Positions 1-64,000 of a stretch of DNA of 64,000 bases are shown here, in pieces. The stretch is from NCBI RefSeq assembly GCF_004339245.1, contig NZ_SMGG01000005.1, positions 124,001-188,000 of the forward strand, given 5' to 3'. Positions within the stretch are counted from its first letter, which is position 1; each line of letters starts with the position of its first letter. The DNA is from Seleniivibrio woodruffii (GTDB lineage: Bacteria; Chrysiogenota; Deferribacteres; Deferribacterales; Geovibrionaceae). The notes under the pieces were generated by a model. The model saw nothing but the letters and a program-made list of their open reading frames with translations, did not search any database and was not told the origin of the DNA. The translations under genes and the position numbers were made by a program.

Positions 1-96
1 CTCGCTGTAAAAATATCCGAAATGAGCTATTGGGCCGCCGAAACTGCGAAGCCCCAGCCACAGGAAAGTCACGAAAATATCGGCAATATTTCTCAT
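1..96 (-). CDS. chrA: Chromate transporter family protein, N-terminal fragment
   Basis: The minus strand from 96 reads into the window edge as a 32-codon fragment that starts Met-Arg-Asn-Ile-Ala-Asp. It contains the stretch LGLRSFGGPIAHFGYF, which is typical of the first segment of CHR-family (ChrA) transporters; these are inner-membrane proteins that export chromate or related oxyanions. The start codon overlaps the stop of the upstream Crp/Fnr regulator as ATGA (93-96), so the two genes are probably translated together. The rest of the gene lies outside the window. The family call rests on this one motif. The real substrate cannot be inferred. Confidence 0.72.
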   Translation of the reverse strand, partial: MRNIADIFVTFLWLGLRSFGGPIAHFGYFYSE

Positions 97-842
97 ACTT
101 TCTTATCCGAAAGAGAGTTATTGTTTCTGAGACATTTTTCCGCCCTGTTTCTGCACACGGCGGCGGTGTCTTCATCGCAGAAAGGGCAGAGTGCGAACTT
201 ATCCGTGAGTATCACGCTGTTCCCTTTTATTTTAACGCCCAGCCCTTTTATCTGTGCAAGCGTTCTGGAAAAGGTCTCGAATGACATTCCCAGATGACTT
301 GCCACCAGATATCTGCTGAAAGGCATCACAAACTCTTCGGAATTTGCCCCCTGATAAAGCTGAAGCAGATAATAACCCGCCCTCTGGGTTGCGGATTTGA
401 TTGAAAGTCCGTCCAGCTGATAGAGAGCGTCTTTGTAATATTTTGCAAGGATATGAAGCAGGTTCACCGCAAAAACAGGATTTGTTGCCGCCATTTTTTC
501 TATGGCGGAACGTTTGATATAAAGCACTTCCGAATTTTTCACAGCCGAAACACTTATGGGCGAGATTGAACCCATGAATATCACTGCGTCCATGCAGGTT
601 TCGCCTCTGCCCAAAAGCCTTATGGCGTTCATGTTTCCTTCGCTTCCGGAACGAAAGGTCATAAGAGCGCCGTCCATAACATAAAGAAGGTGCTGGGGAA
701 TATCCCCCTGCTGAACCAGAAGCTGTCCTTTGGCATGCTTTTTAACACTGCCGTTCTGAAGGATCTCCGCTATTTCGCTGTCGGAAAGCCCTTTGAAAAA
801 CGATCTGTTCCTATGTTCTTCTGAGATAATGTCAATATTCAT
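93..842 (-). CDS. Crp/Fnr family transcriptional regulator with C-terminal cysteine cluster
   Basis: The protein has 249 residues: an N-terminal cyclic-nucleotide-binding-type beta roll, a long dimer helix and a C-terminal winged helix. The recognition helix region reads MSFETFSRTL, which keeps the Glu-x-x-Ser-Arg pattern that FNR uses to read TTGAT half-sites; such a half-site lies in the divergent narK promoter at 901-914. The N-terminal cysteines that hold the FNR 4Fe-4S cluster are absent. Instead four cysteines sit near the C terminus (about 219, 222, 230 and 237, spacing CX2CX7CX6C). This could be a metal or Fe-S site, or the protein could sense NO or another ligand through the beta roll as DNR does. 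The position facing the nar operon suggests control of nitrate respiration. The start at 842 has only a weak ribosome binding site. Confidence 0.85.
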   Translation of the reverse strand: MNIDIISEEHRNRSFFKGLSDSEIAEILQNGSVKKHAKGQLLVQQGDIPQHLLYVMDGALMTFRSGSEGNMNAIRLLGRGETCMDAVIFMGSISPISVSAVKNSEVLYIKRSAIEKMAATNPVFAVNLLHILAKYYKDALYQLDGLSIKSATQRAGYYLLQLYQGANSEEFVMPFSRYLVASHLGMSFETFSRTLAQIKGLGVKIKGNSVILTDKFALCPFCDEDTAAVCRNRAEKCLRNNNSLSDKKV

Positions 843-900
843 ACGCTATTATAAAAGCTATTTCAGGAAGTTACAAGGCTTCACATTCTTTACTTTTTTG

Positions 901-942
901 TTGATGCAGGTCAAATCCTGTGAATCTCCGTCCTGATATAGT
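901..942 (+). promoter_or_regulatory. FNR-type box and -10 of the narK promoter
   Basis: TTGATGCAGGTCAA at 901-914 matches the FNR/DNR consensus TTGAT-N4-ATCAA with one mismatch. A -10-like TATAGT lies at 937-942. A start site about 7 bases further on (near 949) puts the box centre at about -41.5, the class II activator position. This implies anaerobic or nitrogen-oxide activation of narK and the genes behind it. Confidence 0.7.
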
Positions 943-990
943 TACTCCATGATCCTGAAAAGCTTTTTATTAAAAATACAGGAGTTTTAT

Positions 991-2589
991 ATGTCGAGGT
1001 ACATTACGGAGTGGGACGTTGAAAATGCTCAGTTCTGGGAGCAGAAGGGCAGAAAAACGGCCGTAAGAAATCTTTTGATATCGATTCCGGCAATGCTTCT
1101 GGCATTTGCCGTGTGGATGATGTGGAGCATCGTCACCACAAAAATGAAGGAGTTCGGGTTCAACTTCGGACTGACGAATCCTTCCATGTCCCCCGAAGAG
1201 CTCACCGAAACCCTGAAAAAGGTCAACTCGCTTTACTACACCCTGCCCGCCATAGCGGGACTTTCGGGAGCCACACTCAGGATTCCCAACTCGTTTCTGA
1301 TAGCACTCAGCGGCGGACGTAACGTTATCTTCACGGTGACCTCCCTTCTGCTGATACCCTGCGCAGGGATAGGCTTCGCCCTGAGAGACGTAAACACGCC
1401 CTATTATGTTTTTGCGGTTCTGGCGGCACTCTCCGGTCTGGGCGGCGGCAGTTTCGCATCGTCCATGAGCAACATAAGCTTCTTTTTTCCAAAAAGGATG
1501 CAGGGAACATCGCTGGGGCTTAACGCCGGAATAGGAAATCTGGGTGTGGGAGTGATGCAGAAGGCTGTTCCGTGGGTGACAGGTATTGCACTTTTCAGCG
1601 CATTCGACAGCACGGGGGCAGTGACAAATTCAGCCATTTCAGGAGTTCAGAACGCAGGATGGCTCTGGGTGATCCCCATAGCTCTGCTGGCTCTGGCGGC
1701 CTTTTTCGGCATGAACAACCTGCGGATCGCAACCCCCGGCATGCCCTCGACACTGGCGGGCGTTGCAAAGACCCTCTATCTGCTTGGCATAGGTCTCACC
1801 TCAACGGGTATAGGGGCATATCTTCTGATAGGCCTCGGGCTTAACATGTGGGCGGTTCTGCCGCTGGTGGTGATAATGACGCTTCTGCTGATGCGCTATG
1901 CCACCCCGAAAGAGATAAAGGGCGGTCTCAGCAAACAGTTCGCCATTCTCCGCCTGAAACATAACTGGATAATGACAGTACTCTACACCATGACATTCGG
2001 CTCGTTCATCGGCTTTTCGGCCGCATTTCCGAAGCTGTGTCAGGATATATTCGTATACACCAACCCCAGCGACCCAGGCTTCATGAACCCCAACGCTCCG
2101 GATTTCCTCTTCTGGGTATTTCTGGGGCCTGTTCTCGGTGCGGGCGTTCGTCCTCTGGGCGGCTGGCTTGCGGACAAGGTCAACAGCGGGGCGAAAATAA
2201 CCGCCGTCAGCACTGTTTTTCAGATATGCGCAACTCTGGCAGTGGCCTATTTCATAAAGGCGGCGAAGAACAGCCCCACCCCCGAAGATTACTGGTGGCC
2301 GTTCTTCATCATGTTCATGGCTCTTTTCATTACAACCGGAATAGGCAACGGCTCAACCTTCCGAAGCATCCCCTACATATTCAGCAGGGAGCATGCGGGG
2401 CCTGTCCTCGGCTGGACATCCGCCATAGCGGCATACGGAGCTTTCCTGATTCCCGGTATCTTCGGACAGCAGATAGCCGCCGGAACACCCGAAAATGCAT
2501 TATACGGCTTTGCGGTCTTCTATGTGGTCTGCCTTTTCATAAACTGGTGGAACTATCAGAGACCCGGCGCAGAAATAAAGAATCCCTGA
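991..2589 (+). CDS. narK: Nitrate/nitrite transporter, NarK type (MFS)
   Basis: This is an inner-membrane major-facilitator protein of 532 residues with about twelve hydrophobic segments. It exchanges or imports nitrate and nitrite for the cytoplasmic-facing nitrate reductase encoded downstream. Recognisable signatures are GATLRIPNSF in the second membrane segment (its Arg97 matches the substrate-binding Arg of E. coli NarK), the glycine-rich GGGSFASSMSNISFFFPK region, and GNLGVGVMQ. An upstream ATG at 949 is in frame, but ATG 991 is preceded by a good ribosome binding site (CAGGAG near 979-984) and lies 42 bases downstream of the likely transcription start, so 991 is chosen. It is the first gene of a narK-cytochrome-narGHJI cluster. 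Confidence 0.93.
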   Translation: MSRYITEWDVENAQFWEQKGRKTAVRNLLISIPAMLLAFAVWMMWSIVTTKMKEFGFNFGLTNPSMSPEELTETLKKVNSLYYTLPAIAGLSGATLRIPNSFLIALSGGRNVIFTVTSLLLIPCAGIGFALRDVNTPYYVFAVLAALSGLGGGSFASSMSNISFFFPKRMQGTSLGLNAGIGNLGVGVMQKAVPWVTGIALFSAFDSTGAVTNSAISGVQNAGWLWVIPIALLALAAFFGMNNLRIATPGMPSTLAGVAKTLYLLGIGLTSTGIGAYLLIGLGLNMWAVLPLVVIMTLLLMRYATPKEIKGGLSKQFAILRLKHNWIMTVLYTMTFGSFIGFSAAFPKLCQDIFVYTNPSDPGFMNPNAPDFLFWVFLGPVLGAGVRPLGGWLADKVNSGAKITAVSTVFQICATLAVAYFIKAAKNSPTPEDYWWPFFIMFMALFITTGIGNGSTFRSIPYIFSREHAGPVLGWTSAIAAYGAFLIPGIFGQQIAAGTPENALYGFAVFYVVCLFINWWNYQRPGAEIKNP

Positions 2590-2607
2590 CACTGCAAAGG
2601 AGGCAAC

Positions 2608-3057
2608 ATGAGATCATTACTTTTGGCTGCTGTATTGTTTTTGTTCATACAGCAGGGATATGCAAAACAGCCGGACAGCACCTTCGCAAAACCTTTCAGA
2701 GACGGCTCGCCTGCATGCACATCCTGCCACTCCATAGCGGCGGCGGGCTACACTGCGACGGCATGGGGGCCCGACATAAGCGGTCTTGCGGATATGCTGG
2801 GCGACGACCCTCAGGGATGGGCTGACTTTGCAAAGAGCAGCGGCATCCCCGCAATGGATGCGGCATATGCAGGAAGCAGGCTCACCGCTGAGGATTTCAG
2901 AGATCTTGCGGCGGCCTATGCGGCACTCCCCCCCGCAGAGGGCGAACCGAAGCTCACAGGCAGGGAGATAGCAGGCTACGCAGTTCTGGTTCTTTTGATA
3001 ACGGCAGGACTGGCAAAGATCATATTCCGCAGAAACCCCGAACTGGAGAACGACTGA
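2608..3057 (+). CDS. Membrane-anchored monoheme cytochrome c of the nar cluster
   Basis: The protein has 149 residues: a Sec signal peptide (about 1-19, ending in YAK), one haem c motif CTSCH at 37-41, and a hydrophobic segment near residues 124-141 followed by a short basic tail. It is therefore predicted to face the periplasm with a C-terminal membrane anchor. It sits between narK and narG, and its stop overlaps the narG start (TGATG, 3055-3059). It may pass electrons to or from the nitrate reductase, comparable in position to NarC of Thermus-type operons although it carries one haem motif and a different layout. That role is inferred from context. The E. coli narGHJI operon has no such gene. 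Confidence 0.8.
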   Translation: MRSLLLAAVLFLFIQQGYAKQPDSTFAKPFRDGSPACTSCHSIAAAGYTATAWGPDISGLADMLGDDPQGWADFAKSSGIPAMDAAYAGSRLTAEDFRDLAAAYAALPPAEGEPKLTGREIAGYAVLVLLITAGLAKIIFRRNPELEND

Positions 3058-6000
3058 TGAGCACAAAAATAAAAAAGAACGACTGGTTTCAGAAGATTAG
3101 AAAAAGCTCCGACCGAAGCTGGGAGGAGATATACCGAAACAGATGGCAGCACGACAAGATAGTCCGCAGTACCCACGGGGTCAACTGCACAGGAAGCTGC
3201 AGCTGGAACATATACGTCAAGGACGGACTGGTGATAGGCGAGGCGCAGGCCACCGACTATCCATCCATCGGCGGGGAGATCCCCGGAACCGAGCCCAGAG
3301 GCTGTGCCAGAGGCGCAAGTTTCTCATGGTATCTCTATAACCCCATGCGGGTGAAGTTTCCCTATATGCGGGGCGCACTGGTCGACCTCTGGAACGAAGC
3401 CAGAAACAGACACAGTGATCCTGTTCAGGCATGGGCGAGTATAATGGAGAACCCTGAGAAACGCTCCGCTTACATCTCCCGCAGGGGAAAGGGCGGATTC
3501 CGCAGGGTCAGCAGGGAGCTTGCCGAGGAGCTGATCGCCGCATCCAACATCTACACAATAAAGAAGTACGGCCCCGACAGGATAATAGGCTTTTCGCCCA
3601 TTCCCGCCATGTCTCAGGTGAGCTATGCCGCCGGAAGCCGATATCTTAACCTCATCGGCGGGGTTGTCATGAGCTTTTACGACTGGTATTGCGACCTCCC
3701 ATGCGCATCGCCGCAGGTTTGGGGCGACCAGACCGACGTATGCGAAAGTGCCGACTGGTTCAACGCAGGATACATAGTAGTAATGGGTTCAAACGTAAGC
3801 GTGACCCGTACTCCCGATGCACACTATCTGAGAGAGTGCAGACACAAAGGCACAAAGGTCGTCGTTATGTCCCCTGACTACAGCACGGTGACAAACACAG
3901 CAGACCTCTGGGTTCCCCTGAAAAAAGGCGAGGACGGAGCTTTCTGGCTGGCGGTTAACCACGTTATCCTCAACGAGTTCTACAACAGGAAAAAAACCGA
4001 ATATTTTGAAGAATATACAAGAACATACACCGACCTGCCCTTCCTCGTCTGTCTGGACAAAGACGGCGAAAACCTTTCAGCAGGCAAATTTCTGAGAGCG
4101 TCCGACATGGCGGCTTTCTCCGGCGAGGAGAAGGCGGAATGGAAGATGGCCGTTCTGGACGAGAACACCGGAGATATATGCTTCCCTCTGGGCACAGCAG
4201 GCTACCACTACGCCGAAGAGGACAAAAACAAAAAGAAATGGCGGCTTGACCCCGTCTGCGGAATCACCGGAAAAGAGTTCCGCCCCGCTCTCTCACTTCT
4301 TGAGAGAACCGACAAAAGGGCGAAGATCAGAATCCCCGTTTTCTACGGCGACAAAAAGAGCTTCCTGCGTGAAGTTCCCGCCGTTGAGATAGACACCGCC
4401 GAAGGGAAAAAACTGGTTACAACGGTGTTCGACCTTCTCAACGCCCAGATGGGCGTTGGCAGAGGACTGGGCGGAGACTATCCCGCAGACTACTCAGATG
4501 CGTCATCATATACCCCAGCATGGCAGGAGAAGCTGACGGGCATAAAGGCCGAAACTGTCATTCAGGTTGCCAGAGAATTTGCGGAGAACGCCGAAAAGAC
4601 CCGTGGAAAATCCATGGTGATAATCGGTGCGGGGATAAACCACTGGTTCCATCAGGATCTGATGTACCGCACGGCCATAATGGGGCTGATGCTCACAGGT
4701 TCCGTGGGTGTGAACGGCGGCGGACTGGCACACTATGTGGGTCAGGAGAAGGTCGCCATGATATCCTCATGGTCAACGATCGCCATGGCAGGGGACTGGC
4801 AGAAGCCGCCGAGGCTCCAGAACACCCCCTCGTTCTGGTATATGCACTCCGACCAGTGGAGATATGAGAACAGCGTCTTCGATTATTTCGAAGTTCCCGA
4901 TAAAAATGACTTCAAAGAGAGACACAACGCCGATTTCACAGCCAAGGCAGTCCGTCTGGGCTGGCTCCCCTTCTATCCCAGCTTTGCGGAAAACCCCCTT
5001 TCGCTGGGCAGTGCGGAAAAGCCTGCGGACAACGTTGTAAACAGACTGAAAGACGGCTCGATGAAATTCGCATCCGAAGAACCCGACAGAGAGCAGAACT
5101 GGCCGAGAAACTGGTTCATCTGGCGGGCGAACGCAATAGCGTCCAGCTCCAAAGGGCACGAATATTTCATGAAGCACGTTCTGGGCGCATCGGACAACCT
5201 TGATGCCGAAGAGGTGGCGACAAGACTTCAGACCGTATCTGCGGAGGGCAAAGCTCCCTCGGCCAAGATGGATCTCATCGTGGATATCAATTTCCGCATG
5301 GACACCTCCGCAATGTTCTCGGATATCATCCTCCCCGCCGCCACATGGTATGAAAAGGAGGATCTGAACACCACGGATATGCACACCTTCGTGCACCCCA
5401 TGAAAAAGGCAGTGGCTCCCCTCTGGGAGTCCATGAGCGACTGGGACACTTTTAAAGGTATAGCTGAAAAGTTCAGCGAAATGGCAAAGCAGCATTTCAG
5501 GGAACCGGTTAAAGACCTTGTGTCGGTTCCGCTGATGCACGATTCGCCTGACGAGATAACCCAGCCCTCGGTAAAGGACTGGAAATACGGCGAAGCGGAA
5601 ATGATACCCGGCAAGACCATGCCGAAATTCATCGTGGTTGAGCGGGACTATAAAGAGATATACAGCAAGTTCACTTCTCTGGGGCCAAACGCAGGCAAAA
5701 TGCTTTCCGGTCACGGCGTAAGCTGGAACTCGGAGCAGGAATATGCCGAGCTTAAGGCTATGAACGGCACAAAAAATGCCGCAGGTCACGAATGCCCCGA
5801 CCTCAGCGAAGACGTACACGCAATAAACGCCATCCTGCACATGGCTCCCGAAGGCAACAGCGCAGTAGCGAAACGTGCCTTCGGAAGACTGCAGGAATCA
5901 ACAGGCATAGACTTTTCGCCCCTTACAAAAGATGCTGGGAAGAACCGCATGAGCCTCGATGACATAACCGCACAGCCCCGCAGGATACACACATCCCCAT

Positions 6001-6656
6001 GCTGGAGCGGCATAATCGAAGAGGGACGCCCATATTCCGCCTTCACAATAAACACCGAGTTCAGAAAGCCGTGGCACACACTCACAGGCAGACAGCAGTT
6101 CTACCTTGACCACGAGTGGTACATCAAGGCGGGTGAAGCGTTCGGCATATACAAGCGGAACCTTTCGGAAGCATCCCTGAACGAGCTGGACGAAAACAGC
6201 ACAGGGCTTAAGCTCAACTACCACACGCCCCACGGCAAATGGAACATCCACTCCACGTTCTTCGACAACCTGCGGATGCTGACCCTCTCCAGAGGCGGAC
6301 AGGTGATCTGGCTGAGCAACAAAGACGCAGAAGAGCACGGCATAGCCGACAACGACTGGGTGGAGGTTCACAACAAGAACGGCACGGTGGTCTGCAAAAC
6401 CGTTGTCTCCGCCAGAATGCCCCGTGGTGCATGCTACATCTACCACGCCACGGAACGCACCATAAACGTTCCCATAGCCGAACGCACGGGCAACAGGGGC
6501 GGCAGCCACAACAGCCTTACCAGAGTCAGGCTTAAGCCATTGTGCATGGTGGGCGGCTACGGCCAGTTCAGCTACTATTTCAACTACTGGGGGCCCACAG
6601 GCGTGAACAGAGACAGCTACGTCATAGTTAAAAAACTCGATAAAGTGAGGTTCTGA
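3057..6656 (+). CDS. narG: Respiratory nitrate reductase, alpha subunit
   Basis: NarG is the molybdenum (bis-MGD) catalytic subunit that reduces nitrate to nitrite. The 1199 residues follow E. coli NarG closely along the whole length. The FS0 cluster ligands are His40, Cys44, Cys48 and Cys83 (HGVNCTGSC and RGCARG), and the motif QTDVCESADW holds the presumed Mo ligand Asp227. The N terminus lacks a twin-arginine signal, so the enzyme should be the cytoplasm-facing form. narH begins two bases after the narG stop codon. Nothing looks broken. A conserved Pro of the E. coli motif (QTDVPESADW) is Cys here, which is a small oddity beside the Mo ligand. Confidence 0.97.
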   Translation: MSTKIKKNDWFQKIRKSSDRSWEEIYRNRWQHDKIVRSTHGVNCTGSCSWNIYVKDGLVIGEAQATDYPSIGGEIPGTEPRGCARGASFSWYLYNPMRVKFPYMRGALVDLWNEARNRHSDPVQAWASIMENPEKRSAYISRRGKGGFRRVSRELAEELIAASNIYTIKKYGPDRIIGFSPIPAMSQVSYAAGSRYLNLIGGVVMSFYDWYCDLPCASPQVWGDQTDVCESADWFNAGYIVVMGSNVSVTRTPDAHYLRECRHKGTKVVVMSPDYSTVTNTADLWVPLKKGEDGAFWLAVNHVILNEFYNRKKTEYFEEYTRTYTDLPFLVCLDKDGENLSAGKFLRASDMAAFSGEEKAEWKMAVLDENTGDICFPLGTAGYHYAEEDKNKKKWRLDPVCGITGKEFRPALSLLERTDKRAKIRIPVFYGDKKSFLREVPAVEIDTAEGKKLVTTVFDLLNAQMGVGRGLGGDYPADYSDASSYTPAWQEKLTGIKAETVIQVAREFAENAEKTRGKSMVIIGAGINHWFHQDLMYRTAIMGLMLTGSVGVNGGGLAHYVGQEKVAMISSWSTIAMAGDWQKPPRLQNTPSFWYMHSDQWRYENSVFDYFEVPDKNDFKERHNADFTAKAVRLGWLPFYPSFAENPLSLGSAEKPADNVVNRLKDGSMKFASEEPDREQNWPRNWFIWRANAIASSSKGHEYFMKHVLGASDNLDAEEVATRLQTVSAEGKAPSAKMDLIVDINFRMDTSAMFSDIILPAATWYEKEDLNTTDMHTFVHPMKKAVAPLWESMSDWDTFKGIAEKFSEMAKQHFREPVKDLVSVPLMHDSPDEITQPSVKDWKYGEAEMIPGKTMPKFIVVERDYKEIYSKFTSLGPNAGKMLSGHGVSWNSEQEYAELKAMNGTKNAAGHECPDLSEDVHAINAILHMAPEGNSAVAKRAFGRLQESTGIDFSPLTKDAGKNRMSLDDITAQPRRIHTSPCWSGIIEEGRPYSAFTINTEFRKPWHTLTGRQQFYLDHEWYIKAGEAFGIYKRNLSEASLNELDENSTGLKLNYHTPHGKWNIHSTFFDNLRMLTLSRGGQVIWLSNKDAEEHGIADNDWVEVHNKNGTVVCKTVVSARMPRGACYIYHATERTINVPIAERTGNRGGSHNSLTRVRLKPLCMVGGYGQFSYYFNYWGPTGVNRDSYVIVKKLDKVRF

Positions 6657-6657
6657 T

Positions 6658-8100
6658 ATGGAAGTAAGAGCACAGCTTTCAATGGTGCTGAATCTCGATA
6701 AATGCATCGGATGCCACGCATGCAGCGTCGCCTGCAAAAACATGTGGACCAACCGCAAGGGTGCGGAATACATGTGGTGGAACAACGTCGAGACCAAGCC
6801 GGGAACAGGATATCCCTCCTCATGGGAGGATCAGAACAAATACAACGGAGGCTGGGAAAAGACCGCAAGCGGCATGAAACTGAAAATGGGCGGACAGGCA
6901 AAGCTCTTTTCAAGGATATTCTACAACCCCGACCAGCCGGTTATGAAAAACTACTACGAGCCATGGACATATCAGTTTGAAAATCTGATAAATGCGCCCG
7001 ACGGCGATGTTCTGCCCACTGCAAGAGCGGTTTCGCAGATAACGGGCGAATTTATGGACATAAAAAAAGGCCCCAACTGGGATGACGACCTCTCAGGCTC
7101 CGACCTCTATGCCGTCAACGACCCGAACCTGACGCAGGAGGAACAGCAGATGATAAGGGATTTCGAAACGGTATTCATGTTTCATCTGCCCCGTCTCTGC
7201 AACCATTGTCTCAATCCGGCATGCGCCGCTTCCTGCCCCTCCGGCGCTATCTACAAGCGTGGAGAGGACGGCATAGTTCTGGTGAATCAGGAGAAATGCA
7301 AATCCTGGCGATACTGCGTCACCGCATGCCCCTATAAAAAAGTATATTACAACTGGAACACCCAGAAGTCCGAGAAATGCATAATGTGCTTCCCCAGAAT
7401 AGAGAACGGCGAACCCACCCTCTGTGCACAGTCCTGCCCGGGCAAGATAAGAAGCCTCGGCGTTCTGCTCTATGACCTCGACGCTCTCACAGAGGCAATG
7501 ACAGCCGACGAAAAGGATCTGGTGGAGGCTTTCAGAAGCTGTGTCCTCGACCCCAAAGACCCGATGGTGAAAAAAGCGGCGGCCGAGAACGGAATCACCG
7601 CCGAATGGATTAAGGCGGCTGAAAACTCCGTGATCTACTCATATGTAAAGGAACTCGGAATAGCCCTTCCGCTTCATCCGGAGTTCAGAACCTTTCCGTC
7701 GTTCTTCTACGTTCCGCCCCTTTCGCCCGTTGTCCGCTCGTCCGAAACACACAGCGGCATTCCGGAGCTGAAAGACCTGAAGATACCCGCCCGTCTGCTG
7801 GCGGACAAATTCACTGCTGGCAACGTTGCCGAAATTGAAAGGGTGCTTAAAAAACTGCTGGATATAAGACGCTACAAAAGAGCACTCATGCTGAAAGACG
7901 AACACGAGGCCAGGAAGACGGCCGCAGAATCACTGCTGTCCGCTGAGCAGATGGAAAAAGCATACAGGCTGTTCACTCAGGCAACAATGAAAGAGAGGAT
8001 GCTGATCCCCATGTCCTCCAGAGGCGAGGACGGCGACCCCTACGAAAAGCAGGGATGCACGGGCTTCGGCATTCAGGGGAAAAAGGGGTGGCGCAAATGA
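6658..8100 (+). CDS. narH: Respiratory nitrate reductase, beta subunit
   Basis: NarH carries the iron-sulfur chain between the haem b subunit NarI and NarG. The 480 residues contain four cysteine groups: CIGCHACSVAC (Cys16, 19, 22 and 26), then CNHCLNPACAASCP, CKSWRYCVTACP and CIMCF followed by CAQSCP. The Trp in CKSWRYC replaces a cysteine exactly as in E. coli NarH, where that cluster is 3Fe-4S. The length is close to the usual 490-510. The stop overlaps the narJ start as ATGA (8097-8100), which implies translational coupling. Confidence 0.97.
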   Translation: MEVRAQLSMVLNLDKCIGCHACSVACKNMWTNRKGAEYMWWNNVETKPGTGYPSSWEDQNKYNGGWEKTASGMKLKMGGQAKLFSRIFYNPDQPVMKNYYEPWTYQFENLINAPDGDVLPTARAVSQITGEFMDIKKGPNWDDDLSGSDLYAVNDPNLTQEEQQMIRDFETVFMFHLPRLCNHCLNPACAASCPSGAIYKRGEDGIVLVNQEKCKSWRYCVTACPYKKVYYNWNTQKSEKCIMCFPRIENGEPTLCAQSCPGKIRSLGVLLYDLDALTEAMTADEKDLVEAFRSCVLDPKDPMVKKAAAENGITAEWIKAAENSVIYSYVKELGIALPLHPEFRTFPSFFYVPPLSPVVRSSETHSGIPELKDLKIPARLLADKFTAGNVAEIERVLKKLLDIRRYKRALMLKDEHEARKTAAESLLSAEQMEKAYRLFTQATMKERMLIPMSSRGEDGDPYEKQGCTGFGIQGKKGWRK

Positions 8101-8570
8101 ATGGAATAACAGAACTCTACAGCAGACTGCTGAAATATCCGTCTGACGAAACCATCCTGATGCAGATTGCGGCGGAAACGGGCGCAGACGTTTCGCAATA
8201 TTCCCTGAGCAGGCTTCAGGAGGAGTATGTCGAGTGCTTCGACTTCAACCCCAAGGCCGCACTGACCCTTACCACACACACCGCAGGAAACGACAGCGAA
8301 AAGAGCGACCTGATGGAGACCATGAACGCCCTGCTCTGCTGTTATGAAATAGCCCGAACGGACAACGCATCGCCGGACTACATCCCCGACGTTCTCAGTG
8401 CATACTGTCTGGCCGTTGCCTCGGAAGAGGAGCAGGAAGCCCTGATATTTCTGACGGATATCCTGCTGAAAGGCTGCGGAAATATCCGGACAGCACTGAA
8501 AAAGGGCATTTATGCCGACCTGATGAAAAAATTATGCAGCATTCTGGAATCGGAGGTGCGCTATGCTTGA
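8097..8570 (+). CDS. narJ: Nitrate reductase assembly chaperone
   Basis: NarJ is the dedicated chaperone that inserts the molybdenum cofactor into NarG and helps attach NarGH to NarI; it is not part of the mature enzyme. This copy has 157 residues, shorter than E. coli NarJ (about 236). The start ATG at 8097 overlaps the narH stop. The in-frame codons upstream of it lie inside narH and have no ribosome binding site of their own. The sequence is helical and acidic, as expected for the NarJ/TorD-like fold, with a start LYSRLLKYPSDE that resembles other NarJ proteins. The assignment relies partly on its place between narH and narI. Confidence 0.85.
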   Translation: MNGITELYSRLLKYPSDETILMQIAAETGADVSQYSLSRLQEEYVECFDFNPKAALTLTTHTAGNDSEKSDLMETMNALLCCYEIARTDNASPDYIPDVLSAYCLAVASEEEQEALIFLTDILLKGCGNIRTALKKGIYADLMKKLCSILESEVRYA

Positions 8571-9234
8571 TACCCTCTTACTGGTGGTTATCCCCTATAT
8601 ATGCATTGCCGTGATGCTGACGGGCATCTTCATGAACATGTTCTCGTCAAAGCTGAGAATATCCGCTCCGGCAACGGGTTTCTTTGAAAACAAGACCCAG
8701 CTGTGGAGCTCCGTTCTGTGGCACTACGGGATATTGACTGTTCTGACAGGCCACGTTCTTGGAGCGGTGTTCCCCGGATTTGTGAAATCGCTGTCCGGAA
8801 GCTATAAGGCTATGACCATTCTTGAGACCCTCGCCCTTGCCGCAGGTCTCTCCGCACTTACGGGAGTGGCTGTGTTCATTTTCCGCCGTGTGGCCGAAAA
8901 AACGGTTTCGGCAAACTCACGTCCGGCTGACTACGCAGTTCTTCTGGTGCTGGGCGTTCAGATCGTTCTGGGGCTTACCATCGCACTGAAATACAGATGG
9001 GGAATAAGCTGGTACGCATCGAACCTGAGCGGATATCTGCACGATATCTTCACACTGAACCCTTCCGCCGCAAAAGCAGCCGGAATGCCCCCGCTCGTGA
9101 TGGCGCATATCGTCGGCGGATTCGTTCTGCTGGCCATTCTGCCGTTCACAAGGCTTATGCACCTACTTTACGTTCCCGTGGGCTACCTTTTCAGGAAACC
9201 GCAGATACTGCTTTATTACGATAAAGATAAATAA
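8563..9234 (+). CDS. narI: Respiratory nitrate reductase, gamma subunit (cytochrome b)
   Basis: NarI is the membrane subunit that oxidises quinol and passes electrons through two haems b to NarH. The 223 residues have five hydrophobic segments and four histidines at the expected places: His54 and His64 in the second segment (LWHYGILTVLTGH) and His182 and His200 near the end (AHIVGG, RLMHLLYVP), matching the haem ligands His56, His66, His187 and His205 of E. coli NarI. The gene overlaps narJ by eight bases and is followed by a terminator at 9241-9280, so it ends the operon. Confidence 0.95.
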   Translation: MLDTLLLVVIPYICIAVMLTGIFMNMFSSKLRISAPATGFFENKTQLWSSVLWHYGILTVLTGHVLGAVFPGFVKSLSGSYKAMTILETLALAAGLSALTGVAVFIFRRVAEKTVSANSRPADYAVLLVLGVQIVLGLTIALKYRWGISWYASNLSGYLHDIFTLNPSAAKAAGMPPLVMAHIVGGFVLLAILPFTRLMHLLYVPVGYLFRKPQILLYYDKDK

Positions 9235-9240
9235 TATTCA

Positions 9241-9280
9241 GATGCCGTGTCCCTCTTAAGTGGATGCGGCATCGATTTTT
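9241..9280 (+). terminator. Intrinsic terminator of the nar operon
   Basis: GATGCCG (9241-9247) pairs with CGGCATC (9267-9273). Inner TCC/GGA pairs extend the stem, and the hairpin is followed by ATTTTT (9275-9280). It lies seven bases after the narI stop. Confidence 0.8.
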
Positions 9281-9300
9281 AACGCATACTTATTTTCCGG

Positions 9301-9331
9301 TTGAGCATATCGGAATTTAACATGTTATACT
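9301..9331 (+). promoter_or_regulatory. Probable sigma-70 promoter of hcp
   Basis: TTGAGC (9301-9306) and TTATAC/TATACT (9325-9331) are spaced by 18-19 bases. The palindrome AACATGTT (9319-9326) overlaps the -10 and could be an operator. No clear FNR box is visible here. AGGAGG at 9355-9360 precedes the hcp ATG at 9368. Confidence 0.5.
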
Positions 9332-9367
9332 TAATCAGTTTCACCATTTAAGTTAGGAGGTAACTAA

Positions 9368-10996
9368 ATGAGCATGTTTTGTTTTCAGTGTCAGGAGACA
9401 GCGAAAGGCACCGGATGTACTGTTCAGGGTGTCTGCGGAAAAAAAGAAGACACCGCAGGACTGCAGGATCTTCTGGTCTACATTCTTAAAGGACTTGCTG
9501 TGGTTTCCGAAGAGGCAAAAGCCAGAGGCATCAAAACAGAATCTAACGGTCTGTTCGTATGTCAGGCACTCTTTGCAACAATTACCAACGCAAACTTTGA
9601 CAACGACAGAATAATAGAGCTTATCGGCGATGCAATGGCCAGAAGAGACGCTTTGAAAGCGGAGCTGAGCATTGCCGGAGGAATAGACTGTGTTACATGG
9701 AAAGGCAGTGTTGCAGACTATCCTGCAAAAGCGGCCTCTGTGGGCGTTCTGTCTCAGGCCAACGAAGATGTCAGATCCCTTCGTGAGCTTCTGATATACG
9801 GTCTCAAAGGTATGGCGGCATACACGGAACATGCGGCCATGCTCGGTTTCCAGAAGCAGGAGATCTATGACTTTATGTCTGCGGCTCTGGCCTCCACAAC
9901 TAAAGACCTCTCTGTGGACGAAATGGTCGGAATGGTGATGAAGTGCGGCGAGGTCGCCGTTACCGCAATGGCTCTTCTGGACGAGGCGAACACCTCAACT
10001 TACGGCAATCCTGAAATAACTCAGGTTAACATCGGCGTAAGACAGAATCCCGGAATCCTCATCTCCGGTCACGACCTGAAAGATATGGAAGAACTTCTCA
10101 AACAGACAGAGGGAACAGGGGTCGACGTTTATACCCACAGCGAAATGCTCCCAGCAAACTACTATCCCGCATTCAAGAAATATAAGCATTTCGTAGGAAA
10201 CTACGGAAACGCATGGTGGGAGCAGGCAAAAGAGTTCGAATCGTTCAACGGTGCGATCCTTATGACAACAAACTGCATCACACCCGTTAAAGATTCATAC
10301 AAAGACAGATTTTTCACAACAGGAATGGCCGGCTGGCCGGGATGCACCCATATCGGCGACAGACCCGAAGGCGGCGCAAAGGACTTCTCAGCCGTAATTG
10401 TGAAAGCTAAGACCTGCAAACCCCCTGTTGAAATCGAGACAGGATCGATAGTCGGCGGATTCGCACACGCACAGGTCATGGCTCTTGCGGACAAGGTCGT
10501 GGACGCTGTTAAGAGCGGAGCCGTTAAACGCTTCGTGGTCATGGCCGGATGTGACGGCCGCCACAAAACAAGGGAATATTTCTCTCAGGTGGCGGAAGCT
10601 CTGCCCAAGGACATGATAATCCTTACAGCCGGATGCGCAAAATACCGCTATAACAAGCTCCCCCTCGGCGACATCGGCGGAATCCCCCGTGTTCTGGATG
10701 CCGGACAGTGCAACGACTCATATTCGCTGGCGTTCATCGCCCTTAAACTTAAAGAGGTTTTCGGGCTGAAAGACATCAACGAACTCCCCATATCCTACGA
10801 CATCGCATGGTATGAGCAGAAGGCCGTTGTGGTTCTGCTGGCTCTGCTCTTCCTCGGGGTGAAGGGCATCAGGCTCGGACCGACCCTTCCCGGATTCCTC
10901 TCCCCCAACGTTGCGAAAGTGCTGGTGGAGAACTTTAACATCAGGCCCATCGGCTCCGTTGCCGATGATGTTGCGGCCATCACCGCAGGCAGATAA
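9368..10996 (+). CDS. hcp: Hybrid cluster protein (hydroxylamine / NO reductase)
   Basis: Hcp is a cytoplasmic iron-sulfur enzyme that reduces nitric oxide (and hydroxylamine in vitro) and protects cells that respire nitrate. The 542 residues begin with Cys5, Cys8, Cys17 and Cys23 (CX2CX8CX5C), the arrangement of strict-anaerobe Hcp proteins such as Desulfovibrio, unlike the longer spacing of enterobacterial Hcp. Further conserved stretches are [19 protein letters not shown] and [15 protein letters not shown], the latter with hybrid-cluster ligands. The gene has its own promoter and terminator and no Hcr reductase gene beside it. Its place behind narGHJI fits detoxification of NO made during nitrate or nitrite reduction. 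Confidence 0.96.
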
Positions 10997-11003
10997 ATAT
11001 CTT

Positions 11004-11035
11004 AAAAGGGTACGGCTCCGGCTGTACCCTTTTTT
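11004..11035 (+). terminator. Intrinsic terminator of hcp
   Basis: AAAAGGGTAC (11004-11013) pairs perfectly with GTACCCTTTT around a ten-base loop and runs into a T tract (to 11035). The next gene starts 19 bases later. Confidence 0.88.
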
Positions 11036-11053
11036 CTCACCGAAGGAGAACAG

Positions 11054-11671
11054 GTGCTTTCTGATAAATCAAAGAAATTCACTCTGATAGAAATATCCGA
11101 CGAAGATGTTTTCGAGGCCATGAGATCCATTCAGGGATACATCGACATTACCCCCGCAGACTTTCGTGAAGTATACAAAGCGGCATACGGACTGGCAAAA
11201 ATGAGATTCATGCAGACACTCACCGCAGCGGACATAATGACCGAAGGAGTGCACGTTCTGGGTGAGAACACGTCCCTTTATGAAGCCGCCCTGTTTCTGG
11301 CTGAAAAGGGCATAACCGGGGCTCCTGTGACGGATGCGCAGGGGAAACTCAGCGGAGTGATATCCGAAAAGGATTTCATGAGCTGTATGGGAGCGGAAAA
11401 AAGGGATTCCTTCATGCTTATTGTGGCACGTCAGCTCAGAGACGGAAAAAACCTTGCCGAAAACCTGAACGGACGAACCGTAGGCGACATAATGACCGCT
11501 CCGGCCATAACAATATCCGCAGACACACCCGTCAGCCGGATATCATCAATCATGGGTGAGAAGAACATCAACAGGCTTCCTGTTCTGGATTCTTCAGGCA
11601 GTCTGGCGGGCATAGTCACCCGATCCGACCTCATAAGTTCTTTCAACATGCTTGGTGACGGCGATGCGTAA
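11054..11671 (+). CDS. Tandem CBS-domain protein
   Basis: The protein has 205 residues: a short helical N-terminal part (1-55) and two CBS domains (about 57-112, starting ADIMTEGVHVL, and about 145-198, starting VGDIMTAPAITI). CBS pairs bind adenine nucleotides and regulate partner proteins. The start is GTG 11054, behind a strong AAGGAGA. The 3' end overlaps the start of the HPP membrane protein gene, and HPP and CBS domains are found fused in many proteins, so this is probably the detached regulatory half of an HPP transporter. The function is inferred from that relation. Confidence 0.82.
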   Translation: MLSDKSKKFTLIEISDEDVFEAMRSIQGYIDITPADFREVYKAAYGLAKMRFMQTLTAADIMTEGVHVLGENTSLYEAALFLAEKGITGAPVTDAQGKLSGVISEKDFMSCMGAEKRDSFMLIVARQLRDGKNLAENLNGRTVGDIMTAPAITISADTPVSRISSIMGEKNINRLPVLDSSGSLAGIVTRSDLISSFNMLGDGDA

Positions 11672-12203
11672 CTTTTTCGGCAAAATGAAAGGCCGCACCC
11701 AAAGCCCCCCCAGAGTGGACATGTCGGAGGTTATCTGGTCATGGACAGGCAGTTTCATAGGCATATCCGCCGTGGGACTCATCCATTTCAGCCTGCTGGA
11801 TCAGACCTCGCTCATTATGATAATCGGGTCATTCGGCGCATCGGCGGTTCTGGTTTACGGTGTCACCCGAAGCCCGCTCTCACAGCCGAGAAATCTCATC
11901 GGCGGACACATAATCTCGGCGGCAACAGGTGTCACCGCATATCTCATAGCAGGAAAAATTCCGTGGCTGGCGGCGGCACTGGCCGTTTCAAGCGCCATCG
12001 CCATAATGCATATCACAAAAACCCTCCACCCGCCCGGCGGAGCAACCGCTCTCATTGCCGTCATAGGCGGAGATTCAATTCACAACCTCGGCTATCTCTA
12101 CGTTCTCATGCCCGCAGGACTGGGAGCACTGACCCTGCTTGTAATAGCCCTGCTGGTTAACAATCTGGCTCCCAAAAGGCGATACCCTGAATTCTGGCTG
12201 TAA
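11664..12203 (+). CDS. HPP family membrane protein
   Basis: The protein has 179 residues and about four to five membrane helices, with the family motif LHPPGGATAL near residue 118 and the conserved GSFGASAVLVYG. Plant chloroplast and cyanobacterial members have been linked to nitrite transport, which suits the position next to narK-narGHJI and hcp, but that role here is inference. The reading frame is open from TTG 11652 and GTG 11655; ATG 11664 is chosen because the family start is close to it. All candidate starts overlap the CBS gene, which implies translational coupling. No terminator is seen before the converging operon ends at 12234. Confidence 0.82.
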   Translation: MRNFFGKMKGRTQSPPRVDMSEVIWSWTGSFIGISAVGLIHFSLLDQTSLIMIIGSFGASAVLVYGVTRSPLSQPRNLIGGHIISAATGVTAYLIAGKIPWLAAALAVSSAIAIMHITKTLHPPGGATALIAVIGGDSIHNLGYLYVLMPAGLGALTLLVIALLVNNLAPKRRYPEFWL

Positions 12204-12233
12204 AACCACAGGCGTACGCTTTAAAAAGGAGTT

Positions 12234-12938
12234 TCAGACTATCCTGTCGGCATCCTCAACAAGGTCGACAAAAGCTCCGGTAGGCTCCACAATTTTTATA
12301 ATTCTGCTTAAACCGTATACTATTATACTCTTATGCCCTTGCCCGCCGCCCTCTTCAATTATAAACATTTCTATGACACCCACCGCAATCACGGCAACAG
12401 CCAGAGAGGTCTCCAGTTTCGGGTGATTAAAAAACCGTGATATTTTCGGAACCAGCTTCCGCATAAATTCGTTTTTATGCTCCTGCTTCCGCATAAAAGT
12501 CACTGAATCCAGCAGAACACTCTGACTTTTAAAGAACAATATCAGTCCGCTGAGCACCGCTCCCAGATGCCATACGGACATTTTGTCCTTAACGTCGGAA
12601 AACTCCTCGATCATCTCAACCGTGCCTATGATCATGAGCAGAAGAGCAACAGCCAGATTGAAAACCCAGTGTTCGGAAATACTGCGCATAAACGCCAGCA
12701 CACCCTTTTTTTTATCCACCGTGTCGCCTATGAGCGCAGTTCCCGTCATCAGCGAAAGCAGCCCTTTAAAAAAAATGACAAGGCTGAAAACGGCAATGGC
12801 ATGGTGGGTTTCAACACCTTCTGAAACCTCCTGCCTGTAGCCGAAAAGCTCCTGAAATTCGGTGAGGGCGCAGACGAACATGAGGATACCCACCGTTACG
12901 TCCAGATATTTGTTGGATGCAATCTTTTTTAAAACCAT
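12234..12938 (-). CDS. Membrane protein with three internal repeats, unknown function
   Basis: I do not recognise a named family. The 234 residues divide into three similar units (about 8-70, 87-150 and 168-222). Each has a helix ending in acidic residues (ALTEFQELFG, GTVEMIEEFSD, GVIEMFIIEEGG) followed by a linker, His or Gly, and a second helix (AVFSLVIFFKGLL, AVLSGLILFFKSQ, IIVYGLSRIIKIV). About six membrane segments are expected. The frame is open upstream to 13001, but ATG 12938 clears the upstream gene and fits the protein start best. It is the last gene of the eleven-gene operon. The small protein at 17174-17494 looks like a single copy of the same unit. Confidence 0.72.
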   Translation of the reverse strand: MVLKKIASNKYLDVTVGILMFVCALTEFQELFGYRQEVSEGVETHHAIAVFSLVIFFKGLLSLMTGTALIGDTVDKKKGVLAFMRSISEHWVFNLAVALLLMIIGTVEMIEEFSDVKDKMSVWHLGAVLSGLILFFKSQSVLLDSVTFMRKQEHKNEFMRKLVPKISRFFNHPKLETSLAVAVIAVGVIEMFIIEEGGGQGHKSIIVYGLSRIIKIVEPTGAFVDLVEDADRIV

Positions 12939-12964
12939 ATTTACACAGTACCTGCAGTGTTTTT

Positions 12965-15100
12965 CTATTTTATGTCGTCGGGACTGTTTATCACTTCGCA
13001 TTCTTCTTCAAGCTCCTCGCTTCCGATCTCCTCAAGAGGCTGACCCTTTGCCCCGGCTATATAAAATGGTTCGTCGAGGTCGAGCTTCTGCCGCTCAAAA
13101 GTTATGGCACGGACACCTTCGGGTGAAATATACGTCAGACCCGACATTACTATAACAACCTTCTCCGCACCGCTGATATCCTCACAAGCCTTACGGAATG
13201 CACCGAGGCCTCTGCTGTCGAACTCGCCGCTCATATATATCTTCCCGATATTTCCCGCCATTTCGCCGTAGCAAGTGAAATGAACTGAAAAGCCCGTGGG
13301 CACCAGCCGCACCTTGACCCTCACCCTGTCCGCCGATTCGGGCAGCCGAACCGTGAGATTCTCAGCATCAAACTCCGAATAGGGTTTTCCGTCTATCTCA
13401 ACAGAAGCTATCGAAACGCTGCCCTTTGGAAGAATATCCGGCGAAACACGCAGAATATTGTCGGGCAGGTTGTTCGGATATGGTTTGAAATAAAAATCCA
13501 TAGGTTCCTTGGTTATCAGCAGATTTGTATAAACCGCCGCCAGATAGCAGAGTTCGAACGAGTGATATCCGCTCATGGAGTGGCTGCCTTTCTCACGCTC
13601 CGTTCCCAGAAGATATGGCAGACCGTTTGCAAGAACGTTGAAATATACACCGCCGGAATCATGGTCGAGGAACCATGCGTTATAGAAAGATGATGATTCC
13701 CGTGCATATTTCAGATATTCGGGTTTGCCCAGAATTCCGTAAAGAATCAGGTATGCCAGAATCCCCTGCTCCTGCTGCCACCATGCCTTTCTGTCATGCC
13801 ATGCGAAACGGTGAAATTTTTCTCCCTGCGCCAGTTCGCGCTCAACCACGTCGTACCAGCCGCATCTCTGCTTATCCATTCCGTGTTCCGGCATCAGAGT
13901 GGCTATCCGTTCCGCCATCAGCCTGTACTTTTCGTCTCCGGTTTCGGAGATTATACGCATAAGGTTCCATGCTATCTTAAGATTGTGCCCCACAACCGCT
14001 CTGTTCTGCTGCCATCCCCATGTCTGGTCTTTGCTCCAGTCCTCGTGGAACTTTTCCTGAACGAAGGCGGAATTTTCATAGTCGGGGAACCTTTCTATTA
14101 TGGTATCGGCACAGTATTTCAGCATGTCGCCGTATTTTTTCTGGCCTGTTGCAAGATAAAGGTTGATGAGATACGCCGGAGCATGGTCGCCCACGGAGTT
14201 CCAGTTTTTTCTGGCTCTGTCATGTGTGAGAGAATCCGCACGGGGATCGAAAGTTATGGGGTCGATATGGGAGAAATAGCCGCCGAGTTCCGTATCTTTG
14301 AAATATTTTTCAAACAGGTTGATGGTGAGCCTTGCGTCTTCGGCGATACGCTTGTCACCTGTCGCCCTGAATGTCTGGACGGGACCTGCCAGAGCATATA
14401 TCTGCTCGTAGGCGGGAATTGCGTCATAATCGTCGCCGAACTCCGAAGCCAGAATTTTTTTCTCTCTGCTGCCTTTAACGTCTATGGCGTGGTACCAGTA
14501 GCACATGTCCTCCGATGATTCCAGAGCTCTGAAATGACTTCGGAGATATTCGGTTCCCTTTTCCGCCGCTTCAAGATATTTTTCGTTGCCCGTGATCAGA
14601 TATGCCGAAGCAAATCCATATACAAGTCTGGAGATCGTGTCGGTTTCCTGACGGAAATCCCCCTCTTTGGAACCGCCGAGAGAGAGATGGGTTCTGTAGT
14701 TTCTATAGTCTATCTCGCCGTCGCCGAACTGGGCGTTGATATAAAAATCCGCAAGCTGTTCAACCTGCTTTATCCACCAGTCCTGCTTTTCGAAACGGAA
14801 CTCGGATCTGGTTCTGCCGACGAAAACAATGTGTTTTGCCTCGAAAGGTTTTCCTTCTTCCGGAAAAAAGATGCCGTAGACGAACAGAAACCGTCCGTTT
14901 TCCAGCATATCTCTCAAAGTTCCTGTGCAGTCGAGATACCCCTCGCCGAGGTTTCTGGACATCTCCGCATAAACGGTGGGGGTGAGTTTCACCTGAAAAT
15001 CCCTGCCGTCGGATGTTTTAAGAACGAAAATATCGGTTTTGAAATCGAAAGACTCCACGTAGCCTGCTATCATGTCCGAAAAAGTAAAATCAGCTTTCAT
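12965..15100 (-). CDS. N-acylglucosamine 2-epimerase-fold protein with C-terminal STAS domain
   Basis: The protein has 711 residues. The first 95 or so form a beta-rich N-terminal domain. The middle (about 110-540) reads like the alpha/alpha-barrel of the AGE/cellobiose epimerase superfamily, with Trp- and His-rich stretches such as WGWQQNRAVVGHNLKIAWN, RFAWHDRKAWWQQEQG and HSMSGYHSFELCYLA. A beta-sandwich-like segment follows, and residues about 618-700 look like a STAS (anti-sigma antagonist) domain. In the STAS signature the site usually read as DSSG is SPEG, so the normal phospho-serine is replaced. The substrate is unknown; a sugar is likely given the neighbour glgX. The ribosome binding site GGAGGG precedes ATG 15100. 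This domain fusion is unusual. Confidence 0.78.
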   Translation of the reverse strand: MKADFTFSDMIAGYVESFDFKTDIFVLKTSDGRDFQVKLTPTVYAEMSRNLGEGYLDCTGTLRDMLENGRFLFVYGIFFPEEGKPFEAKHIVFVGRTRSEFRFEKQDWWIKQVEQLADFYINAQFGDGEIDYRNYRTHLSLGGSKEGDFRQETDTISRLVYGFASAYLITGNEKYLEAAEKGTEYLRSHFRALESSEDMCYWYHAIDVKGSREKKILASEFGDDYDAIPAYEQIYALAGPVQTFRATGDKRIAEDARLTINLFEKYFKDTELGGYFSHIDPITFDPRADSLTHDRARKNWNSVGDHAPAYLINLYLATGQKKYGDMLKYCADTIIERFPDYENSAFVQEKFHEDWSKDQTWGWQQNRAVVGHNLKIAWNLMRIISETGDEKYRLMAERIATLMPEHGMDKQRCGWYDVVERELAQGEKFHRFAWHDRKAWWQQEQGILAYLILYGILGKPEYLKYARESSSFYNAWFLDHDSGGVYFNVLANGLPYLLGTEREKGSHSMSGYHSFELCYLAAVYTNLLITKEPMDFYFKPYPNNLPDNILRVSPDILPKGSVSIASVEIDGKPYSEFDAENLTVRLPESADRVRVKVRLVPTGFSVHFTCYGEMAGNIGKIYMSGEFDSRGLGAFRKACEDISGAEKVVIVMSGLTYISPEGVRAITFERQKLDLDEPFYIAGAKGQPLEEIGSEELEEECEVINSPDDIK

Positions 15101-15111
15101 TCAGCCCTCCG

Positions 15112-17184
15112 TCAGTTTGATAAGAGTATGACAATGCTTCTGCCTTGCACCGTGACCGAATCAGCTTCAACGGAAGGCATGCTTTTGAAATCCGAAAAAT
15201 CGTCGGGGGAATTTTGTGCGGTATCTGCCAGAAGTCCCCATTTTATTCCTTTAATAGCCGGAACCCCGAACCGAAGAGGTTCCCAGTACATATTCATCAT
15301 CACGTGCAGATAGGTTTTTCCGTCCATGGCACTGAGGGTGAAAGCAAGCACCCTTGAGCCTTCATCATCCCAGTTCGGTCTGTTAAGCTCCGTCCCGTGC
15401 CATGTAACCTCCGGCATGCCGTTCTTGTCCTTTCCGTCGGAGAAAAACTCCGCCGAACGTAAGGCATGGAACCTTTTCCGCATCTTTATCAGTTTCTGCA
15501 CATATTCCAGAATGTCGGCGTTCTTTTCAGCAAACGTCCAGTCTGTCCAGCTGATTTCATTGTCCTGACAGTATGCGTTGTTGTTGCCCTGCTGGGTGCG
15601 GCATATCTCGTCCCCTGCCGTTATCATTGGAACACCCTTTGAAATCAGCAGTATTGTCAGAAAATTCTTTATCTGTCTTTTGCGCAGGCTGTTGACCGCC
15701 TCGTCGTCGGTTTCGCCTTCTGCTCCGCAGTTCCAGCTCAGGTTTTCGTCTATGCCGTCCCTGTTGTCCTCTCCGTTTGCATGGTTGTGTTTAGAGTCGT
15801 AAGCCGTAAGGTCGTACAGGGTGAACCCGTCGTGACAGGTGATGAAATTCACGCTGTTGACGGGCATACGCCCCGAAGGGCTGTAAAGGTCGCTGCTGCC
15901 GGACATTCTGTTCGCCAGCTCTCCGATAACCCCCGCATCGCCCTTAACGAATCTGCGCACCGCATCCCGGTATTTTCCGTTCCATTCCGCCCATCTTATA
16001 CCCGGGAAAGAGCCTATCTGATAAAGTCCGGCCGCATCCCAGGCCTCGGCTATGAGTTTTGTGTCCGCCAGAGCCTCCGAAAGCTCTATCTGCCACAGAA
16101 TCGGGGGGAATTTGAGAGGTTTCCCGTTCTCGTCTCTGGAAAGTATCGAACCTTCGTCGAACCTGAACCCGTCCACGTGCATCTCTTCAACCCAGAATTC
16201 CAGACACTCCCTTATCAGCTTTTCAGGGATAGGATGGTTGCATTTAAATGTGTTTCCGCATCCGGTATAGTCCATGTAGAACTGTTTTTCGCTCTCCACC
16301 AGATGATAATAGACACTATTGTCGAACCCTTTGAAATTTATCATCGGCCCCTTGTGGTTGCCCTCGTCAGTGTGGTTAAAAACCACATCCATAATGACCT
16401 CGATGCCCTCTTTGTGCAGAGCCTTGACCATATCCCTGAACTCCTTTATGTGTTCGCCCTCTTCGGGTGAAACGCAGTAGCCGGGGTGGGGAGAAAAAAA
16501 GCTGATAGTGCTGTATCCCCAGTAGTTTGTCAGAGGTTTTCCGTCGGGTGAGTGGCCGATGACGGCCTTGTCGTCGAACTGCATTACAGGCAGAAGCTCA
16601 ACGGCGGTTATCCCCAGTTTTTTGAGATAAGGTATCTTTTCGATAATCCCCTTGTAAGTCCCGGGATTTCTGACCTTTGCACCTTTTCCCGCCGTAAACC
16701 CCTTAACGTGCATTTCATATATTATTGTCTCGTTCATGGGACGGTTCAGGGGTCTGTCGCCCTCCCAGTCATAATTTTCTATATCAATGATAACATTGCG
16801 CATTGCCGTGGTCAGGTTGCTGCCTTTGACGCACGCATTGCCCCTTACCCACAGATTGTCCGTTGAACCGAATCCGTAAGGATCCAGCAGAAGTTTCTCA
16901 TGGTCGAACCTGTGCCCCAGTCCTGTATCTCTGGGACCGTCCACGCTGTAGCCGTAGTGCATCCCCTCTTTCAGTCCTTCAACAAAAACGTGCCAGAAAT
17001 AGAAGGTTCTGTTCTTTTTAGGGTCAAGTTCGATTATCTGAAACGGTTCGGGGTCGTCATGTTCATTGAACAGATACAGACATACAGATGTGGCGCTCTG
17101 AGAAAACACGGAAAAGTTGACGCCGTTTTCACAAACCCTCGCCCCGAGAGGATGGGGACAGCCTCTTTGAACCTTATATTTCAT
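15112..17184 (-). CDS. glgX: Glycogen debranching enzyme, GH13 isoamylase type
   Basis: The enzyme cleaves alpha-1,6 branches of glycogen or limit dextrins in the cytoplasm. The 690 residues contain an N-terminal CBM48 domain (about 10-110) and a GH13 barrel with all four conserved regions: DVVFNH, GFRFDEGS (nucleophile Asp343), AEAWD (acid Glu380) and TCHDG (Asp452). It overlaps the small membrane protein gene by eleven bases and precedes the epimerase-fold gene by eleven bases. No other glycogen genes lie in the window, so this copy probably serves the operon's own purpose, perhaps release of maltodextrins or turnover of a storage glucan under the condition that induces the operon. That last point is inference. 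Confidence 0.93.
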   Translation of the reverse strand: MKYKVQRGCPHPLGARVCENGVNFSVFSQSATSVCLYLFNEHDDPEPFQIIELDPKKNRTFYFWHVFVEGLKEGMHYGYSVDGPRDTGLGHRFDHEKLLLDPYGFGSTDNLWVRGNACVKGSNLTTAMRNVIIDIENYDWEGDRPLNRPMNETIIYEMHVKGFTAGKGAKVRNPGTYKGIIEKIPYLKKLGITAVELLPVMQFDDKAVIGHSPDGKPLTNYWGYSTISFFSPHPGYCVSPEEGEHIKEFRDMVKALHKEGIEVIMDVVFNHTDEGNHKGPMINFKGFDNSVYYHLVESEKQFYMDYTGCGNTFKCNHPIPEKLIRECLEFWVEEMHVDGFRFDEGSILSRDENGKPLKFPPILWQIELSEALADTKLIAEAWDAAGLYQIGSFPGIRWAEWNGKYRDAVRRFVKGDAGVIGELANRMSGSSDLYSPSGRMPVNSVNFITCHDGFTLYDLTAYDSKHNHANGEDNRDGIDENLSWNCGAEGETDDEAVNSLRKRQIKNFLTILLISKGVPMITAGDEICRTQQGNNNAYCQDNEISWTDWTFAEKNADILEYVQKLIKMRKRFHALRSAEFFSDGKDKNGMPEVTWHGTELNRPNWDDEGSRVLAFTLSAMDGKTYLHVMMNMYWEPLRFGVPAIKGIKWGLLADTAQNSPDDFSDFKSMPSVEADSVTVQGRSIVILLSN

Positions 17185-17494
17185 TTCCTATCCTCTCTTC
17201 CAGCCTGCCGAGCCTGTTTTCAATGTCTGCCAGTCTGTCGGTTTCCCCGCTGTCCGGCTCAACCGCAGTTTCAATATTCATCGCCCCCATAATGATAAAA
17301 GCAAAGGCCGCTATTATGTTGAACGCACCCAGAATCAGGTAGCCGTAGGCAATATTGAACTCAACACCCAGAATGTTTTTGAAAAGATTCTCCGAAAGGG
17401 ATATCAGCCCCATGATTATCAGAACCACGCCGATAAAGAAAACGGTATGGTGGTCTCTGACTATCTTTTTGACAAGGAGGTTCAGATGTTTCAT
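17174..17494 (-). CDS. Small two-helix membrane protein with coiled-coil tail
   Basis: The protein has 106 residues. Two membrane helices (about 17-36 and 48-70) are joined by a short loop, followed by an acidic linker and a C-terminal heptad-like segment (DRLADIENRLGRLEERIG) that should form a coiled coil. The helix pair resembles one repeat of the last gene of the operon (12234-12938): a helix ending in an acidic or polar segment, then a second helix beginning GYLILGAF. It overlaps glgX at the 3' end and the PfpI-like gene at the 5' end. The function is unknown; it might be a membrane anchor or adaptor for operon products. Confidence 0.7.
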   Translation of the reverse strand: MKHLNLLVKKIVRDHHTVFFIGVVLIIMGLISLSENLFKNILGVEFNIAYGYLILGAFNIIAAFAFIIMGAMNIETAVEPDSGETDRLADIENRLGRLEERIGNEI

Positions 17495-18042
17495 TTTATC
17501 ATCCCGATTATGGTATGGGCAAAAAGCCCGCAGTGTTCGCCTGTTCTGGCTGTCACAAAGTCGCCGTCGGTGAATACGTCGCTGTCGACGTATTCAAGCC
17601 CGTAGTTTTTCGCATCACCCAGAAGATTGTTGTGAACAACCCCTTTGCGCCCCTTAAGAACTTCCGCCACAGGCGACATCAGCCAAAGGCCGTGACAGAT
17701 TATCCCCTTGATAATATTCTTATTTTCAAACGCACGCTTCATAAACAAAGATGCGGGCGGCAGTTTGGTGATGTCCTCGGTATATCTCAGCCTGTCGGCT
17801 GAGTACCCCGCCGGGACTATCACTGCGCTGTAAGATCCCAGCTCTTCGTCCGTCATATTTTCGAAACTTCTGTCACAGTCGAACGGGGCTTTGAACTCGT
17901 GTCCGTAAAAGGTCAGTTTGGGCTGCCCCCACAGTCTGGACATGAAATGCGCCTCTATCCCCTCTTCTGCGAAGCGGAAATGATAATAGAATATCTCCTT
18001 TTCGAAAAAATCCGTCTCGATGAGTATGGCAACCTTCTTCAT
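17491..18042 (-). CDS. DJ-1/PfpI family protein (second copy in operon)
   Basis: The protein has 183 residues with the flavodoxin-like DJ-1/PfpI fold. The nucleophile-elbow motif GIICHGLWLMSP places the reactive cysteine at 116, followed by a His as in the PfpI group. Members act as proteases, deglycases, glyoxalases or chaperones, so the exact activity cannot be read from sequence. It overlaps the upstream SnoaL-ankyrin gene by four bases. The operon begins with another, longer DJ-1/PfpI protein; the two are clearly different and not a recent duplication. Confidence 0.83.
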   Translation of the reverse strand: MKKVAILIETDFFEKEIFYYHFRFAEEGIEAHFMSRLWGQPKLTFYGHEFKAPFDCDRSFENMTDEELGSYSAVIVPAGYSADRLRYTEDITKLPPASLFMKRAFENKNIIKGIICHGLWLMSPVAEVLKGRKGVVHNNLLGDAKNYGLEYVDSDVFTDGDFVTARTGEHCGLFAHTIIGMIK

Positions 18043-19496
18043 AAGCCGCTCCGTTCCCTGATTTTAACCGTCAGAGGATGTTTATCGCCGAACACCTCCA
18101 GCGCAAGGTCATAGGGAGTAAGCCCGTCGTGCCCCCTGAGCTTCAGAGCGCATCCGCTGTTGACCAGCACCTCGGCACACTTGTCAAAGCCGTGCCAGAG
18201 AGCGTCGTGCAGAGGAGTGTAGCCGTTGGAAGGCCCCTGATAGTCCATGTTTATTCCTGCCTGCGAGCAGAGAAGCTGTGTTATATCCGCAAATCCGTTA
18301 TAAGTTGCCTTATGGAGAGGTACTGCGCCGAAGGTCGGCTCTATCGCATTGATGTCCGCTCCCGCTTCGATAAGTATTTTCGCTATATCGTAAAATCCGC
18401 TTCTGCATGCAACGTGCAGAGGGGTGTGTCCGTCGTTGAAACCGTTCAGAATAGGAGCCCGTTCGTTCACGTCCGCCCCCGATCCGATACATGCTTTCAC
18501 CTCGTCACATTTATTATCGATAACAGCCTGCATCAGTTTCTGGCTCTCCGCCCTTTTCCTGTCGTCTTCTATGCGTTTGTCAACCATATCCTTGATGGTA
18601 TACAGCTTATCCTTACACCTCGTTGAAACATTCAGTGCGTAGTTAAGATGATCAAGGAGGCTGAACCCGTAATTGGTCTTAATGTTAAGCCACGCTCCGT
18701 TATCCAGAAGATACTGAACTATCTCAGGATATTTGAACCATATCGCCTCTATAAGAGGAGTATGCCCGGTGGAAACCGCCTGCGTGTTTATAAATGCGCC
18801 GTGTTCCGCAAGCAGCTTAACGATTTCGAGATAACCGCCCTGACATGCCTTGTGCATTGCGGACGCTCCCGCAAGCTCGTCAAGGGTGTTGGGATTCGCC
18901 CCCTTTCTTAGGAGCATTGAAGCTATCTCCGCTTCACCTATTCCTGCGGCGGTCATGAGCAGGGTCAGCTTTGTTTCGGGATTTACATAATTAGGGTCTG
19001 CGCCGAATTTCAGAAGCTCCCTCGCCGAATGTCTGTCCTTTGAAAGCACAGCACCCAGAAGCCTTTCGTTCAGATCTCCACGAAAAGCTACTATACCGAA
19101 AGCGGTATCCCAGTAAGACTTCCATCTTACTATTTTTCCGTCTTTAACCGTGAGCCTGTGGATGAACTCTATGTCGTAGTACAGTCCGGTGGGGATTATC
19201 TTCGCCTTTTCATGGACAAGCCCTATGGCCTCGTCGCCGTTTATAAAAAGTTCCAGCAGCTCAAAGCTCTCCACCTCGGAGAGTTTCGCCCACACCATAA
19301 ATGTCTGGTGAACTTCGCCCACGCCGTGATATTCGCCCAGCCACGGAATTATCTCGGAAAGCCCGGGAATGGGTTTCGTATTAGACCAGACGACGTTTTT
19401 GTCCAGATACTCCATGGCCGAAGCGCCGTCCCTTTCACGCAGTGCTTTGAACCATTTGTCGGCAACCGCTTTCGTATCGTTTTTTAACAAGCTCAT
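18039..19496 (-). CDS. SnoaL-like domain fused to ankyrin repeats
   Basis: The protein has 485 residues. The first 130 or so read as a SnoaL/NTF2-like polyketide-cyclase or ketosteroid-isomerase fold (ADKWFKALRERDGASAMEYL near the start, then FIHRLTVKDGKIVRWKSYWD). The rest is about eight ankyrin repeats in two blocks (about 140-290 and 320-475), with clear repeats such as DGHTPLHVACRSGFYDIAKI. There is no signal peptide, so it should be cytoplasmic. Ankyrin repeats bind proteins, so it may dock the SnoaL fold onto another operon product. A stand-alone SnoaL-like gene lies immediately upstream (three bases between them). The fusion is uncommon. Function unknown. Confidence 0.82.
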   Translation of the reverse strand: MSLLKNDTKAVADKWFKALRERDGASAMEYLDKNVVWSNTKPIPGLSEIIPWLGEYHGVGEVHQTFMVWAKLSEVESFELLELFINGDEAIGLVHEKAKIIPTGLYYDIEFIHRLTVKDGKIVRWKSYWDTAFGIVAFRGDLNERLLGAVLSKDRHSARELLKFGADPNYVNPETKLTLLMTAAGIGEAEIASMLLRKGANPNTLDELAGASAMHKACQGGYLEIVKLLAEHGAFINTQAVSTGHTPLIEAIWFKYPEIVQYLLDNGAWLNIKTNYGFSLLDHLNYALNVSTRCKDKLYTIKDMVDKRIEDDRKRAESQKLMQAVIDNKCDEVKACIGSGADVNERAPILNGFNDGHTPLHVACRSGFYDIAKILIEAGADINAIEPTFGAVPLHKATYNGFADITQLLCSQAGINMDYQGPSNGYTPLHDALWHGFDKCAEVLVNSGCALKLRGHDGLTPYDLALEVFGDKHPLTVKIRERSGL

Positions 19497-19499
19497 ATG

Positions 19500-19871
19500 T
19501 CAGTCCATTTTAAGCCCGGAGGCGTAGTATATTTTTATTTTACCGTTTTCCAGAAGCCACGCATCGGAAGTCATCCATTTTCCGGTGTTGGAGGAGGTTA
19601 CTATCAGCTGGAATGCAATCATGTTGCCCATTCCGATAAAATTAAGCGGTTCGCTGACTGTAACGTCCCCCTGATTTTTCGGGTCGAATATCACTTTCTC
19701 CGCCGCAATTATCTCATCGTGTCCCGAGTGAACGTATGGAGCCTCGCCCTCAAAAAAAGGAAAGTTATGATAAAGCACCGCATCTTCCGTATAGGTATCC
19801 TTCACCATGTTTTCGAAATCCTTTCTGAAGACATATTCCATGTGCTCTTTGAAAAACTGTTTATGATCCAT
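19500..19871 (-). CDS. SnoaL-like (NTF2-fold) protein
   Basis: This small 123-residue protein has the NTF2/SnoaL pattern: an N-terminal helix pair (FKEHMEYVFRKDFENMVKDTY), the segment VLYHNFPFFEG, and a C-terminal sheet ending GKIKIYYASGLKMD. Such folds bind small hydrophobic substrates and act as isomerases, cyclases or binding proteins; no catalytic residue can be named. It lies three bases before the SnoaL-ankyrin gene and three bases after the isomerase-like gene, within the operon. Confidence 0.75.
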   Translation of the reverse strand: MDHKQFFKEHMEYVFRKDFENMVKDTYTEDAVLYHNFPFFEGEAPYVHSGHDEIIAAEKVIFDPKNQGDVTVSEPLNFIGMGNMIAFQLIVTSSNTGKWMTSDAWLLENGKIKIYYASGLKMD

Positions 19872-19874
19872 GAT

Positions 19875-20186
19875 TTACCTCGGCTGTGGAAAGCCGTTTT
19901 TAACATCTTCTATGAATCCTTCGTAGTCCCTCAGTGCCCAGACGTGCTCAAACTCCAGATATTCCCGCATGGGCAGCCAGCCCATGGAATTTCTGTCCAG
20001 ATCCTCAAGGGAATCCACGTCAACAATGGCTATCACCCTGTGCTGGGAAACAACTTTAAAAAGCTGAACCTTCCCTGTTTTTATACCCGCAATGCCGTGG
20101 TTGCCCTCTATCGCCTCCATCTCCCAGAGCTGATCCTGACTGATCCTGCCCTGATAATTCCATTTCATCTGTACGAAAAAAAGCAT
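19875..20186 (-). CDS. Muconolactone-isomerase-like small protein
   Basis: The protein has 103 residues. The start (MLFFVQMKW) and the central pattern with Gly-His-Gly-Ile and WLPMREYLEFEHVW resemble the ferredoxin-like fold of muconolactone delta-isomerase. In catabolic pathways that enzyme moves a double bond in a lactone. No other beta-ketoadipate pathway gene is present here, so the fold may serve a different small molecule. The start overlaps the stop of the EthD-like gene (TGATG). Confidence 0.66.
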   Translation of the reverse strand: MLFFVQMKWNYQGRISQDQLWEMEAIEGNHGIAGIKTGKVQLFKVVSQHRVIAIVDVDSLEDLDRNSMGWLPMREYLEFEHVWALRDYEGFIEDVKNGFPQPR

Positions 20187-20875
20187 CAGTCCCTCCCTTT
20201 GATTATCCAGTTTTCCTGAACAGTCATGGAAAACAGATATCCGGTTTCAACCAGTCCCGCCAGACAGGGCATTATGTCGAAAACGTATTCGCTTGATTCT
20301 ATGAATGTGTTCAGGTCGTCGGTATTCAGAAACGAAAAAACCTCGACGGAATCGAACCTCGCCTCGCCTACCGCATATGCGCCGTCCACCGCATGGCAAA
20401 GCATGTATCTTTTTATTTCGTCAAAATATGTGTTCATGGGGGCGTATACCTTTTGAAGGTCACTTCTGTATGTGCCGAGTTTCAGCCCTTCCTTACGTTT
20501 AAGCAGTCTGACCAGCTTAACGTATCCTGTTTCCGTTATCTCCTCATCGCCGAATACATAATCTTCGGTGGTATCGACCACCAATGATTTCCAGAACGCC
20601 GCCCAGTTGGGTTCGTCCAGCCTTGCACCCTGAAGAAATTCTTTGGTCTGGAGCGAGGCTATCTGCTCCTCCGGCTTTATCCATATTTCCGCTATGCCGC
20701 TGAAAAGCGGTTCGCCTGTCTCGTTTTCCTGTTTTATCCTTGTGTCAACGATGTACTTTTTGATCTGCGGTATCTTCGAGGCATAGTTAACCGCATGATT
20801 GTTCACCCAGTAATCCTGAAAGGCCTCTTCCGTCATGCCCGGTTTTGGCGAGGCAAATATAAACTGATGTATCAT
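20186..20875 (-). CDS. EthD-like (dimeric alpha-beta barrel) protein
   Basis: The protein has 229 residues with two copies of an EthD/ABM-type ferredoxin-like unit: about 1-110 (KPGMTEEAFQDYWVNNHAVN is the typical EthD start) and 115-229 (LKRKEGLKLGTYRSDL onward). Such proteins are small oxygenase-like or binding proteins of uncertain chemistry. The frame is open to 20908, but ATG 20875 has a GGAGG ribosome binding site seven to eight bases upstream. Fifteen bases separate it from the ThDP enzyme gene. Confidence 0.75.
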   Translation of the reverse strand: MIHQFIFASPKPGMTEEAFQDYWVNNHAVNYASKIPQIKKYIVDTRIKQENETGEPLFSGIAEIWIKPEEQIASLQTKEFLQGARLDEPNWAAFWKSLVVDTTEDYVFGDEEITETGYVKLVRLLKRKEGLKLGTYRSDLQKVYAPMNTYFDEIKRYMLCHAVDGAYAVGEARFDSVEVFSFLNTDDLNTFIESSEYVFDIMPCLAGLVETGYLFSMTVQENWIIKGRD

Positions 20876-20889
20876 CACGTCCTCCGAAT

Positions 20890-22578
20890 TCACTGCCCGC
20901 AGCGGCATCCCGCCTGATGGTTTTTGTGGTCAGTATCCACGGACAAATCTATGAGAAACGGTTTGTCCGTCGACAGCATGGCGTCTATTGCGCCAGCGAT
21001 GTCCTCTCTTCGTTCAACCCGCAGTGCATCAACCCCGAACCCCCTCGCTATGGACACAAAATCCACTGCAGGAGAGTCTATGGAAAAGCACTCGGGGAAA
21101 ATTTCGTTCTCCATTGCCTGCTCTCTCCAGTATTGGCTGATGTTCAGCTTCAACAGTTTATAACTCATGTTGTTGCACACCACGAACTTTGCGCCTATGC
21201 CGTGGTGAGCCGCTGTCCAGAGAGCCTGAATCGTATACAGACATCCGCCGTCACCGCTGAAACCTATAACTGTTTTTTCGGGGTTTGCGGTTTTTATACC
21301 TATCGCCCCCGGAAAACCCACCCCGAGGGAGCCGCCTCTGGTCTGGAAATAGGTTCCTCTGTCTTTCGGCACGATAAATGCCGTAAGCTCAGGCGATGAT
21401 GTCAGTGCTTCATCAAAAATAACCGTATCCGCCGGAATCTTTTCCTTAAGAACCTTTGCAAACTCGTGCATCTTTAGAGGCGCATCCTTCTCAAGCTCAG
21501 GAAAATCGGGGGACTTGACCGTATTTGCAAGGGTTTCAAACCTGCTGCGGAACCTTTTCCTGTCGGCTTCCGAAGCGTTCTCTTTTATCAGAGCCGTGAC
21601 CTTTTTCAGTGTCAGCCCGATGTCCGCACTGACGGCGGTGTCGACCCTGTGGTTCTTAGCTATCTCGTAATCGTTGAGGTCGATATGCATGACCTTTGCA
21701 GACGCATTGAAAATTTCTCCAGTTTCAGGGAAAACCTCTGGAAGCATATAGGTTCCCAATATCAGCGCCGCATCCGCTTTCATTGTCACTGGAAGGCTCG
21801 CAAACCCGAACATATGCCCTGTCATGCCCTTCCAGCAGGGGCTGGTGTTGTCCATATTCAGTTCGCCGCAGTCAGCACCGTACACCTCCGCACCGATAAG
21901 CTCCGCAAGTTCCTTAACGGCCTCTTCCGCACCGCAGTACGCAACTCCGTCACCTATGAAAAACACAGGTGTTTCGGCGCATACAAGAGATGCGGCTATT
22001 TCGGCACACACGCCGTCGTCGGCGGGAGCTGTCTTTATTACTGATGCGGAAGGGAAAACCTGTTCGGTGTTGATTTCATCCAGAATGTCCGCAGGCAGGC
22101 AGACATATACAGGCCCCATTGGCGGTGTTGAGGCTATCTTCACGGCTCTGCGCAGGGTGCGCAGGACACTGTCCTTGTGCAGAACCATCGTCGAATACTT
22201 TGTAACGGGCTTCATTATGCCCGTCAGATCCGCCGCCATCTGGGCATCCATGTTCATATATTTCACGCCCGCATCCCCCGCTATTATCACAAGGGGGGAG
22301 TGGCCTCTGTATGCCTGATACACCGCGCCGACGGCATTTCCTATGCCGGGGGAGCTGTGGAGCTGAACAACAGTGGGCTTTTTCGTGCTTCTGGCGTATC
22401 CGTCCGCCGCCATAACGGCGATACTCTCCTGAAGCGTCAGGATATACTTGAGCTGCGGGTAGTTTTTAAGCTCGTTCAGAAAACCCTGCTCGACAGTTCC
22501 CGGGTTGCCGAAGATATATTCGATACCGTCGGCGATGAGCTGTTCAAGGAGCTTGCGGTTTCCCGTTTTACCATCCAT
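20890..22578 (-). CDS. Thiamine-diphosphate-dependent decarboxylase/synthase
   Basis: The enzyme has 562 residues with the three-domain layout of the acetolactate synthase, benzoylformate decarboxylase and oxalyl-CoA decarboxylase superfamily. Glu51 in TLQESIAVMAADGYAR is the cofactor-activating glutamate. The ThDP/Mg motif runs from GDGG (442-445) to NN (469-470). The N-terminal part FGNPGTVEQGFLNEL resembles benzoylformate decarboxylase. The C terminus carries a His/Cys tail (HKNHQAGCRCGQ) that may bind metal. The substrate is probably a 2-oxo acid or aldehyde but cannot be told from sequence. It overlaps the first operon gene by eleven bases. Confidence 0.86.
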   Translation of the reverse strand: MDGKTGNRKLLEQLIADGIEYIFGNPGTVEQGFLNELKNYPQLKYILTLQESIAVMAADGYARSTKKPTVVQLHSSPGIGNAVGAVYQAYRGHSPLVIIAGDAGVKYMNMDAQMAADLTGIMKPVTKYSTMVLHKDSVLRTLRRAVKIASTPPMGPVYVCLPADILDEINTEQVFPSASVIKTAPADDGVCAEIAASLVCAETPVFFIGDGVAYCGAEEAVKELAELIGAEVYGADCGELNMDNTSPCWKGMTGHMFGFASLPVTMKADAALILGTYMLPEVFPETGEIFNASAKVMHIDLNDYEIAKNHRVDTAVSADIGLTLKKVTALIKENASEADRKRFRSRFETLANTVKSPDFPELEKDAPLKMHEFAKVLKEKIPADTVIFDEALTSSPELTAFIVPKDRGTYFQTRGGSLGVGFPGAIGIKTANPEKTVIGFSGDGGCLYTIQALWTAAHHGIGAKFVVCNNMSYKLLKLNISQYWREQAMENEIFPECFSIDSPAVDFVSIARGFGVDALRVERREDIAGAIDAMLSTDKPFLIDLSVDTDHKNHQAGCRCGQ

Positions 22579-23392
22579 ATCTCTTAAGTCCTTTGTCGAG
22601 CATGTTTACAAGCTGCTCGCCGAACTCGTGCGAACACTGGAGCGAACGGGCGGTTATGAACGGATAGTCCACTATGACCGACGTCTCTTTTCCGAAATTG
22701 CCGTGGTATCCTCCGCCGGAACCGACAGCATCCCGAAGCATATACTCAAGCACATAGGGAGGAGGCCCGATGTTGAGGTCTGTTCCCACAAAGCCCGTGC
22801 CGTCGTGATAGTCGTATTCTATGCAGTGACCCGTGACGTGCTTGCCCTCAATGATGGGTTTACGTTCGTTGAAATCCCTTGCAAAAACAAGACAGGCAAC
22901 GCCGTAGCATATTGCCGCTATGGGCTTGTCCATTTTTCTGAATGCAAGGATAAGGTCGTGTACACGCTGGTTGTTCACCATGTCGATAAGCGGACCGCTT
23001 CCGCCCACAAGCAGTATTCCTGCGTATTCGGAAAGCTCCGCCTCCAGCTTTTTAAGCTCCGAATAATAGGCTTCGAGCTTGCGGAGAAAATTTTCCGTAC
23101 TGTAGTAGGGTCTTTCGGGAACCCATGCAGATAAGTTTTTAGGATTGTCCAGTTTGGGTGAATCTTTGATGCTTTTGACCTGCTCTGCATCGAAAGGTGT
23201 TGTTACACATTTTCCGAGGGGAGGATCCATATATGAAGTGTCATAGCTCGGGGGAAGAGCTACCGGTCTCATTCCTCTGGGTGTGGCAAATGTCAGCTCA
23301 TAGCCGGCCTGCTCCAGCTTGACCATGGGTCCGGTAAGCTCAACACCCCAGTATCCGTAATTGGAAAGAATCGCTAAAATTTTCTTAGCCAT
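22568..23392 (-). CDS. DJ-1/PfpI family protein, Hsp31-like length (first gene of operon)
   Basis: The protein has 274 residues with the type-1 glutamine-amidotransferase-like DJ-1/PfpI fold. The nucleophile elbow is AAICYGVACLVF with Cys162; the glutamate usually near the N terminus is in the region GYWGVELTGPM. The length and the insertion (about 60-120) resemble the Hsp31/HchA side of the family, whose members act as glyoxalases or holdase chaperones. AAGGAGA precedes ATG 23392. It leads an eleven-gene operon behind a structured leader (23441-23508). Confidence 0.83.
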   Translation of the reverse strand: MAKKILAILSNYGYWGVELTGPMVKLEQAGYELTFATPRGMRPVALPPSYDTSYMDPPLGKCVTTPFDAEQVKSIKDSPKLDNPKNLSAWVPERPYYSTENFLRKLEAYYSELKKLEAELSEYAGILLVGGSGPLIDMVNNQRVHDLILAFRKMDKPIAAICYGVACLVFARDFNERKPIIEGKHVTGHCIEYDYHDGTGFVGTDLNIGPPPYVLEYMLRDAVGSGGGYHGNFGKETSVIVDYPFITARSLQCSHEFGEQLVNMLDKGLKRYGW

Positions 23393-23440
23393 CTCAAATC
23401 TCCTTAGTGTGCTTTTTCCTCCCTAGTGCCCCGAAATCGC

Positions 23441-23508
23441 AAAAAAAAGTCAGACGTGCCCTGTGCCCCGGTTCTGTATGTTTGCACGAGGGACGGAAAC
23501 TATCTGAC
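23441..23508 (-). promoter_or_regulatory. Structured 5' leader ending in a U-tract, candidate cis-regulatory RNA
   Basis: On the minus strand GTCAGA (23508-23503) pairs with TCTGAC (23454-23449), immediately followed by eight T residues (23448-23441). Inside, CCCTcGTGC (23492-23484) pairs with GCACAGGG (23466-23459), with one bulged C and a 17-base loop. The first stem begins right at the predicted transcription start. The shape is that of a ligand- or protein-controlled attenuator, or a plain leader terminator that must be overcome. I do not recognise a known riboswitch class in it. Confidence 0.55.
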
Positions 23509-23516
23509 CTGTTTAT

Positions 23517-23536
23517 AGTATAACATTGATGTCAAT
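23517..23536 (-). promoter_or_regulatory. Probable promoter/operator of the eleven-gene operon
   Basis: On the minus strand a perfect -10 TATACT lies at 23522-23517. The near-perfect palindrome ATTGACATCAAT lies just upstream (23536-23525), where a regulator would contact the spacer. The -35 at the right distance is poor, which suggests an activator or an alternative sigma factor. Confidence 0.45.
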
Positions 23537-23611
23537 AATTTTCTGTGGGAAATAAGTCAATAATAATAAGCGTATGGTAAATAAGGGCTTTTAAATATTG
23601 AACTTAAAACG

Positions 23612-23690
23612 CAGAAAAGCCGCCGTATCTTCCGATACGGCGGCTCTATGTTATATGCCTGAATAGATTTCAGTCAGTTCGGTTCAGAAA
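23612..23690. repeat. 79-bp dispersed repeat, copy A (contains terminator)
   Basis: This stretch is identical over 79 bases to 31927-32005. The first part is a terminator hairpin and the second part is a tail with the segment GCCTGAATAGATT, similar to the 3' end of the tRNA-Arg gene at 35805. Both full copies lie downstream of a minus-strand gene. Confidence 0.9.
23615..23644 (-). terminator. Intrinsic terminator after the MFS gene
   Basis: An 11-bp perfect stem, GCCGCCGTATC (23619-23629) with GATACGGCGGC (23634-23644), and a TTCC loop, followed on the minus strand by TTTT. It terminates the gene at 23745-24908. The same hairpin recurs at 31930-31959 and, with one mismatch, at 35764-35795. 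Confidence 0.88.
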
Positions 23691-23744
23691 CAGCTCTATG
23701 AATATTGAGTTTATATATATCAACTCTTTCTCCGATGCCGGAGT

Positions 23745-24908
23745 TCAGTATTTATAATCAGCGGCATCGCCAACAAGATTTTCAGTGCAATCAGCAAAAT
23801 ACATTGAAGACAGTAAACCTGTTATCCCTGCTATAATGAAAATACTGCCTATTCCGGCAAACTTCAGTAAAAGCCCGTTTATAATGGGACTGACGGAAAA
23901 CCCAAGCCCCATGACCGTGTTGAACAATCCGATAGTCCTGCCTGTCTGTCCGTCCGGCGCTGACTCCAGCAGAAGCGCTGCCAAAGCAGGCTGAGAAAAT
24001 GCGCCAGCCGCTCCTCCTATGATTATGATAAGAATAATCGAAGGCAGGTCATAAGCAAAAGGGATACTGAGGTATGAAGCCGCCGCCACTGCTCCTCCGG
24101 TGAAAACCATGGTATTCTTTTTCAGAATATCCGCCAGCCTCCCTGTGAAAAGCAGAAAAAAAGCCATCACAAACGGCGGGATGCTCACTGCAAAACCGAT
24201 ATTTGAAGCAGTGAAACCCTGATTATGCATCAGCACAGGCAGGTATATACACACCGAAGATATTCCCCATGCTTTAAAGAAAATATAGACGAGATAGCCT
24301 GTTAAGGCGGGATTGGCGGCTGGTATAAGCCTGTTTGCGGATGGTTTTTCTTTTGCAGTTCCATGTGTTTTAAGGCATTCCCTGAACAGGAGGAACAAAA
24401 GCAATGACATTACACAACAGAGGGCAATTGATATAAAAACACCTGTTTTGCCCGATGCATCAAACAAAAAACCACCGTAAAATGTACCAGCCGCCAATGC
24501 TAGATAGAACGATATGTCCAGTTGTCCCGCTCTTCTGCCCAGGTTTGAAAATTTTCCTTCGGAGGCTATTGCGCAGAGAAGAACGGGACGGAAAAAAGCA
24601 CATGCGCAACCTTGAATGATCCTTGCTGTAAGGATTATAATTTTATCATCAGAAAGTATAAAAACGGCGGACACTGCCGTAAACAGCACCAGAGAGAAGC
24701 CAAGCACCCTCTCAACCCCCATGCTGTCCAGTATCCGCCCGGCAAAAGGAGAAAATATGATTTTGGAAAAAGAATAGAAAAAAAAAGCAAAACTGAGGAA
24801 AATACCATTTCCGACAACATCTTTAAATACAACGGCAAAAAGCCCGTCGCTAACGGAAAAACCGAACGTTATCAAAAAATTTATAAGTATCAGTATAATA
24901 GCTTTCAT
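23745..24908 (-). CDS. Major facilitator superfamily transporter
   Basis: This inner-membrane protein of 387 residues has about twelve hydrophobic helices and the MFS loop signature GRILDSMGVERVLG between helices 2 and 3. The substrate is unknown. It lies downstream of the porin gene but behind a terminator (24921-24949), so it may only partly share its expression. GGAG is present before ATG 24908. A strong terminator hairpin follows the gene. Confidence 0.85.
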   Translation of the reverse strand: MKAIILILINFLITFGFSVSDGLFAVVFKDVVGNGIFLSFAFFFYSFSKIIFSPFAGRILDSMGVERVLGFSLVLFTAVSAVFILSDDKIIILTARIIQGCACAFFRPVLLCAIASEGKFSNLGRRAGQLDISFYLALAAGTFYGGFLFDASGKTGVFISIALCCVMSLLLFLLFRECLKTHGTAKEKPSANRLIPAANPALTGYLVYIFFKAWGISSVCIYLPVLMHNQGFTASNIGFAVSIPPFVMAFFLLFTGRLADILKKNTMVFTGGAVAAASYLSIPFAYDLPSIILIIIIGGAAGAFSQPALAALLLESAPDGQTGRTIGLFNTVMGLGFSVSPIINGLLLKFAGIGSIFIIAGITGLLSSMYFADCTENLVGDAADYKY

Positions 24909-24920
24909 ATTTTCTCCATG

Positions 24921-24949
24921 AAAAGAGGGCGGATGAGCTGAATCCGCCC
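24921..24949 (-). terminator. Intrinsic terminator after the porin gene
   Basis: On the minus strand GGGCGGAT pairs with ATCCGCCC (24942-24949 with 24927-24934) around a seven-base loop, followed by CTCTTTT. It separates the porin and MFS genes. Confidence 0.75.
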
Positions 24950-24981
24950 CTCCCTGTAAAAGTCTCCCCCCTTGGAGGCTT

Positions 24982-26223
24982 TTATTTTCCCGCTAATGCA
25001 AACGTATATCTCAGATATATTCTGGTGTCAGTGTAGTCATCGGCATCTTTGTTATCTATAAAGGCATATCTTGCCCTGACGCTGAATCCGTCCAGAATGC
25101 CGCCGAAGTTTTTGCCGAAGTCATACTGAATGTTATAGTCCATTTCGTTGGCGTCAGTAGTTTTTCCGTTGATCTCAGGTGCGTTGTACACACCGTAAAG
25201 GACATATGCTGACAGTCCTTTCAACCCGAGCTGACCAAAGTCGTATCCGATTTTTGCCGCGATAGCTTCCTCTTTGGCAAACTGAGAGGCCAGAACCTGC
25301 TGGTTGATCACACGACTGTCACCCCAGGGCGTAAGAAGGTTTGTATCGCCGGTTTTGGCGTAATATGCGTTCAGTGAGATGCCGTATGCAGATGCACCCG
25401 CAGCAACACCAATCTGGTCGCTGTCCAGATTGCCTGCCAGTTCATCCCCTTTGGATTTTTGAGTGAAATATGTGGGTTCAAGGCTCAGTTTAAAATCGCC
25501 GAGCTGTTTTGCGGCAGTGACTTTATAATATGTCATATCCATAACATCGGACATGCTGTACAGCCAGCCCTCTGCTGATACATCCAGAACATTTACAGGA
25601 AGTTTGTATTTAGCACCTCCGATCAGCATCGGTTTGTTCTCGTCCGCTGTTTTTGCCGCAGAGTCTGAAACCTGCATGTAGTCATCATCGGCCCACCCCA
25701 TGTAGCCTGTGATGAAATATCCCTGAAGTTCCAGATTAGGTATGCTTTTATTGATAACAGATGCGCCTTTATAAGATTTCGGAAGCAGACGGATGTCGTT
25801 TCCGTTCATAAAGGGCGTGTTGATCATTTGACCGCCGTATTTCAGGGTTGTGTTAAACCACTGTCCCTGAACGTACATTTCCTGCATTCTGGTGACGCTG
25901 TCATGGTTTCCGTTCTGATCCTTCGGCAGAAGTCCGTATACGGCTTTACCGTCGCTGCTTCCCGTATCATTTACGGTTGCGAAAGTAACACCAAAGCTGA
26001 CACCTTTCAGTGCTGCGGACTTATAGCCGAAAAGTCCGCCTGTGGCGTAGTCTTCCCTCTCTTTCTGGGTGGAATCAAAATCCCTGTCATAATAATATGA
26101 CCTGAGTTCTCCGTTCACACTGCCCTGACTGAACATCTCTTTAAGATTATCTGCAGCAAAGCAGGTGGAGGAGGTCAGAAGAGCAAATGAACCGAGAAGA
26201 ATCGGTATCCTTTTAAAATCCAT
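24982..26223 (-). CDS. Outer-membrane porin, OprD-like
   Basis: The protein has 413 residues: a Sec signal peptide (1-23, ending TCFAAD) and a beta-barrel with many alternating short strands. It ends in a C-terminal strand (IYLRYTFALAGK) of the type seen in Campylobacter/Pseudomonas OprD-like porins. RSYYYDRDF near the mature N terminus and the long variable loops fit that family, which often passes carboxylates, amino acids or peptides. A sigma-54 promoter (26263-26278) and a palindromic site (26353-26367) lie upstream and match those of the flavoprotein operon. The porin therefore probably admits the substrate of that reductase. The substrate is not known. Confidence 0.83.
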   Translation of the reverse strand: MDFKRIPILLGSFALLTSSTCFAADNLKEMFSQGSVNGELRSYYYDRDFDSTQKEREDYATGGLFGYKSAALKGVSFGVTFATVNDTGSSDGKAVYGLLPKDQNGNHDSVTRMQEMYVQGQWFNTTLKYGGQMINTPFMNGNDIRLLPKSYKGASVINKSIPNLELQGYFITGYMGWADDDYMQVSDSAAKTADENKPMLIGGAKYKLPVNVLDVSAEGWLYSMSDVMDMTYYKVTAAKQLGDFKLSLEPTYFTQKSKGDELAGNLDSDQIGVAAGASAYGISLNAYYAKTGDTNLLTPWGDSRVINQQVLASQFAKEEAIAAKIGYDFGQLGLKGLSAYVLYGVYNAPEINGKTTDANEMDYNIQYDFGKNFGGILDGFSVRARYAFIDNKDADDYTDTRIYLRYTFALAGK

Positions 26224-26262
26224 GTCACACTCCTTGAGTAAAAAAGTTATGCAAAACCAATA

Positions 26263-26278
26263 CTCAAGAAGCGTGCCA
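26263..26278 (-). promoter_or_regulatory. Sigma-54 promoter of the porin gene
   Basis: On the minus strand TGGCACG (26278-26272) and TTGA (26267-26264) are spaced as in the -24/-12 consensus. The final C of TTGC is A here. The promoter of the flavoprotein operon (29775-29790) has the same change. Confidence 0.72.
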
Positions 26279-26352
26279 ACGGATGCTTCACCTATATATA
26301 TTTAATAAATAAGCACTTATACCCGAACAACCCAACCGGATATTTTTCAGAA

Positions 26353-26367
26353 GAGACACATTGTCTC
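26353..26367. promoter_or_regulatory. Upstream activator palindrome, porin side
   Basis: GAGACA-CAT-TGTCTC is a perfect 6-bp inverted repeat with a 3-base centre, about 110 bases upstream of the porin start site. The same arms occur at 29674-29688. It is the probable binding site of the sigma-54 activator encoded at 26380-29505. Confidence 0.68.
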
Positions 26368-26379
26368 ATCAGAAGTGTC

Positions 26380-29300
26380 TTAATATTCTATGTCGTACTC
26401 CTGCATTTTCCTGTAAAGTGTCGCCCTTCCCATTTTCAGAATACGGGCAGCTTTCGCCTTATACCCCTTGGCTTCATCCAGCGCCTTAAGAATCATCTCT
26501 TTCTCTTCATCAGGATTCTGCGGCTTGTCGGATGTTAAATCGGCAGGCAGGGCATTTCTGGTTATGAAAGACGTTCCGGTCATGAGGCAGGCATACTCAA
26601 TAACATGTTCAAGCTCTCTGACATTGCCCGGCCAGTCATATTCGATAAGTATTTTTTTCACATCGTCCGCTATATCCACAATATTCTTTCCGAGTTTTAT
26701 GTTGAACCTGTTTATAAACTCCATGGCAAGAGCGAGAATGTCATCTTTGCGTTCACGCAGAGGCGGAACAACCAGTGTCACAACCTTAAGCCTGTAATAC
26801 AGATCCTCACGAAAATTCCCTTTTGACACCATATCTTTCAAATCTCTGTTTGTGGCGGCAATAACCCGCACATCAACCTTGACGGGTTCATTCCTTCCTA
26901 TGATCTCAACTTCTTTCTCCTGAAGCACTCTGAGGAGGCGAACCTGAACATTAGGCGATATGTCGCCTATTTCATCCAGGAATATTGTTCCGCCATCAGC
27001 AGCCTCAAATTTTCCGGTTTTATCCTTATATGCTCCTGTGAATGCCCCTTTGACATGACCGAACAGTTCGCTTTCAAGGAGATTTTCCGGAATGGCTGAA
27101 CAGTTAAGCTTTATGAAAGGTTTGTTTCTGCGTTTCCCGCTCTCGTGTATTCCTGCGGCCACAAGCTCTTTTCCAGTGCCGCTCTCGCCGAGGACAAGAA
27201 CAGTCGAATCAACATCCGCAAGGGATCGCATCATGCTGAATACTGACCGCATGCTGTCGCTCCTTCCAATCATCTTTTCAAATGGACTATCCTCACCGGC
27301 ATCCGGCAAAGCTGCTGTCTCATCTGAAACAACCACAAGAGTTCCGAAATTCTTCCCGTCACTGTCCAGAAGAGGCGTTATATTGAGCTTAAGAAAACGG
27401 ACTCCGCCTTCAAACTCATATTCAGCCATTACACTCTTGTTCTTTGCAGTTTTTTTGACTGAAGATATCAGGGTTGTCGCAAAAAATTCATTTATATTTT
27501 CCATGGATTTGCCCATGTCTTCCGGTTTAAGCAGAAACAGTTTTTCCGCCTCGCTGTTATAACAGCTGAGACAACCGTTTTTATCGAAAGATATGATCCC
27601 CTCGGAAACGCTTTTGATTATAGCTTCCATATGCTTGACATATTTGCTTATTTCCGTTTTCACAGCCATACGGCTGAGCTCTTCGTTCCTTTTCATTTTC
27701 CCTGTGATGTCCGTTCCGATCACCATGTATCCGGATACGCCGTGTTCTTTGTATGTCAGCATGTTTATATGCCAGAGATAATGGTATACACTGCCGTAAA
27801 CAATAAGATCGGACTCTATCTCAACGGTCCTTTTCCCTGAATTGGACTGTAAATGGGCTTCTACCCTCTCCTGACTTACGTTAAGGTAGGGGAACATTGC
27901 TGAACCGACAGAACATGTAAGAAGGGAATATGCTTTTTCGTTATGTTCCGTGATCAGGAAGTTTTCATCTGTGAAAACAACGGGTGATCCTGAATTCTGT
28001 ATCAGCATACGATACTTTCTTTCACCGGAGATCAGCTTCTCTTCAGCTGTTCTGGCTGAAGTTATATCAGTGTAAGCTCCCCGCAAACCGATGAAACGAT
28101 CATTATCGAATATACCTTTGCAATGGTTGCTGAGCCACTTTACAGCCCCATCCCTGCTTATGATCCTTATGTCTGTTTTGCAGGCTTCCCTGTGAAGTCT
28201 GGCCGACTGTTCAGTTCTGAGCCATTTTTCATAGTCTTCAGGATGAATAAGTTTTTCATAAAACAAAGGATAATCAGAAAGCTCCTCTTTTGTGTACCCT
28301 GTTATTTCTTCTGCGGCGGGAGAAATATAGATGAGTTTTCCCTTATCGTTCACCCAGTAAACCCAGTCGGTGGAAAAGTCACATACTATCTGCAGCAGCT
28401 CGTTGCTGCTTTTCAGTTCCTGTTTACCCCTATTTATCTCCTCAAGGAGTTCGTTAAAGGCATCGGCGGTATCCATCACTTCATCATTGGAATCCACTTT
28501 TATAACTTTGCCGGAATCCGGATCGCTCAAAAGGCTGCGTACCTGCTCTTTCAGAGATATGAGTGGATTGATGAGGCTTCTAAGCACAAACGAAAGCATG
28601 AAAAAAACAATGAACGCACCTGAAATGACAAAGAAAATCAGTGTGGACTCAGCTCTGTATATATGCCTGAAAATACTGTCGGATTTATAGTTGGCTATAA
28701 CAGTCCATCCGGCGATGGGAATTCTGCTGAACGATGCCTGAATTGTCCGGTTTTTTCCATCCTCATATTCCATGCTGCCTGAGCCGGCTTTTATCATATC
28801 TTTTATTCTGGGGTTTTCCACCATATCGACTTTTCCGACGATCTTGCTTCTGTCGGGGTGCATAACCACATTCGCACCTGAATCAACAACATATATCCAT
28901 CCTTCATTGTTCAGATGGGTAAATACGCTGTTGTCGAATATATTCTTCCTGTAAAGATTCACTGAACCGCATAGAAAACCTTTCAGTTTGCCTTTGATTA
29001 TCACCGGTGCGGAGATAACTACCATGGGACTTTTAAGCTTCGTGCTTGCTGCGGCCATGAGCGGAGCCGAAATATACAGCTTTCCGGTCTTCATCGGAAC
29101 GGAAATATAGTCCCTCCAGAGAAAACTCATCATTCTCCTCTCGGGACTGTTGTCGCCGGATTCGGCAAGAAGCTGGCCATGTTCGTTAAATATAAGTATG
29201 TTATCATCAAAAACAGAATTGAGTGAAATGTGCTTTCTGATATACAGATCGGCAGATGCATGGTCTTTGAAACTGTCTTCACTCATCATCTGTGCGGATG

Positions 29301-29505
29301 TACGAAGGACTCTCGTAAGTATCAGCAGTTTCGTGTCAATCTCGTCGGCAAGTTTAGACACAAGCTCAAACTGCTGCGCCCGGACGGATTTTTTGGCATT
29401 ATATTTAAAATAGTAAATACCCATCCATGTAAACGCAGGAAAAATGAGAAAAAATATAAGAAGAACACTGAATATCACTTTTGTTTTAAGACTGCGCATT
29501 TTCAT
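26380..29505 (-). CDS. Membrane sensor sigma-54-dependent transcriptional activator (Cache-HAMP-PAS-AAA-Fis)
   Basis: This 1041-residue one-component regulator has an N-terminal membrane helix (about 9-30), a periplasmic double-Cache-type sensor (about 35-280), a second helix (about 283-305), HAMP (about 305-360) and two or three PAS domains (370-730). An AAA+ domain follows, with Walker A GESGTGKE at 773-780 and GAFTGA at 820-825, the loop that contacts sigma-54. A Fis-type helix-turn-helix covers the last 30 residues ([19 protein letters not shown]). It senses a periplasmic ligand directly and needs no separate kinase. It lies between the porin gene and the flavoprotein operon; both have sigma-54 promoters and the same palindrome, so it very probably activates both. 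Confidence 0.92.
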
Positions 29506-29673
29506 GATACATCCCGATAAAAGACAAATTTGAACCGGCTCACGTTTTTCATGTAATGAATCATATCACTTTTACATTTCCATTTCCATCCCAAAAATAA
29601 AACTAAACTATTATCAACAAAGCCAATTTATCCCACAACATGATTATTAACGTCATTATGAAACACTTTTAAT

Positions 29674-29688
29674 GAGACACCCTGTCTC
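29674..29688. promoter_or_regulatory. Upstream activator palindrome, flavoprotein side
   Basis: GAGACA-CCC-TGTCTC has the same arms as the site at 26353-26367. It lies about 120 bases upstream of the predicted sigma-54 start, a usual distance for an enhancer-binding activator. Confidence 0.7.
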
Positions 29689-29774
29689 GTCAAATACAGC
29701 AAATTTCACAACAAACAACAAATGCCGGAACACAAACCATTGATACTCCAAGATATCGAACCTTCGTCATTATA

Positions 29775-29790
29775 TGGCACGGCAATTGAC
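29775..29790 (+). promoter_or_regulatory. Sigma-54 promoter of the flavoprotein operon
   Basis: TGGCACG (29775-29781) and TTGA (29786-29789) have correct -24/-12 spacing. Transcription should begin near 29801 and leave a leader of about 60 bases before the ATG at 29864. Confidence 0.77.
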
Positions 29791-29863
29791 TATTAGGATG
29801 GCATAACAGACCGGAATAACATGCAGATTTCCGGTGTCTGGTATTAATTTTTAGGAGGAAGCA

Positions 29864-31432
29864 ATGAGATTGCTTAACAAAGTTATCATGGTGTGCGCTC
29901 TGCTCGCACTCGCAGTCCCCAATGCATTTGCTGTGCAAAAGCTGACGGCGGACATCGTTGTTGTCGGCGGAGGTCTCTCAGGTCTTTCCGCAGCTTTAAC
30001 AGCTGTTCGCAGCGGTGCTTCGGTGATTGTATTTGAAAAACTCCCGGGGCTTGGCGGCGCAGGCAACTATCCGGAAGGTTCAACAGGTGTAGGAACAAGG
30101 ATGCAGGCAAAAGCCGGCTACAACGTGACTGTTCAGCAGGTTTTTGATGCAGCAATAGATTTTCACCACTGGAGAGCAAATGCCGCAGTTCTTAAAGAAC
30201 TTCTGGCTAATTCCGGAAAAACTATAGACGACATCGAAGACATGGGAGTTGAATTTAAAGGCATAAAAACAATGTTCCCTGAAGAAAAATCTCTTCATAT
30301 CTGGCACTGCTACAAAAACAACGGTGCAAGCGTTGTCAGAGCCATGCAGAAAGAGATTTACGCAAAAGGCGGAAGAATATTTCTTGAAACGCCTGTGACA
30401 AAGCTGATGACAGACAAGTCAGGAAGAGTTACCGGTGTTTACGCCACAGACACAGCATACGGCGAAAAATATGAAGCTACTGCCAAAGGCGGTGTCATAA
30501 TTGCAACCGGCGGATTTCCCACCAACAAAAACATGCTTAAAGACTATGTGTCGGACAGCAGCGGCGAAGGAATGCTGGAACCTATTTTCCTCAGAGGACC
30601 TATGCTTGACGGAAGAAACGGCGACGGCATCAATATGGCTAAAAACGCCGGAGCAGGTCTTGCGGGCATGCAGGCCGTTGCAGGAAACGCACCCTACCTT
30701 TTTGACAAAGTCAACCCGCTCATCAGACAGTTTAATGGTGCAGATTCTCTTAAACAGACAAGAACAGCCCTCAGTCAGCCATTCCTCTGGGTTAACCAGA
30801 CCGGCGACCGTTTCTACAATGAATCTCAGGGTTCCAGCTTCACAAACGTATACAACGCCATGACATCTAACGGCGGTGTTATGTACAGCATCTTCGACGA
30901 AAGCATGAAACAGAAAATGATAACCAGCGGCCCGCTGACTCCTTTCAACGCTATTGTTGTTGTCGGACAGAAAATGACGGAGCTTGACCATGGTATCGAA
31001 AACGGTATCAAACAAGGATACGCTTTCAAAGCCGACACTCTCGATGAACTCGCTAAAAAGATTGGAGTGGATGCAAACCACCTCAAAGCAAGCGTGTCCA
31101 ACGTCAATAAATTCGCAGCCAATAAGAAAGACACCGAATGGGGACGCAAACCTGAGCACCTGTTTGCATTTCAGGATCAGGGTCCCTACTACGCACTTAA
31201 AGGTATCCGTGCATTCTTCCTGACACTGGGCGGAGTTAAGATAAACACAGAGTTTCAGGCTCTCTCTACTCATGGACAGCCTGTTAAAGGCCTCTATGTA
31301 ACAGGTCAGGATATGGGCGGGCTTTATGACAGCTCATACGATCTGCTCGTAGAAGGTTCTGCAAGCGGTTTTGCACTGACCTCAGGCAGACTTGCAGCAC
31401 AGAACATCATTAAAAATGAATTAGGCAGATAA
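29864..31432 (+). CDS. Periplasmic FAD-dependent reductase, flavocytochrome c flavoprotein subunit (not a fumarate reductase)
   Basis: The protein has 522 residues: a Sec signal peptide (1-23, PNAFAVQ), an FAD-binding Rossmann motif VVGGGLSGLSAAL and a C-terminal FAD contact GLYVTGQDMGG. This is the fumarate reductase/flavocytochrome c fold without its own haem domain; the tetraheme partner is the next gene. The residues that define fumarate reductase are missing by eye alignment with Shewanella Fcc3: the catalytic Arg402 position is Lys349 or a neighbour, His504 is Leu453, and the HGANRLGG segment with Arg544 reads YDSSYDLL (488-495). It should therefore act on another unsaturated or similar electron acceptor. 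Expression is sigma-54 dependent and linked to an outer-membrane porin. Confidence 0.86.
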   Translation: MRLLNKVIMVCALLALAVPNAFAVQKLTADIVVVGGGLSGLSAALTAVRSGASVIVFEKLPGLGGAGNYPEGSTGVGTRMQAKAGYNVTVQQVFDAAIDFHHWRANAAVLKELLANSGKTIDDIEDMGVEFKGIKTMFPEEKSLHIWHCYKNNGASVVRAMQKEIYAKGGRIFLETPVTKLMTDKSGRVTGVYATDTAYGEKYEATAKGGVIIATGGFPTNKNMLKDYVSDSSGEGMLEPIFLRGPMLDGRNGDGINMAKNAGAGLAGMQAVAGNAPYLFDKVNPLIRQFNGADSLKQTRTALSQPFLWVNQTGDRFYNESQGSSFTNVYNAMTSNGGVMYSIFDESMKQKMITSGPLTPFNAIVVVGQKMTELDHGIENGIKQGYAFKADTLDELAKKIGVDANHLKASVSNVNKFAANKKDTEWGRKPEHLFAFQDQGPYYALKGIRAFFLTLGGVKINTEFQALSTHGQPVKGLYVTGQDMGGLYDSSYDLLVEGSASGFALTSGRLAAQNIIKNELGR

Positions 31433-31443
31433 GGAGCAGCAGA

Positions 31444-31833
31444 ATGTCCAGAAAATTTTCTATAATCACAACAGCAGTGTTTGCTGTGTGCCTGTTCTTT
31501 GCTTTCGCAGGCGGTGCATCTGCTGCCACAAAAGCAATTGTTTCAACACTGGCACACAAAGAGGCAGGGCTTAAATGCATCGACTGCCACGAAACCGATA
31601 AGCCGACAAAAATGCCGCACCACAGTGCATGTATTAAATGCCACGACTCAGGCAGCGGTTACTATACCGGAGAAATGAGAACCTACATTAACTCCGGGAA
31701 AGAAAGAAAATTCAACATGCACGATTCACACCAGGGTCCTGTCAGATGTACAGTCTGCCACACAGTGCACAAAGCTCCCAACGAAAAGATGCACTGCAAC
31801 TGGTGCCACCAGATAGAAGTTAAGGTTAAATAG
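31444..31833 (+). CDS. Periplasmic tetraheme cytochrome c, partner of the flavoprotein
   Basis: The protein has 129 residues: a Sec signal peptide (about 1-27, ending GGASA) and four haem c motifs, CIDCH (45-49), CIKCH (63-67), CTVCH (102-106) and CNWCH (118-122). It is the small cytochrome type that delivers electrons to two-subunit flavocytochrome c reductases; the same domain is fused to the flavoprotein in Shewanella Fcc3. It begins eleven bases after the flavoprotein stop and ends at a strong terminator, so the two form one transcript. Electrons would come from the quinol pool through an inner-membrane cytochrome not encoded here. Confidence 0.93.
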   Translation: MSRKFSIITTAVFAVCLFFAFAGGASAATKAIVSTLAHKEAGLKCIDCHETDKPTKMPHHSACIKCHDSGSGYYTGEMRTYINSGKERKFNMHDSHQGPVRCTVCHTVHKAPNEKMHCNWCHQIEVKVK

Positions 31834-31835
31834 CA

Positions 31836-31870
31836 AAAAACCCGGCGCAAGAGAGTTACGCCGGGTTTTT
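31836..31870 (+). terminator. Intrinsic terminator of the flavoprotein-cytochrome operon
   Basis: AAAAACCCGGCG (31836-31847) pairs perfectly with CGCCGGGTTTTT (31859-31870) across an eleven-base loop. Confidence 0.9.
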
Positions 31871-31926
31871 ATATTCAACTCACCAAACCTCTGTAAAACA
31901 CCCGAAAAATCCACATATCATACAAA

Positions 31927-32005
31927 CAGAAAAGCCGCCGTATCTTCCGATACGGCGGCTCTATGTTATATGCCTGAATAGATTTCAGTCAGTTCGGTTC
32001 AGAAA
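31927..32005. repeat. 79-bp dispersed repeat, copy B (contains terminator)
   Basis: Identical to 23612-23690. The hairpin part (31930-31959) serves as the minus-strand terminator of the ankyrin gene at 32042. Downstream of the identity, AATTACATTGCTGTT resembles the segment AATAATGTCGCTGTT in the related sequence at 33701-33762. Confidence 0.9.
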
Positions 32006-32041
32006 ATTACATTGCTGTTAACGAAGATCTTCGAGCCTGCC

Positions 32042-33379
32042 TCATCGTGCTCCGGATTTCTCAAGCAACGCAACGAACTTGGTAAAGGGAACTCGCTTCG
32101 CAAGAATAAGTGGGGTCGTGTTCGGATTGGGTCCTTCGTTCACGTTAATCCCAGCTTTGATGATGATTTCAAACTTCCTCAGATAAGCGTTCGTGATCCT
32201 GTTTTCGTCCATGGAGACCTTGTATGCTTCATTGGCATTCTTCAGGTTATTTACGAGGATGCTTTCCTTCGTTTTGTTCAAATGGTGGACGTTTGCACCG
32301 GATTTGAGCAGGAAGGTAACCACTTCAGGATCGGTAACAGCAAAAAGCGGGGTATAGCTCCAATCGCTCTCGTGGTTGACATCGGCTCCGGCAGCAACCA
32401 GAGCACGGGACACGGCCATCACATTGGTCTTGAAAAGTGCATTTTCGCCGTACTCGCAACGCTCGTTAACCCTGATGCCATTGACGGCCAGAAGGGTTCC
32501 GACCCTGGAGGGGTTCCCCACGACAGCGGCATTACACAGCGGCGTATTATTATTTACGTCTTTACTGTTGATGTCGGCTCCGGCATTGACAAGGGCTTTC
32601 ACTACCGCTGCGAAGTCGTTGTTTCCGTTCTTGCTCTGACTATACCGTGTGATGATGGCGAGCGGATCGTTGCCGGCCTTGTCCTTCAAATCCGGCCGTG
32701 CGCCGGCTGCTATGAGGATCTGCATCAAGGTGAATTTATCCTCCATAGCTGCTATGAGAAGGGGCGTCTGTTTATCTATATTGGATGTCTGGTTGATGTC
32801 GTATTTAAAAGACTGGTGGATCTTCACCGTCTCCACCAGATCGGCACGAGTGAGCCACGTCGTATTCTCAAACTGCTCACGTTTCGCTTTAAGTCCCTGA
32901 CTTTTGATTGCATCCATAACTTGCTTCTTCTCCGCCTCAGTCGTGATATGGGCAGTGGAATAGCACCAAGACTCCAGGGGGGAATAGCGGTTTTTTTCTG
33001 TGCGGACAAAAGGATCCGCACCGTTTTCAAGAAGCAGTTTGTGCATCTCAGGCTTCTTCGCCATATGGAGTGCCGTCAGCCCGTCACGGCTGACCAGATT
33101 GACATCACCCTTGTTACGCAGCATCATCTTAACTATCTCGATGTGGCCGCTTACTACAGCATTCTGCATGATGCTGTTGCCGTTGGGCACAATTGCGTTT
33201 GGCGAAGCTCCCGCCTGAGTGAGGCGTGTTGCCTCGCTGAGATTGTTCCTCAGAACGGCTTCGAACAGTGCCATATCCTGAGGTGCAAGGGGCTTGGGAA
33301 ACAGATTAAACCAACCTGCCCAGGCGGTAAAAGACAGCATTGTCAGGACAATGGTCAAGAAAAAAATTCTGATTTTCAT
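32042..33379 (-). CDS. Exported ankyrin-repeat protein
   Basis: The protein has 445 residues: a signal peptide (about 1-20, LSFTAWAG) followed by about ten ankyrin repeats across the rest of the chain, for example DGLTALHMAKKPEMHKLLL and VNNNTPLCNAAVVGNPSRV. It should be periplasmic and mediate protein contacts; no catalytic domain is present. ATG 33379 is chosen because GGAG lies seven bases before it. In-frame ATG codons at 33382 and 33406 are alternatives. The plus strand of this gene is also open over about 1.5 kb, but that frame shows no protein features. Confidence 0.85.
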   Translation of the reverse strand: MKIRIFFLTIVLTMLSFTAWAGWFNLFPKPLAPQDMALFEAVLRNNLSEATRLTQAGASPNAIVPNGNSIMQNAVVSGHIEIVKMMLRNKGDVNLVSRDGLTALHMAKKPEMHKLLLENGADPFVRTEKNRYSPLESWCYSTAHITTEAEKKQVMDAIKSQGLKAKREQFENTTWLTRADLVETVKIHQSFKYDINQTSNIDKQTPLLIAAMEDKFTLMQILIAAGARPDLKDKAGNDPLAIITRYSQSKNGNNDFAAVVKALVNAGADINSKDVNNNTPLCNAAVVGNPSRVGTLLAVNGIRVNERCEYGENALFKTNVMAVSRALVAAGADVNHESDWSYTPLFAVTDPEVVTFLLKSGANVHHLNKTKESILVNNLKNANEAYKVSMDENRITNAYLRKFEIIIKAGINVNEGPNPNTTPLILAKRVPFTKFVALLEKSGAR

Positions 33380-33642
33380 CATATCTCTCCAGCCTTTCTG
33401 AGGCATTTTAATCGTATTATACCAATAATTATCAAACTGCTGTTAATAAAGATATGGGCTGCTTGCCTTGATTGCTTAAAACGTACTTCAATCTGCCCGA
33501 TACCATCATAAGGCTCACCTGCATAAAAGGTTTGTGTTACTCCGTACACATAAGGTCTAAGTCTATCGCAACTCTGTCGAAGTCGTCAACCGCATTGAAA
33601 GTCCTGCCAACAATTTAGAGCAATTCGGAGCAGTTGGAACGA

Positions 33643-33677
33643 AAAAGGCAACCAGCGTAAACCATTGATTGCCTTTT
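33643..33677. terminator. Bidirectional intrinsic terminator
   Basis: AAAAGGCAA (33643-33651) pairs perfectly with TTGCCTTTT (33669-33677) with a 17-base loop. No gene on either strand ends close to it, so it may be left over from a lost gene. Confidence 0.6.
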
Positions 33678-33700
33678 AAGTTATTGAAATATAAAAGCCC

Positions 33701-33762
33701 CACTGAAGATATTTCAGCCAGCCCAGTTCAGAAACAGCTCCGAAAATAATGTCGCTGTTTTT
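33701..33762. repeat. Divergent member of the dispersed repeat family
   Basis: This stretch contains TTCAGCCAGCCCAGTTCAG and AAACAGCTC, close to the tail of the 79-bp repeats (TTCAGTCAGTTCGGTTCAG; copy A also continues AAACAGCTC). It ends directly at the tRNA-Arg fragment. The hairpin half of the repeat is absent. Confidence 0.6.
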
Positions 33763-33787
33763 GAACTCCTAACCTTTTGATCCGTAG
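33763..33787 (-). repeat. tRNA-Arg fragment (direct repeat of the tRNA-Arg gene)
   Basis: These 25 bases are identical to 35822-35846 inside the tRNA-Arg gene, from the T stem to the anticodon loop. With the intact gene they form direct repeats that bracket the DUF2971 gene and higBA. Confidence 0.85.
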
Positions 33788-33983
33788 AAATCTGTGATAT
33801 TCAAAATTTTGTGTATTTATCAAAAATGCACGTAACACTTCAGGCAGATTAATATTTTCTACTATTATCTTTATAGCCATACAAAATAAAATAAGTTGGT
33901 GGAACTTATCTTCAATCTATCAAATCAGAGTTTCCAATGTGATATATTATATAATTAATATTAAACAATGGAGCATGGATATA

Positions 33984-35027
33984 ATGCTTGTAAAATACTA
34001 CGGGTTCTATTTCGACAACAATTCAAATAAACATATATTAAGAGATGATTTTATATCCAATGGTTTTTTCCGCATAACGCAGCCAAAGTTTCTTAATGAT
34101 AAAGGGAGTGAAGCAAAGCTTTTTCCGTATTTTAACGAATTTTCACCAGCAGATTTAGCATGGGCAAGGAAGCGTCATGACAAAATACAAAAAGATCCAA
34201 ATTATACTCCTTCTGAGGAAGAGTTAATTAATTTCTTTTTAAAGCCTGTGGGCGAGAGATATGGAGAACATTTTCCACATCTACTCAGAATGGAAACAGA
34301 CTATGAGACAATGGATGAATATGATAAAGACCAATTTACAAATATTGTAGAAAAAATGAATCACTATATGATAGAAATTATAAGTTGCCAACTCGGAGTA
34401 CTCTCTTTATGTAAATCTGATACGAACGAACTTATGTGGACACATTATGCAAGCGCAGGCGAGGGAATCGCAGTAACATTTAAAGAAAGTCATGAATTTT
34501 TTAAAAAATATGTACCTAAAGATGTCAGTTATCTTCCAGAAAAAAGAGCTTCGCTAACTTATTATAAGGGCAGTATAAGAATCAACGGAGAACCTATCAA
34601 AACATTTACACAACCTAACATTACTAATCCATTTGCAGCTTTAATAGTTTTGAATAAAAATGGCGTTGATATTCAAAATTTCACAGAAAGATTGATCTAT
34701 GCTAAAGCAGAAAAATGGAAATCAGAAGATGAGGTAAGAATAATCTGCATGTTAAATTCTTGTGAACACAAAACAGGAAAAGTAATCACTCCAAAATTAG
34801 ATATTGATTTCCCTCAGGCTACATTACACAGTTATTCTGAAATTTGCCTAAAAAAAATCCCATTCGATGCTTTTGAAAGCATAGTCTTAGGTTACGGTAT
34901 TAGCAAAGCTAATAAAAATATGATAATAGAAAAAGTTAAGGCAAACCCAGAGCTGTCACACATCAAGATCAAGATTGCGCAACACAATATATATGGAAAT
35001 TTAGAAACTACAGAGATAAATACATAA
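33984..35027 (+). CDS. DUF2971 family protein
   Basis: The protein has 347 residues. The segment LGVLSLCKSDTNELMWTHYA followed by GEGIAVTF is the family hallmark of DUF2971; the start (YYGFYFDNNSNKHIL) and LIYAKAEKWKSEDEVRI fit as well. No biochemical role is established; such genes often occur in variable islands next to defence or toxin-antitoxin genes. Several in-frame ATG codons are present; 33984 has GGAG about ten bases upstream. The gene is much more A+T rich than its surroundings and lies between the tRNA-Arg repeats, so it was probably acquired by transfer. Confidence 0.75.
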   Translation: MLVKYYGFYFDNNSNKHILRDDFISNGFFRITQPKFLNDKGSEAKLFPYFNEFSPADLAWARKRHDKIQKDPNYTPSEEELINFFLKPVGERYGEHFPHLLRMETDYETMDEYDKDQFTNIVEKMNHYMIEIISCQLGVLSLCKSDTNELMWTHYASAGEGIAVTFKESHEFFKKYVPKDVSYLPEKRASLTYYKGSIRINGEPIKTFTQPNITNPFAALIVLNKNGVDIQNFTERLIYAKAEKWKSEDEVRIICMLNSCEHKTGKVITPKLDIDFPQATLHSYSEICLKKIPFDAFESIVLGYGISKANKNMIIEKVKANPELSHIKIKIAQHNIYGNLETTEINT

Positions 35028-35046
35028 TGATACTAAATTAACCTCT

Positions 35047-35394
35047 TCATGCCCCAATCAGCGACTCATAAGGAATATCAAGTTCTTTGTGGAGGTTTTG
35101 AATCATTCTCAGATTGAGTTTACGCTTTTTATTCAGAACTTCGCTTACTCTGTTCTGACCACCGAAGGATTTTTCAATATCCTTGTTGGTAAGCCCCATC
35201 TGCTCCATACGGAATTTGATGGCTTCTATAGGGTCGGGCGCATCAATAGGAAAATTATTATCCTCATATTTTTCAACAAGCAGAGCCAGAACCTCAAGTT
35301 CATCAAGGCTGTCCTGATCCTCTTTATCCATCAGAAAATCTATTCTGTTAAGAGCCTTATCGTAATCTTCTTCTGTTTTTATCGGTCTAAGCAT
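35047..35394 (-). CDS. higA: HigA-type antitoxin with HTH domain
   Basis: The protein has 115 residues. It starts MLRPIKTEEDYDKALNRI and contains DAPDPIEAIKFRMEQMGLT, both typical of the HigA group, followed by a Cro/C1 helix-turn-helix (NKDIEKSFGGQNRVSEVLN). HigA neutralises HigB and represses the pair. The start at 35394 is one base after the higB stop codon, and GAGGTG at the end of higB is its ribosome binding site. In-frame codons to 35460 lie inside higB and are not used. Confidence 0.87.
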   Translation of the reverse strand: MLRPIKTEEDYDKALNRIDFLMDKEDQDSLDELEVLALLVEKYEDNNFPIDAPDPIEAIKFRMEQMGLTNKDIEKSFGGQNRVSEVLNKKRKLNLRMIQNLHKELDIPYESLIGA

Positions 35395-35395
35395 C

Positions 35396-35689
35396 TCACA
35401 CCTCTGAGGCGTTAATTTTGTCATATTCCTTGTGTGTGCCCACGAACCGGACAAACACAATCTCTGCCTTATAGTTTATTTTAACAATCAGCCTGTATTT
35501 GTTTCCGCAAATATTAAAAACCACTCTGTTGTCAACAATCAGGCTGGCACTGCCGTATTTTTCTTTAATTGACGAAAAATCATGCCACTTTTCCTGCCTA
35601 ACCTCGTAATACCATGCTTCCAACTGATTCTTACTGTCTGCATATTTAGAGTAAAACTCAACCAGAGCTTTTTTCGCAATTATTCTCAT
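35396..35689 (-). CDS. higB: HigB-type mRNA interferase toxin
   Basis: The protein has 97 residues and the RelE-like HigB fold. Landmarks are the start MRIIAKKALVEFYSKYAD, the central VDNRVVFNICGNKYRLIVKI and the end VRFVGTHKEYDKI. HigB toxins cleave mRNA on the ribosome. The toxin gene precedes the antitoxin, as usual for higBA. The pair lies just outside tRNA-Arg, within the region bounded by the tRNA repeats. Confidence 0.88.
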   Translation of the reverse strand: MRIIAKKALVEFYSKYADSKNQLEAWYYEVRQEKWHDFSSIKEKYGSASLIVDNRVVFNICGNKYRLIVKINYKAEIVFVRFVGTHKEYDKINASEV

Positions 35690-35763
35690 ATCTTAAAATA
35701 GTTGAGTGCCATTAAGTTGTCAATAGAATATTTCCCATTCTGGGATATATCAAAAATAGCAAC

Positions 35764-35795
35764 AAAAAAGCCGCCGTATCTTCCGATACAGCGGC
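35764..35795 (-). terminator. Terminator of tRNA-Arg (divergent copy of the repeat hairpin)
   Basis: GCCGCCGTATC (35770-35780) pairs with GATACAGCGGC (35785-35795), TTCC loop and one mismatch, followed by six T on the minus strand. The same hairpin forms the start of the 79-bp repeats at 23612 and 31927. Confidence 0.83.
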
Positions 35796-35804
35796 TCTAT
35801 TTTA

Positions 35805-35878
35805 CGCGCCTGAAGAGATTCGAACTCCTAACCTTTTGATCCGTAGTCAAATGCTCTATCCAGTTGAGCTACAGGCGC
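35805..35878 (-). tRNA. tRNA-Arg (anticodon ACG)
   Basis: A complete cloverleaf on the minus strand: acceptor GCGCCTG pairs with CAGGCGC, D arm AGCTC-AACTGGATA-GAGC, anticodon stem TTTGA/TCAAA with loop CTACGGA (anticodon ACG), and T loop TTCGAAT. CCA is not encoded. Twenty-five bases of it recur at 33763-33787. Confidence 0.93.
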
Positions 35879-35926
35879 AGGGAGGGAAGTTATATAGTAT
35901 TTAAAAGTCTTTGTCAACCACCTAAA

Positions 35927-37141
35927 TCAATAAACTGCCGCAAAATCTTTAATTTTGACCTCTGTCTCTGCTTTCAGCCTTTGCAGCTGCTTTTCGCTGA
36001 GGTTTATCCCCGTTCTTTTCATAGCATCTTTCAGCTCTTCGTCAATCTCGTCCATGCGGAAATAGTGCACCATGCTAAATGCGAGATGCAGAATCTTCGT
36101 TTCATTCATATACTGATTGTCCTTAAGAGATGACGAAAACAGAAGTGGCATATAAAACTCTTCGCCGAATTTCCATTTTTTCATAAGCGTTCCGCCCACC
36201 AGAATGTTATTCTGAGAGGCTATTTTCCTGTAGCTCCCGCCTTTAACATCCTCCGGACGCTCGCCGGAAAGATAATCGGAAATGATGGCCAAAATGAATA
36301 TCTCCCCTATTTTGGAGAGAAGCCCCACGGAATACATCTGGCTTTTTGAGCAGACCTTGAAAAACTCCGACATGACATAGCAAAGGCTTGCGACTATCTG
36401 CGAGTCACGTATTGCCTCCTCTATTTCATCGGCAAAAAGCAGGTTTTTGTTCGCCGCCAGTGATTTATTTATGAAGTTGACCAGATATGCCTTGACGTTG
36501 TTAATGCCAAGCCGCACCAGCGCCTTCTGCACATCGGCTATGCTGCCGTAGCTCCCGCTGAAATAGGCGGAGTTTGCCATCCGGATTATTCCAGAATGAA
36601 GCGCAGGGTCGAGCTTGGTCATATCGTCTATGGCTTTGAAGGTGATATTATCTCTGTCGAGAACGCTCAGAACACGCACAGCGCACTCCCCCTCTACAGG
36701 CAGAGTTATGTTGCCGCGAACGAGCATGAACTTTATATGCTCAAAAATCTTTTCGGGAGAACGTGTTGATGTGCTCTCTTTGAGGTATGGCTTACAGATG
36801 TTCGACTTTGCCATGGTTTCGGCAAAATCCATTGTGACCGTTTTATGGCTGAGGGCTATTATCTTCTGGCTGGAAACCTGCTGTATCAGCCCCTCGTCCA
36901 CACAAATGAGAAAAACTGTCTTCTGCCGCTCATCGATCATATCTTTCAGCTTGTTATAGGTTAAAAGGTCGTCTCTGTTTTCGATTATGACGAGCAACGC
37001 AGTGATGCTTTTTTCCATTACAGCCCTTTTAATGCCCACGTTAATGGAATTATAAGACTCATTAAGCACACCAAGCATATCCATGTATGAACTGTAGAAA
37101 CTGACAATTCTCGGATTTGAGCCAATAATAGAACTTTTCAT
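35927..37141 (-). CDS. HDOD domain signalling protein
   Basis: The protein has 404 residues. The C-terminal two thirds carry an HDOD domain (about 130-340) with KLDPALHSGIIRMANSAYF and SIADVQKALVRLGINNVKAYL, the usual helices of this catalytically inactive relative of HD phosphodiesterases. The first 110 residues look like a degenerate receiver-like domain without a clear phosphoacceptor. HDOD proteins act in signalling, motility and biofilm control. It is transcribed away from the CheY-like gene, across a 220-base gap that probably holds both promoters. Confidence 0.82.
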   Translation of the reverse strand: MKSSIIGSNPRIVSFYSSYMDMLGVLNESYNSINVGIKRAVMEKSITALLVIIENRDDLLTYNKLKDMIDERQKTVFLICVDEGLIQQVSSQKIIALSHKTVTMDFAETMAKSNICKPYLKESTSTRSPEKIFEHIKFMLVRGNITLPVEGECAVRVLSVLDRDNITFKAIDDMTKLDPALHSGIIRMANSAYFSGSYGSIADVQKALVRLGINNVKAYLVNFINKSLAANKNLLFADEIEEAIRDSQIVASLCYVMSEFFKVCSKSQMYSVGLLSKIGEIFILAIISDYLSGERPEDVKGGSYRKIASQNNILVGGTLMKKWKFGEEFYMPLLFSSSLKDNQYMNETKILHLAFSMVHYFRMDEIDEELKDAMKRTGINLSEKQLQRLKAETEVKIKDFAAVY

Positions 37142-37362
37142 TTAACCACGCTGATATTACTGTATAGCCTGAAAAAAGTACCATGTATGAAAAAAATGTT
37201 CAATGTATTTCCACATATAAATAAACAGCTTGTACACAAACACCGGGCATTAATTATTTATTAATCTCTCAAAAGGTCGAAGTTACGAGCCTGTGACAAA
37301 AAATGACTTGTAATAATTATTTTTAACCATATAATTGAAACAATCCATCGGAGTTTAACTTA

Positions 37363-37713
37363 ATGAATATCTTATATGTTGAAGATGAGAAGTTCACGAG
37401 AATGCTGGTTAAAAAGCTTCTCGAAAAAGAGGAACTTAATGTCTGGGAAGCTGCGAACGGCGTTCTCGGCCTGAAGAAGTTTCTCGAAGTAAAGCCTGAC
37501 ATCATTATAACAGACCTCGCCATGCCCGAGATGGATGGTTTTGAAATGATTCTCAAAATAAGAGAACACGATCCGAAAATCCCCATAATAATCACCACTG
37601 CATACAGAGAAGAAGCGGCAAGGGTTAACGCACAGGTTACGGCCTGTATCTATAAACCCATTATAAAAGAAGACCTTATAGCCGCCATTAACAACATTCA
37701 GCAATCGGCCTGA
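37363..37713 (+). CDS. Single-domain response regulator (CheY-like)
   Basis: The protein is 116 residues long and consists only of a receiver domain. The acidic pocket is Glu7-Asp8, the phosphoacceptor Asp51 (IIITDLAMPEMDG), the switch Thr lies in IIITTAY, and the conserved Lys is in CIYKPI. It has no output domain, so it acts by protein contact. The kinase partner is not identifiable from the neighbourhood; the divergent HDOD gene is a possible functional neighbour. aroF and its promoter follow downstream. Confidence 0.9.
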   Translation: MNILYVEDEKFTRMLVKKLLEKEELNVWEAANGVLGLKKFLEVKPDIIITDLAMPEMDGFEMILKIREHDPKIPIIITTAYREEAARVNAQVTACIYKPIIKEDLIAAINNIQQSA

Positions 37714-37723
37714 TTTTTTTATG

Positions 37724-37752
37724 TTGACATGGCGTCCGGATTGGAATATTTA
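37724..37752 (+). promoter_or_regulatory. Sigma-70 promoter of the aroF attenuator leader
   Basis: A perfect TTGACA (37724-37729), a 17-base spacer and TATTTA (37747-37752). Transcription should start near 37759, just before the leader peptide. The tRNA-Phe promoter at 39050-39078 has the same -35, spacing and -10. Confidence 0.85.
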
Positions 37753-37784
37753 GCACTATTGAACACACGGAGATAAATTTACAA

Positions 37785-37859
37785 ATGCTCGGCAGACTTT
37801 TTTATGGATTCTTTTTTGGTTACTTTTACTTCTTTAGCCATAGGGGTGTAGCCGTCTGA
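37785..37859 (+). CDS. Phe/Tyr-rich leader peptide of aroF attenuator
   Basis: A 24-codon reading frame starts at ATG 37785, with GGAG at 37769-37772, and ends at TGA 37857-37859. Residues 6-17 read FYGFFFGYFYFF, so ten of twelve are Phe or Tyr (seven Phe, three Tyr in the peptide). This is the classic design of attenuation leaders such as pheL: when charged tRNA-Phe or tRNA-Tyr is scarce the ribosome stalls, an antiterminator forms and the downstream gene is transcribed. The gene controlled is DAHP synthase, the entry step to aromatic amino acids. Confidence 0.85.
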   Translation: MLGRLFYGFFFGYFYFFSHRGVAV

Positions 37860-37861
37860 AT

Positions 37862-37896
37862 CCGGTCTGTCCATTGAGATAAGATTTTTAAGACCG
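37862..37896 (+). promoter_or_regulatory. Antiterminator pairing of the aroF attenuator
   Basis: CGGTCT (37863-37868) is the exact complement of AGACCG (37891-37896). The latter overlaps the 5' arm of the terminator (37894-37899), so the two stems are mutually exclusive. The first arm lies just after the leader stop codon, where a stalled ribosome upstream would leave it free. CAGAC at 37793-37797, early in the leader, could pair with GTCTG (37865-37869) as the protecting 1:2 stem. Confidence 0.7.
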
Positions 37897-37927
37897 CGGC
37901 GGCTGCAAAGGCTTCCGCGGTTTTTTT
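37894..37927 (+). terminator. Attenuator terminator upstream of aroF
   Basis: CCGCGG (37894-37899) pairs with CCGCGG (37915-37920) and is followed directly by seven T. It lies between the leader peptide and the aroF start (54 bases before the ATG). Confidence 0.88.
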
Positions 37928-37980
37928 ATGCCTGCGGAGGCGCTTGAAGTCGCTGAAAATTTAAATACCGGAGGTATAAA

Positions 37981-38997
37981 ATGATAGTTGTAATGAAGAT
38001 CGGAGCCAAACAGGAGGCCATCGCCAGGGTCATAGAGACCGCAGAGGAGATAGGCTTCAGCGCCCATATCATCGAGGGCAAGGAAAGGGTCGTCGTCGGC
38101 CTTGTCGGCGTGGACGGCCAGCGGGACAAGATGATAACGATGGGCGAGATGGACGGCGTCGACAAGATCATCCCCATCAGCAAGCCCTACAAGCTCTCCA
38201 GCCGTGAAGTCAAAAACGAACCCACCATCGTTGACTGCTGCGGAGTTCTCTTCGGAGGAGAACACATACCCGTCATAGCAGGCCCCTGTTCAGTTGAATC
38301 TGAAGAACAGACAATCAAAACAGCAGAATTCGTCAAAGCCGCAGGTGCATCGATGCTCAGAGGCGGTGCATTCAAACCCCGCACATCCCCCTATGCATTC
38401 CAGGGTCTCGCCGAAGAGGGGCTTAAAATCCTTGCGAAGGCAAGAGAGGTGACCGGACTTCCCGTTGTGACAGAGGTTACAAACCCCAAATATGTCGATA
38501 TGGTATACAAATACGCAGATATGTTCCAGGTGGGCGCACGCAACATTCAGAACTTCGCCCTGCTGACCGAGCTGGGCAAGACAGACAAGCCCGTTCTGCT
38601 TAAAAGGGGTATGTCTACCACAATCGAGGAATTTCTCACTGCGAGCGAATATATCCTTTGTGAGGGCAATAAAAACGTCATCCTCTGCGAGAGAGGACTG
38701 AGAACGTTCGAAACAGCAACAAGGAACACTCTGGACATCAGCGCAGTACCGGTTATAAAGGCGAAGAGCCATCTGCCCATAATGATAGACCCCAGCCATG
38801 CCGCCGGACACTGGCAGTATGTTGGGCCGCTCAGCAAAGCCGCAGTGGCCATAGGGGCAGACGGACTTATCATCGAGGTGCACCCCAACCCCGAAAAAGC
38901 ATGGTCCGACGGAGCACAGTCGCTCACGCCGACACAGTTCATCGAGCTGATGGGCAGCCTCCGTTCGATAGCACTCGCTGTCGGAAGAACGATTTAA
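37981..38997 (+). CDS. aroF: 3-deoxy-7-phosphoheptulonate (DAHP) synthase, type I beta
   Basis: The enzyme condenses phosphoenolpyruvate and erythrose-4-phosphate to DAHP, the first step of the shikimate pathway. The 338 residues have an N-terminal ferredoxin-like regulatory domain (about 1-70, ACT-related, as in Thermotoga DAHP synthase) and a TIM barrel with VIAGPCSVES, LRGGAFKPRTSPYAFQG, VLLKRGMSTTIEEF, CERGLRTFE and MIDPSHAAGH, which include the metal ligand Cys and the substrate Lys/Arg residues. The regulatory domain allows feedback inhibition by Tyr or Phe. GGAGG lies seven to eight bases before the ATG. Transcription is controlled by the Phe/Tyr leader attenuator upstream. Confidence 0.95.
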   Translation: MIVVMKIGAKQEAIARVIETAEEIGFSAHIIEGKERVVVGLVGVDGQRDKMITMGEMDGVDKIIPISKPYKLSSREVKNEPTIVDCCGVLFGGEHIPVIAGPCSVESEEQTIKTAEFVKAAGASMLRGGAFKPRTSPYAFQGLAEEGLKILAKAREVTGLPVVTEVTNPKYVDMVYKYADMFQVGARNIQNFALLTELGKTDKPVLLKRGMSTTIEEFLTASEYILCEGNKNVILCERGLRTFETATRNTLDISAVPVIKAKSHLPIMIDPSHAAGHWQYVGPLSKAAVAIGADGLIIEVHPNPEKAWSDGAQSLTPTQFIELMGSLRSIALAVGRTI

Positions 38998-39049
38998 GGC
39001 GGGTTGTATCAGGCTGAAACTTTTTTATGAAAAAAATGCAAAATAGGTG

Positions 39050-39078
39050 TTGACATTGCAGAGGTTTTTCGATATTTA
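39050..39078 (+). promoter_or_regulatory. Promoter of tRNA-Phe
   Basis: TTGACA (39050-39055), a 17-base spacer and TATTTA (39073-39078), 25 bases before the tRNA. The GC-rich stretch GAGAGCGCACCG after the -10 suits a discriminator under stringent control. Confidence 0.82.
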
Positions 39079-39103
39079 TAGACCTCGCTTTTGAGAGCGC
39101 ACC

Positions 39104-39176
39104 GCCCAGGTAGCTCAGTCGGTAGAGCAGTGGACTGAAAATCCACGTGTCGATGGTTCGATTCCGTCCCTGGGCA
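39104..39176 (+). tRNA. tRNA-Phe (anticodon GAA)
   Basis: A complete cloverleaf: acceptor GCCCAGG/CCTGGGC, D arm GCTC-AGTCGGTA-GAGC, anticodon stem GTGGA/TCCAC with loop CTGAAAA (anticodon GAA), and T arm with TTCGATT. CCA is not encoded. The 3' part (from 39135) is repeated at 46836-46879, because the integrative element used this gene as its insertion site and restored the 3' end. Confidence 0.95.
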
Positions 39177-39178
39177 TT
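39135..39178 (+). repeat. Left attachment site (attL), 3' half of tRNA-Phe
   Basis: 44 bases from the anticodon loop of tRNA-Phe to two bases past its end, identical to 46836-46879. The intact tRNA is on this side. Confidence 0.92.
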
Positions 39179-39206
39179 ACAAAAATCTGAATAATATCAG
39201 AAAGAT

Positions 39207-39235
39207 AAAAAGCCTCTGTTTTCACAGAGGCTTTT
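39207..39235. terminator. Bidirectional terminator inside the element, after tRNA-Phe
   Basis: AAAAGCCTCTG (ends 39218) pairs perfectly with CAGAGGCTTTT (39225-39235) around a six-base loop. It ends tRNA-Phe transcription on the plus strand. On the minus strand it lies about 50 bases beyond the hamB stop and can end the element's transcript. Confidence 0.85.
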
Positions 39236-39287
39236 GTCGTTTTAGGCTATGTTGTAAATTTGTTGTAAATCACATCCTACTTTATAA

Positions 39288-41633
39288 TCAATTCACATAC
39301 CTCTTAATAACACCTAATTTATTTGCAGGCAATTCTTCAATCGATGGTTTAAAGTTAATACTATTTTCATCTATAGAATCAACATAATCCTTAACCCATT
39401 CAATATCTTCAAATGTAAAACCATATTTAAGTAACCAAATTTCAGTATTATCATTAGTTCCATATTTAATATAATTACTTAATACCAAAGCTCTTCTATC
39501 ATTGCTTTTTTCCATATATTTTGACAGTGCCGCACACAATGGATCAGCTAAAGACAATTCAATAACTTTATCTAAATAATCATACGTATCATAAACCAAA
39601 GTATCATAATCTAATTCAGTAACTTTTGTGTTTTGAGGAAAAAGAATACCACCTGTCAAATTCGAATTAGGCAAAATTGATGCTGTAGGAGAACGTTTAA
39701 TTGTCATTTTATCAATTGTATTTCTTGCATCCATTTCGGATAATAATTGTTCTCTAACTTGTCTCATAATCACCCTAACCTCTGCCCCCCTTGACAGAAA
39801 GCCATGCCTTAATGAAACAATTTCTTTAAAAGATTTACCCTGAATCCTCCAAAGAAGAATTGGAATAGATGCACTTAGAACGGATTGCTCTGCTCTTGAA
39901 AGTGTCTGTCTCCTCAAATGGCTTGAGTACACAAATTTAAATGATTCCTTAATTCTTTTTCTTTCTGTTTCCCCTAAGTTATAATACTGGCTACCTGTTA
40001 TGGGTTTGTCATTAACCAATATATGATCTAAAATATATAAGATATGATTAAAAACATTTTGATTTTCAAGTCGTTCAACTTGGTCATTAGTCAGCTGCAA
40101 ATCATCATTGAATGAATCATCTTTAATTGCGTTAGCAATGTCAACATAATCAGTATCAATTGTAGTAAAGTCACTATCCAATAATGATTGATCTGAAATT
40201 CTAGGCTTCAATAAGAATCTATCACAAAACGTCTCAATATTTTTCTGTTCCACAACAACAAAACCATAATCGAAATAATTTTTACGCTGAGATGTCCTCC
40301 CTGCTCTTCCGATTAAGTTTTGCATGGTCAAACTCCGCTCATCCTCAGAGCCTTCAAAACGAAAATTATCAATCCAAACAATATCAAAAGGCATATTGAT
40401 ACCTTGAAGTAATGTTGATGTTGCAAAACAGATACGAGCAAAACCATTATTTATGAAATTTTCTACCAACAATCTTGCCCTAAGCGGCATTGATCCATGG
40501 TGTAATACAATACCTTTTTTCATTAATCTTACAAGATTAGAAACTTTAGAACCATCTGTAGCACCAATATAACTTTTTAAAACATCGATAAGCCCTAAGG
40601 CAAATTTATCTGTAATTTCTGGGCACAAACCAATGTATTCAGCAAAATCAGACATAAATGTTTGATTAACAATCTTATTTTTAGATGTATATACATATAA
40701 ACTTCCACCTTCTGATATAACTTTTTTGAGATGATGTTCATCAAAGTTTACGTTAAACTCTCGATTATATGGCGAAAAAAAAGAAATACTTTTATTTGAA
40801 TGTGCAATAAATATTTTTCCAACTGAAACTTGCAAGAATTGAGAATGGTTAGCAGATGCTGAGAAGTTGTGTTTGAGTAATTGCGCTTCAGGATTCTCTA
40901 TAAATGGATGTGCAAAAACCTTCTTTGCATTTGGAAGTAACTTTTCAACTCTTCTTACAAAAGAATCAAACCTAACACCTCTTAAACCTGCCTCTGAGAT
41001 CTGAGCCTCATCAAACAAAAATAACTTGATATCTAAATTTTTCAAATGTTTAAATAACTCAACTCCTCGCTCAGGTGTGATTACATAAATTCTTCTTCTT
41101 GCATATTTTCTATTAACATCTTCTATAAACTGTAAAACTAGAACAGATGTATCATCTTCGAAAATACTCAATATCTTAGACATATACTCTGCAATCAAAG
41201 CTCTGGAAGGCAAAACAATAACTATATCCCCTTCTATTTCTTTAATAAGCTCTCTAAACAAATGAGATTTACCAGCACTTGTCGGAGCGCTAAAAGAATA
41301 GTAACGGTTTTGTTGTATATTACTATTAATACTAGCTTGAGTTGGCGTATAAAAGTGCCCCATTTTCTCATTAAATGTATCAATAAAAACATAATAAACT
41401 GCTTCCAATAAAGAAGAAGGCTCAGTAGTTTTATAAAACAACCCCATTAAATACATGATCTTATTTTCGTAAAGCGAAAAAAGATCAGGATTCTTGAGTT
41501 TAATATGGGCTAATATTTCGAAGTTATGAATATTTACAGGACCATTACGGTGCATATCTAACAGCACAGCTTCAAGTACTTGTTCATAATCTATTTTATC
41601 TTTGTATAAATCAACAAGAGCAGTATTAAGCAT
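39288..41633 (-). CDS. hamB: DEAD/DEAH helicase, Hachiman HamB-like
   Basis: This superfamily-2 helicase has 781 residues. Motif I is APTSAGKS (116-123), motif II DEAQ (LFLFDEAQISEAGLRG), a motif III-like region follows, then STLLQGINMP, and motif VI is QNLIGRAGR. In Hachiman anti-phage systems HamB is the DNA-sensing helicase that, on phage infection, releases the nuclease HamA. The hamA-like gene overlaps it by eight bases upstream, the usual order. The symbol is given from this pairing; the helicase alone could be another SF2 defence helicase. It is the last gene of the element. Confidence 0.78.
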   Translation of the reverse strand: MLNTALVDLYKDKIDYEQVLEAVLLDMHRNGPVNIHNFEILAHIKLKNPDLFSLYENKIMYLMGLFYKTTEPSSLLEAVYYVFIDTFNEKMGHFYTPTQASINSNIQQNRYYSFSAPTSAGKSHLFRELIKEIEGDIVIVLPSRALIAEYMSKILSIFEDDTSVLVLQFIEDVNRKYARRRIYVITPERGVELFKHLKNLDIKLFLFDEAQISEAGLRGVRFDSFVRRVEKLLPNAKKVFAHPFIENPEAQLLKHNFSASANHSQFLQVSVGKIFIAHSNKSISFFSPYNREFNVNFDEHHLKKVISEGGSLYVYTSKNKIVNQTFMSDFAEYIGLCPEITDKFALGLIDVLKSYIGATDGSKVSNLVRLMKKGIVLHHGSMPLRARLLVENFINNGFARICFATSTLLQGINMPFDIVWIDNFRFEGSEDERSLTMQNLIGRAGRTSQRKNYFDYGFVVVEQKNIETFCDRFLLKPRISDQSLLDSDFTTIDTDYVDIANAIKDDSFNDDLQLTNDQVERLENQNVFNHILYILDHILVNDKPITGSQYYNLGETERKRIKESFKFVYSSHLRRQTLSRAEQSVLSASIPILLWRIQGKSFKEIVSLRHGFLSRGAEVRVIMRQVREQLLSEMDARNTIDKMTIKRSPTASILPNSNLTGGILFPQNTKVTELDYDTLVYDTYDYLDKVIELSLADPLCAALSKYMEKSNDRRALVLSNYIKYGTNDNTEIWLLKYGFTFEDIEWVKDYVDSIDENSINFKPSIEELPANKLGVIKRYVN

Positions 41634-42327
41634 TTGTCACAATCCCGAAAACATACACATGATGATATTTCAGCAATTTTTTAAAATCTTTATGATCAAG
41701 TACTTTTTTAAATATACTGATTTTATTTACAGCATTTAAACTAAAAGCTGCAATATAAGCTTTTTTACCATTATCGGTGTAATTTTTAAGCGATTCTTTG
41801 GATACGAAATGACGTAAATCGGATAAGTCTTGATCATCTTTTTTATCTTTTATAAAAGTATTAATTTGGTTAATCGCATTATCATATGGATTATTGTTAC
41901 TTGAATACTTTGCCTCACCGAAAGATAATACATTCTGGCTGCACTCAGTATGGAAATCAAAACCAGAATTACCTGACACACGTTTTCCAAATACTTCCGC
42001 AAGAACAATCCTTTTATGTTCACATTCGCTTTCAAGTGAATACTGAGCAACAAATGATATTAGATATTCCCCTGCATCCTCAGTCACTTCATTATTTATC
42101 TTCTTGAAAATATTATTCACTATCTTATCTATTGTAGGAATTGCTTTTGCTTCATATGCCTTCCGATCAATAATATCCATTTTATTAATCCAGCTAGTAT
42201 CCAACATGTCAGTAATAATCTGACCTATCACTGGAGTAATATCACTGATTGTCACTTCATAAAGACTCGCATTTTTAGGTATTTCTGCAATATCTATCGG
42301 TCTGATATGTAAACTTAAACCACCCAT
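41626..42327 (-). CDS. hamA: DUF1837 nuclease, Hachiman HamA-like
   Basis: The protein has 233 residues. The central motif places Asp124 in GFDFHTE and Glu138-Ala-Lys140 in LSFGEAKYSS, a PD-(D/E)xK nuclease core as in DUF1837/HamA. The following segment PYDNAINQINTFI is also typical of the family. HamA is the effector nuclease that destroys DNA when HamB is triggered. GAGG lies before ATG 42327. It overlaps the helicase gene by eight bases, which supports a two-component defence system. I did not verify the family by profile search. Confidence 0.77.
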   Translation of the reverse strand: MGGLSLHIRPIDIAEIPKNASLYEVTISDITPVIGQIITDMLDTSWINKMDIIDRKAYEAKAIPTIDKIVNNIFKKINNEVTEDAGEYLISFVAQYSLESECEHKRIVLAEVFGKRVSGNSGFDFHTECSQNVLSFGEAKYSSNNNPYDNAINQINTFIKDKKDDQDLSDLRHFVSKESLKNYTDNGKKAYIAAFSLNAVNKISIFKKVLDHKDFKKLLKYHHVYVFGIVTNA

Positions 42328-42531
42328 TTAGCCTCTTTCACAATATCTAAAAGAATATAAATAATTAAATACCACCAAAATAAACTAATCAAGACGAATA
42401 TAAATTAACTCTTTAGAAATCGCGTATTAATACTCTTTTCTTAATATTACCTTCCTCTGCCTCTTTAAATTAATGACTTGATAAATCATACTCAGAACTC
42501 TATTTTCATTTTCCATATATAATAATTTCAT

Positions 42532-43710
42532 CTATAGATCATTCACATCATCATCTTTCACAAAACAATTATTGATCATATTCTGAATGAATTGCTTATA
42601 CTCTTGAGGGTTATCAAACTGAATTTCTCTTTCCTCTATGGATTTGACCTCCTTCATACCAACAAAATAAGTTGCCTGTCCATTTTCAATCATCTTTGTC
42701 AAGTCATACAAACCGATGTCCTGCTCCTTGAGTTCCTTATAGAACTTATTAAAAATATAAAACGGCACAAGCGTTCTTGAATATGAAATCATCTTGAGTT
42801 TGTTATAGCGAATTAGCACGTCTTCTTTTCTGCTTCTGCTTGTACCTTTGCCATCTTCACGCTGCCCTATGCTCTTCATAACGTACTTGCTGATATAACG
42901 CATGACTTGAATGTAATAGTCTTGCTGATGCTTCTTTTCGTCATTAATAAACTTGAGATACAAAAAGTCACCATGTCTGATGTCGATGTCATACTCAACA
43001 AAACAGTCCGGCTTTTTCAGGTCAAACGATTCAAAAGTATATTTCCGCATGAAATATTCTTTATATTTCTCAGGAACAACAAACTCAGTTCGCCCAATTA
43101 CGACATTTCTGTCTTTTTTCCGCTTCACAACTTCGTATAGATTAATGAACGCATCCGGTTCGTCAGGTATATAACAAGCGTAGTGAGAATGAAGCGTGTA
43201 GTCTTTCTGAAACTCCAACGTATAGATGTATTGAAAGCGTTCAGGTGATATATAATACCAACCGTCTTTCATACGCAATCTGCGCCTGCGCTCTTCTGTC
43301 GGCTCTCTAAATAGTTTGTCGTCTCTGATGCTTCTTGTGAAGCCCCTTAAGATTCTCGACTGTAGTTTTACTACTGCGACATTGCTATCATCAAACCTGT
43401 TATCTTTAAGCGTTGCCGTGATGAAAGCCATAGCAAGGCTTTTATCTGCCGCAAACCTGTTCATTGTATCTATCAGGTTGAGATACTGCGCATAGCGTCT
43501 CTTCTTATAGACCGCTCTCACATCTTCCAAGCTGAAAAACTTACCGTTAGAGAAAATGAAGTGAGTTTTACGATATATTTTACTCAACTCATCCTTGATG
43601 TCATAGAACTGCAAAAGTTGTGTCGTCGTGTATCTGTGCGTTGCTACCGCATTTGGTGTAGAACTAAACAAGCGGTCACCCCTGCGTCTTCTCGCCATGC
43701 CTGACCGCAC
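42532..43710 (-). CDS. HUH-family rolling-circle replication initiator
   Basis: The protein has 392 residues (387 if the inner ATG 43698 is used). The three motifs of rolling-circle initiators are visible: motif 1 FITATL (97-102), motif 2 HSH (174-176, the metal-binding HUH) and motif 3 YYIQVMRYISKYVMK with the nicking tyrosine. Such proteins nick an origin and start replication of phages, plasmids or integrative elements. The basic N terminus (MARRRRGDR) may bind DNA. The origin is not identified; the short inverted repeat CACGACGTG upstream of the gene is one candidate. It shows that the element can probably replicate as a circle. Confidence 0.78.
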   Translation of the reverse strand: MRSGMARRRRGDRLFSSTPNAVATHRYTTTQLLQFYDIKDELSKIYRKTHFIFSNGKFFSLEDVRAVYKKRRYAQYLNLIDTMNRFAADKSLAMAFITATLKDNRFDDSNVAVVKLQSRILRGFTRSIRDDKLFREPTEERRRRLRMKDGWYYISPERFQYIYTLEFQKDYTLHSHYACYIPDEPDAFINLYEVVKRKKDRNVVIGRTEFVVPEKYKEYFMRKYTFESFDLKKPDCFVEYDIDIRHGDFLYLKFINDEKKHQQDYYIQVMRYISKYVMKSIGQREDGKGTSRSRKEDVLIRYNKLKMISYSRTLVPFYIFNKFYKELKEQDIGLYDLTKMIENGQATYFVGMKEVKSIEEREIQFDNPQEYKQFIQNMINNCFVKDDDVNDL

Positions 43711-43734
43711 ACGCCACGACGTGCCGTGAATCGC

Positions 43735-43941
43735 TCAGTCATGGCTAACCTCTCTCGGTTTGACCGTGTTTTCTTCAATCAGCCTATCCAGAGTTTCTTT
43801 CTTGAAAAACACACGCCTTGAGATTTTCACATACTCAATCTTACGCCTGTAAATCCAGTCGTAAAAAGTCTGTTCAGCGAAGCCCGCATACTGGCTTGCT
43901 TCCGCAACGGATAATAGTTTTTTGTCTTTGGGTATTTCCAT
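43735..43941 (-). CDS. Excisionase-like small HTH protein
   Basis: The protein has 68 residues with a MerR-like winged helix (LLSVAEASQYAGFAEQTFYDWIYRRKIEYVKISRRVFF), the HTH_17 type common in excisionases of integrative elements. It probably bends the attachment DNA and directs the integrase towards excision, or regulates the replication gene directly downstream. The ribosome binding site AGGAGG is part of a perfect hairpin (43946-43973), so translation may be controlled. Confidence 0.82.
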   Translation of the reverse strand: MEIPKDKKLLSVAEASQYAGFAEQTFYDWIYRRKIEYVKISRRVFFKKETLDRLIEENTVKPREVSHD

Positions 43942-43945
43942 GATG

Positions 43946-43973
43946 TCCTCCTATGTTCGATTTGATAGGAGGA
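43946..43973 (-). promoter_or_regulatory. Hairpin that hides the ribosome binding site of the excisionase-like gene
   Basis: TCCTCCTAT (43946-43954) and ATAGGAGGA (43965-43973) are perfect complements with a ten-base loop. On the minus strand the second-transcribed arm contains AGGAGG, five bases before ATG 43941, so folding would block ribosome access. Confidence 0.6.
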
Positions 43974-44047
43974 TTATTTGAGATTTTATTGGAAAAAGTA
44001 TATCACCATCGCCTTATAAAACTGACGGGAAAAATAAACTTAAATAA

Positions 44048-44953
44048 TTATAATTTATATACTTTTTTTATTTCGCTAAAATCGTTTTGAAGCGTCTTAA
44101 CAGATATGCCTAGTTCATTTGCCAATGATGCATAACTCTCATCATTACTCATCCCATACAACTCTGTATTCACACTGTGCTGTAGAAATTTAACTGCCCT
44201 CAGCTTGTATTCCATATCCTTTTGGAGATTATTCATAAAGTCTCCTTTCTCATACTCTTCAAATTTCAGAAACTGCGGGCAATTTTCATGACTATTTATC
44301 AAATTTATCATTTCGGGAGTAAGCATATTGCGAATCAGGCTTCTGAAACTTGCGCCATGGGGTAAAAATGTTTTTCTGATTTGTCTATTATTTCTTGAAA
44401 TGACTATGAACTCATCGTCTATACCCATCTTTCTCAAATTCTCATTATAATCAGTGCCTTGATATAACAAACCGAGAGTATTCATCACTATAGACAGCTC
44501 ATAGTATGAAAATATGTTGAAACATAAACCTTTTAATATCACTCTTTCTTCAAAAGAAAAGTCTGCATTTTCTTTATACTTCACAAGTGAATATAAAATT
44601 CTAAATGCCATATCTGTACTTATTTTAAGAGAGGTATACTTTTTTCTGCGGAATAAACTGCATAGAGCTTTTAAATAACTCACAGGATACTCGATAGATG
44701 TTAGATGCTGGATAAAAATGTGCTGTGCTTCTCCGACAAAATCACGCAGTTTCTTTTTAAAATCAGTTGAATCAACTTCACTGTAAAACTTCTTTGCTTC
44801 CCTGCTTTTATCAAGCAACTCATAATAAAGCGGTCTGAATGATACAACAAATTCCTGTCTATCAAGAACCATCGCATTTATACATGCATTGTAAAATATC
44901 TCTTCAAACTCATCCTGATATTTATCAAGAAACTCTAAACTCTCATCAGACAT
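44048..44953 (-). CDS. Hypothetical protein with C-terminal HTH
   Basis: I do not recognise the family. The 301 residues are mostly helical and Leu/Phe/Lys rich, and they end in a likely helix-turn-helix (SYASLANELGISVKTLQNDFSEIKK), so the protein may bind DNA. The gene stands between the excisionase-like gene and the toxin-antitoxin pair, with an intergenic space of about 100 bases downstream. It could be a regulator of the element. Confidence 0.65.
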   Translation of the reverse strand: MSDESLEFLDKYQDEFEEIFYNACINAMVLDRQEFVVSFRPLYYELLDKSREAKKFYSEVDSTDFKKKLRDFVGEAQHIFIQHLTSIEYPVSYLKALCSLFRRKKYTSLKISTDMAFRILYSLVKYKENADFSFEERVILKGLCFNIFSYYELSIVMNTLGLLYQGTDYNENLRKMGIDDEFIVISRNNRQIRKTFLPHGASFRSLIRNMLTPEMINLINSHENCPQFLKFEEYEKGDFMNNLQKDMEYKLRAVKFLQHSVNTELYGMSNDESYASLANELGISVKTLQNDFSEIKKVYKL

Positions 44954-44959
44954 AATGAT

Positions 44960-45265
44960 TCACGCACTCTTGCGGATTGCAGTAAACGAATAACCAAGTT
45001 CAGAAAGAATAAGCTGAATAGTTTTCAGTTTCGGGTTGCCGTTGCCAGAAAGAGTTTTGTACAAAGACTCTCTGGACAGACCAGTATTTTTTGCAAGGGC
45101 AGTAAAACCTATCCCCGCCTGAACAACCTGTCTGATTGCCAGAAGTAACTGGATCTCGTCTCCAGTCTCTGTATATTCCTCTATGGCAAGCTCCAGATAC
45201 ATCTTCCGGTCTTCAGATGTTTTCAACTCTTCCTGAATTATCTCATCAAGGGTTCTGCCTTTCAT
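44960..45265 (-). CDS. HTH antitoxin of a RelE-type pair
   Basis: The protein has 101 residues. It starts MKGRTLDEIIQEELKTSEDR and has an XRE-type helix-turn-helix in the second half (FTALAKNTGLSRESLYKTLSGNGNPKL), the pattern of the 'addiction module antidote' family paired with RelE/HigB-like toxins. ATG 45265 lies inside the end of the toxin gene (20-base overlap); longer in-frame starts to 45328 lie deeper in it and are unlikely. The pair would stabilise the integrated element. Confidence 0.83.
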   Translation of the reverse strand: MKGRTLDEIIQEELKTSEDRKMYLELAIEEYTETGDEIQLLLAIRQVVQAGIGFTALAKNTGLSRESLYKTLSGNGNPKLKTIQLILSELGYSFTAIRKSA

Positions 45266-45572
45266 TGTACATCCTCCAATAACTCTTAGCCTGTTCAATA
45301 TCTCTGTCCTGCGAACCTTTGTTGCCACCGCAAAGCAGTATTACGATTTTATCATCTTCAAAAGCGTAATAAACCCGATAGCCACCGCCGTATCTGAAAC
45401 GAAGCTCGTAAACATTATCGCCGACAGATTTATAATCGCCGAAATTGCCATGCGCCAACCTGTCAACCCTCTGCAATATTCTTAACCTGTCCATTTTATC
45501 AACAGACTTAAGCCATTCAGCAAAAGGCGACCTGCCATTATCCAGCACAAATTCATTAATTACATACACCAT
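45246..45572 (-). CDS. RelE/HigB-like toxin of an addiction module
   Basis: The protein has 108 residues. Landmarks are the N-terminal SPFAEWLKSVDKMDRLRILQRVDR, the central YELRFRYGGGYRVYYAFEDD and the end VILLCGGNKGSQDRDIEQAK, characteristic of the phage-derived Gp49-like/HigB 'killer' family. It is predicted to be an mRNA interferase. The toxin precedes its antitoxin and follows the integrase gene directly (nine bases). Confidence 0.86.
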   Translation of the reverse strand: MVYVINEFVLDNGRSPFAEWLKSVDKMDRLRILQRVDRLAHGNFGDYKSVGDNVYELRFRYGGGYRVYYAFEDDKIVILLCGGNKGSQDRDIEQAKSYWRMYNERQNP

Positions 45573-45580
45573 AATGTATC

Positions 45581-46681
45581 CTATAGACTACGATTGTCAA
45601 TATTTTTTGATTCATCAAGATATGCCGAGAGCCTATCTATCGTTCTGTGTGCCTCTTTCAAACCAACGTGGGTATACCGCTGAACCATTTTAGCAGTCTT
45701 ATGACCAGAAATCTGCTGTATCTCTGGAACAGATGCACCGGAAGCAGCGAGACGGGTTATCATAGTGTGGCGCATCTCATGAATGCAAATATAAGGCATA
45801 TCTGTATTTTTCACGGCAGTTCGGAAAGCCCGCTTTATATAGTCAATCTTTTTACCCGTATCAGGGTTGGTGAGGACATATTCAAAATCGCCTGTTATCG
45901 CACGCAACTCTTTCATAGCTTGGTAGAGCTTTTCCATCATGGGAATCTCTCTTATCTCATTTGATTTGGTTTTATACAATTTGATGCTTTTCATCTTAAA
46001 GCTAACGTTCGACCATTTAACATCCATTATTTCACTGTAGCGCATACCGGTATACAGACCAATGATAATGAAATAGTAAAGAAGTGGGCTTTTTGACGTG
46101 AGGCTTGTTTGCAAGAGTTTATCTTCATCCTCAAGGCTGATTACTTTTCTTTCAGCATGTTCCTCTTTGAACATCTTAAGCCTTCTGGCGGGGTTTCTGT
46201 CTATCAGTTCAAGCGATTCCGCATAGTTAAAGGCGAACTTTACAACCTGAATGTATCTGTTGATTGTAGCCTTGTTTCTTTTGCCGTTATTCAGCGAATC
46301 ACGATAGGCTTCAATATCCGAACGTGTGATTTTATTCATGGACTTGTGGAAGGTCTTAAAGTTTCTGGCTGAATCGAAGCGTGAGCGGGTAAAGCCGGAT
46401 AAGTTATTAAGGCAGTAATTCAAATACTGGTTATCAAAGAACTCTAACCAATGAATAGACTTTGAATCACCAAAAAACTTACCCTCTCTGACATCAGTCT
46501 GCCTTTTTGCCAAAACCTCTTTAGCAAACCCCAGACTATCACCTATCTTTTCGGTCTTCCGTCTTCCGTCAATGGAGTATTGGATATAGAAATCTTTACC
46601 CAGTTTCCTACCACATCTTTTGCAGACTTTTGACCTTTGGCTATTAAATGCACTACACTCACAACGGTTGAAAATTGCCAT
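45581..46681 (-). CDS. int: Tyrosine recombinase (integrase) of the element
   Basis: The protein has 366 residues. The catalytic domain shows Arg in GLYTGMRYSEIMDV, His and Arg in HEMRHTMITRLA, His in QQISGHKT and the tyrosine in VQRYTHVG, the R-H-R-H-Y set. The N terminus has four cysteines (CECS and CKRC), a small zinc-ribbon-like arm, then a SAM-like core-binding domain. ATG 46681 is chosen because GGGAG stands in front of it. It lies about 150 bases from the right attachment site, as expected, and should catalyse recombination within the tRNA-Phe 3' sequence. Confidence 0.92.
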   Translation of the reverse strand: MAIFNRCECSAFNSQRSKVCKRCGRKLGKDFYIQYSIDGRRKTEKIGDSLGFAKEVLAKRQTDVREGKFFGDSKSIHWLEFFDNQYLNYCLNNLSGFTRSRFDSARNFKTFHKSMNKITRSDIEAYRDSLNNGKRNKATINRYIQVVKFAFNYAESLELIDRNPARRLKMFKEEHAERKVISLEDEDKLLQTSLTSKSPLLYYFIIIGLYTGMRYSEIMDVKWSNVSFKMKSIKLYKTKSNEIREIPMMEKLYQAMKELRAITGDFEYVLTNPDTGKKIDYIKRAFRTAVKNTDMPYICIHEMRHTMITRLAASGASVPEIQQISGHKTAKMVQRYTHVGLKEAHRTIDRLSAYLDESKNIDNRSL

Positions 46682-46835
46682 ACGAATCTCCCATATGTTG
46701 CATATTTGTTGTAAAATGTTGTAAATATACCCTTGAATCAACCGTACATCACAAAATCAGATAGCGCAATATTTATTTTTAATAATAGATACTTAACGAA
46801 GTTGCCGTAAGTTCTCAAAAACTTAATTTTCTATT

Positions 46836-46879
46836 CTGAAAATCCACGTGTCGATGGTTCGATTCCGTCCCTGGGCATT
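46836..46879 (+). repeat. Right attachment site (attR)
   Basis: Identical to 39135-39178 (44 bases, tRNA-Phe 3' part). The original downstream sequence of tRNA-Phe, including its hairpin terminator at 46890-46915, follows directly. Confidence 0.92.
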
Positions 46880-46889
46880 TAACAAAAAA

Positions 46890-47311
46890 GGCAGTCTTCG
46901 GACTGCCTTTTTTTGTTAAATAATCTGGCTCGACGGAATCGAAGCCTGTGAACGCCGACCGAACAGGGAGGATGAGCCGACAGGATGTCGGCGGAAGTGA
47001 GCAGGCAGGCCTTTTTGGAGACTGCACGATGCAGGCAAACAAAAAGGATTCCGTCCCTGAGTTTTAAGCACAGGCAGTCTTCGGACTGCCTTTTTTTGTT
47101 AAATAATCTGGCTTGACGGAATCGAAGCCTGTGAACGCCGACCGAACAGGGAGGATGAGCCGACAGGATGTCGGCGGAAGTGAGCAGGCAGGCCTTTTTG
47201 GAGACTGCACGATGCAGGCAAACAAAAAGGATTCCGTCCCTGAGTTTTAAATACAGGCAGTCTTCGGACTGCCTTTTTTTGTTAAATGATCTGGCTCGAC
47301 GGAATCGAAGC
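46890..47311 (+). repeat. 183-bp tandem repeats downstream of tRNA-Phe (rtT/tyrT-like)
   Basis: Units start at 46890, 47073 and 47256 (two full copies and a 56-base partial one), nearly identical. Each begins with a terminator hairpin (GGCAGTCTTCGGACTGCC and seven T) and ends with GATTCCGTCCCTG, a copy of the tRNA-Phe T-arm/acceptor sequence; GACGGAATCGAA near the start is its inverse. Inner hairpins include GCCGACAGGATGTCGGC and CCTTTTTG/CAAAAAGG. The architecture, with tRNA 3' pieces in tandem units of about 180 bp, is that of the E. coli tyrT repeats that give rtT RNA. Confidence 0.8.
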
Positions 47312-47621
47312 TACAAGCTCAAACGCAAATTGCAACTTTTTATAGGGTATTTTGCAACCCTCTAGGATAAAATGCAACCTCTCAACCAGAGCTACCTGAC
47401 GATTTTCTGCCATTTTGCATCTTTTGTCGCTCACGACAGCGAGATAAAATCATCAACATGTACTTTTATATTCTTTATTTTACGGTCAAATCTCTAAGTT
47501 AAATACATCAAGAATCACATTTTACAAATTTACACAATTTTAGATGTATAATTTCAGAAAGATTATTATATTTATTATTGCTTTCAGAACTCCATATAAA
47601 ACATACACAAGGAGTAGCTGT
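47312..47621. other. Intergenic region upstream of the chemoreceptor
   Basis: About 310 bases with no supported gene. Several short TTGCA-containing stretches occur around 47328-47375 (ATTGCAACTTTTT, TTTTGCAACC, AAATGCAACC). The part from 47440 on is very A+T rich and must contain the chemoreceptor promoter, but no clear sigma-28 or sigma-70 match stands out. Confidence 0.5.
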
Positions 47622-49484
47622 ATGAAAATTGATATGTCATTAAAGAAAAAAATTGTACTTTTAGGTGCGACGGTATTCGTCGGTCTGAGTCTCATCATTA
47701 TTAGTTCGGTTATAAGCTCTACAAAACTCACAAATCTCTTTCAGGACAAGGAACTGACATTGAATATCAAAGCTGAAATGCTTCAGCTTCGCAAAAGTGA
47801 AAAAGATTTTATGATGCGTAACGACACAAAATATGCGGAAGAATTCAAAACTCACATAGATATACTGGATGAAAATCTTGATCAGCTTGTGATCCACTAC
47901 CCTGAAAATAAGGCACTCAGTGGAATTATAGACAATCTTAAAGAGTATGAAACGCAGTTCATAAGCCTTGTGGAACTCAAGAAACAGATAGGTCTCAATG
48001 AAAAAGAGGGGTATTACGGAAATCTGCGCCAAAAAGTGCATGAGGTGGAGGACTTCTCAAATAAGCTCGGACTGACGGCAGTCACCAGAGATATGCTTAT
48101 GTTGAGGAGACATGAGAAGGATTTCATGCTCAGACGCAACATGAAATATAAGGATTCATTTGAACAGGATTTTAATAAACTCATTTCATCTGTAAAATCA
48201 AATGTAGCCGACAAAGCTACAGCTGATCAAATGATTGGGTTATCAAATGAATACCGCAATAATTTCCTGAAACTGGTGGAAAAAGAAAAAGAGTTCGGGC
48301 TTCAGTCCACCGACGGAGAACAGGGAAAAATGCGCTCAGCCGCACATAATCTGGAGCAGAATGTTAACACTGCAATAGATCATTTTTCTGAAGAGATCAC
48401 TGCAAAAGAAAAGATCAACCGAATTCTGAATACTACTATTATATCCATAGTCGTAGTCATACTCACAGTGATAATACTTGCACTCCTGAAAAACATAATA
48501 GAGCTTATAAACCGCCTTGCAGCAACGACAAAGGACCTTCTCCAGTTCGGCAATCTGGAAAGCAGCGAAACAGCAGAGCAGAAATGTGAGATAAGCACCA
48601 TTTCAATTCTGTTGGAAAGATTCAAACAAAAAGTATACAACACAATGACAGTCGTCAAATCCAGTTCCCACAGCGTAGCTTCCGGCAGCACGCAGCTTTC
48701 AGCGGCAACAGAGGAGCTTTCATCCACATTCACTTCCCAGTCGGAACAGATGACGGCATCCGCAGGAGCAATGGAGGAGATGACAGCTTCGTCAAAACTG
48801 GTAATAGACAACATCGAACAATCGGCGACAATGAATATCCGCACACTGACATCCACCGAAACCGGAAGGAAGAAACTGGATACACTCCTGATGAATATAA
48901 ACAATATCGAACAGGACACTAAAAAGCTCTCCGCAACCATCAGAGAACTTTCAGGCTCATCTGAAGAGATAGGCAATATTCTGGTTGTGATCAACGATAT
49001 TGCCGACCAGACAAACCTGCTCGCACTTAACGCCGCCATCGAAGCCGCCAGAGCCGGAGAGGCAGGCAGAGGATTCGCTGTTGTGGCGGACGAGGTAAGG
49101 AAACTTGCGGAAAAAACTCAGCAGGCTATAAAAAACATCAGCGACATAATCAACACACTTGTAAAAGACACCAGATATGCATCAGAGGACATGGAACGGG
49201 CTGCACACACAGTCACGCAGGTATTCACGGCAGCCAACGAAGCCGGCAGATCGTTTAACGAAATAACGGATACTATTCATGAACTTAACCGTACCAACAA
49301 TAACATTGAGGTAGCAGTGAAAGAACAGGTGGAAGCGATACAGAATATAAACGACAGTTTTCAGGTGCTTGTTTCCGGTATAGAAGAGAGTAACGCAGCA
49401 GTGATTGAAATAGGGCACACAGTGAACGACCTTCAGAAGCAGTCCGAAGACCTGAATTCACTGATCAAAGAATTTAATATATAA
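47622..49484 (+). CDS. Methyl-accepting chemotaxis protein with HBM-type sensor
   Basis: This chemoreceptor of 620 residues has a first membrane helix (about 12-32), a periplasmic helical sensor (33-275), a second helix (about 282-304), a HAMP-like linker and a cytoplasmic signalling domain with the hairpin tip [20 protein letters not shown]. The sensor contains two similar stretches, [20 protein letters not shown] and [20 protein letters not shown], the signature of the helical bimodular (HBM) fold that binds organic acids in known cases. AAGGAG lies before ATG 47622; the longer frame to 47544 has no such site. The gene stands alone, just beyond the tandem repeats. Confidence 0.92.
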
Positions 49485-50061
49485 CTGAAATTCCCCGCTC
49501 AAAAAGCGGGGTCCATACTAAGGTGGACCAAGGTGGATTTACATTTAATATCAATGAAAACCCACCCCAACCCTCCTTTCCGGCTAGCCCGGTGCAGAAA
49601 CAGTTGCATAAAATAGTGCAAATGTTTTGACAAAGGAGGGTTCAATATCAGTATCTTTGCCTTGCAAACGACAAGTGAATACTTTACATGATTAAATTTA
49701 TAACCAGAAAATTTTCAATCAAAATCCAAGGAATTGATAATAGTTTGCCTGCAAATTAAATAACAGTTTTCTTCACTAAAAGCTAATAGTGCCGACCCTC
49801 TCAGGAAAATTTTTACAAACTACGGCATACGCTCATGATAACAGGATCAACAATCATATACTTATTTATCAGTATATTATAGCAATACTCACATACAAAT
49901 TCACATTTACACAAGCACGAAAACATGTTACTTAGAGAGCTAACAATCGACGGATTTCTCTTCTGAAAGTATCTGCAAATACTGCGAAGAGCTCATCCAA
50001 ACACACACAGTATCATTATATTTTAACCGAAGCCCGTGGACTATTATTCAGCAGGATGTGT
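49485..50061. other. Intergenic region with structured repeat element
   Basis: A GC-rich hairpin CCCCGCT/AGCGGGG (49493-49511) follows the chemoreceptor gene, without a T run. The folded element 49569-49642 follows. The rest (49645-50040) is A+T rich with no supported coding sequence; the promoter of the HD-GYP gene must lie in it but was not identified. Confidence 0.5.
49569..49642. repeat. 74-bp element with 11-bp terminal inverted repeats
   Basis: AACCCTCCTTT (49569-49579) and AAAGGAGGGTT (49632-49642) are perfect inverted repeats. Between them lie GGCTAGCC and TTGCA-N8-TGCAA, so the RNA could fold as a three-way junction. The inside segment CTAGCCCGGTGCAGAAACAG resembles the tail of the dispersed repeats (CCAGCCCAGTTCAGAAACAG at 33718). 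Confidence 0.6.
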
Positions 50062-51270
50062 ATGGTAAAAACTGCTATTGATGAGTTGCATATTGGAGAC
50101 GAAGTCCTTAAATTTGACAGGGGTTGGCTGTCGACGGACTTTTTGTCGCACAGGGTCACAGTCACAGACAAATCCATAATCGATCGTTTCAGAAAGAACG
50201 GCGTACAGTTTGTCTATATCAAACCCAGAAACAAGGAAATTGAACAGATAAACGAGCTGGTCAGCGGAAAATCTGATGAAATAATCAGCATCATTAAGCA
50301 GGAAGCTCCTAAAAATCAGATAAACCTCAAAGATTTCAACCTCGGTTCCGAGGTTTACACTGAATCAGTGAAGATAATCGGAAACGTTCTGGGGGATGTT
50401 AAAAGCGGAAAGATGTTCAACGTTGGCGCTGTTAAGCATGTTGCAGAGAACATCACCGAAATGACCATTAAGCACAAGGGCGTTCTGGCCAGCATAACAA
50501 AGCTGAAAAAGCACGATGACTATACGTTCCGCCACTCTATGAACGTGAGCATCTTTGCCGCCAGCCTTGCGGCTCATCTGGGGCTGAACAAAAAGGATAT
50601 CAACATTGCCGCCAATGCAGGGCTGATGCACGACATAGGCAAGATGCTGGTTCCGGATGAAATTCTGAACAAGCCAGATCGGCTCTCTGAAAAAGAATAT
50701 GAAATAATGAAATCCCACGTTGAAAAGGGCTATGAGTTTCTGAAGGCCGACGGAACCCAGAAGGAATATCTCTGTCTGGTGCGGGAACACCACGAAAGAC
50801 ACGACGGTTCGGGATATCCTTTCGGTCTTAAGGACAGCGAAATCAGCATCCACGGGAAAATAGGCGCAGTGGTCGACATTTATGACGCAATCACCAGCGA
50901 CAGAGTATACCGCAAAGGGATGATGGCCACCGAAGCATTGAAAATGATGTTCCAGTGGACAGACAAGCACATAAACAAATCCGTATTCGAGTTTTTCATA
51001 AAGAACATAGGAATTTACCCAGTCGGTTCAATCGTGATGATGGCTTCGCAGGAGCTTGCCATGGTCGGCAAAATAAATCAGGGCAGGCCCACTGACCCCG
51101 TCGTAATAGTTTTCAGAAACAAAAGCGGCAGTTACCAGCCGATCAAAGTTGTCGATCTTTCAAAAAGCGCAATAGACAGGCAGAAGATTGTCGGGCTTAT
51201 AAACCCTGACAACATCAAAGTGCCTGATGATGTTTTGAAATATGTTGATAATCTGAACAGGATGTCATGA
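50062..51270 (+). CDS. HD-GYP domain protein, probable cyclic-di-GMP phosphodiesterase
   Basis: The protein has 402 residues. The N-terminal domain (about 1-125, DUF3391-like) includes LHIGDEVLKFDRGW. The HD-GYP domain (about 140-320) has all hallmark motifs: RHSMNVSIFA, LMHDIGKMLVP, EHHERHDGSGYP and DIYDAITSDRVYR. Such enzymes hydrolyse c-di-GMP to GMP or pGpG and affect motility and biofilm. ATG 50062 is preferred to ATG 50056 because AGCAGG stands six bases before it. The HHE..HDGSGYP signature is intact, so it should be active. Confidence 0.93.
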   Translation: MVKTAIDELHIGDEVLKFDRGWLSTDFLSHRVTVTDKSIIDRFRKNGVQFVYIKPRNKEIEQINELVSGKSDEIISIIKQEAPKNQINLKDFNLGSEVYTESVKIIGNVLGDVKSGKMFNVGAVKHVAENITEMTIKHKGVLASITKLKKHDDYTFRHSMNVSIFAASLAAHLGLNKKDINIAANAGLMHDIGKMLVPDEILNKPDRLSEKEYEIMKSHVEKGYEFLKADGTQKEYLCLVREHHERHDGSGYPFGLKDSEISIHGKIGAVVDIYDAITSDRVYRKGMMATEALKMMFQWTDKHINKSVFEFFIKNIGIYPVGSIVMMASQELAMVGKINQGRPTDPVVIVFRNKSGSYQPIKVVDLSKSAIDRQKIVGLINPDNIKVPDDVLKYVDNLNRMS

Positions 51271-51296
51271 AAAAAAGGGCAGCCCGAAGACTGCCC
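51271..51296. terminator. Terminator between converging genes
   Basis: GGGCAG (51277-51282) pairs with CTGCCC (51291-51296) around an eight-base loop. A six-A run (51271-51276) becomes a T run on the minus strand, so it ends the dienelactone hydrolase-like gene. It lies directly after the HD-GYP stop. Confidence 0.8.
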
Positions 51297-51303
51297 TCAT
51301 AAT

Positions 51304-52041
51304 CTATTTTTTAAATATCTCTCCCAGATATTCAGTGAATCTGAGCCATGATTTCCGGTCGGCATCCGCACGATAGGCGGGTGAACCGAAAACCGTGAAC
51401 GCATGGGGTGCGCCGCTGTAGGTGTGCATCTCGTGGCGGATCCCCGCTTTTTCAAGCTCTTCGGCCAGTCCTGCAAACTCTTTCATACTGACAGATGCAT
51501 CGGCAGTTCCATGGAAAACTACTATCTCACCTTTTGTCTTCGCAAAATCCTGTCCTGCGGGGGTGGCAAGTCCGCCGTGAAACGGTATGAAGGCCTTGAG
51601 GGGTGCGCCCGCTCTGGCGTATTCCAGTGCAACTGCGCCGCCGAAACAATAGCCCATCATGACCGCATTGCTGACGTTAGCGCCAAGCTCCTTAGCCTTT
51701 GCATATCCTGCGTCGAGAAGTCTGCGCATCTTCGCCCTGTCGGCGTAGAGCTCTCCCGTGAGCCGTTTTCTGTCCTCAACGGCGGCCGGACGTATGCCTT
51801 TGCCGAACATATCGATGGCAAACACGGAATATCCGAGTTTATTGAGCATTTCAGCACGTTTTATCTCATAATCGGTGATGCCGTCCCAGTCCTGAATCAT
51901 AAAGACCAGCGGAGCAGACGCCGAAACAGGGGCATAATAGCTTTCATATTCGCCGTCACCGGATTTATAGACCACGTTTTGCCCTGCGAAAGCCGCAGAG
52001 GCCATCAGAAACACTGTAAACAGAACCGTTAAAAATTTCAT
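51304..52041 (-). CDS. Exported dienelactone hydrolase family protein
   Basis: The protein has 245 residues: a signal peptide (1-19, ASAAFAG) and an alpha/beta hydrolase with the dienelactone hydrolase triad, Cys132 in GYCFGG, Asp in FHGTAD and His in GAPHAF. It is predicted to act on an ester or lactone in the periplasm. It overlaps the NeuC-like gene by four bases, so it is co-transcribed with the nonulosonate genes. Perhaps it removes an acyl group from a glycan, but this is only a guess from context. Confidence 0.87.
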   Translation of the reverse strand: MKFLTVLFTVFLMASAAFAGQNVVYKSGDGEYESYYAPVSASAPLVFMIQDWDGITDYEIKRAEMLNKLGYSVFAIDMFGKGIRPAAVEDRKRLTGELYADRAKMRRLLDAGYAKAKELGANVSNAVMMGYCFGGAVALEYARAGAPLKAFIPFHGGLATPAGQDFAKTKGEIVVFHGTADASVSMKEFAGLAEELEKAGIRHEMHTYSGAPHAFTVFGSPAYRADADRKSWLRFTEYLGEIFKK

Positions 52042-53198
52042 TTCAGCCCTCCGATATCATGGAATTTCTTTATAATAATATCCTTAAGCGGAAAGTTTGC
52101 CAGAATTTCCACAATCTTCGCCGTGTTGTCCCCTTCTCCGTATGGGTTCACCGTTTCGGTCAGAATTTTCTGAAACTCAGGCGTGTCAATTTTTTTAAAA
52201 GCCGCCAGAATACTTTCTGCGGCGGGTTCGCAGTCGATAACGCTCTGCGCTCTCAGCCTGCCCGCCTGCCGGCAGCCTATGTTTATCGTGGGCGTCTTAA
52301 GGCTCGGAGCTTCCGCAAGGCCGCTGGAACTGTTGCCGACAACCGCATATGCGTGTCTCACAGCCGATAGATACCTTTGCATCCCCAGCGAGTCGAAGGC
52401 CGCCGCCCTGCCCCCGCTGTTTGCGACATATTCCGCAAGCATCCGGTTGATAACAGTTCCGCCCGCATCTGCGTTCGCTCCTGTGAAGATGATCTTTCCG
52501 TCAAATCTGTCCAGAGCCCTGAGCAGCTGGCCGAGCTGTTCCTCCTCCGGAGTGCTGTCCAGTGTCACCGGATGGAAGGTCACAACGATATATTTATCCC
52601 CCAAGCCGAAACCGAGGCTTTTTTCAAGTTCCTCTCTCTCCATCAGCTTCATCCGGCTGATTGCCGCCGCACCCATCCCGCCGACGTTAAAAACTCTTGC
52701 AGGGTCTTCACCAAGCTGGATCACCCGCCTGCGGTAGTCCTCTGCGGCCGTAAAATGGAGGTGACTCATCTTGGTTATGCTATGCCTGAACGCCTCGTCT
52801 GCGGCACCCTCGGTGGTCTCTCCTCCGTGAAGGTGGGCAACGGGTATTCCTGCGATCAAAGCCGCCGTAACAGCGGCGAATATTTCATATCTGTCCCCGA
52901 GTACCAGAAGGATATCGGATTTGATTGTCTCAAGAGCGTCGGCAAAGGCTATCATAGCCCTGCCCGTGGTTTTGGTTATATCGGACGGAGAATCGCCGCC
53001 CAGTTGAAGGTCGATTCTGTGCACGTCGGGAAAATCCTCTTCAACGGCATCCACAGTCATTCCGTGAGCAGGGGAAAGGTGTGATCCGGTGGCAATTACA
53101 GAAAGCTCAAGCTCCGCCGCCGCCTCTATGCCTTTCAGAAGGTTCCGCATGAGGTAATAGTCGGCTCTGCCGCCTGTCACGGCGCAAATCCTTCTCAT
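52038..53198 (-). CDS. neuC: UDP-N-acetylglucosamine 2-epimerase, hydrolysing (NeuC/LegG type)
   Basis: The enzyme has 386 residues and the GT-B fold of UDP-sugar 2-epimerases. Landmarks are the start MRRICAVTGGRADYYLM, LVLGDRYEIFAA, AHLHGGETTEGAADEAFRH (typical of the NeuC/LegG hydrolysing group) and VGNSSSGLAEAPSLKTPTINIG. It turns a UDP-HexNAc derivative into the free 2-epimer that the neighbour NeuB-like synthase uses. The symbol neuC is tentative; the true product could be legionaminic acid precursors. The gene overlaps NeuB by four bases. Such sugars often decorate flagellin or lipopolysaccharide. Confidence 0.88.
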   Translation of the reverse strand: MRRICAVTGGRADYYLMRNLLKGIEAAAELELSVIATGSHLSPAHGMTVDAVEEDFPDVHRIDLQLGGDSPSDITKTTGRAMIAFADALETIKSDILLVLGDRYEIFAAVTAALIAGIPVAHLHGGETTEGAADEAFRHSITKMSHLHFTAAEDYRRRVIQLGEDPARVFNVGGMGAAAISRMKLMEREELEKSLGFGLGDKYIVVTFHPVTLDSTPEEEQLGQLLRALDRFDGKIIFTGANADAGGTVINRMLAEYVANSGGRAAAFDSLGMQRYLSAVRHAYAVVGNSSSGLAEAPSLKTPTINIGCRQAGRLRAQSVIDCEPAAESILAAFKKIDTPEFQKILTETVNPYGEGDNTAKIVEILANFPLKDIIIKKFHDIGGLK

Positions 53199-54190
53199 AT
53201 CAGCTCATCCTCCTGATAATCCCTTTCAGCCGGTCTGCCTATTAACTCGTCTATCCGCATGGGGGATATTCCGGTTCCCGGCCGTTTTGCCGTCAGGTTC
53301 TCATCGCTGAAAAGCTCCCCTTTCCGTATGGCATATCTCGCCACCAGAGATTTTCTGGCCACCGGCCTGTTGCCGGATTCGCTGGGGCTGGGTTTCTTCT
53401 CGGCTGAGCCAAGTGCCTTCTCTATGTTCCTTACAGCCCTGACCATGGCCGCAAGCTCCTGCGGTTCAAGGGATGCCTTATGGTCGGGCCCTTCCATGTT
53501 CCTGTCGAGGGTAAAATGCTTTTCAATGACCGATGCACCCAGAGCCGCCGCTGCCACAGGAACCTCTATGCCCGCCGTGTGGTCGGAATAGCCGTAGCAA
53601 AGCCCCAGTTCTGCGCCCATAGCGGGCATGGCCAGCAGGTTCACATCCTCAAACGGTGTCGGATACTGAGTGTTTGCGTGCAGGATGGTTATGTGCTCCT
53701 TCGGCACTCCTGCTTTATAAAAGACTTCCAGAGCTTCCCTGACCTCGGTCAGGTCGCTCATTCCGGTTGAAATGATATATTTTTTGTTCAGCGATGCCAG
53801 TTTCTGCAGATAGCGCAGGTTGGTGATCTCGCCTGATGGAATTTTATAGGTCTGCATGTTCAGCCCGCTGAGGCAGTCGATGCTGGGCAGGTCGAAAGGC
53901 GTGGACATGAACTCTATGCCGATTTTCTCCGCCCTTTTCTTAAGATTTTCAAAGGCTTCAGCATCCAGCGAGAGCTTTATCAGCATGTCATACTGCGATT
54001 CCGACTCTCCTGCGGCCGCTTTCTGATATTCGGCCTTTTCGGAGCTTTTCGTGACCAGTTCCGCCGCATTGAAGGTTTGAAACTTGATTGCGTCCGCTCC
54101 GCATTCTTTCGCCGTATGCACCATTTCAAGGGCAGTTACAAGGCATCCGTTGTGGTTGACGCCCGCTTCGGCAATAATAAACACGCCCAT
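53195..54190 (-). CDS. neuB: N-acetylneuraminate/legionaminate synthase (NeuB type)
   Basis: The enzyme condenses phosphoenolpyruvate with an N-acyl-hexosamine to a nine-carbon nonulosonic acid. The 331 residues contain IAEAGVNHNG at the start, DAIKFQTFNAAELVT, MSTPFDLPSIDCL, YKIPSGEITNLRYLQ, GYSDHTAGIEVPVAAAALGAS and IEKHFTLDRNMEGPDH, all conserved in NeuB. The C-terminal SAF domain (about 270-331) holds KSLVARYAIRKGELF. It is the first gene of a neuB-neuC-hydrolase operon. No CMP-sugar synthetase (neuA) is in the window. Confidence 0.92.
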   Translation of the reverse strand: MGVFIIAEAGVNHNGCLVTALEMVHTAKECGADAIKFQTFNAAELVTKSSEKAEYQKAAAGESESQYDMLIKLSLDAEAFENLKKRAEKIGIEFMSTPFDLPSIDCLSGLNMQTYKIPSGEITNLRYLQKLASLNKKYIISTGMSDLTEVREALEVFYKAGVPKEHITILHANTQYPTPFEDVNLLAMPAMGAELGLCYGYSDHTAGIEVPVAAAALGASVIEKHFTLDRNMEGPDHKASLEPQELAAMVRAVRNIEKALGSAEKKPSPSESGNRPVARKSLVARYAIRKGELFSDENLTAKRPGTGISPMRIDELIGRPAERDYQEDELI

Positions 54191-54245
54191 ATAAGCCTCC
54201 TGTCAGCCTAATGATACACGGGCGGCAGAGGCATTACAACTGTGT

Positions 54246-56156
54246 TTATCTGCCTATTATCTTTGAAAAATGCCTTTTTGCGGAATCCTGAAGTTTTCCC
54301 GCCACCTTAAAGGCCTCCTTCAGCAGAACAGCCTCCTGATCCGTCAGTTCGTCCGGATTCAGGAAATGCCCCGGCGGCAGACCCTTTTCGATAAGGCGTA
54401 TCTCGTTCTGGATCCGCAGATAGGTGAAGGATTCAAACGCCGCCTTAATGTGGTCGGCTGTGGCCTTGTTAAAAACCTTCAGTTCCTCCAGCCTGTCCAG
54501 TCTGTCCAGAGTGCTGACGGCATATATTCCCTTCTCCAGCATATACATCCGCACACAGTCCACTATGAATATGCTTCCGTTTTCTTTAAGCGAGAGCAGA
54601 CCTTTGTTCTCGCCGCTTTTGTGGGTTATGAACCTGTCCAGCAGGTTCAGAGGCACTTTATGTTTATAGTCCAGTTCCATCATCTGAAACAGAAACAGCG
54701 GGTTCTCTTTTATAAGCCTGCTGACGGTCTCACGCAGTTCCCCGCAAAGCGATGAATCGCCCCATATAGGCATAAAGTCAAAAAATATGGACGAATAGCG
54801 CACCCTCTGCGGTTCGGGAACCTTTATCCAGCGTGCCACCCGCTCCCGCCATTCACTGATCCGCCCACGCCACATGGGGTTGTTCACCATCACCTGACCG
54901 TTGCAGAGATGATAGCCCACCTCCGCCAGAGCATGCACAAGCCGCTCGGCAAAAGGTACAAAGAATGCTTCCACAGCTTCGTTAAGCTCCTGCGGGAAGT
55001 CCTCATAGATAAATCCGTTGTCCTGATCAGGTCCCAGAAGCATCTCTCTGCGGCCTCCGCTTCCCATTATCATGAAACAATAGCGGATGTCCGGCTGAAC
55101 GTAGCCTTCGTCCAGCATCTGCTGACGGATTATCTCGAAACAGCGTCTAATCACATTGTGATGCACATATGAGAGTATCTCCATGGTCTCCGCATGGGAG
55201 CGGTTTTCGATGAGCAGAACTCCGGCGATCTTCGCAATCTCCCTGTAAACTTCAGCAAGCTCGGCAACACTTTTCGCCTCGTTAGCCCCGCCCACCAGAA
55301 GCATGGATTTCTGGCTGCGAAATCGCATAAGATCCTGCACGGAAACCATACCGACGATGCTTTCGCCATCCAGCACAGGCAAATGCCTTATGCTGTGGCG
55401 CAGCATGAAGGTAGCCGCCTCATACATGAACGTGTCCGGAGTCATATAATACGGATCCGGCGACATAACCTGTCTGACACAAATGGCAGAATCGGCTCCT
55501 GATGACATCACCTTTCGCACAAGATCCCTCTCGGTAACAATTCCTGTCATTTTCCCTGAACTGTCTGTGAGCACAACGGCGGCAACACCAGATTCGGTCA
55601 TCCGGACGGCAATATCACGCACAGAAGATGTCACCGGAGCGGTTATCACAGGCTTTGACATAATCTCGCTCAGACGCTTCTGAAAAGGATAAGCCTCCAT
55701 CTGGGCTGCCGGATTCATAGAGTTGCGCTCAACCATATCCTTATACAGCTTGCGCACCTGCGAAAAGATTGCTTTGTTGAAGAAATTTGAGATTATTGGA
55801 TACTGCTCTGCACTCTTCAGCACCAGTCCCTTAGGGATCAGCAGACAGGAGGAATCCTCCGCCGCTCTCGCCCCTGCGGTGTAGCCTTCGTTTGTAAAAA
55901 CTGGTGTCCAGCCGAAATATCCGCCTGCGGTGCGGCTGTCCACAAGCATTTCAACACCCTCCGGTGTCTCCACCATAATGTCGATCCTGCCGCTGCGGAT
56001 GAAATATAAAAAACCGGAAGGCTCGTCCTTCTGATGAAAAATGACAGTGCCTGCGGTATATTCGGTCATTACCGATGCATTTTCAATTTCCAGTGCCGAC
56101 TCAGCGGGAATCCTCCCGAACGGCGCACACTCATGAAGCCTGCAAATCAATGCCAT
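54246..56156 (-). CDS. cNMP-binding/CBS/nucleotidyltransferase (DUF294) signalling protein
   Basis: The protein has 636 residues: a cyclic-nucleotide-binding domain (about 15-130), a CBS pair (about 165-285, LSEIMSKPVITA and VRQVMSPDPYYM), a DUF294 putative nucleotidyltransferase with GSGGRREMLLGPDQDNGF (about 370-390), and a C-terminal helical domain. Proteins of this build commonly neighbour acetate-type sodium/solute symporters of the VC_2705/DUF4212 type, as here, and are thought to regulate them by an unknown covalent or allosteric step. The gene is transcribed in the same direction as the symporter but lies behind a terminator (56192-56221). Confidence 0.87.
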   Translation of the reverse strand: MALICRLHECAPFGRIPAESALEIENASVMTEYTAGTVIFHQKDEPSGFLYFIRSGRIDIMVETPEGVEMLVDSRTAGGYFGWTPVFTNEGYTAGARAAEDSSCLLIPKGLVLKSAEQYPIISNFFNKAIFSQVRKLYKDMVERNSMNPAAQMEAYPFQKRLSEIMSKPVITAPVTSSVRDIAVRMTESGVAAVVLTDSSGKMTGIVTERDLVRKVMSSGADSAICVRQVMSPDPYYMTPDTFMYEAATFMLRHSIRHLPVLDGESIVGMVSVQDLMRFRSQKSMLLVGGANEAKSVAELAEVYREIAKIAGVLLIENRSHAETMEILSYVHHNVIRRCFEIIRQQMLDEGYVQPDIRYCFMIMGSGGRREMLLGPDQDNGFIYEDFPQELNEAVEAFFVPFAERLVHALAEVGYHLCNGQVMVNNPMWRGRISEWRERVARWIKVPEPQRVRYSSIFFDFMPIWGDSSLCGELRETVSRLIKENPLFLFQMMELDYKHKVPLNLLDRFITHKSGENKGLLSLKENGSIFIVDCVRMYMLEKGIYAVSTLDRLDRLEELKVFNKATADHIKAAFESFTYLRIQNEIRLIEKGLPPGHFLNPDELTDQEAVLLKEAFKVAGKLQDSAKRHFSKIIGR

Positions 56157-56191
56157 CTGTCACCCCCGACAGTATAGTATGTAAGTTTAAC

Positions 56192-56221
56192 AAAAAAAGT
56201 CCCCTTACGAGGACTTTTTTT
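56192..56221. terminator. Bidirectional intrinsic terminator
   Basis: AAAAAAAGTCC (56192-56202) and GGACTTTTTTT (56211-56221) form a perfect stem with an eight-base loop. It ends the symporter operon on the minus strand, upstream of the cNMP/CBS gene. Confidence 0.88.
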
Positions 56222-56261
56222 GTTGCAGATTTATCAAAGGAGTTGTGGAAAAGTCATGGTT

Positions 56262-56633
56262 TCAGGCGGATACCGCCTCTTTTTTCTTCTTTCCGAAAAC
56301 AAACGGGTGCGCCTGCTGACGGAGGATGAAGTCTGCAAATATCTTCGACCATATTGTGCTGCCTGCCAAAGCCGACCATACCTCATACGGATAGCCCAGA
56401 AGCAGAACACCGACTATCGCCCAGCCGCATCCGATTGCCGCCGCAAGGTTTATCAGCCCTGCAAATGGCGCCCATTTCTTCGGGTTGGCAGGCGGTTCGC
56501 CCTTTTTTAGGGCAACCTCGGAATAGTCTTTTTTTATAAAAATCCTGTAGGCTCTTCTGCTCCAGTAGAAACACGTCGGGAACAGAGCCAGAAAGAGAAT
56601 CCATGTTAAAACTACACTTGCATCCAGAACCAT
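56262..56633 (-). CDS. Small membrane protein downstream of the symporter
   Basis: I do not recognise a family. The 123 residues have two or three hydrophobic segments (about 5-25, 57-80 and possibly 85-103), a basic loop (RAYRIFIKKDYSEVALKKGEPPANPKKW) and a Lys-rich C terminus. It follows the symporter gene by about 70 bases in the same direction and shares its terminator, so it may be an accessory membrane subunit. Confidence 0.68.
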   Translation of the reverse strand: MVLDASVVLTWILFLALFPTCFYWSRRAYRIFIKKDYSEVALKKGEPPANPKKWAPFAGLINLAAAIGCGWAIVGVLLLGYPYEVWSALAGSTIWSKIFADFILRQQAHPFVFGKKKKEAVSA

Positions 56634-56701
56634 ATGAAACCCCTTTGATGTTAATCTTTTAAGTTTGCCCCCACAGAAGTTTCCGCAGGGGCATATATAT
56701 T

Positions 56702-58504
56702 TTAGTGGTCTATTGCGCCGCCCGCACCTTTGGGGATACGAACGTTTTCAACCATGGCCGCTATGTCGGAGGGAACGGGAGTTGTCATGTTTTTCACTGC
56801 GAAAGCCACAGCAAAGTTAACAACCGCACCGATAGCACCGATTGCGTTGGGAGAAATTCCGAAGAAGAAGTCCTTCTTACCGAATATCTGCCAGTATTCT
56901 GTTCCGTGGATATAGAATATACCCGTGTGAGCGAACACATAGAACATTGTGAACACCAGACCGGCAATCATGCCCGCAACTGCTCCCTGTCTGTTCATGG
57001 TTTTGCTGAATATACCCATCATAAGAGCGGGGAATATGGACGATGCCGCCAGACCGAAGGCTATGGCCACTGTGCCCGCCGCAAAGTCGGGGGGATACAT
57101 TCCCAGGAAACCTGCAACAACAATTGCGCATGCCATTGCGATTCGTCCGGCCATAAGCTCTCCCTTTTCGGAGAGGTCTTTCATCATCATGTTTTTAAGC
57201 AGGTCATGAGATATGGCGGAAGATATCGCCAGAAGCAGACCGGCCGCTGTTGAAAGTGCCGCCGCAAGACCGCCCGCCGCAACAAGGGCGATTACCCAGT
57301 TGGGAAGGTTTGCTATTTCGGGGTTTGCAAGAACCATAATGTCGTTGTTGACCGTAAGTTCGCTGCCTTTCCAGCCTGCCGCATCGGCTTTTGCAAGAAA
57401 CTCTGCGTTCTTGGATGTATCGTTGTAATACTGGATACGTCCGTCGCCGTTCTTGTCTTCGAATTTAAGCAGTCCTGTAACTTCCCAGCGCTTCATCCAG
57501 TCGGGGCGTGCATCGTACTGGATGCTGGCATCGGGAGCGAAAACATCGCCGCCGGACTGAACCGCTGTGTTGATTGTTGCATGAAGGTTAAGACGAGCCA
57601 TAGCCGCAACTGAAGGAGCTGTGGTGTACAGAATTGCGATGAACACCAACGCCCAGCCTGCAGACGAGCGGGCATCTTTAACTTTCGGAACGGTGAAGAA
57701 ACGGATGATAACGTGGGGCAGACCCGCCGTTCCTATCATAAGTGAAACCGTGTAAACGAACATGTTCAGTTTGTCGCCGGGAACGGATGTGGTGTATTTT
57801 CCGAAACCGAGGTCTGTTACGATATGGTCAAGTTTCGCAAGCAGAGCCATGTCTGATCCGGTATACTGACCGCCCAGACCAAGCTGAGGAATGGGATTTC
57901 CCGTAAGCTGAAGGGATATGAATATTGCGGGGATTGTATACGCAAGGATGAGTACGACGTACTGGGCAACCTGTGTATACGTTATGCCTTTCATACCGCC
58001 GAAAACCGCATAAACAAACACTATAGCCATACCGATAATAACACCCATCTCACTGGAAACACCGAGGAAACGAGAAAACGCAACGCCGACACCGGTCATC
58101 TGACCGATGATGTATGTGGTTGAAGCAACCAGAAGACATACAACGGCAACTACTGTGGCTGAGTTTGAATAGTAGCGTGCTTTGAAGAAATCCGGAACGG
58201 TGAACTTGCCGAATTTACGCAGATAAGGAGCAAGAAGCATGGCCAGAAGAACGTAGCCCCCTGTCCATCCCATGAGAAACAGCGCACCGCCGTATCCCAT
58301 ATATCCGATCATACCCGCCATGGATATAAACGACGCAGCAGACATCCAGTCAGCTCCGGTCGCCATACCGTTCAGAACAGGGTGAACCCCGCCGCCGGCA
58401 ACATAAAATTCCTTTGTACTGCCCGCACGGGTCCAGAACGCTATTCCCAGATAAAGTGCAAATGTCAGACCGACAACAAGATAAGTCATAGCTTGCAGAC
58501 TCAT
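56702..58504 (-). CDS. Sodium/solute symporter, acetate-permease-like (VC_2705 group)
   Basis: This inner-membrane SSS transporter has 600 residues and about thirteen helices. Family stretches are GATGADWMSAASFISMAG-like (it reads ATGADWMSAASFISMAGMIG), FTVPDFFKARY and TAAGLLLAISSAISHDLL. It resembles acetate/short-chain carboxylate:cation symporters (ActP relatives). Between two helices (about residue 350) is an extra soluble segment with DKNGDGRIQYYND, an EF-hand-like calcium loop. The DUF4212 gene lies directly upstream, the known small partner of this transporter group. Substrate probably a monocarboxylate, by family. Confidence 0.9.
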   Translation of the reverse strand: MSLQAMTYLVVGLTFALYLGIAFWTRAGSTKEFYVAGGGVHPVLNGMATGADWMSAASFISMAGMIGYMGYGGALFLMGWTGGYVLLAMLLAPYLRKFGKFTVPDFFKARYYSNSATVVAVVCLLVASTTYIIGQMTGVGVAFSRFLGVSSEMGVIIGMAIVFVYAVFGGMKGITYTQVAQYVVLILAYTIPAIFISLQLTGNPIPQLGLGGQYTGSDMALLAKLDHIVTDLGFGKYTTSVPGDKLNMFVYTVSLMIGTAGLPHVIIRFFTVPKVKDARSSAGWALVFIAILYTTAPSVAAMARLNLHATINTAVQSGGDVFAPDASIQYDARPDWMKRWEVTGLLKFEDKNGDGRIQYYNDTSKNAEFLAKADAAGWKGSELTVNNDIMVLANPEIANLPNWVIALVAAGGLAAALSTAAGLLLAISSAISHDLLKNMMMKDLSEKGELMAGRIAMACAIVVAGFLGMYPPDFAAGTVAIAFGLAASSIFPALMMGIFSKTMNRQGAVAGMIAGLVFTMFYVFAHTGIFYIHGTEYWQIFGKKDFFFGISPNAIGAIGAVVNFAVAFAVKNMTTPVPSDIAAMVENVRIPKGAGGAIDH

Positions 58505-58515
58505 AGGTTCCCTCC

Positions 58516-58770
58516 TTAATCTTCCGCAACGTCAAAGTCTTTGTCTATTTTCCCCATCATTTTTGCATAAATGAAGATAAGGGCGACAAAGATGTAGATT
58601 GAACCCTGCTGTGCAAACCAGAATCCCAGCGGATAGCCGCCGAGCTTGATGTTGTCCAGCGCACCTGCAAACATGATCCCCGCTCCGTATGAGCAGAGGA
58701 ACCATACAATGAGGACGTTTCTGATAAGTCCCAGAACCTTTTTCCAGTAAAGCTCTTGCGATTGTTCCAT
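58516..58770 (-). CDS. Symporter small subunit, DUF4212
   Basis: The protein has 84 residues and two membrane helices (about 17-37 and 50-72), with YPLGFWFAQQGSIYIFVALIFIYA, the typical DUF4212 sequence. It partners VC_2705-type sodium/solute symporters, and its gene precedes the symporter by eleven bases. ATG 58770 has GAGGTG upstream; the five codons to 58785 are not needed. Confidence 0.9.
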   Translation of the reverse strand: MEQSQELYWKKVLGLIRNVLIVWFLCSYGAGIMFAGALDNIKLGGYPLGFWFAQQGSIYIFVALIFIYAKMMGKIDKDFDVAED

Positions 58771-58785
58771 AAAATAACACCTCAC

Positions 58786-59504
58786 AAATAATTTGTTGAT
58801 GACGGGCGGGTCACTCCCACTTTAAATATCCGACCCACTGCCTCCTTTTCCTTATTAACTACAAAACAAAAAACGTAAGTTAAATTTTAAAAACCACCCA
58901 CACAAAACACACGCTTTCTTATTATGCGTTTTTATAATACATTGTTTGATGTTTAATATCATCTCATAACCCTTAATTCAAGAGGAAATTTTCAAAAGAA
59001 TCAAGCAGGAACCAAAAGATAAAGAAAAATTATCAAACATAGATTGATTATTTTTTTACACTTGATTAACCAATATGGTTAATAATCAGTTCATGTTAAA
59101 CCCATGAAAACATAATACAACTAATAATTAATCATCAAAAATCTCAATAATGATATTTCTGAAAATAAATATCCATAATATTAGCAAATTAATTTCATGA
59201 TTGAAAACTTACATGCATAAGATTTTAATTCAGTATTTGATTAATTTATAATAAACCAGCCAGAATACGCCAAATCCGACAGCTAATCATAATTAAATAA
59301 AGCAATATTAATCACTTAGCGATTAAGAGCTAAACAGAATCAAACAGGAAAGACTGATTTTTCATAACTTTTGTTAAAATTGTAAAGAGGGATTGAATGC
59401 CGTTATTGCGGCAGGAACTAATTGTTTTGCGATCATCGCTGAGCAACAGCTAACTTTGCTTGATTTTGAGCATCATGGTGCTCATAATTAAGCAGGAGAC
59501 AACC
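58786..59504. other. Long A+T-rich intergenic region
   Basis: More than 700 bases with no supported gene between the divergent symporter and response-regulator genes. It contains the palindrome TTAACCAATATGGTTAA (59066-59082) and, before the response regulator, a nested stem-loop (GAGCA/TGCTC within TGCTT/AAGCA, 59457-59494) that ends at its ribosome binding site. No sigma-54 promoter with a good match was found, although the regulator is of the sigma-54 type. Confidence 0.55.
59066..59082. promoter_or_regulatory. Palindrome, possible regulator site
   Basis: TTAACC-AATAT-GGTTAA is a perfect 6-bp inverted repeat with a 5-base centre, about 300 bases upstream of the symporter genes and 440 before the response regulator gene. 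It might be the operator of the adjacent regulator. Chance occurrence in A+T-rich DNA is possible. Confidence 0.35.
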
Positions 59505-60881
59505 ATGAAGAACATTCTGATTATTGACGATGATGAATATTTCCTTAAATCCGTTTCAAGGGTTCTTAAAACCATAGGGGATTTCAACCCTGTCACACCC
59601 GATTCAGGTGTACGCAGCCTCCTTAAAGAGAGCGTTCTGAAACAGTACGACGCTGTTTTTCTGGACATCCATATGCCGAAACCAGACGGCAGAGAATGCC
59701 TTTCGATAATAAAAAGCATCGTGCCTTCAATGCCCGTCCTTATAATAACCGGGGAGAACAGCGCCGAAACAGCTGTGGAATATCTCAAACTGGGAGCCTA
59801 TGACTTCCTGACGAAACCTATCGACATAAACAGGCTGAAAGCCACGCTGGACAACCTTTTCCTGCTGAAATCACTCGAAGAGGAGCTTGATCTGGTAACA
59901 CGGCATCTGCTGAAAAACGAGTTGGAATATCCGGAGCATTTCCACAGGATAATCACCAACGATGAGCAGATGATGAGGAATTTCAGATACATAGAGGCCA
60001 TAGCACCTACCTCCAAACCTGTAATGATAATAGGCGAAACCGGAACCGGGAAGGAACTGGCGGCCGAGGCTCTGCACAGATGCAGCGGGAGGAAGGGGCA
60101 GTATGTGACCCTTGATGTCTCCGGAGTGGATGATGCCGTGTTCTCCGACACCCTTTTCGGACACGTCAGAGGAGCTTTCACAGGAGCGGACAAAAGCCGC
60201 AGCGGACTGCTTGAAACTGCCGCCGACGGAACCATATTTCTGGATGAAATATCCGATCTGCCGGAGGCCAGCCAGATAAAACTTCTGAGACTTCTGCAAA
60301 CAGGAGAATACTATCCCCTTGGCAGCGATCTGCCGAAAATAAGCAGGGCAAGGATAGTTACAGCGGTTAACAGGCCTGTGGATGAGCTTCTGGCTGGGCG
60401 TTTCCGCAACGATCTTTACTACAGGCTGAGCACATTCAAAATAGAGCTTCCGCCCCTGAGGGAACGCAGAGAGGATATTGATGCTCTGGCGAGATATTTT
60501 TATGCGGAAACAGCAAGGGAACTGAGACTGACATCGGAGGAACCGCCGAAGGAATTGCTTGATATACTTAGCAATTACAGCTTTCCCGGAAACATACGTG
60601 AGCTCAAGAGCATGGTCGAGGATGCACTGCTCAATTTTAAGCTGGGATACAGCATACCCGAAACTCTGAACAGAAAAGTGAATAAAAATCCCCGTCAGAG
60701 CAGCTCCAAGTCAGGATTGAAGAGTCTTTTCGGGCATTTTCCCACATTACAGGAGACCACCGACAGGCTGATAACCGAGGCGATGGAAGAAACGGGCGGA
60801 AAACAGAAAGAAGCCGCAGATATCATAGGCTTAAGCAGGCAGGCGTTCAACAGGAGGCTGAACATTCTCCGCCGCAGATAG
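59505..60881 (+). CDS. Sigma-54-dependent response regulator (NtrC family)
   Basis: The protein has 458 residues: a receiver domain (1-120) with phosphoacceptor Asp54 (DAVFLDIHMPKPDG), an AAA+ domain (about 150-380) with Walker A GETGTGKE (177-184) and GAFTGA, and a Fis-type helix-turn-helix at the C terminus (KEAADIIGLSRQAFNRRLNIL). It activates sigma-54 promoters when phosphorylated. ATG 59505 has AGGAG six bases before it; the longer frame from 59460 has none. It is followed at once by the binding-protein and kinase genes, so it should be the output of that sensor. The symporter genes, divergent and next to it, are likely targets. Confidence 0.92.
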   Translation: MKNILIIDDDEYFLKSVSRVLKTIGDFNPVTPDSGVRSLLKESVLKQYDAVFLDIHMPKPDGRECLSIIKSIVPSMPVLIITGENSAETAVEYLKLGAYDFLTKPIDINRLKATLDNLFLLKSLEEELDLVTRHLLKNELEYPEHFHRIITNDEQMMRNFRYIEAIAPTSKPVMIIGETGTGKELAAEALHRCSGRKGQYVTLDVSGVDDAVFSDTLFGHVRGAFTGADKSRSGLLETAADGTIFLDEISDLPEASQIKLLRLLQTGEYYPLGSDLPKISRARIVTAVNRPVDELLAGRFRNDLYYRLSTFKIELPPLRERREDIDALARYFYAETARELRLTSEEPPKELLDILSNYSFPGNIRELKSMVEDALLNFKLGYSIPETLNRKVNKNPRQSSSKSGLKSLFGHFPTLQETTDRLITEAMEETGGKQKEAADIIGLSRQAFNRRLNILRRR

Positions 60882-60919
60882 TGGCACGGATTTTGATTAA
60901 TAAAGGGCAGAGGCTCTTT

Positions 60920-61849
60920 ATGAAATACACAATTATTCTGCTCTTCGGCATTATTATTCTATTTGTTTCGGGCTGTTCAAGGGAGAAGAAACAGCCCATA
61001 CACATTGGGGTCAACGACTGGCCCCCCTGTGAAATATGGTATATTGCAAAAGCCAACGGCTATTTCGGCAGCGTACCCGTTGAGCTGATCCGTTTCTCTG
61101 TGTGGTCGGACAACATGCGCTCACTCTACATGGGCAACACCGATATAACCCATTCAACATATTTCAACGCAATGCATTACAGCGACAAGGGTGAAAAAGC
61201 GAAAATAATCCTCTCATCCGACACCATCGAAGGCGGGGACGGACTGGCTGTAAAATCTGAAATTGCCCGGTTAAATGATCTTAAAAATAAGCGTATCGCT
61301 GTGGAAATGAACACCGATGAGCATTTTCTGCTTTATAAGGTGCTGAAGCAGAGCGGAATAAGCATCAGCGACGTTACGATAATAAACGTTCCCGCCGCAG
61401 AGGGCATGGAGCTTTTCATAGCGGGCAAAGCGGATGCGCTGTACACCTATGAGCCTTTTCTTTCGGAAGCGGCCGCAAAGGGAAACGGACGTATAATCTC
61501 CACAACAGCCGATATGCCCGGCTATATGACAGACACCCTGCTGGCATCTGAAAAGCTGATACAAAACAGACCGGAAGACCTGAAAATAATCATTTCTGCA
61601 TGGTATAAGGCTCAGAATTTCATAAAAATGAATCCGGACGAAGCCTATAAGATAATGGCCGCCAACGAAGGCATGCCCACGGAAGATTTCAAAGGGTTTT
61701 ATGAGAGCTTCCGCTTCCACACAGCGGAAGAGAACAGAGAAATCGCCGATTCACAGCAGTTTAAAAGAGTTATCGCCGAGGTGTCCGCTTTTCTGAACAA
61801 AAAACCGGAAGAATTTGAAAACATATACACAACGGAATTTCTGCCATGA
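60920..61849 (+). CDS. ABC-type substrate-binding lipoprotein, sensor accessory
   Basis: The protein has 309 residues: a lipoprotein signal (1-20, with the lipobox LFVSGC) and a periplasmic-binding-protein fold of the NMT1/TauA/SsuA type (IHIGVNDWPPCEIWYIAKANG, LKNKRIAVEMNTDEHFLLYKVL, FIAGKADALYTYEPFL). No permease or ATPase gene accompanies it. Instead it lies between a response regulator and a histidine kinase and overlaps the kinase gene by four bases. It probably binds a ligand and presents it to the kinase, as in known three-component systems. GTG 60881 is an upstream in-frame start, but ATG 60920 gives the proper signal peptide. Confidence 0.87.
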   Translation: MKYTIILLFGIIILFVSGCSREKKQPIHIGVNDWPPCEIWYIAKANGYFGSVPVELIRFSVWSDNMRSLYMGNTDITHSTYFNAMHYSDKGEKAKIILSSDTIEGGDGLAVKSEIARLNDLKNKRIAVEMNTDEHFLLYKVLKQSGISISDVTIINVPAAEGMELFIAGKADALYTYEPFLSEAAAKGNGRIISTTADMPGYMTDTLLASEKLIQNRPEDLKIIISAWYKAQNFIKMNPDEAYKIMAANEGMPTEDFKGFYESFRFHTAEENREIADSQQFKRVIAEVSAFLNKKPEEFENIYTTEFLP

Positions 61850-63990
61850 AACATTTTGACCAGAGCAGGATAAAAAGAAAAAATTCGCTGTTCATAACTC
61901 TGCCGCTGTACATCATTACCATCATGGTCATTTCAGGGTTCTTCTCCTCCATAATCTTCAACAAGAGGATGGAGGAAAAAACGGCAGAGCAGATATCCGA
62001 AGTGACCTCTATGACCCTCACCAGTCTCGACTGGTCGGCGGCATCCCTTATCAATTCGCAGGATATTAAAGGCTTGCAGAGGTTAATTGAAAACGCCGCA
62101 TCCAACAGGTTCATAAGCTATATGAACGTCTGCGGCGCAAACGGCAGGATAATCGCCAGCAGCAGTCCTGCGGAAATCGGCAAACCATGGAAATCAGAAC
62201 TGGTTAAGGCCGTTTTTGAAAAACACGCTCTCATACGCCGCAAAATGCACTCGGACAACACCTTCGAAGCCGCAGTGCCCGTTTCCGGCCAGATATTTGA
62301 CAACCTTTCCCAGAGCAGCATTCAGGCCGTGATATATCTGAAAGTGGATAAATACTATGCCGACCAGATATACAGGGAATACAGCGACTTTTTTGTAACC
62401 CAGTATGCGTTTGTCTCCGTTCTGGTAACGATCTGCTTCCTGTTCCTTATCTCCCGCATGGTTCTGAGCCCGCTGAAAAAACAGCAGAATGCCATCAACA
62501 GCATAACCACCGGCAACTACGACGTTCATCTGGAAGTGCTCCGCAAGGACGAGCTGGGAAGGTTTGCAGATACCATAAACGCAATGAGCTCTGAAATACT
62601 CTCAAACAGACTGGAACTGGAAAAGACCAACAAAAACCTCTCCGAATATCTGAAAGCCATCGACGAAAGCGTCATAGTCATAAGATCTTCTCTGGAGGGC
62701 AAAATAACCTATGCGAACAAGAAATTCTACGAGATAACCGGATACACCAAAAACGAGATAATCGGCGCTCCCGTCGGCATGATAAGAAACTACGATACCG
62801 ATGAAGACACCCTCATCAACTACTGGGAAACGATCCTCAACCGTTTCATATGGCGGGAGGTCATAGAGAAAAGGGCGAAGGACGGCAAAAAGTTTTATGT
62901 AAACGCCACCATAAACCCCATAACCGATACAGACGGCGAGGTTATCGAGTTCATAGACATCTGGTATGACATCACGCAGATATACGAACTCAAAGAAGAG
63001 CTGAAAATGCATAAGGAGAATCTGGAGGATATCGTCTGTCTGCGCACAAAGGAACTGTTCGATTCCCACCAGAAACTTAAAAACGCATATGCCGAATCCG
63101 AACAGCTGAACAACACGCTCAGGCTCACTCAGGCCAGAATGGTTCAGCAGGAGAAGCTGGCATCCATAGGTCAGCTGGCCGCCGGAGTCGCCCACGAGCT
63201 GAACAACCCCGTGGGTTTCATCTCCAGCAATTTCGATGTGATGAAAAGGTATTACGACCAGACCTTCTCATATGTTAAGGAACTGGAAAACAGCATAGCC
63301 GAAATGGAAAAAAGGTGCGGCAGAAAGTGCGGAAACGATATACAGAGCCTTTTTGACGAAATGGAAAAGAGCAGAAGCAACAGCAGAGTGAATTTCATAA
63401 TGTCCGACACTCAGGACATCTTTAAAGAATGCGAGCACGGATTCGCCAGAGTTTCAGGGATAATAAACAGCCTCAGGGACTTCTCCAGAATAGACATAGA
63501 GGAGAAACTGGCTCCCTATAACCTGAACGAGGGTATCAGAAGCACGGTCACAGTGGCAAAGAACGAGATAAAGTACGTTGCAGATGTCAATCTCGACCTG
63601 CGTGACCTACCGGATATACTCTGCAACGGCGGCGAGATAAATCAGGTGCTTCTTAACCTTATAGTCAATGCGGCTCACGCCATTGAGGATTCCGGAGAAA
63701 AAAAGGGAACCATAGACATAGCCACAAGGCTGGATCTGGGATTTGTGGTCTGCACTATCAGAGATTCAGGCAAAGGCATCCCTGCGGAATATCTGGGGAA
63801 GGTATTTGACCCGTTCTTCACAACAAAAGCGCCCGGAAAGGGAACCGGACTGGGCTTAAGCATTTCATACGATATCATTGTCAACAAACACAAAGGCATG
63901 CTCTATGCCGAAAACGACGGCGGAGCAAAATTTACTATCACGCTTCCTTTAAAAAGCGGATCAGTGGAGGAGAAGGATGTTCAGTTTTAA
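61846..63990 (+). CDS. Membrane histidine kinase with PAS domain
   Basis: The kinase has 714 residues: a first membrane helix (about 16-38), a periplasmic sensor (39-185), a second helix (about 187-207), HAMP (about 207-260), a PAS domain (about 270-385, with KITYANKKFYEITGYTKNEI), a coiled coil, and a dimerisation segment with phospho-His450 in GVAHELNNPVGF. The ATPase domain has N-box NLIVNAAHAI, G1 DSGKGIP and G2 GTGLGLSIS. The first gene product of the set (59505) is its likely partner, and the lipoprotein its ligand receptor. The next gene starts inside its 3' end. Confidence 0.92.
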   Translation: MKHFDQSRIKRKNSLFITLPLYIITIMVISGFFSSIIFNKRMEEKTAEQISEVTSMTLTSLDWSAASLINSQDIKGLQRLIENAASNRFISYMNVCGANGRIIASSSPAEIGKPWKSELVKAVFEKHALIRRKMHSDNTFEAAVPVSGQIFDNLSQSSIQAVIYLKVDKYYADQIYREYSDFFVTQYAFVSVLVTICFLFLISRMVLSPLKKQQNAINSITTGNYDVHLEVLRKDELGRFADTINAMSSEILSNRLELEKTNKNLSEYLKAIDESVIVIRSSLEGKITYANKKFYEITGYTKNEIIGAPVGMIRNYDTDEDTLINYWETILNRFIWREVIEKRAKDGKKFYVNATINPITDTDGEVIEFIDIWYDITQIYELKEELKMHKENLEDIVCLRTKELFDSHQKLKNAYAESEQLNNTLRLTQARMVQQEKLASIGQLAAGVAHELNNPVGFISSNFDVMKRYYDQTFSYVKELENSIAEMEKRCGRKCGNDIQSLFDEMEKSRSNSRVNFIMSDTQDIFKECEHGFARVSGIINSLRDFSRIDIEEKLAPYNLNEGIRSTVTVAKNEIKYVADVNLDLRDLPDILCNGGEINQVLLNLIVNAAHAIEDSGEKKGTIDIATRLDLGFVVCTIRDSGKGIPAEYLGKVFDPFFTTKAPGKGTGLGLSISYDIIVNKHKGMLYAENDGGAKFTITLPLKSGSVEEKDVQF

Positions 63991-64000
63991 CGAAATAGCC
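63977..64000 (+). CDS. Start of a further gene, truncated by the window edge
   Basis: ATG 63977 follows GGAGGAGAAGG and overlaps the kinase stop codon in another frame. Only eight codons (MFSFNEIA) are inside the window, so no function can be assigned. The coupling suggests one more component of the same sensory operon. Confidence 0.55.

Follow-up and report, generated by a model that had tools for sequence, protein, structure and literature searches.

Eleven intact open reading frames (g1-g11) follow each other on the minus strand at positions 12234-23392 of the window, the whole stretch of 64,000 nt. The eleven-gene operon claimed in a preliminary description of this DNA was thus recovered in full, together with its tight packing: neighbouring genes overlap (by 11 bases at g1/g2, 19 at g2/g3, 1 at g3/g4, 4 at both g6/g7 and g7/g8, and 11 at g8/g9) or lie at most 11 bases apart (gaps of 3 bases at g4/g5 and g5/g6, and of 11 at g9/g10). 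The g10/g11 junction is a 37-base overlap, or a 26-base gap should translation of g11 begin at the second Met. Judged from this spacing, g1-g11 are probably co-transcribed. The catalytic residues of the operon enzymes are intact and, according to the alignments, conserved among their relatives.

The single promoter and leader placed before g1 in the preliminary description fared differently, since a leader with regulatory-looking folds was recognized while the consensus scan found no sigma-70 promoter upstream of g1 on the minus strand, its total number of sites being about equal to that in shuffled sequences. Folding and pattern matching located in the leader RNA (23444-23508, minus strand) a terminator-like hairpin, GUCAGA...UCUGAC followed by a U run; this pattern has one match in the window and none in 100 shuffles, and its fold has -20.3 kcal/mol (z -2.26). 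An antiterminator-like pairing (23418-23496, minus strand) of CCGUCCCUCGUGC (23496-23484) with GCACUAGGGAGG (23429-23418) is the minimum-energy fold of the full leader and of the sub-stretch, with z about 0 against shuffles; its competition with the terminator-like hairpin is suggestive only. A known riboswitch was dismissed, since even at E<=10 Rfam gave only chance-level matches in the leader; at gathering score two tRNAs were the sole matches in the window. The leader is not a repeated genomic element either, being present in a single copy in this genome.

Searches with Pfam and NCBIfam confirmed most of the proposed folds (two DJ-1/PfpI, ThDP, EthD, MIase, SnoaL-ankyrin, GlgX and GlcNAc_2-epim). 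The first gene, g1 (22568-23392), encodes a ThiJ_like DJ-1/PfpI protein, D1 (PF17124 1.4e-16, PF01965 1.7e-10), whose nucleophile Cys162 is kept in 24/24 relatives; it scored 37.8 bits against the HchA glyoxalase III model NF003168, where the cut-off is 365. In the loci collected from other genomes (L numbers), the D1 gene adjoins the ThDP gene in 19 of the 26 that have it. The product of g2 (20890-22578; TPP_enzyme N, M and C domains) is a ThDP-dependent 2-oxoacid decarboxylase/carboligase-like enzyme. Its best solved relatives are benzoylformate decarboxylases, although it remains below the cut-off of that family (NF005485, 314 bits vs 493). Glu51, GDG and Asn470 are conserved among its relatives, and His74 presumably corresponds to the active-site His of benzoylformate decarboxylase. 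An EthD-domain protein is encoded by g3 (20186-20908; PF07110 4.7e-10), with homologues in the same cluster on plasmids at 42-51% identity. The MIase-fold protein g4 (19875-20186; PF02426 1.5e-7) is only muconolactone-isomerase-like, reaching 23.8 bits against a cut-off of 130.6 for the muconolactone delta-isomerase model TIGR03221; its homologues are in L009, L019, L026 and L045, all four with a ThDP gene. For g5 (19500-19871) the SnoaL-like assignment was less secure: this small SnoaL/NTF2-like protein matches SnoaL_2 weakly (E 0.0027, below cut-off) and has homologues in 14 loci. In g6 (18039-19496) a SnoaL-like domain is fused to ankyrin repeats (SnoaL_2 6.5e-9, Ank_2 7.4e-48), and strong same-family matches are present in L009, L014, L019, L020, L026 and L045.

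The second DJ-1/PfpI protein, D2, is encoded by g7 (17491-18042; PF01965 1.7e-16). Its nucleophile pair Cys116-His117 is kept in 66/66 relatives, and the family was found in 67/87 loci. The glycogen debranching enzyme GlgX, g9 (15112-17184), is a member of TIGR02100 (3.5e-213; 709.5 bits vs a cut-off of 640.9) with the GH13 catalytic residues Asp343, Glu380 and Asp452 kept in 82/82 relatives; it is the sole GlgX of this genome, which also encodes glycogen synthase genes. By sequence comparison the two-helix membrane protein g8 (17174-17494) belongs to the same small family as the units of g11 (12234-13001), which is built of three 2-TM units and so agrees with the triple-repeat membrane protein described before. 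In L014 and L015, too, GlgX is preceded by a member of the g8 family. The gene that follows AGE directly is a g11 homologue in about ten loci, with three units in L010 and L032 and a single unit in the others. The g4 and g11 families are rare.

In g10 (12965-15100) an N-terminal OB fold, an AGE-type sugar epimerase barrel (PF07221 4e-17), a beta domain and a STAS domain are joined. Its structure model (pLDDT 84.5) has the glucose-2-epimerase 8h1l as best fold match. The (alpha/alpha)6 barrel and two conserved histidines, His372 and His513 (kept in 81/81 relatives), place it in the AGE superfamily; from the alignments and general knowledge we take these to be the catalytic-type AGE histidines. 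For the STAS domain claimed earlier, at about residues 608-704, both the model and an alignment with stand-alone STAS proteins give support. Its phosphorylation acceptor site is occupied by Pro with Glu beside it (SPEG).

The DJ-1b (D2), AGE, STAS and GlgX core is homologous to, and clustered like, that of the icfG operon of Synechocystis sp. PCC 6803 (PMC12329169, PMC8670252); the system, which had been proposed as a candidate undescribed one, is therefore not wholly undescribed. In our literature search no paper naming the wider cluster was found, and the icfG operon, as far as found, has been studied in Synechocystis only. Carbon/glucose phenotypes of icfG mutants are reported in PMC12329169, and a role of such a cluster in carbon/glucose control is known for Synechocystis only.

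In one scan the AGE protein had over 530 relatives, the best 80 of which came from about a dozen phyla; the 80 loci are those closest to the query and form an uneven sample. Two forms of the cluster exist, the icfG form with separate STAS proteins and the window form with STAS fused to AGE. In the AGE tree the fusion is one change: it arose once and afterwards spread widely. With the fusion the RsbW-type kinase and SpoIIE-type phosphatase leave the cluster and the acceptor serine is no longer conserved. This serine is present in 47/48 stand-alone STAS domains vs 17/62 fused ones, and a kinase or phosphatase gene is near none of the 62 fused AGE-STAS loci, whereas both are usually near the unfused form. 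When only loci whose downstream sequence is at least 5.5 kb long were counted, RsbW was near 0/49 fused vs 15/16 unfused AGE genes. Because only one fusion took place, the disappearance of kinase and phosphatase genes amounts to one correlated change, not to many.

While D2, AGE and GlgX stay, the remaining genes differ greatly between loci. A second module (DJ-1a, the ThDP enzyme, often EthD, SnoaL-ankyrin and MIase) occurs with both forms. The ThDP clade was found on 14 plasmids at 45-57% identity (next best 31%), with AGE on 14/14. The module is missing from many AGE loci, and of 25 whole genomes that lack it at the AGE locus, 14 lack it altogether. Six further loci join D1, ThDP, EthD, SnoaL-ankyrin, D2, GlgX and AGE, and the order in L026 and L014 is near-collinear with the window operon. 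The claim of a conserved gene order was thus borne out by the search of other genomes, where the families do occur together; had they never done so, the preliminary description would have failed by its own standard. Because the order is conserved elsewhere, the operon is a real functional set.

Same-genus relatives are without AGE, ThDP enzyme and GlgX, therefore the operon was either gained recently or lost by the relatives. One such relative keeps the MFS-OprD-sigma54-regulator block at 64-81% identity, but the operon's place is taken there by other genes, among them one for an MscL-like channel and some whose products look by eye to be molybdoenzyme-related; a precise empty insertion site was sought there and rejected in favour of a replaced region. 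Base composition is not decisive for acquisition, as the G+C content is 0.49-0.50 in the operon, 0.49-0.55 in the flank with nar/hcp and 0.42-0.46 in the opposite flank. A Hachiman-like element lies 16 kb from the operon.

We read the operon, with moderate confidence, as a variant of the icfG-type carbon-storage cluster which has lost its switch and spread horizontally. It probably serves to free sugar from glycogen, to epimerise sugar at C2 and to handle reactive carbonyl products. Short malto-oligosaccharides would be cut from glycogen by GlgX. The AGE enzyme may epimerise or isomerise glucose, or the oligosaccharide reducing end, at C2, a step which would divert the released storage sugar into a side route. 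Aldehydes, 2-oxo compounds or other reactive products of this route might be handled by the two DJ-1 proteins, the ThDP carboligase/decarboxylase, EthD, MIase and SnoaL. The fused STAS would be a docking or assembly domain and not a phospho-switch, the 2-TM proteins g8 and g11 a possible membrane anchor, and the attenuator-like leader may set operon expression. The substrates of the AGE, ThDP, EthD, MIase and DJ-1 proteins are not readable from sequence. A bolder version is, taken as a whole, unlikely: that the OB-fold/AGE/STAS enzyme, acting on GlgX-freed malto-oligosaccharides, forms a widespread mobile glycogen side route of C2 epimerisation with a ThDP/DJ-1 carbonyl branch, STAS, once a partner-switch protein, being now the permanent, phosphorylation-independent scaffold of a membrane-anchored complex. 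The preliminary reading, which combined glycogen, reactive carbonyls and a stress-switch domain, was sensible and stands in part: the conserved functional set was found, the novelty of the core was not, a working phospho-switch disagrees with the replaced serine and with the lack of kinase and phosphatase genes nearby, and the stress- or stationary-phase role it suggested is putative.

That the fused STAS still acts as a partner-switch, with a distant kinase and phosphatase gating the epimerase or releasing an anti-sigma factor, is rather unlikely. Ser or Thr occupies the site in 30/62 fused domains, so that in about half of them phosphorylation by a distant kinase is possible; HATPase_c_2 (RsbW-type) proteins are encoded outside the operon in this genome, and in Synechocystis a single kinase acts on STAS proteins whose genes lie elsewhere (PMC12329169). 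The contrary evidence is the SPEG site of the window protein itself, the absence of kinase and phosphatase genes from the surroundings of all 62 fused loci and the contrast with the nearly invariant serine of the stand-alone domains. It is also unlikely that the small-fold genes serve the biosynthesis or degradation of one particular compound (e.g. an aromatic or polyketide-like one), in a pathway to which the glycogen enzymes only supply sugar. SnoaL, EthD, MIase, GMC oxidoreductases, alpha/beta hydrolases, VOC and CMD proteins around the core elsewhere, and a run of ester-cyclase/SnoaL genes in Runella, would suit such a pathway; however, this set changes between loci where D2-AGE-GlgX stays, no PKS, terpene or NRPS synthase or ring-cleaving enzyme was found as a constant member, and the MIase and ThDP members are far under equivalog cut-offs.

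An anti-phage defence or stress island without common metabolic function might be suspected from the patchy distribution, the plasmid location, the ankyrin protein and the Hachiman-like element, yet it is very improbable: PADLOC yielded only generic ankyrin and amylase-domain matches and no specific defence model, on which ground this reading was rejected, the enzyme active sites are intact and conserved, and the homologous icfG operon has a part in carbon control (PMC12329169). Assembly of unrelated genes by chance, for which the very different folds and the rarity of g4 and g11 could be cited, has a negligible probability, since the same families stand together in distant phyla and the near-collinear loci already refute it.

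The switch-free icfG-type reading has consequences for the icfG operon itself, which is viewed as a carbon-control locus and whose metabolic enzymes have, as far as the literature search shows, no assigned job. Its enzyme core is present in hundreds of species, is plasmid-borne, and in one form is rid of the regulatory switch; comparison of the fused and unfused forms separates enzyme function from control, and the relatives make the icfG role testable outside cyanobacteria. The AGE-STAS fusion moreover shows cleanly, in a natural example, how a phospho-switch domain was recruited into an enzyme once and then lost its switch site.

Among known systems, g1 and g7 share superfamily (Pfam) and nucleophile cysteine with the Hsp31/HchA and PfpI-type DJ-1 proteins (glyoxalase III/deglycase), but both are far under the HchA and PfpI cut-offs. 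The g2 enzyme has the three-domain ThDP architecture, the ThDP-activating Glu and the GDG...N motif of benzoylformate decarboxylase and acetolactate synthase, but forms its own clade with about 30% identity outside, below all equivalog cut-offs shown. With the Runella slithyformis glucose-2-epimerase Runsl_4512 (8h1l) g10 shares the (alpha/alpha)6 barrel and the two catalytic-type histidines at about 20% identity, and adds the OB fold, the beta domain and STAS. The closest counterpart is the icfG operon (slr1852-slr1862), where DJ-1/PfpI, AGE-type epimerase, STAS and GlgX are likewise clustered; in Synechocystis salina (L066) the order is D2-AGE-STAS-GlgX-STAS-SpoIIE-RsbW, and other cyanobacteria have this order as well. 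In the window DJ-1b, AGE and GlgX are clustered on one strand, but STAS is fused and has Pro at its site instead of standing alone with an acceptor serine, and the identified genes that surround the operon in the window include neither a SpoIIE-type phosphatase (IcfG) nor an RsbW-type kinase. The second STAS, the IcfG phosphatase, the RsbW-like kinase and the CMD protein of the icfG operon have no place in the window operon, where GlgX precedes AGE and D1, ThDP, EthD, MIase, SnoaL, ankyrin and 2-TM membrane genes are added. Gene by gene, g7 holds the position of Slr1854, g9 is the counterpart of Slr1857, and g10 is a fusion of Slr1855- and Slr1856-like proteins.

All eleven minus-strand open reading frames claimed in the preliminary description were found intact in the window (contig 5, positions 124001-188000, of a 2.9 Mb genome) at 12234-23392, with overlaps of 1-37 bases or otherwise gaps of at most 11 bases at their junctions. 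The families stood in general as first named (5' to 3': g1, the DJ-1/PfpI protein D1; g2, ThDP; g3, EthD; g4, MIase; g5, SnoaL-like; g6, SnoaL-ankyrin; g7, the second DJ-1/PfpI protein D2; g8, 2-TM; g9, GlgX; g10, the sugar-epimerase protein AGE with STAS; g11, triple 2-TM), only the SnoaL assignment of g5 being weak, and the STAS domain of g10 was supported by alignment and a structure model. The promoter assumed ahead of the operon was not recovered by a consensus scan, and co-transcription of the eleven genes is predicted solely from their spacing. Upstream of g1 stands GUCAGA...UCUGAC followed by U's, a terminator-like hairpin (z -2.26) whose pattern had one match in the window and none in shuffles. 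A rival long-range pairing prevails in the full-leader fold, yet scores no better than shuffles, and a predicted attenuator is plausible. The leader had no match in Rfam, and no second copy of it was found in the genome.

The g10 model (mean pLDDT 84.5) shows an OB-like domain at the N-terminus, besides an (alpha/alpha)6 barrel, a beta domain and STAS; its closest solved fold is Runella glucose-2-epimerase, and the N-terminal domain by itself gave weak but consistent OB-fold matches. His 372 and His 513 are invariant in 81/81 sequences and are aligned to what we take to be the catalytic histidines of the AGE superfamily; catalytic residues of GlgX, ThDP and the DJ-1 proteins are also conserved. 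A single 2-TM family includes g8 and g11, and its members often lie directly downstream of AGE.

Searches of 59 other genomes, including four from the same genus, recovered neither AGE nor the ThDP clade (best other ThDP matches about 31% identical), and GlgX was absent from the same genus. A same-genus relative retains the adjoining MFS-OprD-regulator block, with other genes in the operon position; thus the operon is a recent gain, or it was lost from relatives. The host encodes glycogen synthase genes and a distant phosphorylase-like gene; a second GlgX was not found in its genome. Elsewhere in the window, 39104-46741 is probably an integrative element sited at a tRNA gene, with G+C dropping to 0.31-0.39. 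Besides a Hachiman-type HamB-like helicase (39288-41633) and its adjoining partner ORF, it encodes a replication-initiator-like protein at 42532-43710 and a phage-type integrase at 45581-46741. A DUF2971 protein (33939-35027) matches the candidate defence family PDC-S31, and the genome's second hydroxylamine-reductase (Prismane/Hcp) gene (9368-10996) adjoins a nitrate reductase gene; the other copy is on contig 4, and each matching relative has one.

In annotated neighbourhoods from very different phyla, both DJ-1 genes, ThDP and AGE were grouped with GlgX or some other member of the alpha-amylase family, and mostly with STAS as well, with GlgB, GlgE, TreS, GlgA, GMC oxidoreductase, hydrolase, SnoaL and VOC genes as extra neighbours. 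A plasmid tblastn with g10 gave 17 matches at ≥80% coverage (Nostoc, Gloeothece, Gloeocapsopsis, Streptomyces, Deinococcus, Runella, Gemmobacter); AGE accompanied the specific ThDP clade on 14/14 plasmids (45-57% identity; next record 31%), and all nine EthD-bearing plasmids were among the AGE matches. Scanning one genome per species gave at least 533 confirmed relatives, of which the best 80 were retained; these lie nearest to the query and include many cyanobacterial loci, several metagenome bins with possibly wrong names (e.g. the 'Bifidobacterium breve' bin, L027) and many loci truncated at contig ends. In their gene maps, drawn from mechanical ORF calls, GlgX and AGE share a strand in nearly all loci; D2 was found in 49/57 loci with long flanks, and D1 adjoins ThDP in 19 of the 26 ThDP loci. 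D1, ThDP, EthD, SnoaL-ankyrin, D2, GlgX and AGE are all present in six loci, from Streptomyces (L009), Chromatiales (L014, L019), Betaproteobacteria (L026), Actinomycetota (L045) and Roseospira (L064). The window's gene order, sought elsewhere, was nearly matched by L026 (D1-ThDP-EthD-SnoaL/ankyrin-MIase-SnoaL-D2-(hydrophobic protein)-AGE-GlgX). In a Ktedonobacteraceae bin (L057, 5790-12500) the cluster is followed by apparent molybdenum-hydroxylase subunit and UbiX/UbiD-type decarboxylase genes and then a D1-like gene, identities judged by eye from N-termini.

STAS is fused to the AGE C-terminus in 62 of 86 STAS-containing loci and separate in 24; GlgX directly adjoins AGE in 56/62 fused loci. 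RsbW-type genes lay near none of the 62 fused but 17 of the 24 unfused AGE genes (0/49 versus 15/16 where at least 5.5 kb follows downstream). The phospho-acceptor position holds Ser in 47/48 stand-alone STAS domains, whereas fused ones have Ser 17, Thr 13, Ala 9, Pro 9, Lys 6, Glu 5, Arg 2 and Asp 1, the window's being Pro. On the AGE tree one change explains the fused state (clade of 63 rows, many phyla intermixed; SH-aLRT 93, short tree search). Since the fusion occurred once, its association with kinase loss amounts to a single historical change, whatever the locus count. The fused form probably works without a phospho-switch, the kinase/phosphatase genes having left the cluster. The sole stand-alone exception, in Streptomyces sp. 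SAT1 (L009, 25328-25780), has VPAG in place of the acceptor serine and no kinase nearby, apparently an independent case of switch decay without fusion. A Nitrospirota bin (L011, 5123-7838) has a fused-type locus that retains the CMD gene and, judged by eye, a Slr1852-like gene of the icfG form, and holds a pirin gene in addition; its gene content is a mixture of both cluster forms.

These comparisons demonstrated homology and clustering, a fusion that happened once, and the disappearance of both the serine and the kinase/phosphatase genes. A metabolic role can be proposed tentatively: GlgX would free storage sugar, which would then undergo C2 epimerisation, the DJ-1, ThDP and small-fold proteins might deal with reactive carbonyls, STAS could serve as a docking domain, and the 2-TM proteins might be an anchor.

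In cyanobacterial loci, Synechocystis salina (L066) included, the order is D2-AGE-STAS-GlgX-STAS-SpoIIE phosphatase-RsbW kinase, with a CMD-family protein gene ahead of D2; this cluster is the icfG operon, slr1852-slr1862, of Synechocystis. PMC12329169, drawing on earlier work, describes phosphorylation of Slr1856 and Slr1859 by Slr1861, dephosphorylation of Slr1856 by IcfG, and impairment of mutants with glucose and low carbon; PMC8670252 describes the operon as repressed by salt. Therefore g7 corresponds to Slr1854 (assigned from the gene order of L066), g10 to Slr1855 plus Slr1856, and g9 to Slr1857, and the core of the window operon is very likely the icfG core.

Follow-up and report, generated by a model that had tools for sequence, protein, structure and literature searches.

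Among described systems, the closest to the locus analyzed here is aroR-aroF of Corynebacterium glutamicum. Its aroR leader encodes Phe-Tyr-Phe ahead of a DAHP synthase gene, and stalling at the aromatic codons raises transcription (Neshat et al. 2014, as reported in PMC11802643; the leader is also listed in PMC4046766). In the account given by PMC11802643, citing Neshat 2014, Phe limitation raises transcription of aroR-aroF and Tyr availability is immaterial. The enterobacterial attenuators of pheA (pheL), pheST, and trp (trpL) resemble the present locus in having four segments, a codon run in segment 1, and an arm shared between antiterminator and terminator, but they control terminal-branch or tRNA-synthetase genes. 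In Escherichia coli, according to PMC11802643, aroF and aroH are repressed by TyrR/TrpR. Furthermore, attenuators have been predicted before I-beta DAHP synthase operons of Thermus and others (PMC1173090), and the uORFC-13-1 motif upstream of aroF in Acholeplasma is predicted to combine an intrinsic terminator with a short ORF containing Phe codon(s) (PMC8632094). That motif shares with our locus a predicted Phe-codon ORF and an intrinsic terminator before DAHP synthase. However, it is a separate motif of 24 sequences, is found in Acholeplasma and environmental sequences only, and has as its codon content only at least one Phe codon (PMC8632094). Because attenuation of DAHP synthase is on record for C. 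glutamicum and has been predicted for Acholeplasma, Thermus, and others, this type of switch is already known.

We examined a candidate of this type in a window of 64 kb, by which we mean the whole stretch of Seleniivibrio woodruffii DNA that was analyzed. An earlier reading of its letters (the sequence-only reading) had proposed ribosome-mediated attenuation upstream of aroF. As in aroR, a Phe/Tyr-codon leader lies in front of a DAHP synthase gene; however, C. glutamicum is an actinobacterium, its leader has another sequence, and three aromatic codons are reported for it in the source cited above versus 10 here. From the sequence analysis below, we conclude that the DAHP synthase gene is very probably (at a probability of about 0.93) under the control of a four-segment ribosome-mediated transcription attenuator in this region. 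Its additions to what is known are the distribution of the switch, a long antiterminator within the ORF, predicted leaderless starts, and a lineage-specific codon mix.

The aroF leader and its alternative pairings

The features of the locus, in order along the window, are as follows.

37724-37752, plus strand: promoter, with -35 TTGACA (37724-37729), a 17-nt spacer, and a weak -10 TATTTA (37747-37752)
37769-37772, plus strand: Shine-Dalgarno-like GGAG of the leader ORF, read from the sequence, 12 nt 5' of the ATG
37785-37859, plus strand: leader peptide ORF, read from the sequence, 24 codons with an ATG start, encoding MLGRLFYGFFFGYFYFFSHRGVAV
37791-37823 (about), plus strand: segment 1 (anti-antiterminator), with GGCAGAC, GGATTC, and GGTTAC blocks, overlapping the sensor codons and present in the full-leader MFE fold
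37848-37868, plus strand: segment 2, antiterminator 5' strand, GTAGCCG.CTG (last ORF codons) plus CGGTCT; an equivalent strand ends the leader ORF in 23/23 orthologues
37891-37906, plus strand: segment 3, antiterminator 3' strand and terminator 5' arm, supported by native versus genus-swapped pairing
37892-37927, plus strand: intrinsic terminator (segments 3:4) and U tract, hairpin GACCGCGGCGGCTGCAAAGGCTTCCGCGGTT at 37892-37922 and then T-rich, -19 to -21 kcal/mol
37981-38997, plus strand: aroF, DAHP synthase type I-beta with a ferredoxin-like N-terminal domain (PF18152, PF00793, NF006421), preceded by GGAGG (37970-37974)
39104-39176, plus strand: tRNA-Phe (anticodon GAA), with its own TTGACA, ~107 nt 3' of aroF

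The sensor run of the leader ORF comprises codons 6 to 17 (37800-37835), 10 of which encode Phe or Tyr. Among ORFs of at most 60 amino acids on both strands of the 64-kb window, this density is unique to the aroF leader, the runner-up having 7. When the intergenic region was subjected to mononucleotide shuffling, 0 of 20,000 shuffles rose above 8 aromatic codons. The aromatic richness of the leader ORF is therefore far beyond chance. The sequence-only reading had placed ten Phe/Tyr codons among twelve here, and it had both the ORF and its coordinates right. It had also called the promoter perfect, which holds for the -35 TTGACA but not for the -10: the best hexamer at 17-nt spacing, TATTTA, matches the consensus at 3 of 6 positions and was not among the sites listed by a consensus promoter scan.

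The gene downstream had been named as a DAHP synthase with a ferredoxin-like domain, an identification borne out by the matches to PF18152, PF00793, and NF006421. The enzyme catalyzes the committed step of the pathway that makes the amino acids read by the leader codons. The tRNA-Phe gene lies next to aroF in 5/5 genomes of the window's genus and 2/3 of its sister genus (7/8 together); we regard it as a neighbor and do not claim that it belongs to the switch.

Between the leader ORF and the DAHP synthase gene sits the terminator hairpin, present where the sequence-only reading had it (37892-37922) at -19 to -21 kcal/mol. Its 5' arm is also half of a second structure. CGGTCT (37863-37868) pairs with AGACCG (37891-37896), and GTAGCCG.CTG (37848-37858) pairs with CGG-CGGCTGC (37897-37906), giving a bipartite 2:3 antiterminator helix of ~16 bp with a duplex energy of -25.5 kcal/mol. 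The six-base antiterminator described earlier is thus a real pairing, but it is merely the distal half of this longer helix. The antiterminator competes with the terminator arm, segment 3 being common to both folds. Because it uses the last codons of the leader (37848-37858), the C terminus of the peptide is itself antiterminator sequence. A segment 1 for a competing 1:2 hairpin is also present, a feature absent from the sequence-only reading; its pairing energy is -26 kcal/mol. In its MFE fold, the full leader adopts the termination state, with 1:2 and 3:4 paired (z = -3.1). A gap of 12 nt separates the end of the last aromatic codon from the antiterminator strand, which itself contains the stop codon, and this spacing fits attenuation. 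Every feature of a ribosome-mediated attenuator that sequence can test is present at this locus.

We also looked for comparable leaders elsewhere in the same genome. Five consecutive Phe/Tyr codons occur at 28 places; on inspection of these, the aroF leader alone resembled a leader. The best other candidate for a second aromatic leader, before thrS (L047), was rejected, as it sits upstream of the thrS promoter. The genome has a second DAHP synthase (51% identity) near a pheA gene (L002, G000:C3:362675-363682, and L170), with no aromatic leader before it. Likewise, none was found at the pheA operons of relatives, where pheA and the second DAHP synthase were covered.

Conservation in the order and competing explanations

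Among 59 related genomes searched, orthologues (70 to 96% identity) turned up both in the window's own family and in related families of the order. We examined 23 with complete upstream DNA, the window included, from 8 genera. All 23 carry TTGAC[AT] at the equivalent position, a leader ORF rich in aromatic codons (8 to 10 of 12) despite differing leader sequences, a terminator between leader and gene, and a foldable antiterminator made of the leader end and the terminator 5' arm. In one family of the order (L030 to L032), the DAHP synthase copies have no aromatic leader. In one relative (L010, genome G011), the DAHP synthase match contains one in-frame TAG, an assembly error or a broken gene, and the leader-to-gene distance is ~110 nt longer.

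Because a MAFFT alignment of the antiterminator region was misregistered by one base between genera, we preferred a comparison of native with swapped duplexes to column counts. Using 8 genus representatives and 20,000 permutations of between-genus swaps, we found that the summed native energy was reached by 2 permutations for the 2:3 pairing and by 1 for the 1:2 pairing. Two-sided changes include AGCCG/CGGCT versus AACCG/CGGTT and GCCGC/GCGGC versus GCTGC/GCAGC. Base composition may contribute to the swap result, which is therefore strong but not conclusive. Single pairings are weak in two relatives (2:3 in L025, 1:2 in L011), and in several members of the window's genus the antiterminator fold by itself is just modestly better than shuffles. 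Between genera, the C-terminal residues of the leader change (GVAV, RGAA, CRLR, RYTA, GEAA), and because both antiterminator strands change together, these residues track the RNA pairing. The sequence-only reading had staked its case on relatives keeping the aromatic codons and the stems. The codons, antiterminator, and terminator are kept in 23/23 and the pairings change in concert, which supports its proposal of ribosome-mediated attenuation.

These results bear on four other explanations. The hairpin might instead terminate transcription of the response-regulator gene upstream (37363-37713), with the aromatic ORF a chance product of a T-rich stretch; that gene lies on the same strand and ends ~180 nt before the hairpin, and the interval showed no other terminator. 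However, the conserved TTGACA separates it from the hairpin, 10 of 12 aromatic codons arose in 0 of 20,000 shuffles, and leader and hairpin are kept together in 23/23 orthologues with pairings that co-vary, making this explanation very unlikely. A T-box or metabolite riboswitch governing the terminator deserves mention, given that T-boxes control aromatic genes in Firmicutes, but we consider its probability close to nil. The ORF nearly fills the region and leaves no space for a separate sensor domain, and Rfam yielded nothing for the leader at gathering score and nothing relevant at E up to 10. The T-box model gave no match, and the Phe_leader and Trp_leader models likewise gave none at gathering score or at E up to 10.

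The remaining two explanations accept the leader ORF but assign it another role. A short, hydrophobic, and highly aromatic peptide could act in the manner of TnaC, so that the ribosome is stalled by the peptide itself, with free Phe or Tyr as ligand, instead of by a shortage of tRNA. Specific residues are normally retained in arrest peptides; here, the order and spacing of the aromatic residues, the N terminus, and the C terminus vary widely among genera, and the C-terminal residues follow RNA pairing and not any peptide motif, so that nascent-peptide arrest is scarcely credible. Alternatively, attenuation may occur but with the terminated leader RNA or the peptide acting mainly in trans, as for rnTrpL/peTrpL of Sinorhizobium meliloti (PMC7298713), since termination would free an RNA of ~165 nt that carries an ORF. 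However, the cis switch accounts fully for the conservation, and the peptide sequence is not maintained from one genus to another; a mainly trans-acting product is improbable.

Proposed mechanism and amino acids sensed

In the proposed attenuator, RNA polymerase would begin near 37759 and a ribosome would translate the leader ORF. With ample charged tRNA-Phe (and tRNA-Tyr), the ribosome would get to the stop codon and cover segment 2, because the antiterminator strand consists of the ORF's last codons and stop. Segment 3 would then fold with segment 4, and transcription would terminate at ~37925. When charged tRNA-Phe, and probably also charged tRNA-Tyr, is scarce, the ribosome would be expected to stall within 37800-37835 and mask segment 1, leaving segment 2 free 12 nt past the last aromatic codon. 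Segment 2 could then pair with segment 3 (~16 bp), which would block the terminator and allow aroF to be transcribed. With translation absent, the 1:2 hairpin would form and termination would be the default. We infer the stalling and the read-through from the arrangement of codons and pairings, and the response would lie not with the enzyme but with how far the tRNAs are charged while the leader is translated.

We likewise infer which tRNA is sensed and how much Phe counts relative to Tyr, although sequence alone does not separate a Phe from a Tyr response. The 23 leaders total 193 Phe, 62 Tyr, and 1 Trp codons, and one of them (L012) has zero Tyr codons. Because of this Phe excess and the response of C. 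glutamicum aroR to Phe and not to Tyr, as described in PMC11802643, Phe would be expected to dominate. Phe is therefore probably the main signal, and a Tyr response is possible. The sequence-only reading had proposed a response to both amino acids; the codon totals, the Tyr-free leader, and the Phe-specific aroR precedent weaken its Tyr half.

The start of translation may differ between genera. For 18 of the 23 orthologues, the predicted -10 is followed after 5 to 7 nt by an in-frame start codon, at the expected first base of the transcript; the -10 positions are themselves predictions, made from TTGAC[AT] plus 17 to 18 nt. The leader ORFs of most relatives thus appear, by prediction, to be leaderless. 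The window's genus (5 genomes) has 21 to 43 nt between -10 and start, and within this stretch a GGAG- or GAGG-like sequence occurs in the window and GGAG or GAGG in the other four genomes as well. A known example is the leaderless trpL of S. meliloti (PMC7298713), whose leader ORF starts at the first base of the transcript, as predicted for most of the window's relatives. However, that leader has Trp codons and precedes trp genes, and the window's genus has a short 5' untranslated region with GGAG.

Similar leaders outside the order

We extended the comparison to DAHP synthase loci of outgroups, 79 in all. Of these, 17 have a leader in which at least 7 of 12 codons are aromatic; the reverse strand gave 2 such cases, and shuffling gave 0 of 395. 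In the Desulfuromonadia, which we take to be the class of Geomonas propionica, 28/30 DAHP synthase loci reach at least 7 aromatic codons, versus 0/30 on the reverse strand. Among 29 Desulfuromonadia loci analyzed further, a terminator was present in 29/29, an antiterminator from the leader's C-terminal codons (often RPSAR) was significant (p <= 0.05) in 27/29, and leaderless-like spacing was seen in 19/29. Such leaders occur at 7/28 loci in Calditrichota (reverse strand, 2/28) and at 4/30 in Acidobacteriota (reverse strand, 0/30). Taking the surveyed loci together (L061 to L140 and L171 to L260), F/Y/W leaders followed by terminators are found before DAHP synthase in almost every sampled member of the Desulfuromonadia and in some of the Calditrichota, Acidobacteriota, and others.

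The three most distant members of the window's phylum (L027 to L029) have Phe/Tyr/Trp leaders (YFWQYYFF, YFWQFYFF, and AFFWQYYF). One of them, L029, has two terminator-like hairpins before the gene. Trp codons are thus frequent beyond the window's order; within the order, the sensor run has none.

It is possible, although we hold this tentatively and at less than even odds, that I-beta DAHP synthase genes across phyla share an old attenuator, often with an ORF start at the first base of the transcript and an antiterminator in the last codons, whose sensed set has been retuned by lineage. The lineages concerned are the window's order, the Desulfuromonadia, probably Chrysiogenota-like lineages, and lineages of the Calditrichota and Acidobacteriota. 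In this scheme, the sensed set would be Phe/Tyr only in the window's order and Phe/Tyr/Trp elsewhere.

A literature search for attenuation in the Deferribacteres found none. With the aroF leader, attenuation by a leader peptide is placed at the shikimate pathway's first committed step, and this in a phylum without such reports in the literature searched. Its 24-codon ORF is small enough for annotation to miss, and similar leaders are common before the same enzyme elsewhere. With many comparable relatives, lineage differences in the mix of Phe, Tyr, and Trp codons offer a way to test to which aromatic amino acid a branch-point enzyme is truly tuned. If the shared attenuator is true, it would be a widespread and largely unannotated control point at the entry to the shikimate pathway.
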